A stretch of DNA of 50,759 nucleotides, taken from contig JAQVLN010000004.1 of NCBI GenBank assembly GCA_028704155.1, positions 1 to 50,759 of the forward strand. The letters run 5' to 3'. The DNA is from Desulfitobacteriaceae bacterium (GTDB lineage: Bacteria > Bacillota > Desulfitobacteriia > Desulfitobacteriales > Desulfitobacteriaceae). The notes below the pieces were generated by a model, which had not been told where the DNA came from, did not search any database, and saw nothing but the letters and a program-made list of their open reading frames with translations. Shown piece by piece: positions 1 through 50,759 of the stretch (positions are counted from its first letter, which is position 1; every line of letters begins with the position of its first letter). The translations under genes and the position numbers were made by a program.

Positions 1-77
1 GCGGTCAACGTCGCCATCAACACCGCCGACGACCTCGAGGCCGCCAGCGTCTTCCTGACGGTCTCGGGAACCTCCGC
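1..77. other. High-GC edge segment, probable chimera
   Basis: By hand count about 69% of these 77 bases are G or C, far above the flanking DNA. The HemL reading frame stays open here but stops resembling HemL after the residues IAAVIM, where the family continues with an EP-V-GN type sequence. On the plus strand, frame 1 is open with G or C at nearly every third codon position, as in a high-GC genome. I read this as a misassembled or contaminating contig end, not native sequence. A real insertion cannot be excluded from one window. Confidence 0.6.
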
Positions 78-698
78 CATGATCACAGCGGCGATTTCTT
101 CACCTTCTTTGGAAAAAATGGCTTCCACCTCTACCAAGTCATTATAGGAAGCGGTGATTGTATGTATCACCAAAGATGGAGGAACACCGGGGCCGGATGG
201 GGTCCCCAAGGTCAAAAGACCGGACCCGGCCTTCACCAGCAGGGAATCGGCATGCCCGTGATAGCAGCCGGTAAATTTGAGGATCTTATTGCGGCCGGTG
301 TAAGCCCGGGCTAAGCGCAAGGCACTCATCGTCGCTTCCGTACCGGAATTGACCATGCGCACCATATCCATCACCGGGAAAGCAGAGGTGATTAAGCGAG
401 CCAAGGCTATTTCCAACTCCGTAGGCGCACCAAAAGTGGTCCCTCTGGCCAGACTCTCCGCTACGGCAGCCATTACCGCCGGATGTCTGTGGCCTAAGAT
501 CAAAGGTCCCCAGGAACACACATAATCAATATATTTGTTCCCATCTATATCGATAATTTTCGAGCCTTCTCCACTCTCTATAAAAATAGGATAGTCCCCT
601 ACCGCTTTAAAAGCGCGTACCGGACTATTCACCCCACCGGGTATGTATTTTAGGGCTTCCTGGTATTGTTCCTGCGATTTGACAAATTTCCTGTTCAT
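78..698 (-). CDS. hemL: Glutamate-1-semialdehyde 2,1-aminomutase, N-terminal part
   Basis: PLP enzyme that converts glutamate-1-semialdehyde to 5-aminolevulinate, the last step of the C5 route. About 207 codons are visible, against about 430 in the family. The start [20 protein letters not shown] fits family N-termini. Typical HemL stretches follow: [41 protein letters not shown] and [20 protein letters not shown], the last being the PLP phosphate region. The catalytic lysine lies in the missing C-terminal half. The frame departs from the family at base 77 and runs into the odd edge segment. The gene starts two bases after the hemB stop and is the last visible gene of the operon. Confidence 0.9.
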
Positions 699-700
699 GC

Positions 701-1690
701 CTACTCCTCCTCGCTTTCCTTGATCCAGCGGGCTATATCCAGAGCTGAATAAGTGATGATTAAATCACTGCCGGCCCGTTTCAAGCCTGTCATCACTTCA
801 CCGACTACCTGCTTTTCCTGAATCCAGCCCATCTGGGCGGCAGCTTTAAGCATGGCATACTCGCCACTGACATTGTATGCGACAAGAGGGCAGCGGAACT
901 GTTCCCTTGCCGCCCGGATAATATCTAGATAAACCAGTGCAGGCTTCACAATCACAATGTCGGCACCTTCTTCGATATTGAGAGCAATTTCCTGCATAGC
1001 TTGGTCTACCCCCGCCTTGGGGTCCATCTGATAGGTGCACCTGTCGCCGAAAGCAGGAGCTGAGCACGCGGCCTCCCGGAAAGGACCGTAAAAAGAAGAA
1101 GCAAATTTTGCCGCATATGACATAATCAAGGTATCGTTGTAGCCCGTCTTGTCCAAGGCCTGACGAATACAGTCCACTCTGCCGTCCATCATACCAGAAG
1201 GAGCCACAATATCGGCTCCAACCTGAGCATGGGATACCGCCGTTTTAGCTAAAAGCTCCAGCGTGGGATCATTCAAAATGCGTCCGTCCCGGACGATTCC
1301 GCAATGTCCATGGTCGGTATATTCACACAGGCAGACATCGGTAATGGCCACCAAGTCTGGAAACTCTTTTTTTAGCAGACCCACAGACCGCTGAATAATA
1401 CCATCTTCGGCATAAGCCTGGGAACCTGCAGCATCCTTGTCTGCGGGAATGCCAAAAAGCAACACAGCCGGAATCCCAGCCTCCGCTGCTTCTTCCGCTG
1501 CATAAAGCAGGTCGTCCAAGGTATACTGAAAAACCCCCGGGATGGCTTGAATCTCCTGACGGCCGCCCTGGCCTTCACGGACAAAAAGCGGATAGATCAG
1601 ATCGTCAACAGTCACCTGCACCCCGGCTAACATTTTTCTTATTCCCGGCGATATCCGCAGTCGGCGCATCCGGGTTTGAGGAAAACTCAT
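701..1690 (-). CDS. hemB: Porphobilinogen synthase (ALA dehydratase)
   Basis: Condenses two 5-aminolevulinate molecules into porphobilinogen in the cytoplasm. The 329 residues match the usual length. Both active-site lysines are present: K195 in [15 protein letters not shown] and the Schiff-base K249 in [12 protein letters not shown]. Cysteines 120, 122 and 130 in [14 protein letters not shown] form the zinc-site signature, so this is a zinc-type rather than a magnesium-only enzyme. The start overlaps the stop of the cobA-hemD fusion as ATGA (1687-1690), which implies translational coupling within the hem operon. Confidence 0.97.
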
Positions 1691-3255
1691 GGGGATACCC
1701 TCCCTTTGTCACTTTGTTCATTCTTTAAATCTTGTTTATTTAAAAAATGCCGGACCAGGACCTGCACCAAGCCTTCGATCGTATAATCCGCAGCCGTCAC
1801 GTCGACCTTCAGGCCAGCGGCAGCGGCGGTTTCCGCCGTAACGGGACCAATGCACGCGCAAAAAATACCGTGCAATAGCTTATGAGGTTCTTCCACGGCG
1901 AGAATCTTCAGGAAATTAGTGATTGTTGAGGAACTGGTGAACGTGATCACATCAATTTCTTTATTCTTGATCATTTCCCTGATTTGTTCCGCGCTCCCTT
2001 CAGGAGACACAGTACGGTAAGCCACAATTTCGTCGACAGCCACACCAAGCGACCTCAATTGTTTCGCAAGATACGGTCGAGCCAGATGGGACCGGGGTAG
2101 TAAAGCGCGCTGTCCGGGGTGCAATCTGCCTTTTAATCCTTCGACAAAGGCCTCCGCCCGATACTCGCCGGGCTGGTATTCAACCGTCAGTCCCCTCTCT
2201 TCCAGCGCTTCCTTCGTTTGCGGACCAATGGCGCAGATCCGGGCCGCGCCCAGGCTGCGAATATCAATTTTAAGATGTCTCAGTCTCTGGAAAAAGAACG
2301 CTACGCCATGGACACTGGTAAAAAAGAGCCAGCCATATTTCCCCAACTGCCTGAGAGCATAGTCAAAAGTGGTAAAATCCTCCGGCGGCTTGACAGCAAT
2401 CGTCGGAAACTCCACGACTTCACCACCCCAACCCCTTAACTTCCCAGCCAGCACCCCCGCCTGCTCACGGGTGCGCGTCACCAAGATCCGCAGTCCAAAG
2501 AGTGGTTTATCCTCAAACCATTTCAACTGATCCCGCAGTCTGACCACTTCGCCCACTACAATCACCGACGGTGAAGTCAATCCGGCTTCATGGGCTATGG
2601 TTTTGATGGTATCCAGCGTCCCGGTCGCTACCTTCTGGCGGGAGCAGGTCCCCCATTGGATTACGGCTGCAGGTGTGCCGCCGTCCTTGCCTGTTTGCAG
2701 CAGCGCGGCTGCAATTTCCGCTATTCGTTCCACCCCCATCAAGAAAATCAGAGTGCCCTCCTGCGCGGCAAGGCTGCCCCAATTGATCGCACTATCCGTC
2801 CTGGTAGGATCCTCGTGCCCGGTTACCACCGTGAACGATGAGGCCGAGCCCCGGTGGGTTACCGGTATTCCGCCGTATGCAGGTGCAGCCAGAGCCGAAG
2901 TTATTCCTGGCACCACTTCAAAATCAATGCCCGCCTGCCTTAAGGCCAGGATTTCCTCGCCTCCCCGGCCAAAAACAAAGGGATCGCCCCCCTTTAGCCT
3001 GACAACCACCCTTCCTTTTGAGGCTTCAGCCACAAGGAGCCGGTTGATCCCCTGCTGATCCAGCGTATGCCGGTACGGCGCCTTGCCAACATAAATCAGC
3101 TTGGCTCCCGGCTTACAATAAGCCAACAGTCCTATACTGACAAGCCTGTCATATACAATACTGTCGGCCTCCTGGAGATGTCTTAAGCCTTTTACGGTAA
3201 GCAATCCGGGATCTCCCGGCCCGGCCCCGATCAAATAAACCTTCCCTTCGCTCAT
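1687..3255 (-). CDS. cobA-hemD: Uroporphyrinogen-III C-methyltransferase / uroporphyrinogen-III synthase fusion
   Basis: Two-domain protein of 522 residues. Residues 1 to about 245 are a SUMT/CobA methyltransferase: VYLIGAGPGDPGLLTVKG at the start, VVRLKGGDPFVFGRGGEE, and PGITSALAAPAYGGIPVTHR. It makes precorrin-2 from uroporphyrinogen III with two SAM. From about residue 250 (LFGLRILVTRTREQAG) to near 505 is a HemD domain, which closes and inverts hydroxymethylbilane to uroporphyrinogen III. The fusion is common in clostridial Firmicutes and channels the common precursor toward siroheme and B12. Its ATG shares one base with the hemC stop (TAATG). Confidence 0.97.
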   Translation of the reverse strand: MSEGKVYLIGAGPGDPGLLTVKGLRHLQEADSIVYDRLVSIGLLAYCKPGAKLIYVGKAPYRHTLDQQGINRLLVAEASKGRVVVRLKGGDPFVFGRGGEEILALRQAGIDFEVVPGITSALAAPAYGGIPVTHRGSASSFTVVTGHEDPTRTDSAINWGSLAAQEGTLIFLMGVERIAEIAAALLQTGKDGGTPAAVIQWGTCSRQKVATGTLDTIKTIAHEAGLTSPSVIVVGEVVRLRDQLKWFEDKPLFGLRILVTRTREQAGVLAGKLRGWGGEVVEFPTIAVKPPEDFTTFDYALRQLGKYGWLFFTSVHGVAFFFQRLRHLKIDIRSLGAARICAIGPQTKEALEERGLTVEYQPGEYRAEAFVEGLKGRLHPGQRALLPRSHLARPYLAKQLRSLGVAVDEIVAYRTVSPEGSAEQIREMIKNKEIDVITFTSSSTITNFLKILAVEEPHKLLHGIFCACIGPVTAETAAAAGLKVDVTAADYTIEGLVQVLVRHFLNKQDLKNEQSDKGRVSP

Positions 3256-4187
3256 TAAGAACCTCCTGCCTGAATGCTGTCCAAAATTTCACCGGCTCCC
3301 TGCCGCAGCAATTGCCGGGCCAGGTCTAGGCCGATTTGTTCGGCCTCTTCCCGTTTTCCGCTAAGCTGGCCTCGTAAGATCCGGGAACCCTCGGAATTTG
3401 CCACCAGGGCCTGCAAAACAATGGTATCCTCCCGGCACTCCGCCAGTGCCCCTACCGGGACCTGACAGCCGCCTTGCAAAGCTTCCAGCAAGGTCCGTTC
3501 GGCCTTGACGCAGCCCGAAGTGTCAGGGTCGTTAAGACTTTTTACCATCTCCAGCATTAGCTCGTTGTCAACCCGGATTTCCACGCCCAGTGCGCCTTGC
3601 CCCACCGCCGGCAAACACAGAGTAGTATCCAGTATTTCCGTGATGCGTTCCCGCAGGCCCAGCCGGACGATACCAGCCGCCGCCAAAACAATGGCGTCCA
3701 GGTTCTCTCGTTCCAGTTTTTTAATACGGGTATCGACATTACCCCGCATATCCCGAATGTCCAAATCAGGTCTGCAGTGCAAAAGCTGCGCTTTGCGCCG
3801 GGGACTGCTTGTTCCTACCAGGGCGCCGGCAGGCAATTCCGCAAAAGTCAGATTATTTCTGCTGATTAGAGCCTCCCGGGGATCATGCCTGACCATCACG
3901 GCTCCGATGGTCAGCCCCTCCGGCAAACAGGACGGCAGGTCCTTCATGCTGTGCACCGCCAAGTCAATTTCTTCCTTCAGCAAGGCCGCCTCCAATTCTT
4001 TGGTGAAAAAACCCTTATCCCCAACTTTATTCAGGGAAACATCCACAAGCTTATCTCCTTTTGTAGTAATCAGGATAATCTGAAAAAACACCTCCGGCCA
4101 GACCTTCCGCAGGCCGGCAAGCACGAGTTCCGTCTGCCGTAAGGCCAAGGGACTTTGCCGTGTTCCGATCCGAATTGTTCTTATCAT
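3255..4187 (-). CDS. hemC: Hydroxymethylbilane synthase (porphobilinogen deaminase)
   Basis: Polymerises four porphobilinogens to hydroxymethylbilane. The 310 residues match the family. TRQSPLALRQTELV is at the N-terminus, and HSMKDLP carries the catalytic aspartate (D83). The dipyrromethane-cofactor cysteine is C241 in LQGGCQVPVGA. Its start overlaps the hemA stop as ATGA, and its stop abuts the next ATG, so it sits tightly within the operon and directly precedes the HemD domain that uses its unstable product. Confidence 0.97.
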   Translation of the reverse strand: MIRTIRIGTRQSPLALRQTELVLAGLRKVWPEVFFQIILITTKGDKLVDVSLNKVGDKGFFTKELEAALLKEEIDLAVHSMKDLPSCLPEGLTIGAVMVRHDPREALISRNNLTFAELPAGALVGTSSPRRKAQLLHCRPDLDIRDMRGNVDTRIKKLERENLDAIVLAAAGIVRLGLRERITEILDTTLCLPAVGQGALGVEIRVDNELMLEMVKSLNDPDTSGCVKAERTLLEALQGGCQVPVGALAECREDTIVLQALVANSEGSRILRGQLSGKREEAEQIGLDLARQLLRQGAGEILDSIQAGGS

Positions 4188-5482
4188 TGATTCCCCGCCC
4201 TATTAATCGCCTTCTCGCCAAGTTTTAAATTGAAAAGCTCCTGAAGCACTGCCCCATACACCGCTCCCTGATCATTAATAGCAGCATCTTTAAGCTTAGT
4301 GATAGGCTCACCGAGAAACCTGTTCAAGATTGAATCAACAAGTGCCGCAATAACTTTTTTCTCCTTCTCACTCAAAGCACTTAGCCTCCCCCACGTTTTT
4401 TCCATTTCTACCACTTTAATGCTTTCTGCTCTTTCATTCAAGGCCACGATTACAGGAACCACCTCCAGACATCGCAGCCATTCCAGGAATTTATTCATTT
4501 CTTCCGCAAGTACTTGTTCCGCCTTCAGGATTTCTTTTTTGCGAAATGACAGATTATTACTTACAACCTCTTGGAGATCATCAACATTATAGAGAACGAT
4601 CCCTGGTATATCTGCTACCCGCGGGTCGATATCCCGCGGCACCGCTATATCAATCAGCAGCAACTGCTTAGTAGTCTCCTTTTCCATAAAGGGGAGCAGT
4701 TGCTCTACACCGAGAATATACCTGGGGGCAGACGTGCAGCTGATGACAATATCCGTCTGGGGCAAAAAATTGGGAAAATCGTGGAGATGAATAGCTTTTC
4801 CGTCAAATACTTCTGCTAATTTAACCGCCTTATCATAGGTTCGGTTGGAAACAACAACTACTGAAGCGCCATGGGAAACCAGGTGCTGAACGACTAGTTC
4901 GCTGGTATCACCTGCTCCTAATACCAGGATGGTGCACCCATGCAAATCCTCCAGATGCCGCTTGGCCAGTTCCACCGCCACCGAACCTACTGAAATAATT
5001 CCCCGGTCAAGGCGCGTTTCGGTGCGTACTCTTTTTCCGGTAGCAATAGCCCTTTGAAAAAGGGTATTGAGAATATTGTTGGAAAGCTTATATTCCCGCG
5101 CATATTCATAGGCGGTCTCAACCTGCCCCTGGATCTGGCTTTCACCCAAGATCATCGAATCCATCCCCGAAGTCACCTTGAACAGGTGCAGTATGGCTGA
5201 CTCAGCTTTATAAACATAGAAATGCTGATTAATATCTTCCATGACATACCGCCCTAAGGCCGTCCACCAGCGGGCCACGTTTTCTACGCCCGCGTGCGGT
5301 TGATCGGCAGTGAAATAGATTTCTGTCCTATTGCACGTCGAGAGCATAACCATCCCGGAGATGCCTTCCAGTCCATGTATTTCATCCGCGCGATTCTTAA
5401 TCTGCCAATTGGAAATGACCAGCTTTTCCCTAATTTCCACCGGTGCTGTTTTATGGTTCAGACCAATTACTGCAATAGGCAT
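4184..5482 (-). CDS. hemA: Glutamyl-tRNA reductase
   Basis: First committed enzyme of the C5 pathway; it reduces glutamyl-tRNA to glutamate-1-semialdehyde with NADPH. It has 432 residues. The nucleophilic cysteine is C50 in STCNRTEIYF, followed by GESQIQGQV and the NADPH-binding VLGAGDTSELV. The C-terminal helical dimerisation domain is present. The first codons overlap the end of the precorrin-2 dehydrogenase gene by 16 bases. Together with hemL, hemB, hemC and hemD it completes glutamate to uroporphyrinogen III in this one operon. Confidence 0.97.
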   Translation of the reverse strand: MPIAVIGLNHKTAPVEIREKLVISNWQIKNRADEIHGLEGISGMVMLSTCNRTEIYFTADQPHAGVENVARWWTALGRYVMEDINQHFYVYKAESAILHLFKVTSGMDSMILGESQIQGQVETAYEYAREYKLSNNILNTLFQRAIATGKRVRTETRLDRGIISVGSVAVELAKRHLEDLHGCTILVLGAGDTSELVVQHLVSHGASVVVVSNRTYDKAVKLAEVFDGKAIHLHDFPNFLPQTDIVISCTSAPRYILGVEQLLPFMEKETTKQLLLIDIAVPRDIDPRVADIPGIVLYNVDDLQEVVSNNLSFRKKEILKAEQVLAEEMNKFLEWLRCLEVVPVIVALNERAESIKVVEMEKTWGRLSALSEKEKKVIAALVDSILNRFLGEPITKLKDAAINDQGAVYGAVLQELFNLKLGEKAINRAGNQ

Positions 5483-6100
5483 TGTCTCACCTTCTCCCTG
5501 GCTTCGTTTACATTACCCCGCTGCAATAACTGCAGCAGATCATCCCCCAGAAGCTCGTCCATGACCTTTATCATTTTTCCCCGTCCGATCTCTTTCCGTT
5601 TCATATCCGCTCTGGCCTCCCCGAGTATTTTCAGTAAATCGGCATAGGCCTTGCCATAAGCGTCCGCTAAATCGGCCGATATTTTGCTAGCTAAATACGG
5701 ACTCTTGCCATTAGTCGAGACCGCCATCATCAAGTCACCCTGGCGGTGAAACGCGTTGGTGATAAAATCGCTTTCCTCCTGACAGTCAGTAACATTGACC
5801 AGGATGCGATTTTCCCGACAAAAGGCCGCGATTTGCTGGTTGATCTCCCGCCGATTAGTAGCGGCAATAACTAGAAAACTTTCTTTAAGCAGCTCCGGTT
5901 GAAAAGTAGTCAGCAACACCCTGATCTCACCGGTCCGGCCTAAATCTTGCAGCACCGGGGAGATCTGGGGGCTTACCACCCAAACATTCGCACCGGCGCT
6001 CAATAAAGCCGAGACCTTGCGCTGAGCTACCACCCCGCCCCCGATGACCGTACACTTTTTTCGGGAAATATCTAATGTGAGCGGATAAAAAAAAACTCAT
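5467..6100 (-). CDS. Precorrin-2 dehydrogenase / sirohydrochlorin ferrochelatase-like, apparent frameshift at its N-terminus
   Basis: Met8/SirC/CysG-N family: NAD-dependent oxidation of precorrin-2 to sirohydrochlorin. From about base 6078 leftward the frame reads PLTLDISRKKCTVIGGGVVA, the family's N-terminal Rossmann strand. It lacks an in-frame start because TGA precedes it. An ATG at 6098-6100, overlapping the cbiK stop by one base as operon genes do, opens MSF in the wrong frame. Between them is a run of nine A (6087-6095; nine T in the mRNA sense). Removing one base gives MSFFYPLTLDISRKKC and a protein of about 210 residues. So this is a sequencing indel, a real frameshift or slippage. 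The shorter GTG start at 6033 would delete the NAD-binding glycines and is unlikely to be genuine. Confidence 0.85.
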
Positions 6101-6903
6101 CACTCTACCCCCGCAACAGCCATGCAGTCTTTGGCATGTCTGAGATAAATCCCCTGGAAAGCCGGATTTTCCCCTAACCCATGAAAATAAACGTCTACTT
6201 TATAGCCTGACTTTTCCAGTATCGCCTTCCAGGAGTCGTCACCGTCACCAGCCAGATCATGGTGAGCGTGGTCGCCGGCTACCAGCATAAAGGGCATCAA
6301 GACCACCTTGTTGCAACGAGCTGCTTTCAGCTTGGGGAGGATATGCTTTAAAGCAGGATAGCTCTCCACTGTGCCGACATAAACCTGGGGCAGCACATCT
6401 GTCAGCATGAGCTGAAGGCAGGCATAGCCAGCATTGGCCGGATGAGCGGAACCGTGCCCCATCAAAATAACTGCCTGATTACTGCAATAAGTGGGCAACT
6501 GGGTTTTTAGTGCTTCGATCGTTTCAGCATAATCATTCACGGTCATCAGCAGCGGGTTACCTACGGCAATTCTCTCAAAATCATGCCGAAATTCAGCAAC
6601 AACTTTGCGGACCTTTTCATGGTATTCCTCTCCGGGAATGATATGCAAAGGCTGAATGATCACTTCCCGGAAAGCGTCATCCCGCAGTTTTTCCAAGGCC
6701 TCGCGTACATTATCCACCCGGATACCATTCTGTTCACGCAAGATCTTTCGCACCATCTCTGAAGTAAATGCCCTTCTTATTTCATATCCAGAAAAATTCT
6801 CCGCCATCTGTTTTTCGGTCGCCGCAATACAAGCTTTTTCCTCCGCCGTATAGGTCGTGCCGAAGCTGGCAACCAGTAGGCATTTTTTTTCTGAAATTAT
6901 CAT
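6100..6903 (-). CDS. cbiK: Sirohydrochlorin cobaltochelatase
   Basis: Inserts Co2+ into sirohydrochlorin, the entry to anaerobic B12 synthesis. I chose the ATG at 6903 (MIISEKKCLLVASFGTTY) because GGGGGAGG lies just before it. The frame stays open 15 codons further upstream, but that extension looks non-coding. The resulting 267 residues match CbiK. Metal and proton-transfer residues are visible: H150 in LMGHGSAHP, E180 in VGTVESYPA and H212 in AGDHAHHDLAGD. It is the first gene of the hem operon and lies behind the tandem cobalamin riboswitches. No signal peptide is seen, so it is cytoplasmic. Confidence 0.93.
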   Translation of the reverse strand: MIISEKKCLLVASFGTTYTAEEKACIAATEKQMAENFSGYEIRRAFTSEMVRKILREQNGIRVDNVREALEKLRDDAFREVIIQPLHIIPGEEYHEKVRKVVAEFRHDFERIAVGNPLLMTVNDYAETIEALKTQLPTYCSNQAVILMGHGSAHPANAGYACLQLMLTDVLPQVYVGTVESYPALKHILPKLKAARCNKVVLMPFMLVAGDHAHHDLAGDGDDSWKAILEKSGYKVDVYFHGLGENPAFQGIYLRHAKDCMAVAGVE

Positions 6904-7007
6904 GTCCTCCCCCTTTTTTCCTAAAACTAAACACGAACATAGTACCATAAAAACATTCTGTAAAGGCTGCCGGAAGCCTAGCCAGGACTGTAACTTAATA
7001 TTGAATT

Positions 7008-7039
7008 AAAAAAGCCCCTCGACCGATTAGTCAAGGAGC
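7008..7039 (-). terminator. Intrinsic terminator of riboswitch 1
   Basis: On the minus strand GCTCCTTGAC and GTCGAGGGGC form a 10-bp stem, with wobble pairs, around a six-base loop, followed by six T. It lies between the cobalamin aptamer and cbiK, 105 bases before the start codon. It is the likely expression platform of that riboswitch. Confidence 0.85.
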
Positions 7040-7111
7040 AAAGATACTGATAATCAGATTTTGGCAGCACTCTATTACCTCCTCTATCGCCCGTAGAGTA
7101 TTTGTACACTT

Positions 7112-7272
7112 CTTCAGGCAGGTCTTCTGACTCTGAATCATCAATGTTTCATACCTTCCCAGGATCAACCAGTGGCGTAAATAAAACATCTCCCCATCAC
7201 AGCGGCGGGACCGTGCAGGAATTACACCTGCTTCCCTTTTAAACCAAAGTTCGCAAACTTCGGCACCTGAAT
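7112..7272 (-). promoter_or_regulatory. Cobalamin riboswitch 1 (upstream of cbiK)
   Basis: Read on the minus strand this has the conserved order of the AdoCbl aptamer: TTCAGGTGCC (P1/P2), TTTAAAAGGGAAGCAGGTG, AATTCCTGCACGGTCCCGCC, GCTGTGATGGGGAG, the B12 box GCCACTGG, GGGAAGG, then CAGAGTCAGAAGACCTGCC. The P1 halves TTCAGG (7266-7271) and CCTGAA (7113-7118) pair. With the terminator at 7008-7039 it should shut off cbiK and the hem operon when B12 is plentiful. Confidence 0.92.
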
Positions 7273-7326
7273 TCCAAATCGTTTGGTTTTTAAAATTTTT
7301 CTAATTTAATAACCTTATTACAAATT

Positions 7327-7350
7327 AAAAACCCTTCTCTAACAGAAGGG
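7327..7350 (-). terminator. Intrinsic terminator of riboswitch 2
   Basis: CCCTTCTGTTAGAGAAGGG on the minus strand forms a compact hairpin followed by five T. It lies downstream of the second cobalamin aptamer and only about 55 bases before the first one. No gene lies between them. Confidence 0.85.
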
Positions 7351-7437
7351 CAAAGAGTTCAAACAAGTATCCGGTAAGAATACCGAAAATACAAGTATTC
7401 ACCTCCCTAACATCCCGTAGGTAGTCGTAATGTTGGT

Positions 7438-7597
7438 TATGAGCAGGTCTCCTGGCTCAAGATCTTCATTAACTTACGTCTTCCCAGTTACATCCCCAGT
7501 GACAATTGTAAGTTAACTCCCTCTTACAGTGGCGGGTACCGCGTCAGCTTCTACTAACTTTCCTTTTAAATTTTTCCCTCGGGAAAAATCACTCATA
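7438..7597 (-). promoter_or_regulatory. Cobalamin riboswitch 2 (distal of a tandem pair)
   Basis: Minus strand: TATGAG (7592-7597) pairs with CTCATA (7438-7443) as P1. Between them are TTTAAAAGGAAAG, GCTGACGCGGTACCCGCC, ACTGTAAGAGGGAG, the B12-box region GTCACTGGGG, CTGGGAAGACG and GAGCCAGGAGACCTGCTC. Its own terminator follows at 7327-7350. As cobK ends in a terminator at 7682-7703, the only downstream genes are riboswitch 1 and cbiK, so the two switches act in series on one leader. It is closely similar in sequence to riboswitch 3. Confidence 0.9.
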
Positions 7598-7618
7598 CCT
7601 AAATATTCTATTGCCATA

Positions 7619-7648
7619 ATATTAACACAGTTAGGATAGTCTGTCCAA
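7619..7648 (-). promoter_or_regulatory. Putative sigma-A promoter for the cbiK-hem operon
   Basis: Minus strand: TTGGAC (7643-7648), an 18-base spacer and TAATAT (7619-7624). It lies about 20 bases upstream of the 5' edge of riboswitch 2 and downstream of the cobK terminator, where the operon promoter is expected. Consensus match only. Confidence 0.6.
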
Positions 7649-7681
7649 CAATACAGTACATCGTTTGCGGCTATCCCAATC

Positions 7682-7703
7682 AAAAAGCAGCACAGACTGC
7701 TTT
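7682..7703 (-). terminator. Terminator after cobK
   Basis: AAAGCAG and CTGCTTT flank a six-base loop on the minus strand, followed by T residues. The hairpin begins within the cobK stop codon. It separates cobK from the tandem riboswitch leader. Confidence 0.7.
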
Positions 7704-8422
7704 CATTTTGAAATATTTTTATCTATCCAACCTAATAGTTCATTCAGATCATCCATAATCAAACCACAGCTGGCCTTCTTCTTTCTTATTAACAAAATTT
7801 CCAACTTTAATTCTAAGGCAGCAGTAATTTTTGTATCCATCCTATCGGCAAGACCAGTGTCCCGGGTGAAAATTAGATCCGCCCCGTAAAATTTGAACAG
7901 CGCCTTGTTAATATCTTTAGAAAAAGGGCCTCGCATAGCCAGTATATCGCGAGGATAAATGCCCATATCTTGACATTTCTGCACCAGACGTCCTTCGGGA
8001 AGAACCCGAACTACGAAACGCGCCTTATCAGCAAAAGAACTATGCACAATGCTTTCCAATTGATGACTGCCTGTAGTAACAAAAACTGTTACCAACCGTC
8101 CTTTTTGTTCATATAATGTGCAAATCCGCTCTTTCATACAGAGTGTTGCTTCCTCCCAATTAGATGCCCGGGAAATTAAGGAACTGTTTGGAATACCGGT
8201 TTCGGGTCTTGCTAACCGGAGATAAGGAATGCCTGATTGTTCACAAAATTGACCAAGGGAAAGCAACCTTTCATTGGAAGGATGGCTAACGTCAAGAATA
8301 ATGGAAGGTGCCGCCAGACTATTATCGGGCCAAGTAGGCGTTTTGATAAATTCAATATCCCTGTTTTGAAGGTGTTCACTAATCTTAAGTGCAGCAGGTG
8401 TTTCCCCCAGAAGGATAATCAT
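7703..8422 (-). CDS. cobK: Precorrin-6A reductase family protein
   Basis: CobK/CbiJ family; reduces the corrin ring intermediate precorrin-6A or its cobalt form with NAD(P)H. I chose the ATG at 8422 (MIILLGETPAA), six bases after GGAGG; a TTG two codons upstream directly touches the ribosome site. The 239 residues are normal. Family signature near the C-terminus: ILAMRGPFSKDINKALF, then ADLIFTRDTGLADRMDTKIT and LEILLIRKKK. The family more often has KDSG where this has RDTG. It stands alone, behind its own cobalamin riboswitch, with no other cbi gene next to it except cbiK. Confidence 0.85.
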   Translation of the reverse strand: MIILLGETPAALKISEHLQNRDIEFIKTPTWPDNSLAAPSIILDVSHPSNERLLSLGQFCEQSGIPYLRLARPETGIPNSSLISRASNWEEATLCMKERICTLYEQKGRLVTVFVTTGSHQLESIVHSSFADKARFVVRVLPEGRLVQKCQDMGIYPRDILAMRGPFSKDINKALFKFYGADLIFTRDTGLADRMDTKITAALELKLEILLIRKKKASCGLIMDDLNELLGWIDKNISK

Positions 8423-8461
8423 TTTCAACCTCCATAACTTTCAGATATATTTTTGAGCAAC

Positions 8462-8488
8462 AAAAAAACCCTTCACCAATTGGAAGGG
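8462..8488 (-). terminator. Intrinsic terminator of riboswitch 3
   Basis: CCCTTCCAATTGGTGAAGGG on the minus strand, followed by seven T, between the third cobalamin aptamer and cobK. The stem resembles that of terminator 2, in line with a duplicated leader. Confidence 0.85.
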
Positions 8489-8582
8489 TAAAAAGCTCAA
8501 CTAGTATCAGGACACAGTAAGAATCCCGAAAACAAAAGTATTCACCTCCCTAACATCCCGTAGGTTAACATAGTGTTTGGCA

Positions 8583-8742
8583 AGAGCAGGTCTCCTGGCT
8601 CAAGATCATTATCAATTCACCGTCTTCCAAAGCAACCCCCAGTAGACATTATGTGAACTGACTCCCTTTTACAGTGGCGGGTACCGCGTCAGCTTCAACT
8701 GACTTCCCTTTTCAATTCTTCCCTCAGGCAAGAATCACTCAT
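8583..8742 (-). promoter_or_regulatory. Cobalamin riboswitch 3 (upstream of cobK)
   Basis: Minus strand: AATTGAAAAGGGAAG, GCTGACGCGGTACCCGCC, ACTGTAAAAGGGAG, then GAGCCAGGAGACCTGCTC match the AdoCbl aptamer order and are nearly identical to riboswitch 2. The B12-box region reads TCTACTGGGG, a departure from the usual GCCACTGG, and P1 seems short. It precedes a terminator and the cobK start, so it should repress cobK when B12 is abundant. Confidence 0.88.
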
Positions 8743-8767
8743 TACCAGATTATTTAACTACTTTTTT

Positions 8768-8796
8768 AGCATATCACTTAATCTTAAGATATGCAA
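8768..8796 (-). promoter_or_regulatory. Putative sigma-A promoter for cobK
   Basis: Minus strand TTGCAT (8791-8796), a 17-base spacer, TATGCT (8768-8773). It sits about 25 bases upstream of riboswitch 3. The rest of the 8743-8948 gap shows no gene. Confidence 0.65.
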
Positions 8797-8948
8797 ATCC
8801 ACCATGCAGGGCTTATTAATGAAATTATCTGCCCAAACATTAATTAATTCCGAATATGCTTAAATTTATTGCAATCGCCAGCAACGCGGCATAAATTCAG
8901 GAATAATTGCATGTCTTCCTTGGTAGTATCGTTTGTATAGTATTAACC

Positions 8949-8988
8949 AAAAAAGGGTCAGTGGAAACCAATGTTTCAGCACATCCCC
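8949..8988 (-). terminator. Terminator after ytfJ
   Basis: Minus strand: GGGG, then GTG, a two-base bulge and GAAAC pair with GTTTC, CAC and CCC, followed by six T. It lies just downstream of the ytfJ stop. Confidence 0.65.
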
Positions 8989-9003
8989 TCTTAAGAAATC
9001 TTT

Positions 9004-9462
9004 TTAATGTGCGGTTTGATCAGGTACGGTTATGACTTCTTTTTCGGCAGTTTTCTTATTAATAAAATTAGATACCTTATCAAATACTTCCGGAACCATG
9101 TCAATAATTCTTTCAGCAACTGCATTACTATCCACCGGAAGCAGTCTCACCTGACCGTTTCCCACTACCAGAAACCCCACAGGCTGGACAGAAACCCCTG
9201 CCCCGCTGCCGCCTCCGAATGGCAATCCGGCTGTCTCTTTTTCCTGATCCTCACCGCTTTTCCCCGAATCATCTTTCTGTACCTCTATTGAAGCAAACTC
9301 ACTTCCTCCGGCAGCAAAACCACAAGCGACTTTTGATACAGGAATAATTACCGATCCGTCCGGGGTTTCTACTGCATCTCCAACAATAGTATTGACATCA
9401 ACCATTTGTTGAATGCTTTCCATAGCCGTTTTCATGAGAGTTTCAATTGGGTGATCCCCCAT
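9004..9462 (-). CDS. ytfJ: Sporulation protein YtfJ (GerW family)
   Basis: GerW/YtfJ family, a small spore-associated protein needed in Bacillus for normal germination. The 152 residues begin MGDHPIETLMKTAMESIQQM. The family core follows: NTIVGDAVETPDGSVIIPVSKVACGFAAGGSEF, a glycine-rich centre (GLPFGGGSGAGVSVQPVGFLV) and VRLLPVD. AGGGGG lies seven bases before the ATG and overlaps the end of the preceding DUF2953 gene, so the two are an operon like Bacillus ytfI-ytfJ. Confidence 0.93.
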   Translation of the reverse strand: MGDHPIETLMKTAMESIQQMVDVNTIVGDAVETPDGSVIIPVSKVACGFAAGGSEFASIEVQKDDSGKSGEDQEKETAGLPFGGGSGAGVSVQPVGFLVVGNGQVRLLPVDSNAVAERIIDMVPEVFDKVSNFINKKTAEKEVITVPDQTAH

Positions 9463-9466
9463 CTGT

Positions 9467-10114
9467 CTACCCCCTTCGCGTATATTGAAATGACCGTAAT
9501 AATTTTAAACCAGCAATGATAATATGGCCCATACGCAGATTAAATATACAATGCAGGCGACAAGAAAAACCGGGTTTTTGAAATTGTGGAATTATCTTAA
9601 TCTGAGGATGGTTGGTATCCATTGTAACCTGACGGCAAAGCCGGGCCAGGAAAGATCCGGTAATTGCCCAGAGACTGCCTGTAACCAACGCTGTTTTGAC
9701 CGGATCAGAAAAACCTATTTCCAAATGCCAGTTTAAAGCCGTACAGTGAATACCCCTGTAGAAATTTGATTTAATTTTCTCCAGTTTGCTTAAAATTGCG
9801 GGGATTTTGGGCCAGAACCGCCGAAAATATCCCTCCTGCCTGTTATGAAAACGCACCTGATATTTGCCCTCGATTACAGGACCTGTTCCAGCCTCAGTTT
9901 TTTGCTCAATCTCCAACTCCGGACCTTCGTCCCATTTCAGCTGAAAAGCAGGCATGATTATAGTAAACTTCCATAAACCATGTAAAGCCTTCATGGATAT
10001 ATCAAGGTGATCTTCCTTCTCATTGCTGATATATTTAAAATCAACCACTGCCTTTATGGCCAAACTTATCAGCAACCATATCATCCCCGCAAGAAAAAAC
10101 GCCAGAATTCGCAC
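9467..10114 (-). CDS. DUF2953 membrane protein (YtfI-like)
   Basis: 215 residues. An N-terminal membrane helix (ILAFFLAGMIWLLISLAIKAVV) is followed by DUF2953-type sequence with HLEIGFSDPVKTALVTGSLWAI as its most recognisable stretch. The pairing with ytfJ, four bases downstream, matches Bacillus ytfI-ytfJ, which is expressed during sporulation. Its biochemical role is unknown. A sigma-F-like promoter lies upstream. Confidence 0.85.
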   Translation of the reverse strand: MRILAFFLAGMIWLLISLAIKAVVDFKYISNEKEDHLDISMKALHGLWKFTIIMPAFQLKWDEGPELEIEQKTEAGTGPVIEGKYQVRFHNRQEGYFRRFWPKIPAILSKLEKIKSNFYRGIHCTALNWHLEIGFSDPVKTALVTGSLWAITGSFLARLCRQVTMDTNHPQIKIIPQFQKPGFSCRLHCIFNLRMGHIIIAGLKLLRSFQYTRRG

Positions 10115-10144
10115 CCTATCACCCCAAATTAACAGTCAATAGAA

Positions 10145-10174
10145 TAACTTATCCGTTATCGGCAAACTATAAAC
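10145..10174 (-). promoter_or_regulatory. Possible sigma-F promoter for the DUF2953-ytfJ operon
   Basis: Minus strand: GTTTA (10170-10174), a 15-base spacer, GGATAAGTTA (10145-10154). Compared with sigma-F consensus GYATA-N15-GGNNANANTA there is one mismatch in each box. The position, about 30 bases before the gene, and the sporulation gene context support it. Confidence 0.4.
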
Positions 10175-10189
10175 ATTTATTTAAATAAA

Positions 10190-10334
10190 GAAAGACAAGC
10201 TTACCAGCTTGTCAAAAACCTAAAATCGAAAGTGAACTCGTTCAGCTTAAGCTGAACATCGAGAGGACCCACTCCCCCTTGAAGTGGGAGTCTTACGATT
10301 GAATAAACTTCAGGTCAACACGCCTGAAATTTAT
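10190..10334. repeat. Cluster of hairpins, possible IS200/IS605-type end remnant
   Basis: Four inverted repeats lie in 145 bases: GACAAGC-N6-GCTTGTC (10194-10213), the perfect palindrome GTTCAGCTTAAGCTGAAC (10240-10257), CCCACT/AGTGGG (10268-10288) and TTCAGG/CCTGAA (about 10310-10329). The first and last could serve as terminators for minus-strand transcripts. The middle two have the look of subterminal hairpins of IS200/IS605 elements, but there is no transposase or TnpB here. Confidence 0.45.
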
Positions 10335-10868
10335 TTATTTATTTATTTCCATCTCAGTTTCAAATTCCAACGGCGGCAAATCCCGGAGCGATGTCAGGCC
10401 AAAACGACTTAAAAATTGTTCGGTTGTCACATAAAGAATAGGACGGCCGGGTCCATCTTTACGGCCTGCTTCCCTGACCAGTTTCCGGTCAACCAAAGTA
10501 GCCAAAGCAGAATCGGACTGGACACCCCGCAAAAAGTCTACCTCCCCACGAGTAATAGGCTGCTTGTAAGCAATGATTGCTAAAACCTCCAAGGCAGCCC
10601 CGGAAAGTGCCTGGACAGGCTGTTTATAAAGCAGCTCTATATAATGAGACATTTTCGGTTTTGTCCCCAGTTTATAGCCCTCTGTTGACTCAATCAGAGT
10701 TATGCCACTGGAAAATGAGGCATAACGCTCCCTTAAATCCTCCAGGATCCCTGGAATATCCTCTGCAGATAATTCCAGGATCTCTGCCAGACGCTCAATT
10801 GCAAGCGGCTCTTTAGCAACAAACAATAAAGCCTCCAGGGCAGCGGTTTGCTGTCCACGAAACAACAT
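10335..10868 (-). CDS. scpB: Segregation and condensation protein B
   Basis: ScpB, the winged-helix subunit of the bacterial SMC-ScpAB condensin. It has 177 residues. Diagnostic stretches are ALEALLFVAKEPL, GYKLGTKPKMSHYIE, QALSGAALEVLAIIAYKQPITR and VDFLRGVQSDSALATLVDR. AGGAGT precedes the ATG. In most Firmicutes scpB directly follows scpA; here a plus-strand membrane-protein gene lies between them, so scpB must be transcribed from its own promoter. Confidence 0.96.
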   Translation of the reverse strand: MLFRGQQTAALEALLFVAKEPLAIERLAEILELSAEDIPGILEDLRERYASFSSGITLIESTEGYKLGTKPKMSHYIELLYKQPVQALSGAALEVLAIIAYKQPITRGEVDFLRGVQSDSALATLVDRKLVREAGRKDGPGRPILYVTTEQFLSRFGLTSLRDLPPLEFETEMEINK

Positions 10869-10977
10869 CTTATCTACTCCTCAGCAATCTTTTAATTATA
10901 AACAAATTGGATATTGATATAAAAAAAAGGCCAAACTAAAGTAAATGTCTGATTTTAATTATAAGGAGTATTAATCG

Positions 10978-11451
10978 ATGAACAAAGATATTCTGATTTT
11001 ATTAGCTGCGTGGACTATTACATTTTTTATGCTGGTATTTTTTATACCTAAAAATAAAATCAGGGAAGCTATAGTCATTTTTATGTTTAAACAAGTAATT
11101 ACATGGCTAATAGGTTTGTCGGTAGTAGAATTAAGATTAATAGAATACCCTGTTGAGTTATTATTTACATATGCAAATAGAACAAGTTTTTCGTTTGAAT
11201 ACTTTATTTATCCTTCTATTAGTGCCGTGTTTATTTTAAACTTTCCTGTAAGAAAGAGTAAAGTACAACAGTTTATGTATTATACTTATTTCTGTTCGAT
11301 TATGACGTTTCTTGAGGTGTTATGTGTAAAATATACTAACATAATAAAGTATATTCATTGGACATGGTATGTTACCTGGATTTCCCTTTTCTTAACGTTT
11401 TATATCTCAAGACAATTTTATCTGTGGTTTTTTAAAATAAAGCAGACTTAG
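10978..11451 (+). CDS. CBO0543-family small integral membrane protein
   Basis: 157 residues, AT-rich codon use, with about five membrane helices, for example ILILLAAWTITFFMLVFFIP near the N-terminus and WYVTWISLFLTFYISRQFY near the C-terminus. It resembles the CBO0543 family of clostridial and bacillar membrane proteins; function unknown. AAGGAG lies nine bases before the ATG. It is inserted in opposite orientation between scpA and scpB, and with the lower GC content this suggests acquisition by transfer. I see no repeats that bracket it exactly. Confidence 0.8.
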   Translation: MNKDILILLAAWTITFFMLVFFIPKNKIREAIVIFMFKQVITWLIGLSVVELRLIEYPVELLFTYANRTSFSFEYFIYPSISAVFILNFPVRKSKVQQFMYYTYFCSIMTFLEVLCVKYTNIIKYIHWTWYVTWISLFLTFYISRQFYLWFFKIKQT

Positions 11452-11511
11452 ACCGAGGGGACAATATTTGTGGATTACCTAATTGATTAATTGCCAAAAT
11501 CATGGTTAGCA

Positions 11512-12282
11512 TTAATTTTCGGCAAACTCCCAGGCTTTCGGTGTTGGAAAGATAAAAATATCCGCTTGCCGGTCAACCTGCTCAGCCTTGACTTTGCCGG
11601 ATTTGAGCAGTTCCAGCAAGGCTAAGAAAACCATTATAGCTTCAAGGCGGGAATTATGATGCATCAGCTTCTGAAAACGCATACCCCGGGGCTGTAGAAT
11701 TACCCTGCGCAGGACATCGTTAATTATTACTTCCAGGGAAATATCTTCAGGCTGAATATATTTGATTTCTGCCCCCTTTTCAACCCTATGCACAACCTTG
11801 AAAAAGGCTTGCCAGAGATCGTCGATAGAAATACCATGCAAAGGGTCCGGCGGCGACACCTCCGAAAGCAAAGCTTTAACATCTACTTCCCGAAAATATG
11901 TTTGTCCCGAGGAACTTTCGATAGCACTCAGGACCCGGGCAGCAGATTTATAAGTTTTGTAAGCTAAAAGACGTTCCACCAGTTCTTGCCGGGGATCTTC
12001 ATCCGTTTCTTCATAATTCTGCTCAGCATTGCCGCAGGGAAGGAGAAAACGGGATTTCAGATAAAGAAGCTGGGCAGCCATAACCAAAAATTCACTGGTT
12101 ACTTCCATATCCAGGGATCCCATTTGCCTGACTGCCGCAATAAACTGATCGGTAATCCTGGCAACCGGTATATCATAAATATCAACTTTCTCTTGCTGGA
12201 TCAGCTGGAGGAGAAGATCCAAAGGGCCCTGGAAGGCCGGAACATCAAAGTGCAGACTCTTCCATTCATGCTCCTTGTCCAT
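11512..12282 (-). CDS. scpA: Segregation and condensation protein A
   Basis: ScpA kleisin, which bridges the SMC heads and ScpB. The 256 residues match the family. The N-terminal signature is FQGPLDLLLQLIQQEKVDIYDIPVARITDQF; the middle has EFLVMAAQLLYLKSRFLLP; the C-terminal winged helix has MVFLALLELLKSGKVKAEQ. The ATG directly follows the trpS stop (TAGATG), so it is translationally coupled to trpS. Its usual partner scpB lies beyond an intervening reversed gene. Confidence 0.96.
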   Translation of the reverse strand: MDKEHEWKSLHFDVPAFQGPLDLLLQLIQQEKVDIYDIPVARITDQFIAAVRQMGSLDMEVTSEFLVMAAQLLYLKSRFLLPCGNAEQNYEETDEDPRQELVERLLAYKTYKSAARVLSAIESSSGQTYFREVDVKALLSEVSPPDPLHGISIDDLWQAFFKVVHRVEKGAEIKYIQPEDISLEVIINDVLRRVILQPRGMRFQKLMHHNSRLEAIMVFLALLELLKSGKVKAEQVDRQADIFIFPTPKAWEFAEN

Positions 12283-13257
12283 CTACAAACCCATAGCCGC
12301 ACGCACATCTTTCATGGTTGCAGTAACTATCTCCCTGGCCCGTTCTTCACCGTCGCGTAAAACTTTTTCCACTCTACCGGGTTTTTCCCAGTAAGCACGG
12401 CGTTCCCGGAAGGGGGAAAGTAGTTTGTCAAGGTTAGCAGCTAAATGCTTCTTGCAGGCTACACAGCCTATTTTTCCTCCTCGGCAGTTGGTTTCCACTT
12501 CATCTGCTTCCGGAGAATAGATTTGATGAAATTTGAAAACTATACAGACTTCCGGATGTCCCGGATCATCCTTGCGCAGACGGGCCGGGTCGGTAATCAT
12601 TTGCTGGACCTTTTTATTGATTTCCGCTGTCGGAGCTGTCAGAGAAATAGCATTATTATAGCTTTTACTCATTTTTCGGCCGTCAACTCCGGGTAATAAA
12701 GGTACTTTGCCTACCAAAGACTTCGGTTCCGGGAAAACCGGACCATAAATATGATTAAAACGGCGGGCTACTTCCCGGCAAAGTTCAATATGAGGCAATT
12801 GATCCTCACCGACAGGGACTGCATGGGCTTTATAGACTAAAATATCGGCAGCCTGTAAAAGAGGATAACCCAGGAAGCCATAAGTTGACAGATCTTTACC
12901 GCCCTCTTTGCCTAATTGCTGAATCTGATCTTTATAGGTAGGGACCCGTTCCAGCCAGGAAATAGGTATAATCATTGAAAAAAGCAAATGCAATTCAGCA
13001 TGCTCCTTAACCCGGGACTGCACCAAAATTGAGCACTTATCCGGATCGAGACCTACACTTAACCAATCCAAGGCGATATCCCTGATTAAAGCCGGTAAAT
13101 CCAAACGGTCTTCATAACCGGTAGTTAAGGCATGCCAATCGACAATACCATAATAACATTCATATTGGTCCTGCAAGGCAATCCAATTTAACAAGACACT
13201 TAAATGCCCGATATGCAAAGACCCTGTCGGGCGCATACCGCTAAAAATTCTTTCCAT
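12283..13257 (-). CDS. trpS: Tryptophanyl-tRNA synthetase
   Basis: Class I aminoacyl-tRNA synthetase charging tRNA-Trp; 324 residues. The HIGH motif is at residues 15-18 (GSLHIGHLSVLLNW), and the KMSKS loop is GRKMSKSYNNA near residue 197. Further family stretches are YPLLQAADILVYKA and PVGEDQLPHIELCREVARRFN. A C-terminal pair of cysteines (GCVACK) occurs, as in many clostridial TrpRS. No T-box leader is visible; it lies 77 bases after the protease gene and is probably transcribed with it. Confidence 0.97.
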   Translation of the reverse strand: MERIFSGMRPTGSLHIGHLSVLLNWIALQDQYECYYGIVDWHALTTGYEDRLDLPALIRDIALDWLSVGLDPDKCSILVQSRVKEHAELHLLFSMIIPISWLERVPTYKDQIQQLGKEGGKDLSTYGFLGYPLLQAADILVYKAHAVPVGEDQLPHIELCREVARRFNHIYGPVFPEPKSLVGKVPLLPGVDGRKMSKSYNNAISLTAPTAEINKKVQQMITDPARLRKDDPGHPEVCIVFKFHQIYSPEADEVETNCRGGKIGCVACKKHLAANLDKLLSPFRERRAYWEKPGRVEKVLRDGEERAREIVTATMKDVRAAMGL

Positions 13258-13334
13258 TTTAATCAGCCCTTTCGTTAATACAATTAGATCCCAATTAGTT
13301 TTACAATTTATAACTACTTGATTAAATCAGCTTG

Positions 13335-13985
13335 CTAACTCATAAACAATGCTAATGCCCAGGAAATAACAACTTGGTAAAATTTAAATATAATTTCCAT
13401 AATCGCAAAAAGTGGCCTGCTCAAAATATTTGTAAATAAAAGGACCATTAAAATCAGGATGCCATACGGTTCGAGGGACCAGAGTTTTTCTGCCAGGTTC
13501 CTTGGCAATAATCCACCCAAAACGGCAAATCCATCCAACGGGGGAATCGGGACCAGGTTAAAAATAGCCAGTCCTATATTCAATGTTACGATACTTTTCA
13601 ACACAAAGTAAAGATGCGGCCACCAGAGCGAGTTTTGCAGGAAATATTCACAAATCCCCCAGATAAGCATACCTAAAAAAGCAATTATTAAATTCATTGC
13701 CGGACCGGCCAAAGAAACAAACATCCGGGCCTGCAGCGGATTGCCGCGAAAATTATAAGGATTGATCTGAACCGGTTTAGCCCAACCAAATGTATATAAT
13801 AAGATCATAATTGTTCCGAATATATCCAGATGGGCCAGGGGATTGATAGTTAAACGGCCTTGACTGCGCGAAGTTGGATCTCCCAGGTAATCAGCCACCC
13901 AGGCATGCGCAAACTCATGAAAAGCCAAACCAATCAGCATTGCGGGAATAAGAGCAATCAAAGTTGGCAGATCTAAATTAATCAA
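13335..13985 (-). CDS. Site-2 protease family (M50) membrane metalloprotease
   Basis: 216 residues, multi-pass. The zinc motif HEFAH is at residues 23-27 and the second motif NLVPIPPLDG, with its aspartate ligand, is near residue 150. GRLTINPLAHLDIFGTI and AGPAMNLIIAF are typical of the YwhC-like branch. The start is TTG at 13985, seven bases after GGAGG; there is no ATG in a better place. The neighbourhood trpS-scpA-scpB is common for this branch in Firmicutes. The substrate is unknown. Confidence 0.9.
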   Translation of the reverse strand: MINLDLPTLIALIPAMLIGLAFHEFAHAWVADYLGDPTSRSQGRLTINPLAHLDIFGTIMILLYTFGWAKPVQINPYNFRGNPLQARMFVSLAGPAMNLIIAFLGMLIWGICEYFLQNSLWWPHLYFVLKSIVTLNIGLAIFNLVPIPPLDGFAVLGGLLPRNLAEKLWSLEPYGILILMVLLFTNILSRPLFAIMEIIFKFYQVVISWALALFMS

Positions 13986-14002
13986 TTATTTTCCTCCTTA
14001 GA

Positions 14003-16552
14003 TTATGCGGTTTCCAAAAGCTTCTGTAACAACTCTTCTTCCTCAGCAGCCGATTTGATTTCTCCCTCTAACCAGGCCTGACGGATCCTGCCCAAGATTT
14101 TTCCGATCTGCGGCCCAGATTTAATTCCAAGGTCCAATAACTTTTTCCCATCGGTATTCACCTGGATCTTTTCCAAAGCAGCCTGATAAGCGTGTAATAC
14201 TTCTTTCAGGTCATTATCCCGTGCCAATAATGTAACCAGCCAAGCGGGTGTGTGAACCAGAATCGTATCTGTTTCGGTCACGGTCCCGGAACTGCCTTTC
14301 AGAGCAGTACGGAGCCGAATATATTCCCGGGTATTTTTTCTCAACCACCGGCTTAAGCGCAGCTTATTGAGAATCACTTCAACATCTGCATCTTCCATCC
14401 TGGATACAGATGTTAACCAGCGTTGGACTTGGGACCACCTTTTACTTTCGGGTTTTTCATTTTCATTAAAATACCAGGGCAAATCCTTACCGAACCATTC
14501 CCTGAATAATCCCGATTCCACCAGGAAACGGCCCATATGCAAATAATTTTCTTCATGATAAACGAGCATAAGCTCCTCAGTAAAACGTTCTAAACTGATA
14601 TTTTTGATCAGCCCGGTCCCCAAGGCAGTTGTTAAAGCTTTTGAAGTTTCTTTGGCCAACTGATAATTATAGCGGCAGGCAAAACGAATAGCCCGGAAAA
14701 TCCTGGTAGGATCATCTATGAAACTGAGATTATGTAAAAACCGGATTTCTCCTTGCTGTAAATCTCTCATGCCTCCATAATAATCAACTAATTCTCCATA
14801 ACAGTTTTCGTTAATACAAATTGCCATGGAATTGATCGTGAAATCCCGCCGGAAAAGGTCTTCCTTAAGTGAAGATGCTTCAACTTGCGGCAAAGCCCCC
14901 GGAAAAGCATAATATTCCCAACGGGTACCGGCAATATCAATATGGGTTTTATCGGGAAATGTTATACGGGCTGTTCCAAACCGGGGATGTAATGTTAACT
15001 GCCCATTATGCAAGTATGTATTTAAAGCCTCGGCAAACAGTATACCATTTCCTTCAACCACTAAATCCAGGTCCTGGGTGGGCGCCAGCAGCAGCAGGTC
15101 CCTGACAAAGCCACCAACCAGATAAACAGAACAATTTGTGTCCCTGGCTACGACTTGAATTACTTTTATAAATTGCTGGATATTATCCGGCAAACCGTGA
15201 ATAAGTTCCATTATTTCCCTGCGCACAGCCTGGCTTCTTTCCCTTACCAAGGCTTCTTCATTAGGAACTGCTCCCCCGTGAACATAACGTAAAATATCTG
15301 AACGGGATATTATCCCTATTAGTTCTCCTTCTTCAACAACCGGTAAACGGCCAATATCATGGTGCACCATTAAGCGTTGGACCTCATCCAGAATGGCATC
15401 ACCCTCAACAGTAATCACATTTGTAGTCATAAATCCTTTAACCGAAGCATGGTCCAAACCATGTTTAATTGACTTCTCCACATCCCGGCGGGAAATGATT
15501 CCGACCAATGTCTTGCCGTTTGTTACCGGGACTCCGGTATGTCCGTAGCGCAGCAATATTTGCTGAACCTCGGAAATAGTAGTATCAGGTGATACTGTTT
15601 TAACCCGTAAGCTCATCACATCCCGGGCATAAAAAGGCCGTTGCACATGTCTGTCTATCTGTCGGCGAAGTTTCCCCATTGCTTCAGCTCCAGTTGCCTT
15701 CTTCAAAGTTACAGAGGCAGCTTTAGCATGTCCGGACCCTCCGAATATTTTCAAAATCCGGTTAACCGGTAATCCGTTTCCTCTGGAGCGGCCGATAATA
15801 TAAAGGCGGTTCTCCATTTTTACAAGTAAGAACCATGTCTCGGCACCGACCAATTCGCCGACCCGGTGGGCCAACAAGGCTAAACCCCCGACATATTCCT
15901 TAATTTCCGTATAAGAAAAATAAACCGGAACTCCTTGAATATATTCAGTCTGCCCCTGATTAAGGATATCCTGTAAAAGGCCTTTCTGTTCCGCAGTCAA
16001 AGGCTTACGTAAATACTCGGATACTATACCAAGATGGGCCCCTCGCTCCAATAAAAAAGCAACTGCACGCAGATCACGTACCGTTGTATTTTCAAATAAT
16101 AGACTGCCGGTATCCTCATAAAGCCCCAAAGCAAATAAGGTTGCCTCAAAGCTGCTTAAAGGTAACCCTGTTCCCGCCAGTTTTTCTACCAGCAGGGTAG
16201 TACATGCTCCAACTTGTTCTATATGCATACCAGGACCTATCGGACCGGCATAGGGATGATGATCATAAATATCAATTTGCAGCTTGGGATTTTTAGTTAA
16301 TCCTTCGCCCAGGCTACCCGTCCGGCGCAAATCATGAGTATCCACCAGGATAACCCTGGTAATCAAATCAAGCTGGAGATCCCGGGGTTTTTTCAGGGCA
16401 AGCCTGTCTTTATATAAAGCCAAAAAATCCTGAACATATGGATTTGGTTTGCTGTCAACAATCAGGACACTGTCCTGATATAGTTTTTGAGCGGCAACCA
16501 TGGAAGCCAAAGCATCAAAATCAAGTTGCTTGTGGGCAAGAATGATATCCAT
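14003..16552 (-). CDS. DHH phosphoesterase - CBS pair - CCA tRNA nucleotidyltransferase fusion
   Basis: 849 residues, three modules. Residues 1 to about 305 are a DHH/DHHA1 domain (DFDALASM, VDTHDLRRTG, IYDHHPYAG, GGSGHAKAAS). About 312-432 is a pair of CBS domains (FYARDVMSLRVKTVSPDTTI and the second repeat ending LIGIISRSDILRYV). From about 470 is a class II poly(A) polymerase/CCA-adding head: VYLVGGFVRDLLL, QDLDLVVEG, LFRRDFTINSMAI, DPTRIFRAIRFACRYNYQ. The family is known in Firmicutes and other phyla, and by sequence the transferase may add A or CCA to tRNA. The DHH and CBS parts could make it respond to a nucleotide signal. It heads the run toward scpA. Confidence 0.93.
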   Translation of the reverse strand: MDIILAHKQLDFDALASMVAAQKLYQDSVLIVDSKPNPYVQDFLALYKDRLALKKPRDLQLDLITRVILVDTHDLRRTGSLGEGLTKNPKLQIDIYDHHPYAGPIGPGMHIEQVGACTTLLVEKLAGTGLPLSSFEATLFALGLYEDTGSLLFENTTVRDLRAVAFLLERGAHLGIVSEYLRKPLTAEQKGLLQDILNQGQTEYIQGVPVYFSYTEIKEYVGGLALLAHRVGELVGAETWFLLVKMENRLYIIGRSRGNGLPVNRILKIFGGSGHAKAASVTLKKATGAEAMGKLRRQIDRHVQRPFYARDVMSLRVKTVSPDTTISEVQQILLRYGHTGVPVTNGKTLVGIISRRDVEKSIKHGLDHASVKGFMTTNVITVEGDAILDEVQRLMVHHDIGRLPVVEEGELIGIISRSDILRYVHGGAVPNEEALVRERSQAVRREIMELIHGLPDNIQQFIKVIQVVARDTNCSVYLVGGFVRDLLLLAPTQDLDLVVEGNGILFAEALNTYLHNGQLTLHPRFGTARITFPDKTHIDIAGTRWEYYAFPGALPQVEASSLKEDLFRRDFTINSMAICINENCYGELVDYYGGMRDLQQGEIRFLHNLSFIDDPTRIFRAIRFACRYNYQLAKETSKALTTALGTGLIKNISLERFTEELMLVYHEENYLHMGRFLVESGLFREWFGKDLPWYFNENEKPESKRWSQVQRWLTSVSRMEDADVEVILNKLRLSRWLRKNTREYIRLRTALKGSSGTVTETDTILVHTPAWLVTLLARDNDLKEVLHAYQAALEKIQVNTDGKKLLDLGIKSGPQIGKILGRIRQAWLEGEIKSAAEEEELLQKLLETA

Positions 16553-16623
16553 GTAAAATCCTCAAACAAATTCCTATTATTACTTATAACATGTTTAGCT
16601 TAATCTGAAACTTATTATAGCAT

Positions 16624-17007
16624 TTAGCTTAACCGACCAGCAAGTGCTATAGGGGTCAAAGTATGCGGGGCAAAGTTCGAGGAATTTATATGGATACTAC
16701 TTTGAGAACCAGCCAGTGCACTATGATAAGGCATTCGGTATCTCCATGAATCCCAGGTAGGGTACCGTTCGCCGAAGATTAAGGAACAACTCACTAAAAC
16801 AATCAAAAATACCATTAAAATAAGGCTGAAAGGAATTTGCTTTTTAAAAAGCAAACTAATTCCCGCCAGAATTAAAATTAAGGGCCATAAATCCAGGATA
16901 CTGAGCCAGAAACCCCAGGATAAAATTTCAAAGTTAATCAGAAAAAAGATTACTCCCAGACAAATAAATAATAAGCCGTGGCTTACGGAATTGAAAACAG
17001 TTTTCAT
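16624..17007 (-). CDS. Small membrane protein, LiaF/DUF5668-like
   Basis: 127 residues from the ATG at 17007, preceded by GGAGGGGGG and overlapping the stop of the PspC gene as ATGA. It has about three hydrophobic helices with the WPLILILAGISLLF stretch typical of the LiaI/LiaF-type membrane domain (DUF5668), then a short polar tail. The larger soluble domain of LiaF is absent. Operon with two PspC-type genes suggests envelope-stress or anti-sigma-like membrane functions. A longer reading frame upstream of this ATG lies within the PspC gene and is not credible. Confidence 0.7.
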   Translation of the reverse strand: MKTVFNSVSHGLLFICLGVIFFLINFEILSWGFWLSILDLWPLILILAGISLLFKKQIPFSLILMVFLIVLVSCSLIFGERYPTWDSWRYRMPYHSALAGSQSSIHINSSNFAPHTLTPIALAGRLS

Positions 17008-17441
17008 TTTCGAGCCCCCCTCCAAAGGATCACACAACCAATCAGGATCAGGATCAAGGGCCACATTTTACTGAAACTAAAAAACGGAAACCAACTATCC
17101 ATTAAAAACAGGCAGCCTAAAACTATCAGGATGATACCACCCAATCTGGTCCTTTTATCATGCTCTTCAGCAAATGGACCTGGTTTAAATTCATCAGCTG
17201 CAACCTCATTTATTTTTTCCCAGGTTTTAGAATCAGCAGCATAAATATCTTGCTGCTCAGAATCAACCGGAATAATAATCCATGCTATTAGGTAAGCAAA
17301 AAACCCGACTCCACCTGCCAATAAGGCTATCAGGGCAACCAGGCGGATCAAAGCAGAGTCAATCCGAAAGTATTTGGCCAGTCCCCCGCAGACACCGGCG
17401 ATCATTTTATCTCGTTCGGAACGATATAGTCTTTCGGTCAC
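17004..17441 (-). CDS. PspC domain membrane protein with C-terminal helices
   Basis: 145 residues. The N-terminal PspC domain reads LYRSERDKMIAGVCGGLAKYF, RIDSALIRLVALIALLAGG and LIAWIIIPVD; after a charged linker there are two more helices (GGIILIVLGCLFLMDSW and WPLILILIGCVILW). The PspC domain is linked to envelope stress control in many bacteria. It lies between a single-domain PspC gene and the LiaF-like gene, all transcribed together. Confidence 0.88.
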   Translation of the reverse strand: MTERLYRSERDKMIAGVCGGLAKYFRIDSALIRLVALIALLAGGVGFFAYLIAWIIIPVDSEQQDIYAADSKTWEKINEVAADEFKPGPFAEEHDKRTRLGGIILIVLGCLFLMDSWFPFFSFSKMWPLILILIGCVILWRGARK

Positions 17442-17469
17442 TTTATTTGCCTCCTTAAAATGATTCCGC

Positions 17470-17673
17470 TCATAACTTTGAAACAGGGTCCCTGGGGATA
17501 ATAATCACAGCCCCGATATAGAGCAAAATACCAAAACCGCGGGAAAGCAGTATCAAAAGCAGGACAAGCAAGCGTATCCAGGTGACATCAATGTTAAAAT
17601 ATTCGGCAATTCCTCCGCAGACACCGCCTAATATTTTGTCATGATTTGAACGATATAGTTTCCTGGCCATCAC
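17470..17673 (-). CDS. PspC domain protein
   Basis: 67 residues that are almost only a PspC domain: KLYRSNHDKILGGVCGGIAEYF, NIDVTWIRLLVLLLILLSRG and IGAVIIIPRDP. It closely resembles the N-terminus of the next gene, so the pair probably arose by duplication. GGAGG precedes the start. First gene of the three-gene membrane operon. Confidence 0.88.
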   Translation of the reverse strand: MMARKLYRSNHDKILGGVCGGIAEYFNIDVTWIRLLVLLLILLSRGFGILLYIGAVIIIPRDPVSKL

Positions 17674-17806
17674 TATTCCTCCTTCTAAATTTAATTTTCT
17701 ATTTGCTCTATATAAACTTATCTACGGATTAGTTGCTATAAAAGTTACAGTAAATTCGAAAAACAAAGCAACCTGTTGACTCATAACTTATATTCTCCGA
17801 TATGTC

Positions 17807-17829
17807 AAAAAAGCTCCTGCAAGGAGCTA
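17807..17829 (-). terminator. Intrinsic terminator
   Basis: AGCTCCT-TGC-AGGAGCT on the minus strand, followed by six T. It lies about 95 bases after the hypothetical gene at 17923-18264 and ends the CorA-side transcription unit. Confidence 0.85.
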
Positions 17830-17922
17830 AGTTTTTCGGCTTTATTTAGCTTTGGCGGCAGCCTGCCGTTTTTAATCAGGTATTGCTGGAACGAATATAA
17901 GCTTATGTTAATTAGCAGGCTG

Positions 17923-18264
17923 TCAAATTGAATCACTGACAGCCTGGGTGGCTTCTTCAATTTGCTGTTGGTTAATACCTTCTTTAAGCAGCCGGTAATT
18001 AATGGCATCGGCCCAAAAGGCACACTTGATCTTCATCTTTTTGAACGCTTTGCCATTATTCCTGGAACTTTTGCTCCTGGAATCGGCATTACCCTGAACA
18101 ATTGTACTAATAAAACGGGCCTTAATACAATCATCCTGATTAAATTCTGAAAAATTGCTGTTTAAGAAACTGATTAAATCTTTATAGTACCGGGAAAATT
18201 CCTCGAAAGGTATTTCTTCATCCATATGCAGATATTCTTTAAGTTTATGAAATAAAGTCTCCAA
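17923..18264 (-). CDS. Hypothetical protein, 113 residues
   Basis: Not recognised. Soluble, charged and mostly helical in appearance, with an acidic N-terminal third (HMDEEIPFEEFSRYYKDLIS) and a basic middle (RSKSSRNNGKAFKKMKIK). A W and C stand in KCAFWADAINYRLL. A ribosome site GGCGGGACC-like sequence lies ahead of the ATG but is weak. It shares a strand with corA upstream and ends before a strong terminator. An overlapping 72-codon frame at 17805-18023 looks like a shadow. Confidence 0.6.
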   Translation of the reverse strand: METLFHKLKEYLHMDEEIPFEEFSRYYKDLISFLNSNFSEFNQDDCIKARFISTIVQGNADSRSKSSRNNGKAFKKMKIKCAFWADAINYRLLKEGINQQQIEEATQAVSDSI

Positions 18265-18329
18265 GGTCCCGCCTCCAAACTCTGGTTGAATCTTAAATAT
18301 TATATAATTGTTTCGCCAAAACTACAAGC

Positions 18330-19256
18330 TTATTTATGGAACCATTTTTTACGCCAAAAAAGGACAAGAACTACTGTAACAAAGACTATACAAACTACAT
18401 AGAAAATTGTTATGCCATAACTCAAATGAAGCAAAGGCATTAATTGAAAATTCATCCCAAAAAAACTGGTAAGCAGGTTTATAGGCAACAGGATAGTAGC
18501 CAATAAGGTGAGCCATTTCATGATTTCATTGGAGCGGTTACCTATAGCAGCCTGATAAGTTTCCCGCAGGTTTTCTACCAGTTCAAGGGCTTGACGGGCA
18601 TTTTCCAACTCTCTTTCAGTATCCTGGACAAGTTCCTGACAGCTTGCCAAAACATTTGGTGGAACAATAGTTACCAGCCTGTTAAAAACATATAGGTTAA
18701 GATTTAAAGATCTTTTTAGTCCAATAACCTGTTTCTGTAAAAGAACAATCCCGGCCTGATGGGTGGAATTGGGTTCTTTCATAATCTCCTCTTCCAGGCA
18801 GTCAATCAGATCTTCAATCTTTTCAAGTTGAATGAGATAATGTCGCAAAACCCTGGCTCCCAAAGCTTGAGCAAGGTTAAAAGGGGTTCCTATAATACCG
18901 CTCCGAGCCCATACCGTAATTTTCTCAAATGTAATTTCATTCCAACCAAGCATAATCAATTCAGTTTCCGTTAAGAGAAAACGGATAGTCAGTTCCTCAC
19001 CTTGGGAATTCAGATCCCGGAAAAAGACTAAATAAGCCGCCGTACCAAGCCTTTTTAGCTGTGGATAGTTAAGCGGACTGCAAGTTAACAAATCCATCAA
19101 CAGGTTAATCTCCAAGGAAATTATACGGGGTACAAGATCCAGTTCCTGCTCTGATATAATAAATAGCCGAAAATTATCAGGGAGAAGAGATTGCCCGCTA
19201 GTTAAGTCAGTCTCTGATCGTTTTATACCATTCGGATAAATAATAAAACTCTCCAT
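18330..19256 (-). CDS. corA: CorA-type divalent cation transporter
   Basis: 308 residues. A long cytoplasmic alpha/beta and coiled-coil part is followed by two membrane helices at the C-terminus. The pore signature GMN stands at the end of the first (LLTSFFGMNFQLMPL), and the chain ends in basic residues (WRKKWFHK), as in CorA. The family moves Mg2+, or Co2+ or Zn2+ in some branches; the sequence does not decide which. It is 21 bases downstream of the LCP gene and probably cotranscribed. Confidence 0.9.
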   Translation of the reverse strand: MESFIIYPNGIKRSETDLTSGQSLLPDNFRLFIISEQELDLVPRIISLEINLLMDLLTCSPLNYPQLKRLGTAAYLVFFRDLNSQGEELTIRFLLTETELIMLGWNEITFEKITVWARSGIIGTPFNLAQALGARVLRHYLIQLEKIEDLIDCLEEEIMKEPNSTHQAGIVLLQKQVIGLKRSLNLNLYVFNRLVTIVPPNVLASCQELVQDTERELENARQALELVENLRETYQAAIGNRSNEIMKWLTLLATILLPINLLTSFFGMNFQLMPLLHLSYGITIFYVVCIVFVTVVLVLFWRKKWFHK

Positions 19257-19277
19257 TCCAAATCTCCTCTAATAATT

Positions 19278-20324
19278 TTAAATATTTTCTTTTTCCGAAA
19301 ATAATCCTGCGGTTTTTCCCTTTGTAAAAAACTCGTGGCAAACCCTGAGTGTTTCCTCCCGGTCAACCTGCCAATAACTTATACCGTCTTCGATCAGAAA
19401 ATTCCCCGGTAAAGTCTGGGCAGCTAGCTTAATTGAATTCCAATCCGCAAATATGTTGATCAAAGTCCATATTTGACCGAGAGTAAGATCAGTCTGCACG
19501 TTCTTATAAATTTGGGAGACCAACCAGGGTAATTTAGGCAGAGTCTTAATTTGTCCGAATTCTTCAACCATGGCTTTGAGGACTTTTTGCTGCCGCATGG
19601 TTCGGGATATGTCCGCCAAGGCATCTTGCCTGAAACGGACATATTGTAAAGCTTGGGTCCCGTTAAGGTGCTGTTTTCCCTTTTTTAAATCAATAACTCC
19701 ATCCTCGCTCTCGCCTGTATCGTAATACATATCTTTTTCAACTGTAAGGTTAATCCCGCCCATTGTGTCGATTATGCCCTTAAAACCGGCAAAATTGCTT
19801 AAAACATAGCCATCAATAGACTGACCGCATACTTTTTCCAGCAAGGCCTCCGTAGTCTTTAATCCCTCACCCAGGCGTGCGGCAGCATTAATTTTGCACT
19901 TACCGTATCCGGGAATTTCCACCTGGGTATCCCTCGGGATGGAAAGCAAGCTTATTTGAGCAATCTGAGGATCTACCTGGGCGATGAGCAGACTATCCAT
20001 ATTACTGATTGATTTTTCGCCGGGACGCCAGTCTGTTCCTACTAGCAGTATTGTCGTCCGCTCAATAGTTTCGAGGGAGCCAACTTTCTTGGGAAGTGAT
20101 TCGCCTGACTCTTGATCTTCACTTATTCCTTTAGTTTGACTGCTTTCTATCGCTTCCCCTGTTTCCCTGTCTTTCCCGTTATTTACTACAGTGTTTTGCT
20201 GACCGGGGGTGGTAAAAAAAAACATTCCCCAAACAAGCACAACAATTCCTAAAACCACACAGGTTACAAGTATAATTCGATACGGATAAAAAAGGAACCC
20301 TTTCAGTTTTTTAGTATTCCACAT
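19278..20324 (-). CDS. LytR-CpsA-Psr (LCP) family cell-wall ligase
   Basis: 348 residues: a basic cytoplasmic N-terminus, one membrane helix (IILVTCVVLGIVVLVWGMFFF), a Ser/Glu-rich linker and an extracellular LCP domain. Conserved stretches are VGTDWRPGE, NMDSLLIAQVDP, LLSIPRDTQVEIPGYGKCKINAA, GGINLTVEKDM and ALQYVRFRQDALADISRTMRQQ, with the catalytic aspartate and arginines. LCP enzymes attach glycopolymers to peptidoglycan. It is divergent from the PBP1A gene. Confidence 0.92.
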   Translation of the reverse strand: MWNTKKLKGFLFYPYRIILVTCVVLGIVVLVWGMFFFTTPGQQNTVVNNGKDRETGEAIESSQTKGISEDQESGESLPKKVGSLETIERTTILLVGTDWRPGEKSISNMDSLLIAQVDPQIAQISLLSIPRDTQVEIPGYGKCKINAAARLGEGLKTTEALLEKVCGQSIDGYVLSNFAGFKGIIDTMGGINLTVEKDMYYDTGESEDGVIDLKKGKQHLNGTQALQYVRFRQDALADISRTMRQQKVLKAMVEEFGQIKTLPKLPWLVSQIYKNVQTDLTLGQIWTLINIFADWNSIKLAAQTLPGNFLIEDGISYWQVDREETLRVCHEFFTKGKTAGLFSEKENI

Positions 20325-20552
20325 AGGATATCCTCTCTCAATCTACTCTGGAAATAATTACTCCGGGAGATATAAGTGAATCCTTCGAAAGGGCCAAATC
20401 TTCAGGTAGTCTGTCTTATTAATTAGCATCAACAACCATAAAATAATTATTCGTCTAAACAGTATTTTTTTGCAGGGGCAATTCATAACACTGTGATAGA
20501 ATTAGATTATGTTACATTCTTTATTTAACTTGACAGAAAGAAGGAATACCGG

Positions 20553-22685
20553 TTGGAAAAATCCAGCGCACAGCTCCTTAAATCTAAGGCAAGTGTATGC
20601 TATGCAAAACTGATCGGCTTCATAAAAAACCTTAACCCTTGGAAAAAGCCTAAGTTCTGGTTGGGGCTGGGTATCAGCTTTCTGGTAGTTTTTCTTTTAA
20701 CTGCCGGCGGAGCCGCCCTTTACATCAGCTCATTGGATATAAGCAAGTTACAGATTCCCCTGGTCCAACCTTCTTATCTTTACGACCATAAAGGCTGCAG
20801 GATATCTGAGCTTTCATCCTCACGAATTGAACCAGTTTCCTCTCAGCAAATCCCGCTCATTACGAAAAGAGCAGTGATTGCAGTGGAAGACCGTCATTTC
20901 TATGAACATCAAGGAATCGATCTGCTCGCTATTGGTCGGGCCTTGTACAAAAATTTGCTGTCCGGTGATTTTTCCGAAGGCGGAAGCACAATTACCCAGC
21001 AATTAGCCAAAAATCTTTTTCTTGTCCCAGATAAAACCATAGAGCGCAAACTCAAAGAAGTTGCTTATGCTTTCAAAATTGAATCGGCCCTGGAAAAATG
21101 TGAAATCCTGACAGCCTATCTGAATCAGATTTATTTTGGCGAAGGACGCTGGGGTTTGCAGAATGCCGCTCAACTCTATTTCAATAAAAATGTTGAAGAT
21201 CTTACTTTGGAAGAATCTGCTGTGCTGGCCGGACTAATTAAAGCTCCCAGTATTTATTCCCCCCTTGGCAATAAGCAAGGGGCCCTGGAGAGAAGGAATT
21301 TGGTACTTGGCTTGATGAAAGAGCAGAATTATATCACTGCAGCCGAATATGAAAGAGCAATTGCTCAACCGATTGTCCTGAAAAACGGATCGTCAAACGG
21401 TCTTGCCGGTAAATATGCCCCCTATGTTGATTATGTGATCGAAGAAGCAATTGATAGACTTGGTTTTACTGAAGAACAAATTTTAAACGGAGGCCTGCAA
21501 ATTTATACCCAAATGGATACTTCGGTACAGAAGGCAGCCGAGGATGTCTATCAAGATAGCAGTTTCTTTCCTTCCGGGCAGGCAGACCAGATAGTCCAGA
21601 GCGGAGTAGTAATTCTGGACCATTCAACAGGAGGTATAAAAGGATTGGTAGGATATCGGGGAGAAAAGGTTTACCGGAGGTTGAATCATGCAACTTCAAG
21701 CGGCCTGGAACGCCAACCGGGTTCAGCTTTGAAACCTTTGTCGGTTTACGGCCCTGCACTGGAAAAAGGTTATACCCCACATTCCATCCTCAATGACTAC
21801 CCCTTAAATATCAAAGGCTACTCTCCCCAGAATTCCGATAATCAATTCTGCGGCCGTATCACAATGCAAAAAGCTGTCCAACATTCCCGCAATGTACCCG
21901 CTGTTTGGTTACTCAACGAAATCGGAATTGAAAGCGGAGTTGATTTTGCCAAACGTGCCGGAATTCCTTTGGAAGAAGAGGATAATAATCTCGGAATAGC
22001 CCTTGGCGGACTGTATAAAGGGGTCTCACCTCTGCAAATGGCCCAAGCTTATCAGATATTTTCCAATCTTGGGGTTATGAATAAAGCCTTTGCCATCGAC
22101 AAGATCACCGGCAAAGATGGTACTGTTCTGTTCCGGGCCCAGCCGGAGTCTATCAAAGTTACTTCACCAAGCATAGCTTATACCATGACCTTGATGTTGC
22201 AGAATGTTGTCAGCAATGGCACAGGCCAAAATGCCAAACTTAACCGACCGACAGCAGGCAAAACCGGCACTGTGGAACTTCCCGCTACCGAAGAATTCTC
22301 CGGCATCAGCGACGGTGTTAAAGACGCCTGGTTTATCGGTTATACTCCCGAACTTACGGCAGCTGTATGGATGGGATATGATCATACCGACCGCAATTAT
22401 TATCTTACCACTACCGGAGGCAGGGAACCGGCTGTTGTTTTCCATGAAATCCTGTCCAGGGCCCTGAAATCCACTCCGGTTGTCCCCTTTGAAATTCCAC
22501 AGGAATATATCGAACAAAATAAATTATCCACTAAAATCTCCAAGTGGTTCAATGAAAAAATGAAGCCCAAAGATAAAGACCGGGAAAAAGAAACAGAGGA
22601 AGAGCAAGAAACAGAAGAAGAGCAAGAAATAGAAAAAAATCAAGAGAGAAGCAGAAATACAGATAAAGGTAAAGACAGAAACTAG
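20553..22685 (+). CDS. Class A penicillin-binding protein (PBP1A)
   Basis: 710 residues. One N-terminal membrane anchor (FWLGLGISFLVVFLLTAGGA), a GT51 glycosyltransferase (VEDRHFYEHQGIDLLAI with the catalytic Glu, then GGSTITQQLAKNLFL), and a transpeptidase with SALK near residue 390 (RQPGSALKPL), SRN and AGKTGTVEL. The tail is a low-complexity Glu/Lys/Gln stretch. The start is TTG at 20553, eight bases after AAGGA, with no better ATG. It polymerises and crosslinks peptidoglycan outside the membrane. Confidence 0.95.
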   Translation: MEKSSAQLLKSKASVCYAKLIGFIKNLNPWKKPKFWLGLGISFLVVFLLTAGGAALYISSLDISKLQIPLVQPSYLYDHKGCRISELSSSRIEPVSSQQIPLITKRAVIAVEDRHFYEHQGIDLLAIGRALYKNLLSGDFSEGGSTITQQLAKNLFLVPDKTIERKLKEVAYAFKIESALEKCEILTAYLNQIYFGEGRWGLQNAAQLYFNKNVEDLTLEESAVLAGLIKAPSIYSPLGNKQGALERRNLVLGLMKEQNYITAAEYERAIAQPIVLKNGSSNGLAGKYAPYVDYVIEEAIDRLGFTEEQILNGGLQIYTQMDTSVQKAAEDVYQDSSFFPSGQADQIVQSGVVILDHSTGGIKGLVGYRGEKVYRRLNHATSSGLERQPGSALKPLSVYGPALEKGYTPHSILNDYPLNIKGYSPQNSDNQFCGRITMQKAVQHSRNVPAVWLLNEIGIESGVDFAKRAGIPLEEEDNNLGIALGGLYKGVSPLQMAQAYQIFSNLGVMNKAFAIDKITGKDGTVLFRAQPESIKVTSPSIAYTMTLMLQNVVSNGTGQNAKLNRPTAGKTGTVELPATEEFSGISDGVKDAWFIGYTPELTAAVWMGYDHTDRNYYLTTTGGREPAVVFHEILSRALKSTPVVPFEIPQEYIEQNKLSTKISKWFNEKMKPKDKDREKETEEEQETEEEQEIEKNQERSRNTDKGKDRN

Positions 22686-22975
22686 TTATCTAAAATAATT
22701 AAAGCCGGTTTTCCTTCAGTTGAAAGAAAAACCGGCTTTTCACCGTGAAGCTGAAAGCCTGTGAACCCGCAGAATTCTGCCAGATCTTTAAGGTCAGTTG
22801 GCAGGGTGTTAACAAATACCCCTATCCGGGCAATATAGGGCGGCAATTGCCTGGTAATTTCCCGTACCAGCTGCGGTTCAACATAGCGTTTACTGGATTT
22901 TGCCATTATAAAACCTAAAGCATCGGCCCCGGATTCTGCAGCCCAAAGTGCTGCCTCCAAAGAAGCACCTCTGAA
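22682..22975 (-). pseudogene. trpF: Remnant of phosphoribosylanthranilate isomerase
   Basis: A TrpF-like segment reads from about 22975 (FRGASLEAALWAAESGADAL) through GFIMAKSSKRYVEPQLVREI, ARIGVFVNT and GFQLHGEKP to a stop after about 92-98 residues. TrpF needs about 200. The N-terminal KICG with its catalytic cysteine is missing, replaced by a stop (TGA) just upstream, and the second half of the barrel is gone. No other trp gene is near. The stop overlaps that of the convergent PBP gene. It cannot be an active isomerase. Confidence 0.8.
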
Positions 22976-23104
22976 GTATCAGTTATAGATTTAGTTAACA
23001 CAAATCCCCGCTATATTAATTAACGGTAATTAAATATTGGTAACAATTTATATAATCAGGAATATAATACCAGTAAAGAATAGTTTTCTGGGGAGGTATC
23101 CGGT

Positions 23105-23440
23105 ATGTTTTTTAAAAAATATCTGAAGAGAGATCAGGCAAAAAACTCAACTGGTATAGAACAACCTGTAAATACAAATCCAGAAGTAAGCGAACACCCT
23201 GTTTCCGAATCTTCCGATGATGCAGCAGACCAATCTTTCTTTGGCTCTTCTCGCTTATTTGGAAAAATGAAAAATTGGTACTCCGGTCCGGATATGTTGT
23301 ATGAGAATGAAGCCTGGGCACCGGAAGAATATAATGAATATGTTGGTCTATTTCGCAAAAGAAGAACCTTATTTGAAGAACAAACTTCCGAAATGCAAAC
23401 CTCTGAGGAACAAACCTCAAGTCTTACTGTTTCCGATTAA
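23105..23440 (+). CDS. Hypothetical protein, 111 residues
   Basis: Not recognised. It has a basic N-terminus (MFFKKYLKRDQ), an acidic Ser/Glu/Asp-rich middle, an aromatic segment (MKNWYSGPDMLYENEAWAP) and a Thr/Glu/Gln-rich tail with three imperfect EQTSE-like repeats. No membrane helix. GGGGAGG precedes the ATG at good spacing, and a branched terminator follows. Codon use and the ribosome site support a real gene; the function is unknown. Confidence 0.65.
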   Translation: MFFKKYLKRDQAKNSTGIEQPVNTNPEVSEHPVSESSDDAADQSFFGSSRLFGKMKNWYSGPDMLYENEAWAPEEYNEYVGLFRKRRTLFEEQTSEMQTSEEQTSSLTVSD

Positions 23441-23468
23441 CCTGCCGTACAGCTCTCGGCACAGCAAA

Positions 23469-23532
23469 ACCGGCAAACTGCTCGTTTCTTTAATTCAGCG
23501 GGGCCTCTGCCGCCCCTTGCCGGATTTTTTTA
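23469..23532 (+). terminator. Branched intrinsic terminator
   Basis: An outer stem CCGGCAA/TTGCCGG encloses an inner GGGGC/GCCCC hairpin and is followed by A and seven T. It lies after the 111-residue gene and before the next small gene. Confidence 0.65.
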
Positions 23533-23577
23533 ACCGGGAGGCTCTTCCGGGCTTAATAGGTAAAGGAGAAATGTATT

Positions 23578-23949
23578 ATGAACTCAGGAGCATTATACCC
23601 TACTCCTGTCTTAAGAAGACCGGAATATATAACAAAAAATGTATCTTCCCGTTTATTCAACCATAGTTATCCCTTGAAATCAACTCTGATGAGCGGTTCC
23701 CAGGCAAATTATTCCTATGCTAACCGCTACTCTCTGCCGCAGCCGCTAATCCGGCAGCAGCTTCGGCCCTTAGTCCTGCAATCCCCGGCAAATCCCTATT
23801 TTCTTCAGCCTAATCCTTATCCGGTATATAATTTACCGGCCCAAATCAATTATACGCCTTCTGTATCTTCCAAAGGCCTTGAGATAATACTTGTAGCAAT
23901 TTTGATTTTAGTGGCTTTGGACCTGATTATCGTCCGTCCGCTTAAATGA
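23578..23949 (+). CDS. Hypothetical Pro/Tyr-rich protein with C-terminal membrane helix
   Basis: 123 residues, not recognised. Residues 1-95 are rich in Pro, Tyr, Asn, Ser and Leu (LPQPLIRQQLRPLV, NPYFLQPNPYPVYNLP). The end is one hydrophobic helix (GLEIILVAILILVALDLIIV) with a basic tail, as in a tail-anchored protein. The ATG at 23578 is nine bases from AAGGAG; the ATG at 23571 is too close to it. The last 42 bases overlap the convergent ATPase gene. A spore coat or membrane role is possible but only a guess. Confidence 0.6.
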   Translation: MNSGALYPTPVLRRPEYITKNVSSRLFNHSYPLKSTLMSGSQANYSYANRYSLPQPLIRQQLRPLVLQSPANPYFLQPNPYPVYNLPAQINYTPSVSSKGLEIILVAILILVALDLIIVRPLK

Positions 23950-26499
23950 ATTTATTTTTATTATCTTGACAATCTCATACCACATAACTGAAGCAAACGC
24001 TGTTCCTGCTGCCAGGAGAAATTGATTTACAGATAACGGTGCCAGCTTAACCAATTCAGCTATTGGGGTATATAAAATCATCATTAACCCAATTATTGTT
24101 CCTGAAAAGACACCCCACATTACTTTATCCCCGGCAAGCCTGACAAAGGATTTGACGGTAAGTTCGGAATTTGAACTGTTAACCTGGATGAGGAATAAAT
24201 TAGCCAGTACTATTATAGTGATACCCATTGCCCTGGCCAGAGAGGCATTATCGGGATACTGCTTTAGAAACATAAAATACATCCCGAACGAAGCAACAAA
24301 TATGATTAAGCCCTGGATTACGCTTTTGGAGAGAATTCCAAATGTCAGCAGCTTTTCCCGGGGATTACGCGGTGCCCGTTCCATAATATCCCGTTCTGCC
24401 GGCTGGCGTTCCAAGACGATGGAACAGGTAGGGTCAATTACCAATTCCAACAGTACCACATGCAGGGGGAGCAAAAGCAGGCTTCCCGGATCAATTCTTA
24501 ACAAGGGGGCAAGCAAGGCCGCAAAAACAATGGGAATATGAATCGTAAATACATAGCCGACTGCTTTTCTGATATTATCATAAATTCTTCTGCCATCCTT
24601 TACAGTATCCACGATGGTGGAAAAATTATCGTCCAAGAGGATTAAATCGGCAGCCTCCCGGGAAACCTCTGAACCCTGTTTACCCATAGCAATCCCAATA
24701 TCCGCATATTTAAGGGCGGGAGCATCGTTAACCCCATCACCGGTCATAGCGACTATTTCACCATTGTCCCGCAAAGCTTTGACTATCCTCATTTTATGTT
24801 CCGGTACAACCCTGGAGAAAATACTGACATCCCTGACCATTTCACGCAGTTTTTCAGCACTCATTTCGTTCAGCTGTTCACCGGTAATAACTTTATCACT
24901 GTTGGGCATATTGATTTGTTTGGCAATGGCAGCGGCCGTAATTCCGCTGTCACCTGTAATCATAACAACACGGATACCCGCCCTGGTACAGGTTTCAATA
25001 TCCTGTTTTATTGATTCCTTGGGCGGATCGGTCAAGCCCACCATACCGCAAAGCTCCAGATTGCAGTCGGTTAAGGTATCTGGAACCTGATTGCCGCCGG
25101 TGAGTTTCATTTGCCCGACTGCAATAACACGCAGTCCCCGACCGGACATTTCCGTTATTTTGTTTTCAACGGCTTTTTTTTCAGCGTCCGTCAATTCGCA
25201 GATAGTCAACATGTGCTCAGGTGAACCTTTGGCCGCAATAATAATGTCATCTTTATTTTTCCAAACATGTCCCATCATCTTTGTTTCATCAGTAAACGCG
25301 TATTCTTTGAACAATTCTCCGCCAAACAGCAAATCACGGGAAATCCCCTGGTTTTCACAATAGTGAATCATGGCCTTTTCCATTGGATCATAAGCGTCCG
25401 TTTCGCAGCCCATGCCCATAATTTGCAGCAAATTGCGGATATCATCGGTTATACTCCAGGTATCCCTGACAGTCATTCTATTTTCAGTTATAGTACCAGT
25501 TTTATCAACACAAAGAACAGACACCGCACCTAAGGTTTCCACTGAGGGCAGTTTTCGGACAAGGGTTTTTTTCTTGGCCAGCCTCCAGGCGCCCATTGAT
25601 AAAAATACCGTTAAAATAACCGGGAATTCCTCCGGGATCATGGCCATAGCCAGGGTAATTCCCCCCAGAATACTCTCGGTGACCCTGGCACCGAAAGGAT
25701 GATCAGGGATATTAAGATAAGTAACTATCCCGACAAGGACAAAAAACCCGGCTGCAATCTCGGCGCATAACCTTACTAATTTCCCAGTTTGCTTTTCCAG
25801 CGGCGTCGGTCGATCGGGAGCAGATATGATGTGGTGACCAATCTTGCCGTATTCAGTAGCCAAGCCGATTTTATCTACCAGGATACTTCCAGTGCCCTGG
25901 GTTACAAGTGTTCCGGCATAGCAATAATCATTGCGCCAATAATAAACGGTTTTCTCTTCCTTCGTGTTTCTTTTCTCAATAGTTTCAAGGTTTTCGTCAA
26001 CAGAAACTTTCCAGACACCTTCTGCTTCACCGGTCAGGGATGATTCGTCAAGACAGAGAGTGCTTGATTTCAAAACCAGGCCATCGGCAGGCACTTTAAC
26101 ACCTTCGGCAATAAACATGACATCCCCGGGAACTAAATCGACGCTTTCGATTGTTTTCTCAATACCGTCCCGCAGGACCTTGACATAAGGTGCAGACAGA
26201 TCCTTAAGAGCACTCAGGGTTTTATCTGTCTTCCATTCCTGGAATGTTTCGATACCTATAATACCAACCACAAAAATCAGCATAATTGCCCCATCTTTGG
26301 GCTCGCCCAGGATGAAATAAATAACTGAGGCAATGATCAGCAATAAAAACATCGGCTCACAAATAACCTTCAATATTTTACGAAATAAGCTGTCCTTTTT
26401 TTCTCTAACAAGTTTATTCCTGCCAAATTCAGCTTGCAGTTGTTGGGCTTGTGCTGTTGTTAGACCACCTTGAAGTCCTTCGATTTGTTGTTTTGTCAT
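23908..26499 (-). CDS. P-type cation-transporting ATPase, PEEFP subtype
   Basis: 863 residues from the ATG at 26499, eight bases after GGGAGG; the frame continues 10 codons upstream into the leader terminator. It has the N-terminal cation-ATPase domain, actuator TGEAE, membrane motif PEEFP (289-293, in place of the PEGLP of Ca2+ pumps), phosphorylation site D332 in DKTGTITENRM, and MTGDGVNDAPALKYADIGIAMG. The M6-like region is ELVIDPTCSIVLE with a cysteine. Databases usually call such proteins Ca2+ pumps. The metal riboswitch in its leader points instead to Fe2+, Co2+ or Ni2+ export. Confidence 0.92.
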   Translation of the reverse strand: MTKQQIEGLQGGLTTAQAQQLQAEFGRNKLVREKKDSLFRKILKVICEPMFLLLIIASVIYFILGEPKDGAIMLIFVVGIIGIETFQEWKTDKTLSALKDLSAPYVKVLRDGIEKTIESVDLVPGDVMFIAEGVKVPADGLVLKSSTLCLDESSLTGEAEGVWKVSVDENLETIEKRNTKEEKTVYYWRNDYCYAGTLVTQGTGSILVDKIGLATEYGKIGHHIISAPDRPTPLEKQTGKLVRLCAEIAAGFFVLVGIVTYLNIPDHPFGARVTESILGGITLAMAMIPEEFPVILTVFLSMGAWRLAKKKTLVRKLPSVETLGAVSVLCVDKTGTITENRMTVRDTWSITDDIRNLLQIMGMGCETDAYDPMEKAMIHYCENQGISRDLLFGGELFKEYAFTDETKMMGHVWKNKDDIIIAAKGSPEHMLTICELTDAEKKAVENKITEMSGRGLRVIAVGQMKLTGGNQVPDTLTDCNLELCGMVGLTDPPKESIKQDIETCTRAGIRVVMITGDSGITAAAIAKQINMPNSDKVITGEQLNEMSAEKLREMVRDVSIFSRVVPEHKMRIVKALRDNGEIVAMTGDGVNDAPALKYADIGIAMGKQGSEVSREAADLILLDDNFSTIVDTVKDGRRIYDNIRKAVGYVFTIHIPIVFAALLAPLLRIDPGSLLLLPLHVVLLELVIDPTCSIVLERQPAERDIMERAPRNPREKLLTFGILSKSVIQGLIIFVASFGMYFMFLKQYPDNASLARAMGITIIVLANLFLIQVNSSNSELTVKSFVRLAGDKVMWGVFSGTIIGLMMILYTPIAELVKLAPLSVNQFLLAAGTAFASVMWYEIVKIIKINSFKRTDDNQVQSH

Positions 26500-26518
26500 A
26501 AACAGTTCCCTCCCATAT

Positions 26519-26553
26519 AAAAAACCCATGGAACATTTTACTGTCCCACAGGT
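26519..26553 (-). terminator. Terminator overlapping the metal riboswitch
   Basis: Minus strand: ACCTGTGGGACA and TGTTCCATGGGT pair over 12 positions (G-U allowed) around GTAAAA, followed by six T. The left arm contains the 3' part of the aptamer (TGTGGGACAG), so aptamer and terminator are mutually exclusive. Ligand binding should therefore switch the gene on. Confidence 0.85.
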
Positions 26554-26628
26554 TTTTAATAATCCTGCTGCCTAATCAGGCCCGGCCCCACAAACCTCTG
26601 TCCAAGGTTCATCGCCTGCTCAGTTTAT
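26536..26628 (-). promoter_or_regulatory. NiCo (czcD) riboswitch
   Basis: Minus strand: ACTGAGCAGGCGATGAACC, GGACAGAGGTT, GGGGCCGGGCC, TAGGCAGCAGG and CCTGTGGGACAGT follow in order. They match the four-helix NiCo motif as I remember the published aptamer, with its CUGAGCAGGC, GCCGGGC, GCGGCAACAG and UGUGGGACAG. The short outer helix ACTG/CAGT is retained. Such aptamers bind Co2+/Ni2+, and Fe2+ has also been proposed as the ligand. The target is the P-type ATPase 40 bases downstream. Confidence 0.85.
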
Positions 26629-26797
26629 ACTTTTTACTTATGATTTTCAGTTAAATAATATTCAATAAAAAATAATTATTTTATTTTATCACCAAAAACA
26701 GGATTCTACAATTGCAGTTTCAACTCTAATATAGAGGATTGTCCCAAAGTTAACTAAAGTTTCATCTCATCATTGGTTTTGGATTTTTCTCAGTTTC

Positions 26798-27682
26798 TTA
26801 ATCAAAGGCTAAACCTAAATAACCATCATCCTTTAATACAATTTCAGGCTCGATTTCATCATTGGCCCTAATCATGCCCAGAGGACAGATAGTACTTTCG
26901 AGCTGTCTGCCCAGGAATACCGGCAGGCGTAAAATATATTCCTTTGCAGGTAATAAACAGGATATCTTTTTAACCGCTGTTGCGATGTATTCATCGTTAA
27001 CAAGAAGTTCTTTAATAATTACCTTGTCCGGATTTATTCTTTCCGCAACCGCACAACCATAAACCTCTCTGAATTCCAGGCCGTATATATCCGCCCCGGA
27101 TATCTGTGAAAGTTTTTTCTGATAAGTGATATCCAGATTATTATAAGAAACATAAGGCTTGACTCCAAGCAAATTATTTCTCCTCAGGTTATATTCTTCC
27201 GCAGAAACAGCTGAAATAATCCGGCCGCAGGTTTCTACAATATTCCAACTGTCAATTTTCTCCCCGGTCAGGATAGCTTCCCTGATATAGAAACCCTTCC
27301 GGTATCCCATCCTTTGATAAAACTTGAAAAGCTGCTTTCCTGCCGGGACAAGGAGGGTATAAACAATCCCGTTCTTGTGTAAATACCGGTGAGCAAAATC
27401 TATTAATAAACCGGCATATCCCATGTTCCGGTATTCGGGATGGGTTGCTATAGCATAGAGCATGACAGAATCATAGCTTCGCCCGGCTGCTTCAAGCCTG
27501 ACAGGCAGCATTGTCAGCATTGCCAGGATCTCGCCGTCCAGAAGCAGTAGGGCTGTTTCATCTTCCCTGTACCTGTTGGCATAATAGAAATCTATAAAAT
27601 TGCTACTGTCTCCAAAACAGAGGCTCCATAGAAACTTTTGTCGGTCTGTTTCACCTTTTTGGGCCAGTCTGAGCTCCAGCAT
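26798..27682 (-). CDS. GNAT family N-acetyltransferase
   Basis: 294 residues. The acetyl-CoA binding core is at about 65-130: LAMLTMLPVRL, MLYAIATHPEYRNMGYAGLLID and LVPAGKQLFKFYQRMGYRKGF, with the R/Q-x-x-G-x-G/A loop present as RNMGYA. The C-terminal half resembles the two-domain Eis-like/sterol-carrier group only weakly. Substrate unknown. It lies downstream of a DUF2156 gene on the same strand, 58 bases apart, and the two may act together. Confidence 0.85.
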   Translation of the reverse strand: MLELRLAQKGETDRQKFLWSLCFGDSSNFIDFYYANRYREDETALLLLDGEILAMLTMLPVRLEAAGRSYDSVMLYAIATHPEYRNMGYAGLLIDFAHRYLHKNGIVYTLLVPAGKQLFKFYQRMGYRKGFYIREAILTGEKIDSWNIVETCGRIISAVSAEEYNLRRNNLLGVKPYVSYNNLDITYQKKLSQISGADIYGLEFREVYGCAVAERINPDKVIIKELLVNDEYIATAVKKISCLLPAKEYILRLPVFLGRQLESTICPLGMIRANDEIEPEIVLKDDGYLGLAFD

Positions 27683-27740
27683 CTTAATTCCCGTGATCCT
27701 TTCTCTCCAGGTAAATTAAATATCAAAGCAGCCTGGGTTC

Positions 27741-28640
27741 CTAAAACAACTTGCCCAGATATTTTTGTTCCATTCTAACTGGATGATAAGATAGCTTAGC
27801 CTTTCTTAAGCCCTCGTTGCCCATATCCTCCTCCCGGTTGACATAAATAATTTCCGGATGATTCTCCCGGATATAAGCTGCAAATTCACGGTTAATCATT
27901 TGATAAGCACCCCGAATCTCTCCAAAGGCCTTTTCGATATGGATATCATAGGTTTCTGAATTAAGTCTGTCTCCCATCGTGTATGCAATAACTCTTTCTC
28001 CCGTACGAAGCAGACCTCCCTCCAGGCCAAGCTCTGCGTAATTCTCAAAACACCTTTTTACTGCACAGTTTTCGTTATCCAGAGATTCATCATTCTGACA
28101 GCAGTGTCTTTTACACCACTCGATGTTCATCTCCCAGCACTCCCCCAAATTTTCAGGAGAAATAAGCTCAAAACTCCAAACATTATTTTTTTTAAAACCG
28201 TTTATGTGGTTGCGTTTAGCCTGATATTTATTACCTGTCAAATGTACAAGGTTATCCAAAAGATAAACATAATCAAAACTGTCCCGCATCTCCATAAATT
28301 CAAAATCTTCCGGAAACAAACTATTCAGCACGGCAATATTCTCCGGCGACAACCCAATCAGGCTGAATTCACAGCCACCTTCTAAAGCGTCCCACCGCAT
28401 GGCCTCCAGAACTGATTTAAGATTACCCTGCCCTGCAGGAAACAAACATACCGGCACTATATCCGGCCTTTCCCCTTTTACAACCAGAAAATCTTCAAAC
28501 CGGGCCACATGATAATTATAAATAGTCGACCAAGCGAACAGATTGGTGAAATTATGCTGGCAGCCAGGCATATCTGCCGCAGCAAGTAAAGGATCTATCC
28601 ACTTTTTATCTTCTATCTCTATTCTTTTGAAATCGATCAT
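27741..28640 (-). CDS. DUF2156 (phosphatidylglycerol lysyltransferase-like) protein
   Basis: 299 residues. It has the DUF2156 double GNAT-like fold: HNFTNLFAWSTIYNYHVAR near the N-terminus, the linker YLLDNLVHLTGNKYQAKRNHINGF, and the C-terminal ETYDIHIEKAFGEIRGAYQMINREF followed by YVNREEDMGNEGLRKAKLSYHP. DUF2156 proteins relate to the catalytic domain of MprF. No membrane part is present here, so it is a soluble stand-alone acyl/aminoacyl-transferase-like protein. True substrate unknown. Confidence 0.85.
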   Translation of the reverse strand: MIDFKRIEIEDKKWIDPLLAAADMPGCQHNFTNLFAWSTIYNYHVARFEDFLVVKGERPDIVPVCLFPAGQGNLKSVLEAMRWDALEGGCEFSLIGLSPENIAVLNSLFPEDFEFMEMRDSFDYVYLLDNLVHLTGNKYQAKRNHINGFKKNNVWSFELISPENLGECWEMNIEWCKRHCCQNDESLDNENCAVKRCFENYAELGLEGGLLRTGERVIAYTMGDRLNSETYDIHIEKAFGEIRGAYQMINREFAAYIRENHPEIIYVNREEDMGNEGLRKAKLSYHPVRMEQKYLGKLF

Positions 28641-28847
28641 TAATTATCCCACCTGACATATTCGAACACCTTTCAAAACCTCCATGGGGTTTAATCTATT
28701 GAAAGGAAATTTAATGAAACAAGGTCTTTAAAATTATCAGATAAATGTAACCTAACAGATAATGATGAACTAATACTTACTTTAAGTATATAATAATTCT
28801 AATTATTTTAACAGTAAATATATGTTACTTCTGCCTGTATCTAAAAT

Positions 28848-28880
28848 AAAAAGCATTAAACACCTTAGTTTTAATGCTTT
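28848..28880 (-). terminator. Terminator after the activase operon
   Basis: AAAGCATTAAA and TTTTAATGCTTT form a long A/T-rich stem with an eight-base loop; T residues follow on the minus strand. It can act in both directions. Apart from this hairpin the 28641-28898 gap shows only AT-rich DNA that probably holds the promoter of the DUF2156-GNAT pair. Confidence 0.75.
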
Positions 28881-28898
28881 ATTAACTGTAATAGCTAT

Positions 28899-29894
28899 TT
28901 ACTTGTGCCCGGCCGCTTTGTTATCTTCCTCTTTGCCAATATTGCCGGACCATTTACCGCAGCGGTCTCCCCATTGGGCCAAAATCTCTTCATTCTGTTT
29001 AATCCGGATAATCTCACAATTATTGGCACATCCAGAACAATCAAAGCTTCCGGCCTGAAAACTGGATTCAGCCATTTCCAGCCCCCGGAAATGCGTTGGT
29101 TTCGCGGTCAACCCCACCTTTTCCTGGGCTAAATAAGCCGCTCCCAAAGCTCCCATTACCGAAAAATGTTCGGGTATAGTTATTTCCTGGCCTAATTCAT
29201 TTTCAAAAGCCCTGTGTATCCCGGGATTAGCCGCTACACCGCCCTGAAAAAGGATTGGACCCAGGATTCTTTTATTTTTACCAATATTATTTAGATAATT
29301 GCGGACCATAGCCTGGCAGAGTCCGGCAACAATATCAGGTAAAGAATGTCCCAGCTGCTGTTTGTGTATCATATCAGATTCAGCAAAAACCGAGCAGCGC
29401 CCAGCGATTCTAACAGGATTATCAGCTTTAACCGCCAGGGAAGCAAATTCTCCAATTGGCAGGCCCAGCCTTGCTGCCTGTTGATCCAGAAAGGAACCTG
29501 TACCGGCCGCACAAACTGTATTCATAGCAAAATCGACAACAATACCGTCCCTGAGAATAATTATTTTGGAATCCTGACCGCCGATTTCCAAAATAGTCCG
29601 GACTTGGGGATAAAGACGGGAGGCTGCAACAGCATGAGCAGTAATCTCATTTTTGATCACATCGGCACCCAGCAGGGTAGCTGCCAATTGGCGAGCACTG
29701 CCGGTTGTTCCTACTCCCATGATCTGAGCTTTGAGGCCAATCCTCGTTCTCAGCATCTTGATCCCTTTTTGAATTGCTTGCATCGGCTGACCCTTAGTGC
29801 GCAGGTATAAAGCCTCTTTTACCTTGTTATCTGCATCAATCAGGACCAAATTAGTACTGACTGAACCCACATCAGCACCTAAAAAGTACGACAT
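28899..29894 (-). CDS. BadF/BadG/HgdC-type ATPase (acyl-CoA dehydratase activase)
   Basis: 331 residues of the actin/hexokinase-fold activase family (COG1924 type), which uses ATP to fire electrons into a partner Fe-S protein. Motifs: GADVGSVSTNLVLID (phosphate 1), GVGTTGSAR, ILEIGGQDSKIIIL, the two cluster cysteines in NTVCAAGTGSFLD and GRCSVFAESDM, and LFQGGVAANPG. Known activators have about 260 residues. The extra C-terminus carries CSGCANNC and a further C in WGDRCG, a possible second metal site. Last gene of the trio with two DUF2229 proteins. Confidence 0.9.
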   Translation of the reverse strand: MSYFLGADVGSVSTNLVLIDADNKVKEALYLRTKGQPMQAIQKGIKMLRTRIGLKAQIMGVGTTGSARQLAATLLGADVIKNEITAHAVAASRLYPQVRTILEIGGQDSKIIILRDGIVVDFAMNTVCAAGTGSFLDQQAARLGLPIGEFASLAVKADNPVRIAGRCSVFAESDMIHKQQLGHSLPDIVAGLCQAMVRNYLNNIGKNKRILGPILFQGGVAANPGIHRAFENELGQEITIPEHFSVMGALGAAYLAQEKVGLTAKPTHFRGLEMAESSFQAGSFDCSGCANNCEIIRIKQNEEILAQWGDRCGKWSGNIGKEEDNKAAGHK

Positions 29895-29897
29895 AAT

Positions 29898-31046
29898 TTA
29901 ACACATCCTCTCCAGTGATACCAGCTCTTTCGGAACTTTCTTTCTTAGGCAGTTTGACCTCTCCAGGAGATCTACAAAAGCTTCCAAACGAGTTTGGATC
30001 CCTGCATTGCCGGTATGTTCATCAACTGTTAAGGTCATTACCGGAATATTGCAGGCTTCCTGGATGCGAGGCAAAATCCCGGCCGCGACAATTTCAGGCA
30101 TACAAGTCAAAGGTAAAATCTGAATAATTCCATCATACCCCTTTTGCGCAAACTTTACTGCTGAACCCACAGTTTCCTGACCATGGCCACCGACAAAATG
30201 GCCCAGATATGGTTTAGCCAGCCTGGGATAAGACTTCATGGAACGGTAACCCTTAGCCAAACCCTGAAAAACATGTTTTCCGACCCAGCCGGATAAATAG
30301 ATTGAACGGTCAACCTCCGCCCCTAAAAAACCCAACTGTTTTTCGATATCTGCCGATGAAAAAGGATCAAGAATTGTATAGATCTCACCGACAATGCCAA
30401 TCCGCAAAGGATCAGATCCAGATCCCGATTGATAATTCTGCACTGCTTGACGTTCGGCAATTTCCTGTTGAACAGAGCGGACAACTTCCTCCAACCCCCG
30501 GTAACTCGTTACAGAAACCAAACTAGCCAAAGCTTTTTGATAGAGCAATTCGGTTGCCGGCTTGTTTTCCAGCCTGGGGCGCGCAGCATGGATCAAATCT
30601 TCCACTCTGTCAATGGCTACACTTTTTTGATAAGCAAAATAGATTGTTTTCATAATCCGGCCCCAGGAATTATGGTTACCCGCTAAATAACGAATACGTT
30701 TCAGCAAGCCCGGAATACTGCCGTCAGGAGGCTCAAGAATCACTGCCTCGTAGGAATACCCGGCATCTTTCAGGATTTGTCTTTGCAGCTCACCATAGTA
30801 ACCAAAACGACAGGGCCCGATTCCACCGGTGATAGCAATGGTATCCGCACCTTCCTGAGCAGCTTCTATGTAATTTCCAAGATTAATCTTAAAAGGCAAA
30901 CAGGCTGATTCAGGTGAAATCTTGGTTCCCAGGTCGAGAGTTTTTTTACTTGTCAGCGGAGGAACAATGACCTCTACATTAAGCATTTCAAAAAGTGTCT
31001 TAATTATTATCCAAACATTTCCCATATGCGGAAAGGTTACTTTCAT
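29898..31046 (-). CDS. DUF2229 protein, activase partner (second)
   Basis: 382 residues. It contains conserved cysteines in SPESACLPFKINLG, GGIGPCRFGYYGEL and ILPLTCMPEIVA, and HFVGGHGQETVG and TVDEHTGNAGIQTRLEAF near the end. It belongs to the acyl-CoA dehydratase activase-related proteins, which in many clostridia are fused with the activase in one chain of about 1400 residues. AGGAGG precedes the ATG, and the first 47 bases overlap the previous gene. Probably an Fe-S protein that receives electrons from the activase; the reaction is unknown. Confidence 0.85.
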   Translation of the reverse strand: MKVTFPHMGNVWIIIKTLFEMLNVEVIVPPLTSKKTLDLGTKISPESACLPFKINLGNYIEAAQEGADTIAITGGIGPCRFGYYGELQRQILKDAGYSYEAVILEPPDGSIPGLLKRIRYLAGNHNSWGRIMKTIYFAYQKSVAIDRVEDLIHAARPRLENKPATELLYQKALASLVSVTSYRGLEEVVRSVQQEIAERQAVQNYQSGSGSDPLRIGIVGEIYTILDPFSSADIEKQLGFLGAEVDRSIYLSGWVGKHVFQGLAKGYRSMKSYPRLAKPYLGHFVGGHGQETVGSAVKFAQKGYDGIIQILPLTCMPEIVAAGILPRIQEACNIPVMTLTVDEHTGNAGIQTRLEAFVDLLERSNCLRKKVPKELVSLERMC

Positions 31047-32052
31047 TTTCTATCCTCCTGACGATCATGTCCACAAAAGCTTCAATTCTTGTTACCAAGC
31101 CTGCCTCCCCGCTATGTTCATCCAGGGTGATAACCATATAGGGTTTATGGGCCTTACGGGCTCTGCGGGCCAGCATATCCTGGGACACTGAATCCATCCC
31201 GCATCCGAAACAGGAAAGATAAATCACACCATCTACAGTCTCATCATCCACGTAGGAATAGCCTGCTCCCAGTATTTTCTTAGCCTGGCTCCAAAACATC
31301 TTTTTGCGTAATCCTTTCAGCGAGTTTTCAACAGCCTTCGTTTCTGTCTCTTCGATTAATTTAAGATCAACATTAGCCCTTAACTTATTCACTAAATCGA
31401 GATTAGCATACCTTTCATTGACCAGATAGGCATGACCAACCAGGGCAATCCCGGGACGGGGCTCCCGATTCTCACATACCTTATATTGATTAGTTTTTGC
31501 CAGTTTCAAGGAGGTCTCGCGGGGTAAGATTGTAAAACTTTTTTCACATAAATCCAAGCTTTCTTCAAAATCCTCGCCAGATCTTCTTAACTCCCCGTAC
31601 ATCGTCTGCCATTTCAGGGCTTCCTGAAAGGCATTGCGGATCATGGCCTTACCTTTTCCAAGTTTAAGCCCGAAAGCCTCCAATGCTTTTAGAACCTGGT
31701 TTTGGCCCTCCCGCCAATTTATTGTTACTGTAATAACAGGAATATCCCCGTCGACAGCAGCCGAAACACTCTCTGGAATGCCCAGAAACTTGGGACAAAG
31801 GTAGGTTTTCTCCTCAACACTGACCATACGCGGCAAAAAAATATAATCTACATCTTTCAGGCTGTTAATATGACCTGCCAATAGCTTTACCGGCAGGCAG
31901 GTTTCATCATGGGCCATTTTTAAACCAGACTCCATGATCCCCCGATGAGTTGGCTCTGAAGTAACAAGTTCAATATCCAGATTATAAAAAAAGCCTGCCC
32001 AAAAAGGGTAATAATCAAAATAATACAGGGCTCGCGGAAAACCTATTTTCAC
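31000..32052 (-). CDS. DUF2229 protein, activase partner (first)
   Basis: 350 residues: MKIGFPRALYYFDYYPFWAGFF is the DUF2229 start, followed by HDETCLPVKLLAGHI, FLPRMVS and YLCPKFLG, then IYLSCFGCGMDSVSQDM and VITLDEHSGEAGLVTRIEAFVD. The cysteines recur at positions like those of the second DUF2229 protein, and both share the closing DEHxGxAGxxTRxEAF block, so the two are paralogues. First gene of the three-gene operon; no 2-hydroxyacyl-CoA dehydratase gene is near. Confidence 0.85.
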   Translation of the reverse strand: MKIGFPRALYYFDYYPFWAGFFYNLDIELVTSEPTHRGIMESGLKMAHDETCLPVKLLAGHINSLKDVDYIFLPRMVSVEEKTYLCPKFLGIPESVSAAVDGDIPVITVTINWREGQNQVLKALEAFGLKLGKGKAMIRNAFQEALKWQTMYGELRRSGEDFEESLDLCEKSFTILPRETSLKLAKTNQYKVCENREPRPGIALVGHAYLVNERYANLDLVNKLRANVDLKLIEETETKAVENSLKGLRKKMFWSQAKKILGAGYSYVDDETVDGVIYLSCFGCGMDSVSQDMLARRARKAHKPYMVITLDEHSGEAGLVTRIEAFVDMIVRRIENESNLSAYGKCLDNN

Positions 32053-32175
32053 CTGACACTACACTCCCTTAAACTCATTTTACAGACATTCAAAATTCAG
32101 CAGTCAGAATTTAGAATGTCGCTGGTACTCTCAGAACAAATAGTTCTTGACTCCAGGTATTTAAGTTTCATTCCT

Positions 32176-33666
32176 TCACTCCTTGCGTCCTTCAGGCTGC
32201 CTGATCCGGTCTTTAGGTTTCAGGATACTGGGACGCTTATTCTTGATCGGAACAGGCGAACGGACAAGAGTAGTCCCCAGAGCTTTGATATCCAAAGGAA
32301 TCAGCGGCCATAAATAAGGGACCCCAAAGGATTTTGTCTGCAAAAGCAACATAAACAGAAGGATCGTTCCGACCAGGAGCCCCCAGAAATTGAACAAGCC
32401 AGTTAATATTACCAGGAAAAGTCTTGCTAATCGGTTGGCTTGGGCTAATTCGTAACTAGGTGTGGCAAAAATGCCTACGGCAGAGAAAGCGACATACATA
32501 ACAATTTCCGGCGTAAACATGCCAACTTTGATAGCAATATCACCAATCATGAAGGTTGCAATCAAACCGAGTGCTGTCGCCAGGGGGATAGGAGTATGAA
32601 TTGCAGCCATACGCATCAGATCAACTCCGATTTCAGCAAAAATTGCTTGGGGCAAAAGCCCAATTTTCGCCGGATTGTTTAAGCCCACAAACTGAAGCCA
32701 GTCCGGCAGAAGCTGAGGATTAAGGGCTGCACCCAGCCAAACGGGCAACAAGAAGATTGAGCCAAAAATTCCGATGAACCTTATCCAACGCAGATAAGCC
32801 CCAACTACCGGTTCCTGGCGGTATTCTTCGGCATGCTGGACATGGGACCAGAAGGTTGACGGGGCAATAATGATACTGGGTGAAGTATCAACCATTACCA
32901 GGACATGTCCTTCCAGGAGATGAATAGCTGCCACATCAGGCCTTTCTGTATAACGGACCCGGGGATATGGGTTCCAGAACTTGCTGCCCAGGATAAATTC
33001 CTCAACACTTTTTTCCGCCATGGGAACTCCGTCAATCTTAATATCCTGGATGCCTTTCATGACTTCTTTTACCAGACCGGAATTTGTAATATCTTCAATA
33101 TAGGCTAGACAAACATCGGTTTTAGAACGGCTGCCAACCTGAACCAGTTTCATGCGTAATTTAGGGTCACGCAAGCGCCTGCGTATAAGCGCGGTATTAA
33201 TAACAAGTGTTTCAGTAAAACCATCCCGGGAACCACGGGTTACTCTTTCAATATCTGGTTCAGCCGGCTGCCGGGCGGGATACATCCTGACATCTACAAT
33301 TATAGCTTTATCCTGGCCATCAATAAAGATCGCCATCGGACCGGAAAGGATAAAGTAAAGGACCTTGTCCATAGTTTCCTCTTCGCTCACCTGCAGGTTG
33401 AGAATACGGCCTTTCTCCAGTTTTTCCAAAGCGTTAATCACCAGTTCCGGCCGTTCCAGGTCTACCAAAGCGTTCAGGATTAAACTGACGACATTGTTAT
33501 TAACCATGCCGATGACAGAATAGATTGCAACCTTTTTACCGCCAATGGACATTTCTCTGAGAACAATATCAAAACTGTCCGGAACTCCGAGTTGCTGATT
33601 TAGAAAATCTATATTTTCCTGATATTTCTTACTGACATGGATATTTTGTTCACTTGCAGCGTCCAT
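32176..33666 (-). CDS. spoVAF: Stage V sporulation protein AF (GerA-like)
   Basis: 496 residues. A GerA-type soluble N-terminal domain (SVIGMVNNNVVSLILNAL, SGPMAIFIDGQDKAIIVDVRMYPARQPAEPDIERVTRGSRDGF region) precedes five or six membrane helices. SpoVAF resembles the A subunits of germinant receptors and belongs to the spore inner membrane SpoVA set. It has a Lys/Arg/Pro-rich C-terminal tail. Last gene of the spoVAC-D-E-F operon. Confidence 0.93.
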   Translation of the reverse strand: MDAASEQNIHVSKKYQENIDFLNQQLGVPDSFDIVLREMSIGGKKVAIYSVIGMVNNNVVSLILNALVDLERPELVINALEKLEKGRILNLQVSEEETMDKVLYFILSGPMAIFIDGQDKAIIVDVRMYPARQPAEPDIERVTRGSRDGFTETLVINTALIRRRLRDPKLRMKLVQVGSRSKTDVCLAYIEDITNSGLVKEVMKGIQDIKIDGVPMAEKSVEEFILGSKFWNPYPRVRYTERPDVAAIHLLEGHVLVMVDTSPSIIIAPSTFWSHVQHAEEYRQEPVVGAYLRWIRFIGIFGSIFLLPVWLGAALNPQLLPDWLQFVGLNNPAKIGLLPQAIFAEIGVDLMRMAAIHTPIPLATALGLIATFMIGDIAIKVGMFTPEIVMYVAFSAVGIFATPSYELAQANRLARLFLVILTGLFNFWGLLVGTILLFMLLLQTKSFGVPYLWPLIPLDIKALGTTLVRSPVPIKNKRPSILKPKDRIRQPEGRKE

Positions 33667-33701
33667 TTCCGCACCTCTCTTACTTTGCCTGGCTTGAATC
33701 C

Positions 33702-34064
33702 CTACCCCTTAGGGTTAAACAATATGGCTACACCATACCCAAACAAAACAGCAGCGGCAATTCCAACGGCCGTTGCTTCCACCCCCCCAGAGAAAGCTCC
33801 GATCAAGCCTCGTTTGCCCACAGCTTCCATCGCCCCTTTAGCCAAGTTATAGCCAAAACCCGACAGAGGAACAGTTGCTCCGGCCCCAGCGATTTTAACC
33901 AAAGGCTGGTACCAGCCCAATGCTCCTAAAATTGCGCCCCCGGTAACAAAAGTTACCAGCACATGGGCCGGAGTAACCGATACTTTGGTTAAATCCATGA
34001 ATAATTGGCCGATTACACAAATTAAGCCACCGACAATAAAAGCAGGAATAATCATTTCGAACAT
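33702..34064 (-). CDS. spoVAE: Stage V sporulation protein AE
   Basis: 120 residues from the ATG at 34064 (MFEMIIPAFIVGGLICVIGQ), with GGAG eight bases ahead; a longer upstream start would add 12 unlikely residues. It has four membrane helices and the glycine-rich KIAGAGATVPLSGFGYNLAKG core. SpoVAE (the Eb type) is part of the channel that moves Ca-dipicolinate across the spore inner membrane. It shares its core with SpoVAC upstream, as in all spore formers. Confidence 0.95.
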   Translation of the reverse strand: MFEMIIPAFIVGGLICVIGQLFMDLTKVSVTPAHVLVTFVTGGAILGALGWYQPLVKIAGAGATVPLSGFGYNLAKGAMEAVGKRGLIGAFSGGVEATAVGIAAAVLFGYGVAILFNPKG

Positions 34065-34120
34065 TGCAGCAACTCCTTTCCAAGTGTCAATAACCGTCAT
34101 AATAATAAAAAATCATCTAT

Positions 34121-35128
34121 TCATGCTTCAATAACCACTGCGTGGCCAATCCCGGGAATTGACTGCCCCTGCAAAGCTGAGGTAGGGCTATGCAGGGAAC
34201 CGCTGCCCACCAATAATACGCGTTTCAGTTCACCGGATTTAAGCCTTTGTATAATGTCACCTGCCAGCACGACAGCCGAACAGGCACAACCACTGGCCCC
34301 GGCATGAACATCCTGGTCGGGATTATAAATCATTGTCCCGCAGTCAGTATACTCCCGGCCAATGTCGACCCCGCTTTGCCGCAAAACTTTGTGGGCTAAA
34401 GCCAGTCCATAGGTTCCCAGATCCCCGGAAATAATCAAATCATAATCCTTTGGCTTTCGATTGAGATCCTGAAAGTGATTAACCATAGTATCCGCAACCG
34501 CCGGAGCCATTGCCGCTCCCATATTGTTAACATCTTTTCCCCCATAATCCAGGACCCTGCCGATAGTAGCCGCCGTAATCCTGGGCCCGGAACCCTCCCG
34601 GGCCAGAACCAGGCTCCCTGCTCCGGTTACAGTCCACTGCGCACTCATAGCCCGTTGGCTGCCATGTTCAGTAGGCAAACGAAATTGCCTTTCGGCACTG
34701 TCATGATGACTTGATACACCCACCAGGATATTTTGGGCAAAGCCCCCGTCCAGGAACATGCTGCCGACGGCAATTCCCAAAGCCATCGTGGAACAGGCCC
34801 CATACAAGCCAATAAAGGGGAGAGCCAAAGCCCGGGCTGCGAAATTAGAAGCCATGATCTGATTCAATAAATCACCTGTCAGTATATAATCTATTTCTGC
34901 TTCCGGAATACCGGATTTATTCAGTGCTCCCTGCATAGCATTTTGCAACATTTTACTTTCAGCTAATTCCCAGGACTTCTCTCCGTTCAGACTATCTGTC
35001 CATACCAAATCGAACGTCTTGCCAAGCGGTCCCTTACCCTCCATAGGGCCAACTATAGAATATGAGGATAGTATAACCGGCTGATTGACATAGATTACAG
35101 TCTGATTGCCAACTTTTCTGGAATTCAT
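34121..35128 (-). CDS. spoVAD: Stage V sporulation protein AD
   Basis: About 335 residues; the ATG at 35128 (MNSRKVGN) is preferred because GAGG stands nine bases upstream, while the ATG at 35143 contains that site. It has a thiolase-like fold with LTGDLLNQIMASNF, LYGACSTMALGIAVG, GGFAQNILVGVSSHHDSAERQFR and GASGCACSAVVLAGD. SpoVAD binds dipicolinic acid and is the soluble subunit of the SpoVA channel. Confidence 0.95.
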   Translation of the reverse strand: MNSRKVGNQTVIYVNQPVILSSYSIVGPMEGKGPLGKTFDLVWTDSLNGEKSWELAESKMLQNAMQGALNKSGIPEAEIDYILTGDLLNQIMASNFAARALALPFIGLYGACSTMALGIAVGSMFLDGGFAQNILVGVSSHHDSAERQFRLPTEHGSQRAMSAQWTVTGAGSLVLAREGSGPRITAATIGRVLDYGGKDVNNMGAAMAPAVADTMVNHFQDLNRKPKDYDLIISGDLGTYGLALAHKVLRQSGVDIGREYTDCGTMIYNPDQDVHAGASGCACSAVVLAGDIIQRLKSGELKRVLLVGSGSLHSPTSALQGQSIPGIGHAVVIEA

Positions 35129-35208
35129 TTCATAATACCTCATTTTTTAAGTAATATTTTAGGTAAACTGCGTTCATTGAAGTACTGCAAGGTGCAAGAG
35201 GAATTTCC

Positions 35209-35685
35209 TTAATGTAACAGAAAGAAAATTAAACCGACAATGATTGATGTTACGATGCCATAAACCAGTACCGGACCGGCGATCTGGAAAAGACGAGCTC
35301 CAACACCTAAAACATATCCTTCCCGCTTGAATTCCAAAGCAGGAGCCACAATTGAATTGGCAAAACCGGTAATCGGAACTATAGAACCGGCACCGGCGAA
35401 CCGGGCAATATGGTCATATACACCCAGTCCGGTTAATAACGCTCCCAGGAAAATTAAGACTGCGCTTGTCGCGGCAGAAGCCTCCGGAAATGTTAAACCG
35501 CCAAGCCTGAATAAATTAATAATAATTTGACCAATCATGCAAATTAAACCGCCCACAAAAAACGCACGGATTGAATTTTTAACAACCGTTGGTTTAGGTG
35601 AAATTTGTTTGCTCAAAGCCTGATACTCCATGGGGCTTAAGCCGATTGTTGGCGGACGAAGAACTTTCTTAACCAGAATTCTCAC
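35209..35685 (-). CDS. spoVAC: Stage V sporulation protein AC
   Basis: Up to 158 residues. SpoVAC is a mechanosensitive-type membrane protein of the dipicolinate channel: AFFVGGLICMIGQIIINLFRL, AGAGSIVPITGFANSIVAPALEFKREG. The start is uncertain. GAGGGAG directly touches the GTG at 35685, a CTG eight bases beyond it has ideal spacing, and an ATG (MEYQALSKQ) occurs at 35631. First gene of the spoVA operon, which lacks spoVAA and spoVAB, the usual layout in clostridia. Confidence 0.93.
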   Translation of the reverse strand: MRILVKKVLRPPTIGLSPMEYQALSKQISPKPTVVKNSIRAFFVGGLICMIGQIIINLFRLGGLTFPEASAATSAVLIFLGALLTGLGVYDHIARFAGAGSIVPITGFANSIVAPALEFKREGYVLGVGARLFQIAGPVLVYGIVTSIIVGLIFFLLH

Positions 35686-35743
35686 TCCCTCAAAGTCACA
35701 ATCTTAAGTTATTAACCCTGTAACAGGTACAGAAATACCTTTA

Positions 35744-35773
35744 TAGTATGTTACCGGCACAGACCGTTTATAC
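35744..35773 (-). promoter_or_regulatory. Sigma-G type promoter of the spoVA operon
   Basis: Minus strand: GTATA (35769-35773), 18-base spacer, CATACTA (35744-35750). This fits the sigma-G consensus GHATR-N18-CATWHTA exactly. It lies about 60 bases before spoVAC, and spoVA is a known forespore sigma-G operon. Confidence 0.8.
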
Positions 35774-35823
35774 TTGTCCTCAATAAATTGCCTTAAATGA
35801 CCCGGTTATAATTTATTATCGGC

Positions 35824-35848
35824 AGGAAATTTATGGATGACGTCGAAT
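35824..35848 (+). promoter_or_regulatory. Sigma-H type promoter of the spoIIA operon
   Basis: Plus strand: AGGAAAT (35824-35830), an 11-base spacer, GTCGAAT (35842-35848), matching sigma-H consensus RNAGGAWWW/RNNGAAT. It lies about 40 bases before spoIIAA. Bacillus spoIIA is driven by sigma-H with Spo0A. No clear Spo0A box was pinned down. Confidence 0.75.
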
Positions 35849-35888
35849 TTATCCTTTAGAAAAGGCTTAGAGGAGAGTGGCTAAATCG

Positions 35889-36227
35889 ATGGAAAAAGTA
35901 ATTAAGCGACAGACAATGTTCCTGCGCTTAGACGGAGAGCTTGATATGCAAACTGCAGATTCAGTCAGGACAACAATAGACACAGAAATAGATAGACGCG
36001 GTGTCCGAACGGTTATCATAAATCTGCAAAAAGTAGAGTTCATAGACAGTTCCGGACTTGGTGTCCTACTGGGGCGTTACAAAAAACTTCGGGATCTGGA
36101 GGGAAAGCTCAAAATCACCAATGTTCCCCCGCATATTCTCAAAATTATGGAATTATCAGGATTACCTAAAATAATTCACTTCTACAATGATGAAGAATCA
36201 GCCTATGATGAAGGAAGGGGAGCATAA
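35889..36227 (+). CDS. spoIIAA: Anti-sigma factor antagonist SpoIIAA
   Basis: 112 residues of the STAS fold from the ATG at 35889. A GTG at 35877 is in frame but touches the ribosome site AGGAG, while the ATG is 13 bases away, so the start is not settled. The phospho-acceptor is the second serine of FIDSSGLGVLLGRYK (about S55). Dephosphorylated SpoIIAA binds SpoIIAB and frees sigma-F in the forespore. First gene of spoIIAA-spoIIAB-sigF. Confidence 0.95.
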   Translation: MEKVIKRQTMFLRLDGELDMQTADSVRTTIDTEIDRRGVRTVIINLQKVEFIDSSGLGVLLGRYKKLRDLEGKLKITNVPPHILKIMELSGLPKIIHFYNDEESAYDEGRGA

Positions 36228-36228
36228 G

Positions 36229-36666
36229 ATGACTAAAAATTTTGTTAAACTTGTTTTTTCCAGTTTGCCTGAAAACGTCAGTTCAGCCAGGTTGCTTGTT
36301 GCCTCAGTCGGTTCCCAGCTTGACCTTTCTCTTAACGATCTTGAAGAAATAAAAGTAGCTGTTTCTGAGGCCGTATCCAATGCAATTATTCACGGTTATA
36401 ACAATGCACCGGATAATTTTGTTCATCTTGAAATGGAAATCACCCTGAATCAACTTAAAGTTTTAGTAATTGACCAAGGATGTGGGATTCCCGATGTTAA
36501 ACAAGCTATGCAGCCGGCCTTCAGCACCGATCCTGAACGAATGGGCCTGGGGTTTGTCTTTATGCAATCTTTTATGGATGAACTTAGAGTAACCTCGGAA
36601 ATAAACAAAGGCACGACCGTAACAATGGTCAAATATTTAAGTCCGACCGCACCCTCCTCGCATTAG
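36229..36666 (+). CDS. spoIIAB: Anti-sigma-F factor SpoIIAB
   Basis: 145 residues from the ATG at 36229, directly after the spoIIAA stop (TAAGATG) and behind GGAAGGGGAG; a longer frame starting at 36187 lies within spoIIAA. It is a GHKL serine kinase: N-box EAVSNAIIHGYNN, G1 LVIDQGCGIPD, G2 ERMGLGFVFMQSFMD. It holds sigma-F inactive and phosphorylates SpoIIAA. Confidence 0.96.
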   Translation: MTKNFVKLVFSSLPENVSSARLLVASVGSQLDLSLNDLEEIKVAVSEAVSNAIIHGYNNAPDNFVHLEMEITLNQLKVLVIDQGCGIPDVKQAMQPAFSTDPERMGLGFVFMQSFMDELRVTSEINKGTTVTMVKYLSPTAPSSH

Positions 36667-36678
36667 GGAGGTAGTTTT

Positions 36679-37470
36679 ATGATTCAACGTTTAACTGAAA
36701 TGAATCTTCCGCGTTTTCCGCTTCTCCCTGATAAAGAAATCAAGGAATTGCTGCATAAGGCCCAGGAAGGGGATGCTGCAGCCCGTGAAAAGCTAATTAA
36801 CTGCAACCTGAAACTAATTTTTAATCTTGTCCAGCGTTTCAGCCATCGCGGGTATGAAATTGAAGACCTTTTCCAAATCGGGACAATCGGCCTGATCAAA
36901 GCAATAGATAAATTTGACTTTTCCTTCGATGTTAAATTTTCTACTTATGCCGTACCTATGATTATCGGCGAAATCAGAAGATTCCTAAGGGATGACCACC
37001 CTATCAAAGTCCCCCGTTCCTATAAGGAGATGATCTATAAAATAAATCGTTCCCGCGAACATCTCACCGCTGTCCTGGGCCATGAACCGACCATCGGGGA
37101 AATTGCTGCCGATATTGGGGTTAACCGGGAAGATATAGTAACGGCAATCGAGGCCATGCAAAGCCCGACTTCTATTCATGATACCCTTTACCAGGATGAT
37201 TCAGACCCGATCTTCGTTCTTGATCAACTACATCTGGAGAAAGATCCGGAACCTGCCTGGTTTGAAAAAATAGCCTTAAAAGAAGTATTTGAAAAACTGC
37301 CCGACCGTGAAAAACGGGTACTTTTAATGAGGTTTTATGAAGATAAAACCCAAAGTGAAATTGCCCGGCTGCTTAATCTGTCTCAGGTCCAGATTTCCAG
37401 GATTGAACGATCGGCCCTGCATCATATCAGGGAATTTCTTAAAGCTGATGAAATAAACAAAAAAACATAA
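36679..37470 (+). CDS. sigF: RNA polymerase sigma-F factor
   Basis: 263 residues. Region 2 (LIFNLVQRFSHRGYEIEDLFQIGTIGLIKAIDKFD, then FSTYAVPMIIGEIRRFLRDD), region 3 (GHEPTIGEIAADIGVN) and region 4 (LPDREKRVLLMRFYEDKTQSEIA with the helix-turn-helix SQVQISRIER) are present. GGGAGG precedes the ATG by eight bases. It is the first forespore-specific sigma factor and ends the spoIIA operon. Confidence 0.97.
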   Translation: MIQRLTEMNLPRFPLLPDKEIKELLHKAQEGDAAAREKLINCNLKLIFNLVQRFSHRGYEIEDLFQIGTIGLIKAIDKFDFSFDVKFSTYAVPMIIGEIRRFLRDDHPIKVPRSYKEMIYKINRSREHLTAVLGHEPTIGEIAADIGVNREDIVTAIEAMQSPTSIHDTLYQDDSDPIFVLDQLHLEKDPEPAWFEKIALKEVFEKLPDREKRVLLMRFYEDKTQSEIARLLNLSQVQISRIERSALHHIREFLKADEINKKT

Positions 37471-37491
37471 ACACCCGGGCCAAGAAGCTAA

Positions 37492-37524
37492 GGGCTGTGC
37501 TTGAATTTATTTTCAGCACAGCCC
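37492..37524. terminator. Bidirectional hairpin between sigF and dacF
   Basis: GGGCTGTGC and GCACAGCCC form a perfect 9-bp stem around a 15-base loop. The T run is weak on both sides. It lies between the convergent genes sigF and dacF. Confidence 0.6.
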
Positions 37525-37557
37525 TGTCATTTATTTACCAGAAATAGCCAACTACGG

Positions 37558-38706
37558 TTAAAAGCCGACAACATCTTTCAATGTCTTCGTCATTTGCTGC
37601 AAAACTCCGGCCCTGGCAACCGGCTCCTTGGCAATTAGATCTACAGTTGCCTGTAGCTTATCATCCTGGTACAAAAGTATCTCACCCAACTTTTGATTTT
37701 CCCGGACCGGGGCAGTAACTTCGGAGTCAATTTTAGTATCCAGCCAAATATTTTTATCCTTCCCTTTTTCTATCGATATGCCCAAAGGTTTTGCGGTCAC
37801 AGCTTCCACTTCTTCTGCCGCTCCTTTACGAACTTTAACCATACCTTGTTTTTGCCCAGCCGAAGCAAAAGTCTTAAAAGTATATTTGGCAAAACCATAA
37901 TTATATAATTTCATTGATTCAGCAAAGTGGCCTCTTACCTTAGGGATTCCCATTACTACGCAAATTAAACGCAGCCCCTCCCTTTCCACTGTCGATGCCA
38001 GGCAATATTTTGCTTCATTTGTCCAGCCAGTTTTAAAACCGTCTGTACCAGTATACCACCAGAGAAGTTTGTTGGTATTCCAAAGTTTAAATTTACCATC
38101 CCTTAAATCGTATTCTTTAATTGCTGTCAGTTTTCTGATCAAAGGATAATCCAGGGCAACCCGTCCCATAACCGCTAAATCATAAGCACTGGTATAATGC
38201 CCTTCCGCCGGAAGGCCATAAGCATTGACAAAATACGTATTTTTCAGTCCAAGTTCCTGGACTTTCTTGTTCATTTCTTCCACAAAAGCTTCATGTGAGC
38301 CGCTGATATGTTCTGCTACCGCCACACAGGAGTCATTTGCCGACCCTACGGCGATTGAAATCAACATTTCTTCCATGGAAAATACCTCCCCGGGCTCCAA
38401 ATAAATCTGGGATCCTCCCAGTTTTGAGGCATTTTCACTTGCCGTAATTTGATCGGTTAATTTTACCCGACCTTCATCAATAGCTTCGGCAGCTATAAGC
38501 ATGGTCATTAATTTTGTAACACTTGCCGGGGCAAGTTCCTTATTAGGTTCTTTTTCGTAAAGAATTTTTCCGGAAGCCGCATCCATTAACACAGCACTAG
38601 CAGCCTCTGTTTCCAGTTCCAGACCCAGCACCGGCCTGGATAATATTACACCCAGATTTCCCAATGCTAAGGTTAAGATCAATAACCACCCCAAGGCTTT
38701 GCGCAT
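37558..38706 (-). CDS. dacF: D-alanyl-D-alanine carboxypeptidase
   Basis: 382 residues with a signal peptide (ALGWLLILTLALGNLGVIL). Penicillin-binding S11 peptidase: SVTKLM with the active serine, SANDSCVAVAEH as SxN, and KTGWTNEA. A C-terminal PBP5-type beta domain and an amphipathic tail for membrane attachment follow. It trims the pentapeptide of peptidoglycan. Named dacF for its place next to spoIIA, as in Bacillus; sporulation expression is supported by a sigma-F-like -10 box at 38747-38756. Confidence 0.9.
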   Translation of the reverse strand: MRKALGWLLILTLALGNLGVILSRPVLGLELETEAASAVLMDAASGKILYEKEPNKELAPASVTKLMTMLIAAEAIDEGRVKLTDQITASENASKLGGSQIYLEPGEVFSMEEMLISIAVGSANDSCVAVAEHISGSHEAFVEEMNKKVQELGLKNTYFVNAYGLPAEGHYTSAYDLAVMGRVALDYPLIRKLTAIKEYDLRDGKFKLWNTNKLLWWYTGTDGFKTGWTNEAKYCLASTVEREGLRLICVVMGIPKVRGHFAESMKLYNYGFAKYTFKTFASAGQKQGMVKVRKGAAEEVEAVTAKPLGISIEKGKDKNIWLDTKIDSEVTAPVRENQKLGEILLYQDDKLQATVDLIAKEPVARAGVLQQMTKTLKDVVGF

Positions 38707-38746
38707 CTTTGATTCCTCCTCGTATTAAAAGAGTTATTTGATTTTT

Positions 38747-38756
38747 TAGTATTCCC
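38747..38756 (-). promoter_or_regulatory. Possible sigma-F -10 element of dacF
   Basis: Minus strand GGGAATACTA matches the sigma-F -10 consensus GGNNANANTA fully. The -35 box is poor (CAATA with a 14-base spacer). It is about 40 bases before the dacF start. Confidence 0.35.
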
Positions 38757-38940
38757 GTAAACCGAAAATATATTGGCATAACAGGATTATTATGAATTTT
38801 TTTGCGCTCCCCGGCAAAATCGGTTCGCTCAGCACTTGGATCTCCCTTAAGTCAATTTTCACTTTCTACTAATGCTTAAACGATCATGAAAGTCTATGTT
38901 GATCTTTGCTCAACGAAATTTAATCTTTATGGAAAATAAA

Positions 38941-38984
38941 GGAGAGGAACCTTGAAGCTGCATAAGGCCTCAGGTTCCTTTCCT
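38941..38984 (-). terminator. Terminator after the CoA-binding protein gene
   Basis: Minus strand: AGGAAAGGAACCT pairs with AGGTTCCTCTCC around a 20-base loop, followed by a T-rich stretch. It starts at the stop codon of the 38983-39471 gene. Confidence 0.6.
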
Positions 38985-39471
38985 AAAAAAACTTTTTCCT
39001 TACAGATACTTTGGCACTTCTTAACCCATGCCAGTAACATGGATTTAAATAGCTAAGGGGTGGTTTATAAATTTTATGCACCAGGACACACCCCTTTACC
39101 TCCATAATCCCCGCGCTCTCACATTGTTCATGAAACCCCTCAGTCCAGGTTTGGTTTTGAAACCAGATTTTTTTTGCCCCGGCTTCAGCTGCATCCCGAA
39201 CCATTGCAGCAAGCATTTCCGGAAACAAACAAGGTATGACCACATCTATCTTGTCTTTTAAAACCAACAGATCCGAGTATACCTTGCTGCCTTCAAGCCG
39301 ATCAAGCTTCGGGGCAACAGGATAAACCGTACAATCAAATTGTTTTAAGAGCCGCCAAACTTTCCAAGCGTGTCTATGCCTTTTAAACTTTTCGGCATTT
39401 GCCAGGACAGCAAAGCGGTCAGCGGTAATTATATCATCTACCATTTGAAATATCTCCTTCTCCCGGGCCAC
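38983..39471 (-). CDS. CoA-binding (Rossmann) domain protein, YccU-like
   Basis: 162 residues. It resembles the CoA_binding family: FAVLANAEKFKRHRHAWKVWRLL, DCTVYPVAPKLDRLEGSKVYSDL, IDVVIPCLFPEML, then AGAKKIWFQNQTWTEG. The usual catalytic-looking HPVN and QxG positions are changed, so it is a divergent member. The C-terminal 25 residues are basic. Monocistronic, with its own terminator. No reaction is known for the family. Confidence 0.7.
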   Translation of the reverse strand: MAREKEIFQMVDDIITADRFAVLANAEKFKRHRHAWKVWRLLKQFDCTVYPVAPKLDRLEGSKVYSDLLVLKDKIDVVIPCLFPEMLAAMVRDAAEAGAKKIWFQNQTWTEGFHEQCESAGIMEVKGCVLVHKIYKPPLSYLNPCYWHGLRSAKVSVRKKFF

Positions 39472-39611
39472 GAAAGCACCTCCCCTATGGCTTTTTAAAG
39501 ATACTTACGCAGCTTAGGGAGAAACTATACTGATTATTGTTTACTCCCCAGTGACTGTACAAAATTCCTTATTAACCTTGTATTAATTAGATAAATCAAG
39601 TGGCTTTAACC

Positions 39612-40460
39612 CTACTCAGTTGAAGGTTCCCTCCTGCTGCGTTTCAATATTTTTTGGGATATCCGGTCCATAATAATAGCTACAATAACTATGCTCAGAC
39701 CACCTTCCATTCCTAATCCGATATCTACAGTCTGCATGGCTTTAAGCACTTCACGCCCCAAACCGCCGACTCCAATCATAGCTGCAATAACCGACATGGA
39801 AAGAGACATCATAATACATTGATTTACCCCTGTCATTATGATCGGCAAAGCCAGCGGCAGCTGAACCCCTTTTAGAATCTGCATCCTAGTCGAACCAAAG
39901 GCTCTGGCAGCTTCTATCATTTCTGCAGGTACCTGTCGAATTCCTAAATTAGTTAAACGTATTGCAGGTGGAACTGCAAAAATCAAAATAGCTACAAGGG
40001 CAGCTACCTTACCTAACCCAAAAAATATAACTGCTGGTATTAGATATACAAAACTAGGCATCGTCTGCATGAGGTCCAAAATAGGATTTATTATTTTTTC
40101 AGTTGTATCGTTTTGTGATGCCAAAATTCCGACTGGAATTCCAAACAAGAGTGATAAAATGGTTCCTGCAAAAAACAACCCTACAGTACTCATAGTTTGA
40201 TCCCAAAGATCCAAACCATACACAAAAATCAAAGCTAAGCTAATAATTATACTTAACCTTTTGTCTACAAAAAACCATACCAGCAACCCCAGAACCGCCA
40301 CAGCTAACAGTGGTGACCACATCAAAAGAAAATTTTCATTCCACCTTAAAAATGTCTCCAAGCCACCACTTAAAGCATTGGTAAGGGGAGTGATATGAAC
40401 GATCATTTTATCGAAGATATCATTGGTGATATCTCCAAGAGGTATTCTAAAACCTAGCAT
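39612..40460 (-). CDS. opuAB: Glycine betaine/proline ABC transporter permease
   Basis: 282 residues of the ProW/OpuAB type with six or more membrane helices. The start MLGFRIPLGDITNDIFDKM is family-like. The permease loop that contacts the ATPase is present (RLTNLGIRQVPAEMIEAARAFGSTRMQILKGVQLPLALP). GGAGG lies 15 bases before the ATG, an unusually long spacing. The expected ATPase gene next to it survives only as a 31-codon fragment, so the importer must borrow an ATPase encoded elsewhere or be inactive. Confidence 0.9.
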   Translation of the reverse strand: MLGFRIPLGDITNDIFDKMIVHITPLTNALSGGLETFLRWNENFLLMWSPLLAVAVLGLLVWFFVDKRLSIIISLALIFVYGLDLWDQTMSTVGLFFAGTILSLLFGIPVGILASQNDTTEKIINPILDLMQTMPSFVYLIPAVIFFGLGKVAALVAILIFAVPPAIRLTNLGIRQVPAEMIEAARAFGSTRMQILKGVQLPLALPIIMTGVNQCIMMSLSMSVIAAMIGVGGLGREVLKAMQTVDIGLGMEGGLSIVIVAIIMDRISQKILKRSRREPSTE

Positions 40461-40509
40461 AATTGAGAAGCTTCACCTCCTGCCAATCCTGCGCCCCGAG
40501 CATTTGCCA

Positions 40510-40605
40510 TTAAATCAAACATTCATTTAAGTCATGGTTTATGAATACAATTGTCTTATCCATTTTATCCTGCCGGTCCATCAATTCTGTTTGTTCTATC
40601 TTCAA
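40510..40605 (-). pseudogene. opuAA: Fragment of glycine betaine ABC transporter ATPase
   Basis: A 31-codon frame (TTG start, AAGGAG four bases ahead) reads LKIEQTELMDRQDKMDKT then IVFINHDLNECLI and a stop. Betaine ABC ATPases have this order (ELxDLQxKMxKTIVFITHDLxEA) just after Walker B, and the H is the catalytic H-loop histidine. Walker A, the signature and Walker B are all absent, as is everything downstream. It sits exactly where the ATPase gene should be, between binding protein and permease. Confidence 0.75.
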
Positions 40606-40622
40606 CACTCTCCTTAATCCTT

Positions 40623-40659
40623 AAAAAAAATCGGGTATTAAACTTTTCATCTAATACCC
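40623..40659 (-). terminator. Terminator after the betaine-binding protein gene
   Basis: Minus strand: GGGTATTA and TAATACCC around an 11-base loop, then GA and eight T. It would cut off most transcription before the ATPase remnant and the permease gene. Confidence 0.85.
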
Positions 40660-40683
40660 AGTAACAATATTAACGAAAACAAC

Positions 40684-41562
40684 TTACTTACCAAGCATAT
40701 TATCTACTTTTGAGCGATTTTGCTGAATCCAATCTTTTGCCACTTGCTTACTATCTGATCCTTCATCTATTTTAGCTATCATATTTTCAATCTCATCATA
40801 TGAAAGACTAAAGGTCTTAGTAAAATTGTAGAGATCTGGGGCATCGTCTTTTAGATTGTTATTAACTCCAAATAAACAATCATAAGTCTTAAAAATATCT
40901 TTCGGATCTTCAAGAATTTTCAGATCAAAGTTAAGCCACATGGTATGCGGACGCCAAGATATGAAAATAATTGGCTCATTCGTAGCTGTCTTCCTTTTGA
41001 CATCCGCCAGCATAGCAGGAGTGCTGCCTTCCAGTAATTCATATCCATCCAGCCCATATGCTTCCATAGCCTCTTCGGCTTGCATCATAGCGCCGGAACT
41101 CGGTTCTATGCCTACAATACGAGCACCAAAATCAGCTGCTCGTCCTTTTAAATCCTCAATACTATCCACATCCATATAAGTGGGAACCGAAAAACCACAG
41201 GGTGCTTCTTCATAGATCTTGCCAACAGTCTCAAATTGACCTTCGTACTTATCTACATAAGATTGATGTAAATTAGGTAAACAAACATCTGGAAAAACCT
41301 TTATGTTTCCTTGTGCTAATCCCTGGTACATCAATCCCATATCTGCTTCAATAATTTCTGTCTCGTATCCTAATTCTTCGGCGATCTGTTGCGTAATATA
41401 TGTTGCCGGCCACATATCAGGATAGGGCACTTTTCCAATGGTTATCTTGATTTTTTCATCTGCATTTCCATTGGGCTCATTAGCAGTCTGTCCACATCCG
41501 GTAACTATAAGTACAGAACTAAGCATGATTGCTACCAAGATCAAAAACTTTTTGTTCTTCAC
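40684..41562 (-). CDS. opuAC: Glycine betaine-type ABC transporter substrate-binding lipoprotein
   Basis: 292 residues. A lipoprotein signal ends at LIVTGCGQ (C23). It belongs to the OpuAC/ProX family: PYPDMWPATYITQQIAEELGY, SSGAMMQAEEAMEAYGLDGYELLEGSTPAML and FISWRPHTMWLNFDLKILEDP, with the aromatic residues that build the betaine-binding cage. GGAGG lies before the ATG. It probably binds betaine or a related quaternary amine outside the membrane. Confidence 0.9.
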   Translation of the reverse strand: MKNKKFLILVAIMLSSVLIVTGCGQTANEPNGNADEKIKITIGKVPYPDMWPATYITQQIAEELGYETEIIEADMGLMYQGLAQGNIKVFPDVCLPNLHQSYVDKYEGQFETVGKIYEEAPCGFSVPTYMDVDSIEDLKGRAADFGARIVGIEPSSGAMMQAEEAMEAYGLDGYELLEGSTPAMLADVKRKTATNEPIIFISWRPHTMWLNFDLKILEDPKDIFKTYDCLFGVNNNLKDDAPDLYNFTKTFSLSYDEIENMIAKIDEGSDSKQVAKDWIQQNRSKVDNMLGK

Positions 41563-41608
41563 AAATAAATTCCTCCTCTTTTCTTATAACTTAATACTAA
41601 TAACCCTT

Positions 41609-41636
41609 TTTATAACAAAAAAGTGTCGATTGTAAA
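41609..41636 (-). promoter_or_regulatory. Putative sigma-A promoter of the betaine transporter
   Basis: Minus strand TTTACA (41631-41636), 16-base spacer, TATAAA (41609-41614), followed by the leader and GAGGAGG of opuAC. Consensus-based only. Confidence 0.45.
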
Positions 41637-41658
41637 CCCTAAGCGATGTTTGTTTCTG

Positions 41659-42453
41659 CTACCGTACAGCACTAAGCCTCTCGGTTGGGAGTTGTTTATT
41701 AGTAAACCAATTACGAAGTATCCTGGTGTAAAGATCAGGATCTTCGAAATTAAAACTGTGACCCACGCCTTGGACCAAATAACCCTTGGAGTTTGGAATT
41801 GCCGATACTAAAGCCTTTGCTGAATTGCGCATTATTCCTCTCTCCTTTTGACCCAAGAGTATCAGAGTCGGAACAGTACAGTATTCCAAGCCCTCTGGTA
41901 GGCTGAAATTTGCGTTTTCCATCAATAAGTTCTCTAACGACTCAGCCGTTATTGACTTGGAGTCGTTAAAATACCTGGTGAAATCATCATTTGGTACATT
42001 GAGTAACTTTGCCTGAATCTTTGCAAACCACTTAGCCTTTGTTAAAGGTATTGTCAGCTGTACAGTTGGCTTAATTAAACTGGTCCTTCCCGGGATTCGC
42101 CGAACGAGTGCACTATTAACTATCGCGTGGTCTACCACTTCCGGGGCAAATGACAATAACTGAACAACAATTTGAGCGCCGATTGAATGTCCAACTACAT
42201 GAGCTTTACCTTCATGAGCCTTGTTCTTTATCAGTTCTGTAATTTGTTGAGCACTATCTTTAATTGAGAAAGGCTTTAATCCCTTGCTCCTTCCCTGTTC
42301 AGGAAGGTCAGGAACTAAACAATGGAAATCACTTAAATCTTTAACCTGACCGTCCCACATCCAACCGCTCAAACCACCGCCGTGTATAAAAACAATACTA
42401 TCAGGTTGATTCGACCCAAATTCCTGGACATACATTTCCATGTTCAGATTCAC
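41659..42453 (-). CDS. Alpha/beta hydrolase
   Basis: 264 residues of the alpha/beta hydrolase fold. The oxyanion loop is FIHGGGLSGWMWDGQV, the nucleophile elbow GHSIGAQIV (serine about residue 95), an aspartate/glutamate stands in ILLGQKERGIM, and the histidine in GVGHSFNFEDPDLY. Cytoplasmic, no signal peptide. It lies 15 bases after the DUF3231 gene, so it may be cotranscribed with it. Substrate unknown; resembles esterase or lactonase-like members. Confidence 0.85.
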   Translation of the reverse strand: MNLNMEMYVQEFGSNQPDSIVFIHGGGLSGWMWDGQVKDLSDFHCLVPDLPEQGRSKGLKPFSIKDSAQQITELIKNKAHEGKAHVVGHSIGAQIVVQLLSFAPEVVDHAIVNSALVRRIPGRTSLIKPTVQLTIPLTKAKWFAKIQAKLLNVPNDDFTRYFNDSKSITAESLENLLMENANFSLPEGLEYCTVPTLILLGQKERGIMRNSAKALVSAIPNSKGYLVQGVGHSFNFEDPDLYTRILRNWFTNKQLPTERLSAVR

Positions 42454-42468
42454 CTTCTCCCCCGGCTA

Positions 42469-42993
42469 TCAAGTCTTAGTTAAAGCACTAGGAATTACTG
42501 CCTGAGGCGGTTGCTCTAACCAACCATTCTTTATCATAATTTCGATACCGTCAACCGCATATTTTCTCACCTCTGTAACTAGTCTAATAAACTTGGCAAC
42601 AATGTCATGCCGAATATCTAAAGCCAGACCAGCACCATAGAATTCCATGCCGCCCTGATTAGCATACATTATTATAGCCATCATGAGTTTATCAGAAAAT
42701 GGTGCGACTGTTGAATCAGTTACCACTATATCATTCCAATGAGGAGCAGAGGCGGAAATATTGTCCTTTTTTAAAATCCCACTAAAAATTTCGATATGTT
42801 TAGAAGCTATCTTCTTACCCTGATTCATATATTCTTTAACCTGTTCGGATTCTGCTGCTTGACCAAATCCAGTCACCATTACTTTTCCCAGAGTATTAGT
42901 TTGGATATTCGAAAATAGAAGTGTAATTTCTCTTATATGTAAACTTCGTCGTTCTCCTTTAAGCAAACCTGCCAAAAAATCCTTATTTTTCAC
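42469..42993 (-). CDS. DUF3231 protein, C-terminal half (split gene)
   Basis: 174 residues from a GTG with no good ribosome site. It is the second DUF3231 repeat: ERRSLHIREITLLFSNIQTNTLGK, ASKHIEIFSGIL, WNDIVVTDSTVAPFSDKLMM and the family C-terminus MIKNGWLEQPPQA. Full-length DUF3231 proteins have two such repeats in about 330 residues. The missing first repeat is the ORF just upstream, in a frame shifted by one base at the overlap. So this is most likely the back half of one broken gene. Confidence 0.8.
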   Translation of the reverse strand: MKNKDFLAGLLKGERRSLHIREITLLFSNIQTNTLGKVMVTGFGQAAESEQVKEYMNQGKKIASKHIEIFSGILKKDNISASAPHWNDIVVTDSTVAPFSDKLMMAIIMYANQGGMEFYGAGLALDIRHDIVAKFIRLVTEVRKYAVDGIEIMIKNGWLEQPPQAVIPSALTKT

Positions 42994-43480
42994 TAATCAT
43001 CTTCGGCATCTCCAGCATGGGTGGCTTTACAAAGATTCCTTTTGATAACTTCAGCGATGTAACCCATTTAGAATAATCCAGGGCCCGGGAAATACACTTA
43101 ACAAAGAAGTCAACAATATCTGGACGTGACACAAGAGGTAAGTATGTACTGTATAAACCGGCTCCGGCTTTTGCCATTTGAGCCAGATAATAAAGAACGA
43201 AGTTGTCGGTAAACAACCTGGGGGCATTAACATTCACATCTTGGTCTGTAAAACCATCTGGAACAGGAAGGTTTGCTTCATTAAAAAAGTTGGTCATTAG
43301 CACAATTCTTTCGCTGAATACTTTTAAACCATCCTCAAGTATAGCTTGAATATCCCGATCTTCATTTATTGCCAAAAAATATCTAAAAGTGCAAAGCAGC
43401 AGGCTATTATTCGTATAGGTCATCCACAGGGCTGCAACTTCTGCTGAGGATAATTGTTTATCTTTATTATTCGTTAACAT
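42983..43480 (-). CDS. DUF3231 protein, N-terminal half (split gene)
   Basis: 165 residues: first DUF3231 repeat with SSAEVAALWMTYTNNSLLLC, GFTDQDVNVNAPRLFTDNFVLYYL and GIFVKPPMLEMPKMISEK, then a stop. At the junction the minus strand reads AGT-GAAAAA-TAA. Removing one A from the run of five (about 42987-42991) gives SENKDFLAGLL and joins the two halves into one protein of about 335 residues, the usual size. DUF3231 proteins occur in spore formers; function unknown. Confidence 0.8.
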   Translation of the reverse strand: MLTNNKDKQLSSAEVAALWMTYTNNSLLLCTFRYFLAINEDRDIQAILEDGLKVFSERIVLMTNFFNEANLPVPDGFTDQDVNVNAPRLFTDNFVLYYLAQMAKAGAGLYSTYLPLVSRPDIVDFFVKCISRALDYSKWVTSLKLSKGIFVKPPMLEMPKMISEK

Positions 43481-43782
43481 AATATTGTTATCGCTCCTGT
43501 ATGCTTATTTTTTAGTATAAACATTAGTATAACATCTGAGAATAAAATTATTTGCCCGCGGCAAGGACGGCATGTCCTTAGCACGATAATCCTTACAAAT
43601 TCTTCTTGACTTATCTTCTAAAAACTATAAGCTGTTAATTAAGATTAATGTCCCTGCTGAGCGGTGGCGCAACTTGTTCCAGGTCACTCGCATTTGGCTT
43701 TTTAAGATTAAAAGGCCCGAAGAATGAGCAAACTGATTGATAGTGTTTGGCCAAATTTTATCTATAAGGAGACTGAGAGGAA
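43481..43782. other. Intergenic region with a hairpin
   Basis: About 300 bases with no credible gene. It carries the divergent start regions of the DUF3231 and CNNM genes. The near-palindrome GGCTTTTTAAGATTAAAAGGCC (about 43696-43717) forms a 10-bp stem with no T run. The preceding bases (GAGCGGTGGCGCAACTTG and following) are GC-richer and could be structured RNA, but I match them to no known riboswitch. Confidence 0.4.
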
Positions 43783-43827
43783 ATAGAAGTTTTTTGGAGT
43801 ATATTTAAAATTCTACTGGCAATATTT

Positions 43828-45009
43828 TTGGTGTTATTAAATGGATTTTTTGTAGCCGCAGAATTCTCGATGGTTAAAGTCCGCAGGACCCGATTAGCCG
43901 AACTAGCGGATGAGGGATCGCACTGGGCGAAAGTGGCTTTAGATGTAACCGGTGAACTTGATGCATATCTTTCAGCCTGTCAGTTGGGGATAACGCTGGC
44001 CTCCTTAGGACTAGGCTGGTTAGGAGAACCTGCCATTGCTGCATTGATAGCACCGTTATTTGAAAACTTCACCGGCTGGAATCCGATTTATACTCATACT
44101 ATTGCATTTATAATTGCTTTCCTGATCATAACATTCCTTCATATAGTAGTGGGGGAACTTATTCCCAAATCAATTGCTATACAGAAGGCTGATAAAACAG
44201 TAATGAAGACCGCCGGTTGGTTGAGACTATTCTATAAAATATTCTATCCTGCGATTTGGTCATTGAATGGAATCGCCAATAAAGTGGTTCGCAAGATGGG
44301 TCTTGAGCCAGCCAATGAAGCTGATATTGCTTACTCCCCTGAAGAAATTCGATTATTGGTGGAGTCAAGCCAGAAACATGGGGTTATTGACAAAATGGAA
44401 GGCAATCTACTCGATAATGTATTTGATTTTGCAGATAGAGTAGCTAGTGATGTCATGGTGTCGAGACAGGATATGGTCTGTTTATATACTGAGGATAGCC
44501 TTGAAGATGCCCGGGAAACTGTAAAAAAACATGGCCATGTTAGATACCCGCTCTGCGAGGGAGACAAAGACCATGTAATAGGCATGATTCACGAGCGTGA
44601 TTTGATAAACGGGGATAAAGATGCCACAATAACTGATCTTGTCCAGCTAAAAAGAAATATTCCATTTGTACTGGAAACCATGCAGATAGCTCAATTGCTT
44701 AAAACTATGCGTTCCAAACGGGCGCGTATAGCAGTGGCAATGGATGAATACGGGGGGACAGCCGGAATTGTAACCATTGAAGATATTGCCGAGGAACTGG
44801 TTGGTGAGCTTTATGATGAATTTGAACAAGACTTACCTATGGTAGTAAAAAAGGGCGCTCGTTCCTATGAGTTTCATGGCCGGGTAATTCTGGATGATGT
44901 AGAAGACATCTTGGATATAGAGTTTGGAGAAGAACCAGTTTCTACCATAGGTGGCTTCATTACCTTTAGATTAGGTCGTTTAGCCAAAGAGGGAGACAAA
45001 ATTGCTTAA
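43828..45009 (+). CDS. CNNM/CorC (HlyC) family transporter, degraded at both ends
   Basis: 393 residues in this open stretch. CNNM membrane domain (FFVAAEFSMVKVRRTRLAELA, QLGITLASLGLGWLGEPA), a CBS pair (VMVSRQDMVCLY, VIGMIHERDLI, ARIAVAMDEYGGTAGIVTIEDIAEELVGELYDEF) and a CorC_HlyC domain that stops early. The natural start seems to be codon ATA at 43783 (reading IEVFWSIFKILLAIF), where an ATG with AGGAG 11 bases upstream is expected; only the internal TTG at 43828 remains. TAA at 45007 interrupts the last domain. A role in Mg2+ or Co2+ homeostasis is usual for the family. Confidence 0.8.
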   Translation: MVLLNGFFVAAEFSMVKVRRTRLAELADEGSHWAKVALDVTGELDAYLSACQLGITLASLGLGWLGEPAIAALIAPLFENFTGWNPIYTHTIAFIIAFLIITFLHIVVGELIPKSIAIQKADKTVMKTAGWLRLFYKIFYPAIWSLNGIANKVVRKMGLEPANEADIAYSPEEIRLLVESSQKHGVIDKMEGNLLDNVFDFADRVASDVMVSRQDMVCLYTEDSLEDARETVKKHGHVRYPLCEGDKDHVIGMIHERDLINGDKDATITDLVQLKRNIPFVLETMQIAQLLKTMRSKRARIAVAMDEYGGTAGIVTIEDIAEELVGELYDEFEQDLPMVVKKGARSYEFHGRVILDDVEDILDIEFGEEPVSTIGGFITFRLGRLAKEGDKIA

Positions 45010-45117
45010 CAAAAATATACCTTTGAGGTAATGAAAATATCCGGTCATCGAGTTTTAAAGGTAAAAGCAACTTCCGATGTGCTTGAGAAAGACCTTGTTG
45101 ATAAAGGCAAAGAATAA
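45010..45117 (+). pseudogene. Detached C-terminus of the CNNM/CorC protein
   Basis: Directly after the in-frame TAA (45007-45009) the same frame reads QKYTFEVMKISGHRVLKVKA and on to a second TAA at 45115. CorC_HlyC domains end with this pattern (GDxVxYxGYxFEVLExDGxRIxRVRV). The TAA falls at the position of an expected aromatic residue, so one base change in a TAT or TAC codon would explain it. Confidence 0.8.
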
Positions 45118-45200
45118 GTTGGAGACAGGAGCTTGCATTTCCAGTGGAATAGTTTGGTGCTGCATAAGATAAGTTACCATGAAAGGAATGGCGTTGATCC

Positions 45201-45866
45201 ATGCATGAAGGACATCGAAGCAGATTGAAAAATAGGTTCCTGGAGGAAGGCTTAGACGGCTTTGAAGATCATCAAACCCTAGAACTTCTCTTGTTTTATG
45301 CTATACCTCGAAAGGATCTTAACGAACTCGCCCATTCCTTGATTAATAAATATGGTTCGTTAGCCGGAGTATTGGAAGCTGACCCCAAAGATCTGGCTAA
45401 GACTCCGGGCCTGGGACTAAACTCAGCAATTTTACTGGCACTTATACCTTCTCTGACACGTATTTATCTCAAAGATCGTTGGGGAACCAGACCGACTCTC
45501 GATGGTACTATTAAAGCAGGAAAATATATTTTAACACTCTTTGCGGGCAGAACTTATGAAGTTTTTTATGTAATTTGTCTGGATGCCCAACATCAGGTGA
45601 TCTATCCGGCGCTTGTCCATGAAGGGACTATTGACCAAGCACCGGTTTATCCAAGGCTTATCGTGGAAACAGCCTTAAGGCATAAAGCCCACAGTGTTAT
45701 CCTGGCTCATAATCACCCTGGAGGGAATCCTACCCCTTCACCGCAAGATATTGATGTAACGAAAAGGATTCAATCTGCTTTGGAGCAAATTTCCGTTACT
45801 GTGCTTGACCACATTATTGCTATAGGAGAAAAGTATGTCAGTTGTGCTGAAAGAGGACTGTTATAG
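45201..45866 (+). CDS. radC: RadC family protein (JAB metalloprotease fold)
   Basis: 221 residues. N-terminal helix-hairpin-helix region (GFEDHQTLELLLFYAIPRKDLNELAH, LAKTPGLGLNSAILLAL) and a C-terminal JAMM/JAB domain with HNHPGGNPTPSPQDIDVTKRI. The family name comes from DNA repair but the biochemical role is unproven. It starts MHEGHRSRLKNRFLEEGLDG; AAAGGAATG stands near the start. All metal-binding residues are present. Confidence 0.92.
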   Translation: MHEGHRSRLKNRFLEEGLDGFEDHQTLELLLFYAIPRKDLNELAHSLINKYGSLAGVLEADPKDLAKTPGLGLNSAILLALIPSLTRIYLKDRWGTRPTLDGTIKAGKYILTLFAGRTYEVFYVICLDAQHQVIYPALVHEGTIDQAPVYPRLIVETALRHKAHSVILAHNHPGGNPTPSPQDIDVTKRIQSALEQISVTVLDHIIAIGEKYVSCAERGLL

Positions 45867-45894
45867 GAAAATTGAAAGCGGCAGGGTAATCGTG

Positions 45895-46596
45895 TTACAC
45901 TCTAAAGCGATAACCTGCACCCCAAACCGTTTCTATATATTGAGGATTTGATGGATCACTTTCAATTTTCTCACGTACTCTAGCGATATGGACAGTAACA
46001 GTAGCGGAATCTCCCAAAGCATCTAATCCCCAAACACGCTCAAATAATTCTTCACGCCCGAACACCCGGTTCGGATTTTGTGCCAGGTACAAGAGTAAAC
46101 CAAATTCTTTCTGTGCCAAACTTACTTCCTGTCCACGAACAAAGACTCGATGGGAGTCTTTGTTTATCTTAAGTCCACGAATTTTCAATACATTACCTTG
46201 CTTGACTCCTTCGCTAAACCTCTGCTTTAACCGCTCGTAATTCTCCAGATGTGCTTTCACCCTGGCGACCAGTTCACCTGGACTGAAGGGTTTCGTGATG
46301 TAATCATCAGCTCCGAAGCTTAGTCCTTTAATCTTATCAATTTCTTCTTTCTTTGCTGAAACTAAGAGCACCGGAATATCTTTTTCTTCCTTCATGCTCT
46401 GCAGGATTTCTAACCCATCCATACCCGGGAGCATGATATCTAAAATCAGAAGGTCAACTTCATTTTCCTGAAGTACTTTAAATCCCGCCAGGCCGTTTGA
46501 GCACACGTTAACGTCGAAGCCGGCGACGGCAAGATAGTCTTTCTGTAATTCAGCAATACTAAGATCATCTTCAATAATCAAGATCTTCTTTTTCAT
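45895..46596 (-). CDS. OmpR-family response regulator
   Basis: 233 residues. Receiver domain with acidic pocket IEDD, phosphorylation site D53 (LLILDIMLPGMDG) and K in VSAKKEE; winged-helix DNA-binding domain with FGREELFERVWGLDALGDSATVTVHIARVREKIE. It pairs with the histidine kinase 22 bases upstream and follows an ABC exporter operon, the layout of peptide-antibiotic sensing and resistance modules in Firmicutes. Confidence 0.94.
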   Translation of the reverse strand: MKKKILIIEDDLSIAELQKDYLAVAGFDVNVCSNGLAGFKVLQENEVDLLILDIMLPGMDGLEILQSMKEEKDIPVLLVSAKKEEIDKIKGLSFGADDYITKPFSPGELVARVKAHLENYERLKQRFSEGVKQGNVLKIRGLKINKDSHRVFVRGQEVSLAQKEFGLLLYLAQNPNRVFGREELFERVWGLDALGDSATVTVHIARVREKIESDPSNPQYIETVWGAGYRFRV

Positions 46597-46618
46597 TTTT
46601 CTTCACCAGATTACCGGA

Positions 46619-48049
46619 TCACGTTTTACTTAACGAGATCATGATACTGGTCCCCTCCTCCCCGTGACTAATAGCCCAGACCCTACCATTATGACCTTCT
46701 ATGATTTGCTTTGCTATCGCCAACCCCAGACCACTTCCTTTGCTTCGAGCCGCATCTGAGCGGTAGAAGCGATCAAAAATATGCGGTAAATCCCCTTTAC
46801 TGATTCCTGAACCGTTGTCACGCAGTTCAATAATCAGGCTGGTTAATGTTTCTCTTAAAATAATATTAATTTCGCCCTGATCTTTATCCATGTATTTGCG
46901 GGAATTGTCCAGAATGTTCATAATCACTCGTTTCATTCTCTCCCGATCCAACAAGACATATTGTTGTGTTTGACCCAACTCATTATGAAGCGAGATTTTG
47001 ATCTGACTGCATTCCAATTCTGATTCACTCTCTAATAAACAGAGTCTAAGATATTCCTCGATGTCGGTTTTCTCAAACTCGAAGGGAAGCTGGTTTAAAT
47101 CCAGTTTGGCATAAAGGAGTAAATCATCAATCATTTGGTCGACTTGGTAAGCCTTTAAGGCTATGGTTTTTAGATAGCGCTCCATTTTGTCCGGAGTATC
47201 CGCTATTCCGTCCAAAATCCCCTCTACGTAGCCCCTGATTGAGGTCACAGGCGTCTTTAAGTCATGCGAAATACTGGAAATAAGCATTTTACGGTTATCT
47301 TCATACTTCAGTTGAGTGTGTACTGAGTCTTTTAGCTTAAGGCGCATTAGTTCAAAATCACGACACAACGCTTGAATCTCTTGATCTCCTTCTTCAACAA
47401 TCGGGTGATCAAGATTTCCTCGACTAATTTCCGCAGCTGCAGTTTGTAAATTATGAAGCGGTTTTAAAATGCTACGTGAAAATTGATAAGAAACAACAAT
47501 ATTTGTCAACAAAAATGCCAGGAGAAACGAAACGCCGCTTAACCCCAGAAAAACTGTCAGGTTTGCAACCGAGCGGCCCATCGGAGCCAGGAGCAGCACC
47601 TTCCCTTGAGCACCATCCTTAAACCTGAGATCAATCAATTGAACAGTATAAGAAACTTCTCCTATGAGGACAGTTTCTCTTCCCACCTTCCTATTCCCTG
47701 CTTCCAAAGACTTGGCTATATCAATTTTGCTGAAGTTATGCGACGAAAAAATAACCTCTTCATCCTTAATCAAGATGAGTTCTCCATTAATTTCGGCGAG
47801 CTGTTCCTGGAGATGCTTCTGAAAGCTTTCTTCCTCTATAATCTCCGGAGAGTGCTGTAAAATATTCCTTTCACTATACAGAAGGTTAAACTTAATTTGG
47901 GACAGCTTTTGATAATTTTCGAATGATAGATCCATCCCCAATAATTTACTGAAAACATAAAAAAAAGCCAACGCAATAAGAACAGTAATCAACATGGGGA
48001 TGATCGCTGTTGAAGCGTTGGCTAAAATCATACGTTTTTTAAGGTTCAT
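46619..48049 (-). CDS. Sensor histidine kinase
   Basis: 476 residues from the ATG at 48049 (MNLKKRMILANAS), five bases after AAGGGTGG; a longer start at 48079 would overlap the permease. Two membrane helices flank an extracellular domain of about 120 residues. A HAMP domain follows (SRSILKPLHNLQTAAAEISRGNLDHP), then H-box SSISHDLKTPVTSIRGYVEG, N-box MKRVIMNILDNSRKY and G-boxes DNGSGISKGDL, GSGLGLAIAKQI. The signal is unknown. Confidence 0.93.
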   Translation of the reverse strand: MNLKKRMILANASTAIIPMLITVLIALAFFYVFSKLLGMDLSFENYQKLSQIKFNLLYSERNILQHSPEIIEEESFQKHLQEQLAEINGELILIKDEEVIFSSHNFSKIDIAKSLEAGNRKVGRETVLIGEVSYTVQLIDLRFKDGAQGKVLLLAPMGRSVANLTVFLGLSGVSFLLAFLLTNIVVSYQFSRSILKPLHNLQTAAAEISRGNLDHPIVEEGDQEIQALCRDFELMRLKLKDSVHTQLKYEDNRKMLISSISHDLKTPVTSIRGYVEGILDGIADTPDKMERYLKTIALKAYQVDQMIDDLLLYAKLDLNQLPFEFEKTDIEEYLRLCLLESESELECSQIKISLHNELGQTQQYVLLDRERMKRVIMNILDNSRKYMDKDQGEINIILRETLTSLIIELRDNGSGISKGDLPHIFDRFYRSDAARSKGSGLGLAIAKQIIEGHNGRVWAISHGEEGTSIMISLSKT

Positions 48050-48059
48050 AATGCCACCC

Positions 48060-48812
48060 TTAGAATTCCTTATTATCAAATAAGTAAAACCCTGCTGTAA
48101 ATAACATTATACCAGATCCCAGCATAATCATAAATTGCCTCACAATCTTTTCAAGTGGAAAAGAGTTTACCAAAAATAAATTATACCAGGCAAGTTGGGT
48201 CGTTATCAGCAAACTCGAATACCGGGAAAAGACAATAGCCAGGACATGCAATATGATAAATATCAAGATAGATAAGAAAAAAACGGATATCCCACTCTTT
48301 AAAAGATTCGCTAACAGTACAATCCCCAAAGCCAAAACTATCATTGGAAGTAAGCTGACGAAATAAGCTAACACCGTACGGGCTAAGGAACCTAAGGTTG
48401 CTGAATTAGTATTAAAGATAAACCCAGCCAATAACGAAAAAATGAGTAATAATAAGAGCGTGGCCAAGATGAATATTATGATAGCGGTAATCTTAGCAAG
48501 AAAGACCTTAAAACGGCTCACTGGCCGGGTTAAGGTGATGCGCATACTATTTTGTGAAAACTCGCCTGAGAAACTATCAATGGCGACTAAAGCCGTAAAA
48601 AGCGGCAGGATGGTGTTGACAACCACCGCCAGTACAAGTATGGGAAATTCCACGCTTCCTACCCCGCGCAGTCCAAAGCCGCTTCTCACCCCGACTATCG
48701 CCAATTGCCCGATAACGATAACCGCAAGAGAAAGTAAAACGGCCACCAAGGCCTTTTTCTTTTTATAGAGCTTCTCAATTTCATTCACCAGCGCAGCTTG
48801 AAACACGGCCAT
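48060..48812 (-). CDS. ABC-2 type transporter permease
   Basis: 250 residues with six membrane helices, beginning with the cytoplasmic N-terminus NEIEKLYKKKKALVAVLLSL. The segment SGEFSQNSMRITLTRPVSRFKVFLAKI is typical of the ABC-2 family (antibiotic or lantibiotic exporters of the BcrB/NosY type). GAGG precedes the ATG by nine bases. The first 32 bases overlap the ATPase gene, so they are translationally coupled. Confidence 0.9.
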   Translation of the reverse strand: MAVFQAALVNEIEKLYKKKKALVAVLLSLAVIVIGQLAIVGVRSGFGLRGVGSVEFPILVLAVVVNTILPLFTALVAIDSFSGEFSQNSMRITLTRPVSRFKVFLAKITAIIIFILATLLLLLIFSLLAGFIFNTNSATLGSLARTVLAYFVSLLPMIVLALGIVLLANLLKSGISVFFLSILIFIILHVLAIVFSRYSSLLITTQLAWYNLFLVNSFPLEKIVRQFMIMLGSGIMLFTAGFYLFDNKEF

Positions 48813-49524
48813 TTCTTTCTACCTCACTTACAAAGTAATTCTCCAGTGTCGCATAGTTGTTCAGAATATTTTGGGTACTATCGACATTAAGTATTTTTCC
48901 ATTATAGATTACCCCAATGCGGTTACAGGTTAACTCTACATCATGGATCAGATGACTGGATATGAAAAATGTGGTCTGTTCCTGTTCCGCTAAACTTTGG
49001 ATCAGCTTGCGAATATGGATCATGCCCTCGACATCCAGACCATTTAATGGCTCATCGAGAATAACGACCTTGGGCCGGGATAATATCGCCGCTGCCAGAC
49101 CCAGGCGCTGCTTCATCCCGAGCGAAAACTTTTTGGGCTTTTCATTTTTATACTTGATCATGCCCGTTAGTTCCAGAACCTCATCAATCCGTTTCTGATC
49201 AACATCAGGATAGTATCTGGCCGACTGCTTCAAGTTTTCAAAGGCCGTAAGATAAGCGTAAGACTCTGCTATTTCGATCAAACAACCAACCTTCCCCATT
49301 GCCAACTCATACTCTTCCGTCACACTATAACCAAAGATTTTCACATCCCCATAATCCGGTCGCATCAGTCCGGTCATAATTTTCATAGCTGTTGTTTTTC
49401 CTGCCCCATTCGGGCCGAGAAAACCAAAGATATTCCCTTGATAAATGTCCAGGCTTATATCCTGAATTCCCCGTCCATTTTTGAATAGTTTGGTCAGGTT
49501 CTTAAGCTCGATAACTTTTTCCAT
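48781..49524 (-). CDS. ABC transporter ATP-binding protein
   Basis: 247 residues from the ATG at 49524 (MEKVIELKNLTKLF), six bases after GGGAGG; a frame opening at 49638 is not coding. Walker A GPNGAGKTTAMK, signature FSLGMKQRLGLAAA, Walker B KVVILDEPLNGLD, switch HLIHDVE. BcrA-type, paired with the ABC-2 permease. Exports or shields against a peptide or lipid-II binding drug in many relatives; here only inferred. Confidence 0.93.
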   Translation of the reverse strand: MEKVIELKNLTKLFKNGRGIQDISLDIYQGNIFGFLGPNGAGKTTAMKIMTGLMRPDYGDVKIFGYSVTEEYELAMGKVGCLIEIAESYAYLTAFENLKQSARYYPDVDQKRIDEVLELTGMIKYKNEKPKKFSLGMKQRLGLAAAILSRPKVVILDEPLNGLDVEGMIHIRKLIQSLAEQEQTTFFISSHLIHDVELTCNRIGVIYNGKILNVDSTQNILNNYATLENYFVSEVERNGRVSSCAGE

Positions 49525-49606
49525 CTCATGCCTCCCTGTAATTAAAGCAACTGCCGGGAATATACCCGGCAGTGATCCATCTACCGATTGATTTCTATTA
49601 ATAATC

Positions 49607-50759
49607 TTACTCCAGATCCGGACTGAAATTATAATCAAAGATCAAATCACCTAAATCACTCACTGAAAAAGGCCGCTCCCCACTCAAATGAATTTTCCCG
49701 GCATATTGATCAAAGTATAAGTTTCCCTTACTCCCGGATTCCGTAGTGTAATTAAAACCGGAAAAATTCTTCTCTTCAGGCTTTTGGGCATTAAATTTGA
49801 AATCGCGTTCAGTGGCGGCGTATGCTTCAAATCCTGGCTTATACACCTCGTAATATCGCCCCGTGACCGTCTTATTATCAAATTGGGTGATCTCAATAAA
49901 CCTTTCGCCGACTTTGACAAACTTGTTGTCTTTTTCGATCAGGATGTCGTTTTTAAACTTACCGATAAACTTTTCCGGATTAGAGATTTCATTGCCCGTA
50001 GTTTCACTCCTGGCAATATTTTTAACAACTTTCTTACCTGTCAGATCAGGTTTCGTAACCGCTGTCGAGTTTATGTCCGACAGTTTAGCTAAAATTTCAA
50101 CCGTTACTTCATGAACCGTTCCTTGCACATCTTTACCGGACAGCACCGCACTCCCTAAGATGTTCTCCATCACGCCATCTTTGTTAACTTTCGCTGTACC
50201 TTTAACTTCTTTGACAAAAACATCCTTGGTAAGATGTGGCAGGTTGTCTTGATTGCCATTAAACTGCTGTTTAATTTGTAACGAGGCCACAGCATTAACC
50301 AAGGCCGGTATTTGCAGCTCAGTCAAAGAACCGGCCAGCCCATGACTGCCATCGGAATTTTCCGTGACCACCACATGGTCTTTCAGACTCCCAACGACAG
50401 CGTCCGCGATTTTTTCAAAATCGCTTGCATACTCTTCCTTGAAAGGATTAGCAAAGAATACTTCTATATCTCTTTGGTTAGTAAACTCCGTTACGTAGTA
50501 GGTCGGATCACCCTCTGAAACTCGAATATTGCAAGTATTATCCGAGTATGTGTGTGAGTTGTGCTTATCTCCACATATACTTTCTCCGGACGAAATTTTT
50601 TCCGAGGCGTTCTTGCTTCTGTCATATTTTTGAATCTCATTACTGGTCAGAAACGTCTTCCCATTATCCTTCATCACCATTGAGATATCCATTGTGAAAC
50701 TGTCAAATGTCTCGCTGCACTGCTCAGCCGTCACTTTAAGTGTATCCTTTAACTGGTCA
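49607..50759 (-). CDS. Unknown protein, N-terminus beyond the window
   Basis: At least 384 codons, open to the right edge (DQLKDTLKVTAEQCSETFDS at the visible start). Not recognised. It is rich in charged residues and beta-strand-like patterns with motifs such as ASEKISSGESICGD, VNAVASLQIKQQFNGNQDNLP, LTGKKVVKNIARSE and TVTGRYYEVYKPGFEAYAA. A signal peptide could lie outside the window. Just upstream of the ABC genes and on the same strand, it may be the extracytoplasmic partner of the ABC/two-component module. The gene's stop is 82 bases before the ATPase ATG. Confidence 0.6.
   Translation of the reverse strand, partial: DQLKDTLKVTAEQCSETFDSFTMDISMVMKDNGKTFLTSNEIQKYDRSKNASEKISSGESICGDKHNSHTYSDNTCNIRVSEGDPTYYVTEFTNQRDIEVFFANPFKEEYASDFEKIADAVVGSLKDHVVVTENSDGSHGLAGSLTELQIPALVNAVASLQIKQQFNGNQDNLPHLTKDVFVKEVKGTAKVNKDGVMENILGSAVLSGKDVQGTVHEVTVEILAKLSDINSTAVTKPDLTGKKVVKNIARSETTGNEISNPEKFIGKFKNDILIEKDNKFVKVGERFIEITQFDNKTVTGRYYEVYKPGFEAYAATERDFKFNAQKPEEKNFSGFNYTTESGSKGNLYFDQYAGKIHLSGERPFSVSDLGDLIFDYNFSPDLE

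Follow-up and report, generated by a model that had tools for sequence, protein, structure and literature searches.

The C-B-A genes and their neighbourhood

In the window, by which we mean the whole stretch of 50,759 nucleotides of Desulfitobacteriaceae contig JAQVLN010000004.1 that was analysed, three minus-strand genes lie in the order C-B-A (Table 1). An earlier note on this DNA had described a BadF/HgdC-type ATPase encoded with two paralogous DUF2229 proteins, and the three open reading frames, Pfam and profile comparison all agree with that description. Protein A matches PF01869 (BadF/BadG/BcrA/BcrD ATPases) at 5e-46. C matches PF09989 (DUF2229) at 9e-47 and, at its C-terminus, PF06050 (HGD-D) at 6e-8, which is over the cut-off; in B the same two families give 6e-10 and a C-terminal 3e-6 that is slightly short of the cut-off. 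B and C are homologous to each other (hhalign 99.9%). Clear Shine-Dalgarno sequences stand ahead of B and of A, and the C/B overlap of 47 bp together with the 3 bp spacing from B to A indicates, by anatomy, a single transcription unit.

Table 1. Genes and a promoter-like site at the C-B-A locus (positions in the window)
Feature	Position	Strand	Description
gene A	28899..29894	-	BadF/HgdC-type ATPase (archerase), 331 aa
gene B	29898..31046	-	DUF2229/HGD-D-like subunit paralogous to C, 382 aa
gene C	31000..32052	-	DUF2229/COG3580-like subunit, 350 aa; GTG start; first gene of the set
spoVAF	32176..33666	-	GerA/SpoVAF family; 123 bp upstream of C
spoVAE	33702..34100	-	NCBIfam TIGR02839, over cut-off
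spoVAD	34121..35143	-	NCBIfam TIGR02845, over cut-off
spoVAC	35209..35685	-	NCBIfam TIGR02838, over cut-off
sigma-F/G-type promoter match	35744..35773	-	GTATA-N18-CATACTA ahead of spoVAC; 11 of 11 positions; consensus match only
spoIIAA-spoIIAB-sigF operon	35877..37470	+	divergent from spoVA; NCBIfam equivalogs

No further HGD-D gene occurs in the window, in keeping with the claim that dehydratase and benzoyl-CoA reductase genes are missing nearby; the true HGD-D genes of this genome are all found outside this contig, and two of the contigs that carry them, C124 and C179, also encode activases. A second C-B-A set, missed by the earlier note, is found on contig C89 of the same genome.

Calling the set in the window ‘stand-alone’, as the earlier note did, is misleading, since it sits in a conserved sporulation neighbourhood with spoVAF directly upstream, and this neighbourhood, one gene away from C, is the main functional clue. 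The comparison of gene neighbours across genomes that the same note had proposed revealed the spoVA linkage of one class of these sets, here called S-type. Reading 81 C-B-A loci in genomes of the phylum, we found the S-type gene order to be dacF-spoIIAA-spoIIAB-sigF-spoVAC-AD-AE-AF-[C-B-A]-(trpB-like)-lysA. The genes spoVA are present in 62 of 80 named S loci, with many of the remainder cut by contig ends, and the named loci include Desulfosporosinus, Desulfofundulus, Pelotomaculum, Moorella, Syntrophomonas, Natroniella, Orenia and Halonatronum. Among the first 98 S genomes, 66 have spoVAD no more than 12 kb upstream and in the same orientation. With some genomes sampled twice and open reading frame starts approximate, the spoVA and C genes overlap in 11 of 74 loci and are at most 30 bp apart in 24 of 74. 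The neighbourhood is also shared by lysA, trpS and scpA (scpAB), which are not sporulation genes.

Cysteines and fold of the three proteins

The two cysteines of A that correspond to the bridging-cluster cysteines of HgdC (C128 and C167) are conserved without exception (25/25 unfused sequences, 30/30 fused ones), and with both of them kept A looks built for electron transfer. The extra C-terminal CxxCxxxC plus C element pointed out in the earlier note (C286, C289, C293 and C312) is equally real, being invariant in 25 unfused A homologues of both paralogue classes (S and N, see below) and retained in 29-30 of 30 fused chains; three other activases read in this genome do not have it. As judged by mean column identity, A is more conserved than either B or C.

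Both partner subunits carry three invariant cysteines (C49, C79 and C315 in B; C52, C86 and C284 in C). These are the CLP-type cysteines previously noticed in both proteins, and they are invariant across homologues, including the fused chains. Their spacing matches the [4Fe-4S] site of BzdO, which consists of Cys95/128/380, while the double cubane of BzdN takes six cysteines (PMC11971306). The suggested analogy with double-cubane-cluster proteins is therefore weak, because each subunit shows the three-cysteine [4Fe-4S] pattern and not the six-cysteine one. The catalytic histidine of BzdO, His131, lies three residues past Cys128 (PMC11971306), and no such CxxH follows the second cluster cysteine in either protein (C79-R-F-G in B, C86-P-K-F in C). 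The DEH..G.AG..TR.EAF block is common to B and C as had been stated, but it is not private to them, being one form of a motif that recurs near the C-terminus throughout the HGD-D superfamily. In-frame TGA flags in several family matches raised the idea of a selenoprotein form of B, which we rejected after reading five loci: four have a normal C-terminal stop and the fifth is maybe a degraded copy.

AlphaFold models of C (pLDDT 84) and B (pLDDT 86) have convincing structural matches only to DCCP, HadBC, BzdNO and MbdON. With Foldseek, C matches DCCP, HadC and MbdON at E about 1e-7, and B matches HadC at 6e-10 and also DCCP and BzdN; substrate-bound HadBC/BzdNO structures are among the matches.

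In HgdAB, [4Fe-4S] clusters are each held by three cysteines, and HgdC-type activators inject an electron in a step driven by ATP hydrolysis (PMC8473912). As in HgdC-HgdAB and HadI-HadBC (PDB 3o3m/3o3n, 1hux, 4eht), A is an ASKHA ATPase with two bridging-cluster cysteines, and C-B would be a paralogous heterodimer of the same fold with three cluster cysteines per subunit. Unlike those systems, C-B-A comes without dehydratase pathway genes, scores below equivalog cut-offs, and has the four-cysteine C-terminal site of A, the DUF2229 N-terminal region and the linkage to spoVA. The fold is also that of the reductase subunits of class I benzoyl-CoA reductases (BzdNOPQ, MbdONPQ; PDB 8s02, 9gai), and A is closest by sequence to MbdQ of MbdONPQ (1e-38), but C-B-A lacks both the BzdN double cubane and the BzdO CxxH and has one kind of activase subunit instead of two. 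DCCP with DCCP-R (PDB 6eno, 7yyl) provides the top structural match of C and the nearest functional analogy, a reductase and archerase working outside CoA chemistry; C-B differs from DCCP in being a paralogous pair with three rather than six cysteines per subunit, and its score against NF040772 is 20.7 bits (cut-off 350). The features tested place C-B-A outside the dehydratase, benzoyl-CoA reductase and double-cubane families. Judged from sequences and models, C-B-A clearly belongs to the superfamily of archerase-driven Fe-S reductases and would be a new variant of them. Of the ATP-driven Fe-S electron system proposed in the earlier note, the HgdC/HGD-D kind of sequence and fold, the conserved cysteines, the fusion of the parts and the missing dehydratase or benzoyl-CoA reductase operon have stood; the double-cubane analogy and the ‘stand-alone’ label have not.

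Paralogue classes, distribution and promoters

The tree of B contains two deep clades, S and N, with an SH-aLRT support of 99. The S clade has 59 rows, 43 of them from loci scored as adjoining spoVA, and includes B of the window; among the 25 rows of the N clade, which includes the contig C89 set of the same genome, none adjoins spoVA. S and N are two ancient paralogues of the C-B-A set, and the copy in the window is S. We dropped A as a classifier of the sets, given that its tree does not cleanly part S from N (9 label changes). The neighbours of N-type sets are varied (selA-selB, dus, argS and formate-dehydrogenase/NuoF-like genes). A link to selenium genes was considered and rejected, as selA-selB precede N-type sets in three loci only and form no rule.

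To follow the two classes across the phylum, we assigned B of 150 genomes to S or N by score against two alignments (A1 and A2) and compared the result with spoVAD. DUF2229 is found in 140 of the 150 genomes. A clear S-type B is present in 99 genomes, all of which carry spoVAD (99/99), giving 99/132 spoVAD-positive vs 0/18 spoVAD-negative genomes (p=3.5e-10, for a small spoVAD-negative sample of 18 and related genomes that are not independent); counted by family, the figures are 49/68 with vs 0/11 without spoVAD (p=6e-6). Some excess in spoVAD-positive genomes is seen for N-type B as well (57/59, p=0.009). In the family of the window (38 genomes), S-type B is complete in 33 and present as a fragment on the spoVAD contig in two more; the only member without spoVAD (G183, 92% complete), which is also the sole other genome of the window's genus, has no S-type B. 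Of the spoVAD-positive genomes, 33/132 are without a clear S-type, comprising 8 aerobes and several others with the fused form only or unassigned, so not every anaerobic spore requires the S-type set. None of the eight aerobic spore formers, recognized by an A-type cytochrome oxidase, has an S-type B (0/8).

Forespore promoters were sought with a sigma-F/G consensus (GHATR, 17-18 nt, CATNHTA) that was modelled on the forespore promoters of Bacillus, fixed beforehand and scored in the 160 bp upstream of each gene after removal of near-identical sequences. At a threshold of at least 10 of 11 consensus positions, S-type C has a match in 21/84 cases vs 39/663 for the remaining genes at these loci (p=2.6e-7); the reverse strand of S-type C gives 4/84 and N-type C gives 3/19. 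Matches occur in 19 of the 56 S-type C genes with an upstream gap of at least 40 bp, and in 7/27 of those whose neighbour is not spoVA. The same consensus finds the positive controls spoVAC (10/38) and dacF (14/63) and is not enriched at lysA (1/45), trpS (3/39) or scpA (0/32).

For the genome studied here, consensus scoring gives no forespore-type promoter directly ahead of C in the window, so that expression there would rely on read-through from spoVA; no terminator-like site is present on the minus strand between spoVAF and C. The perfect match ahead of spoVAC is likely the promoter of a spoVA-C-B-A transcription unit, and forespore expression of C-B-A is predicted on these grounds. In Clostridioides difficile the spoVA operon is sigma-G dependent (PMC3789822), and recognition by sigma-F and sigma-G overlaps (PMC7438776).

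A predicted reductase of anaerobic spores

In a literature search mostly outside subscription papers, we found no function for DUF2229, COG3580, COG3581 or the spoVA-linked sets, and no expression, knockout or biochemical reports on any family member. DUF2229 occurs in nearly all genomes of the phylum, and the spoVA-placed class of spore formers offers a first concrete handle on the family. We think it reasonably probable that C-B-A is an archerase-type reductase, driven by ATP and working at low potential, and that its S class is devoted to the forespore or germinating spore of anaerobic Bacillota. As we picture it, A would be a dimeric ATPase whose two chains hold a [4Fe-4S] cluster between them through C128 and C167, and would hand single electrons to [4Fe-4S] clusters, on three cysteines each, in a C-B heterodimer; the reduced C-B would then reduce an acceptor. 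The four-cysteine C-terminal site of A probably binds an additional cluster, which would feed or dock A; zinc is the alternative. The S-type copy behind the spoVA operon would be expressed under sigma-F/G control in the forespore and would act in the developing or germinating spore. Being placed behind spoVA and found, in the genomes sampled, only together with spore genes, the S-type set is probably an unrecognised part of spore making or waking in anaerobes. The N class without sporulation context and the fused form in non-spore-formers indicate that the basic function is not spore-specific.

In a rival reading, C-B-A is a general housekeeping system of anaerobes for ATP-driven Fe-S reduction or repair, and its position behind spoVA is inherited synteny of no meaning for sporulation. 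The presence of DUF2229 in almost every genome sampled, non-spore-formers with the fused form included, the varied neighbours of the N-type sets, and the sharing of the S-type neighbourhood by lysA, trpS and scpA all favour such a system. We nevertheless regard it as unlikely, because S-type B is absent from all 18 sampled genomes without spoVAD, the split between S and N is deep, and promoter matches of the forespore type are enriched ahead of S-type C but not of those three other genes, and also occur where the upstream neighbour of C is not spoVA.

The shared fold with HadBC and BzdNO, substrate-bound structures included, and the Pfam description of DUF2229 as a CoA enzyme activase domain would suit another reading, in which C-B works on one acyl-CoA in spore metabolism as a true 2-hydroxyacyl-CoA dehydratase or reductase and A is its activator. 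This appears improbable given that NCBIfam dehydratase and reductase equivalogs score only 11-20 bits against cut-offs of 350-700, that the CxxH which supplies the catalytic histidine of BzdO is missing (CRFG in B, CPKF in C), and that no acyl-CoA pathway genes accompany the sets in the contexts examined, where the neighbours are spoVA, lysA, trpB-like and others. We give even less credence to a non-redox or cluster-handling role, in which C-B would build, repair or insert Fe-S or other metal clusters, or carry out TudS-like sulfur chemistry, with A supplying an ATP-driven conformational change. A 4-thiouridine desulfidase has been reported as a partial relative within the BCR/HAD superfamily (PMC11971306), and a very wide distribution with one A shared among C-B pairs would fit a service function, but A retains both bridging cysteines of the electron-donating archerases and no Isc or Suf neighbours were seen.

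Returning to the archerase-type reductase, a more far-reaching version can be offered tentatively. Anaerobic endospores may hold an electron pump of their own, nitrogenase-like and powered by ATP, that shares its regulation with the dipicolinate channel and sets or restores a very low redox state for spore maturation or for the restart of oxygen-sensitive metabolism at germination. It would be a chemistry specific to this compartment, absent from Bacillus and so far unrecognised, and one archerase could serve at least two different C-B reductases per cell. The placement of one paralogue class of spore formers with spoVA in itself suggests that anaerobic spores depend on an ATP-driven low-potential electron chemistry that is missing from the aerobic Bacillus model.

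The composition of the sets themselves bears on how A is used. At least six genomes (G085, G048, G012, G090, G116 and G143) have an S-type C-B pair without an adjacent A, a count that keeps only genomes encoding just one strong A, at another locus, and leaves out G004 and G095, in which A adjoins B. In each of the six, the one strong A lies inside or next to an N-type operon. With C-B at spoVA lacking its own A and just one A elsewhere, A is probably shared, so that one ATPase serves different C-B pairs; in nitrogenase systems, likewise, NifH is not restricted to a single partner. N-type C-B-A sets and the fused proteins (COG1924/COG3580/COG3581, ‘acyl-CoA dehydratase activase-related’) share their three parts and their cysteines with S-type sets and differ from them in not being linked to sporulation genes. 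The fusion of all three parts into one chain, mentioned in the earlier note, was found in many genomes, including those of non-spore-formers, as proteins of ~1430 aa in the order A'-A-C-B.

Neighbours of the N-type sets and a possible electron supply

Genes for NuoF-like (583 aa) and NuoG/formate-dehydrogenase-like (about 1200 aa) proteins directly precede the N-type C-B-A sets, the sister class without sporulation context, at four loci (L098, L100, L105 and L115). Because the sets are placed right behind them, these genes suggest a possible electron source for the activase A. When examining the control genomes, we found DUF2229 in the aerobic or aerotolerant Thermus composti, Deinobacterium chartae and Lactococcus lactis, and likewise in Thermotoga maritima, which is odd for the very low-potential electron system proposed in the earlier note.

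Related loci and variant arrangements

The genome of the window carries a second C-B-A set, of N-type, with an EF-G-like gene upstream. HGD-D gene pairs with ordinary activases lie on further contigs (L019 and L021); the HGD-D genes of contig C124 are accompanied by two activases, as in class I benzoyl-CoA reductase, and those of C179 by one. At L091, L095 and L063 the order is C-B-A-B, with an extra, divergent B downstream of A, which gives the impression that another reductase pair is being built up. Some genomes of the window's family contain a third, divergent C-B-A type (L213-L216), in which A scores 420-429 bits and B about 290 bits to the S profile.

Gene order in the window

Three genes (23908-28640) separate the C-B-A set from the conserved CCA/trpS/scpA block, none seen as a conserved neighbour at other C-B-A loci. 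In the window (35209-37470) and in Desulfosporosinus, spoIIAA-spoIIAB-sigF is oriented opposite to spoVA and dacF, whereas in most other genera it is colinear with them.

Features of the window and of contig C89 (locus L018) of the same genome
Feature	Location	Positions	Basis
P-type cation ATPase, Ca2+-type	window	23908-26529	by sequence
GNAT-like protein	window	26798-27682	
Protein without family assignment	window	27741-28640	
EF-G-like gene	L018 (G000:C89)	324-2348	
N-type C-B-A set	L018 (G000:C89)	2590-5661
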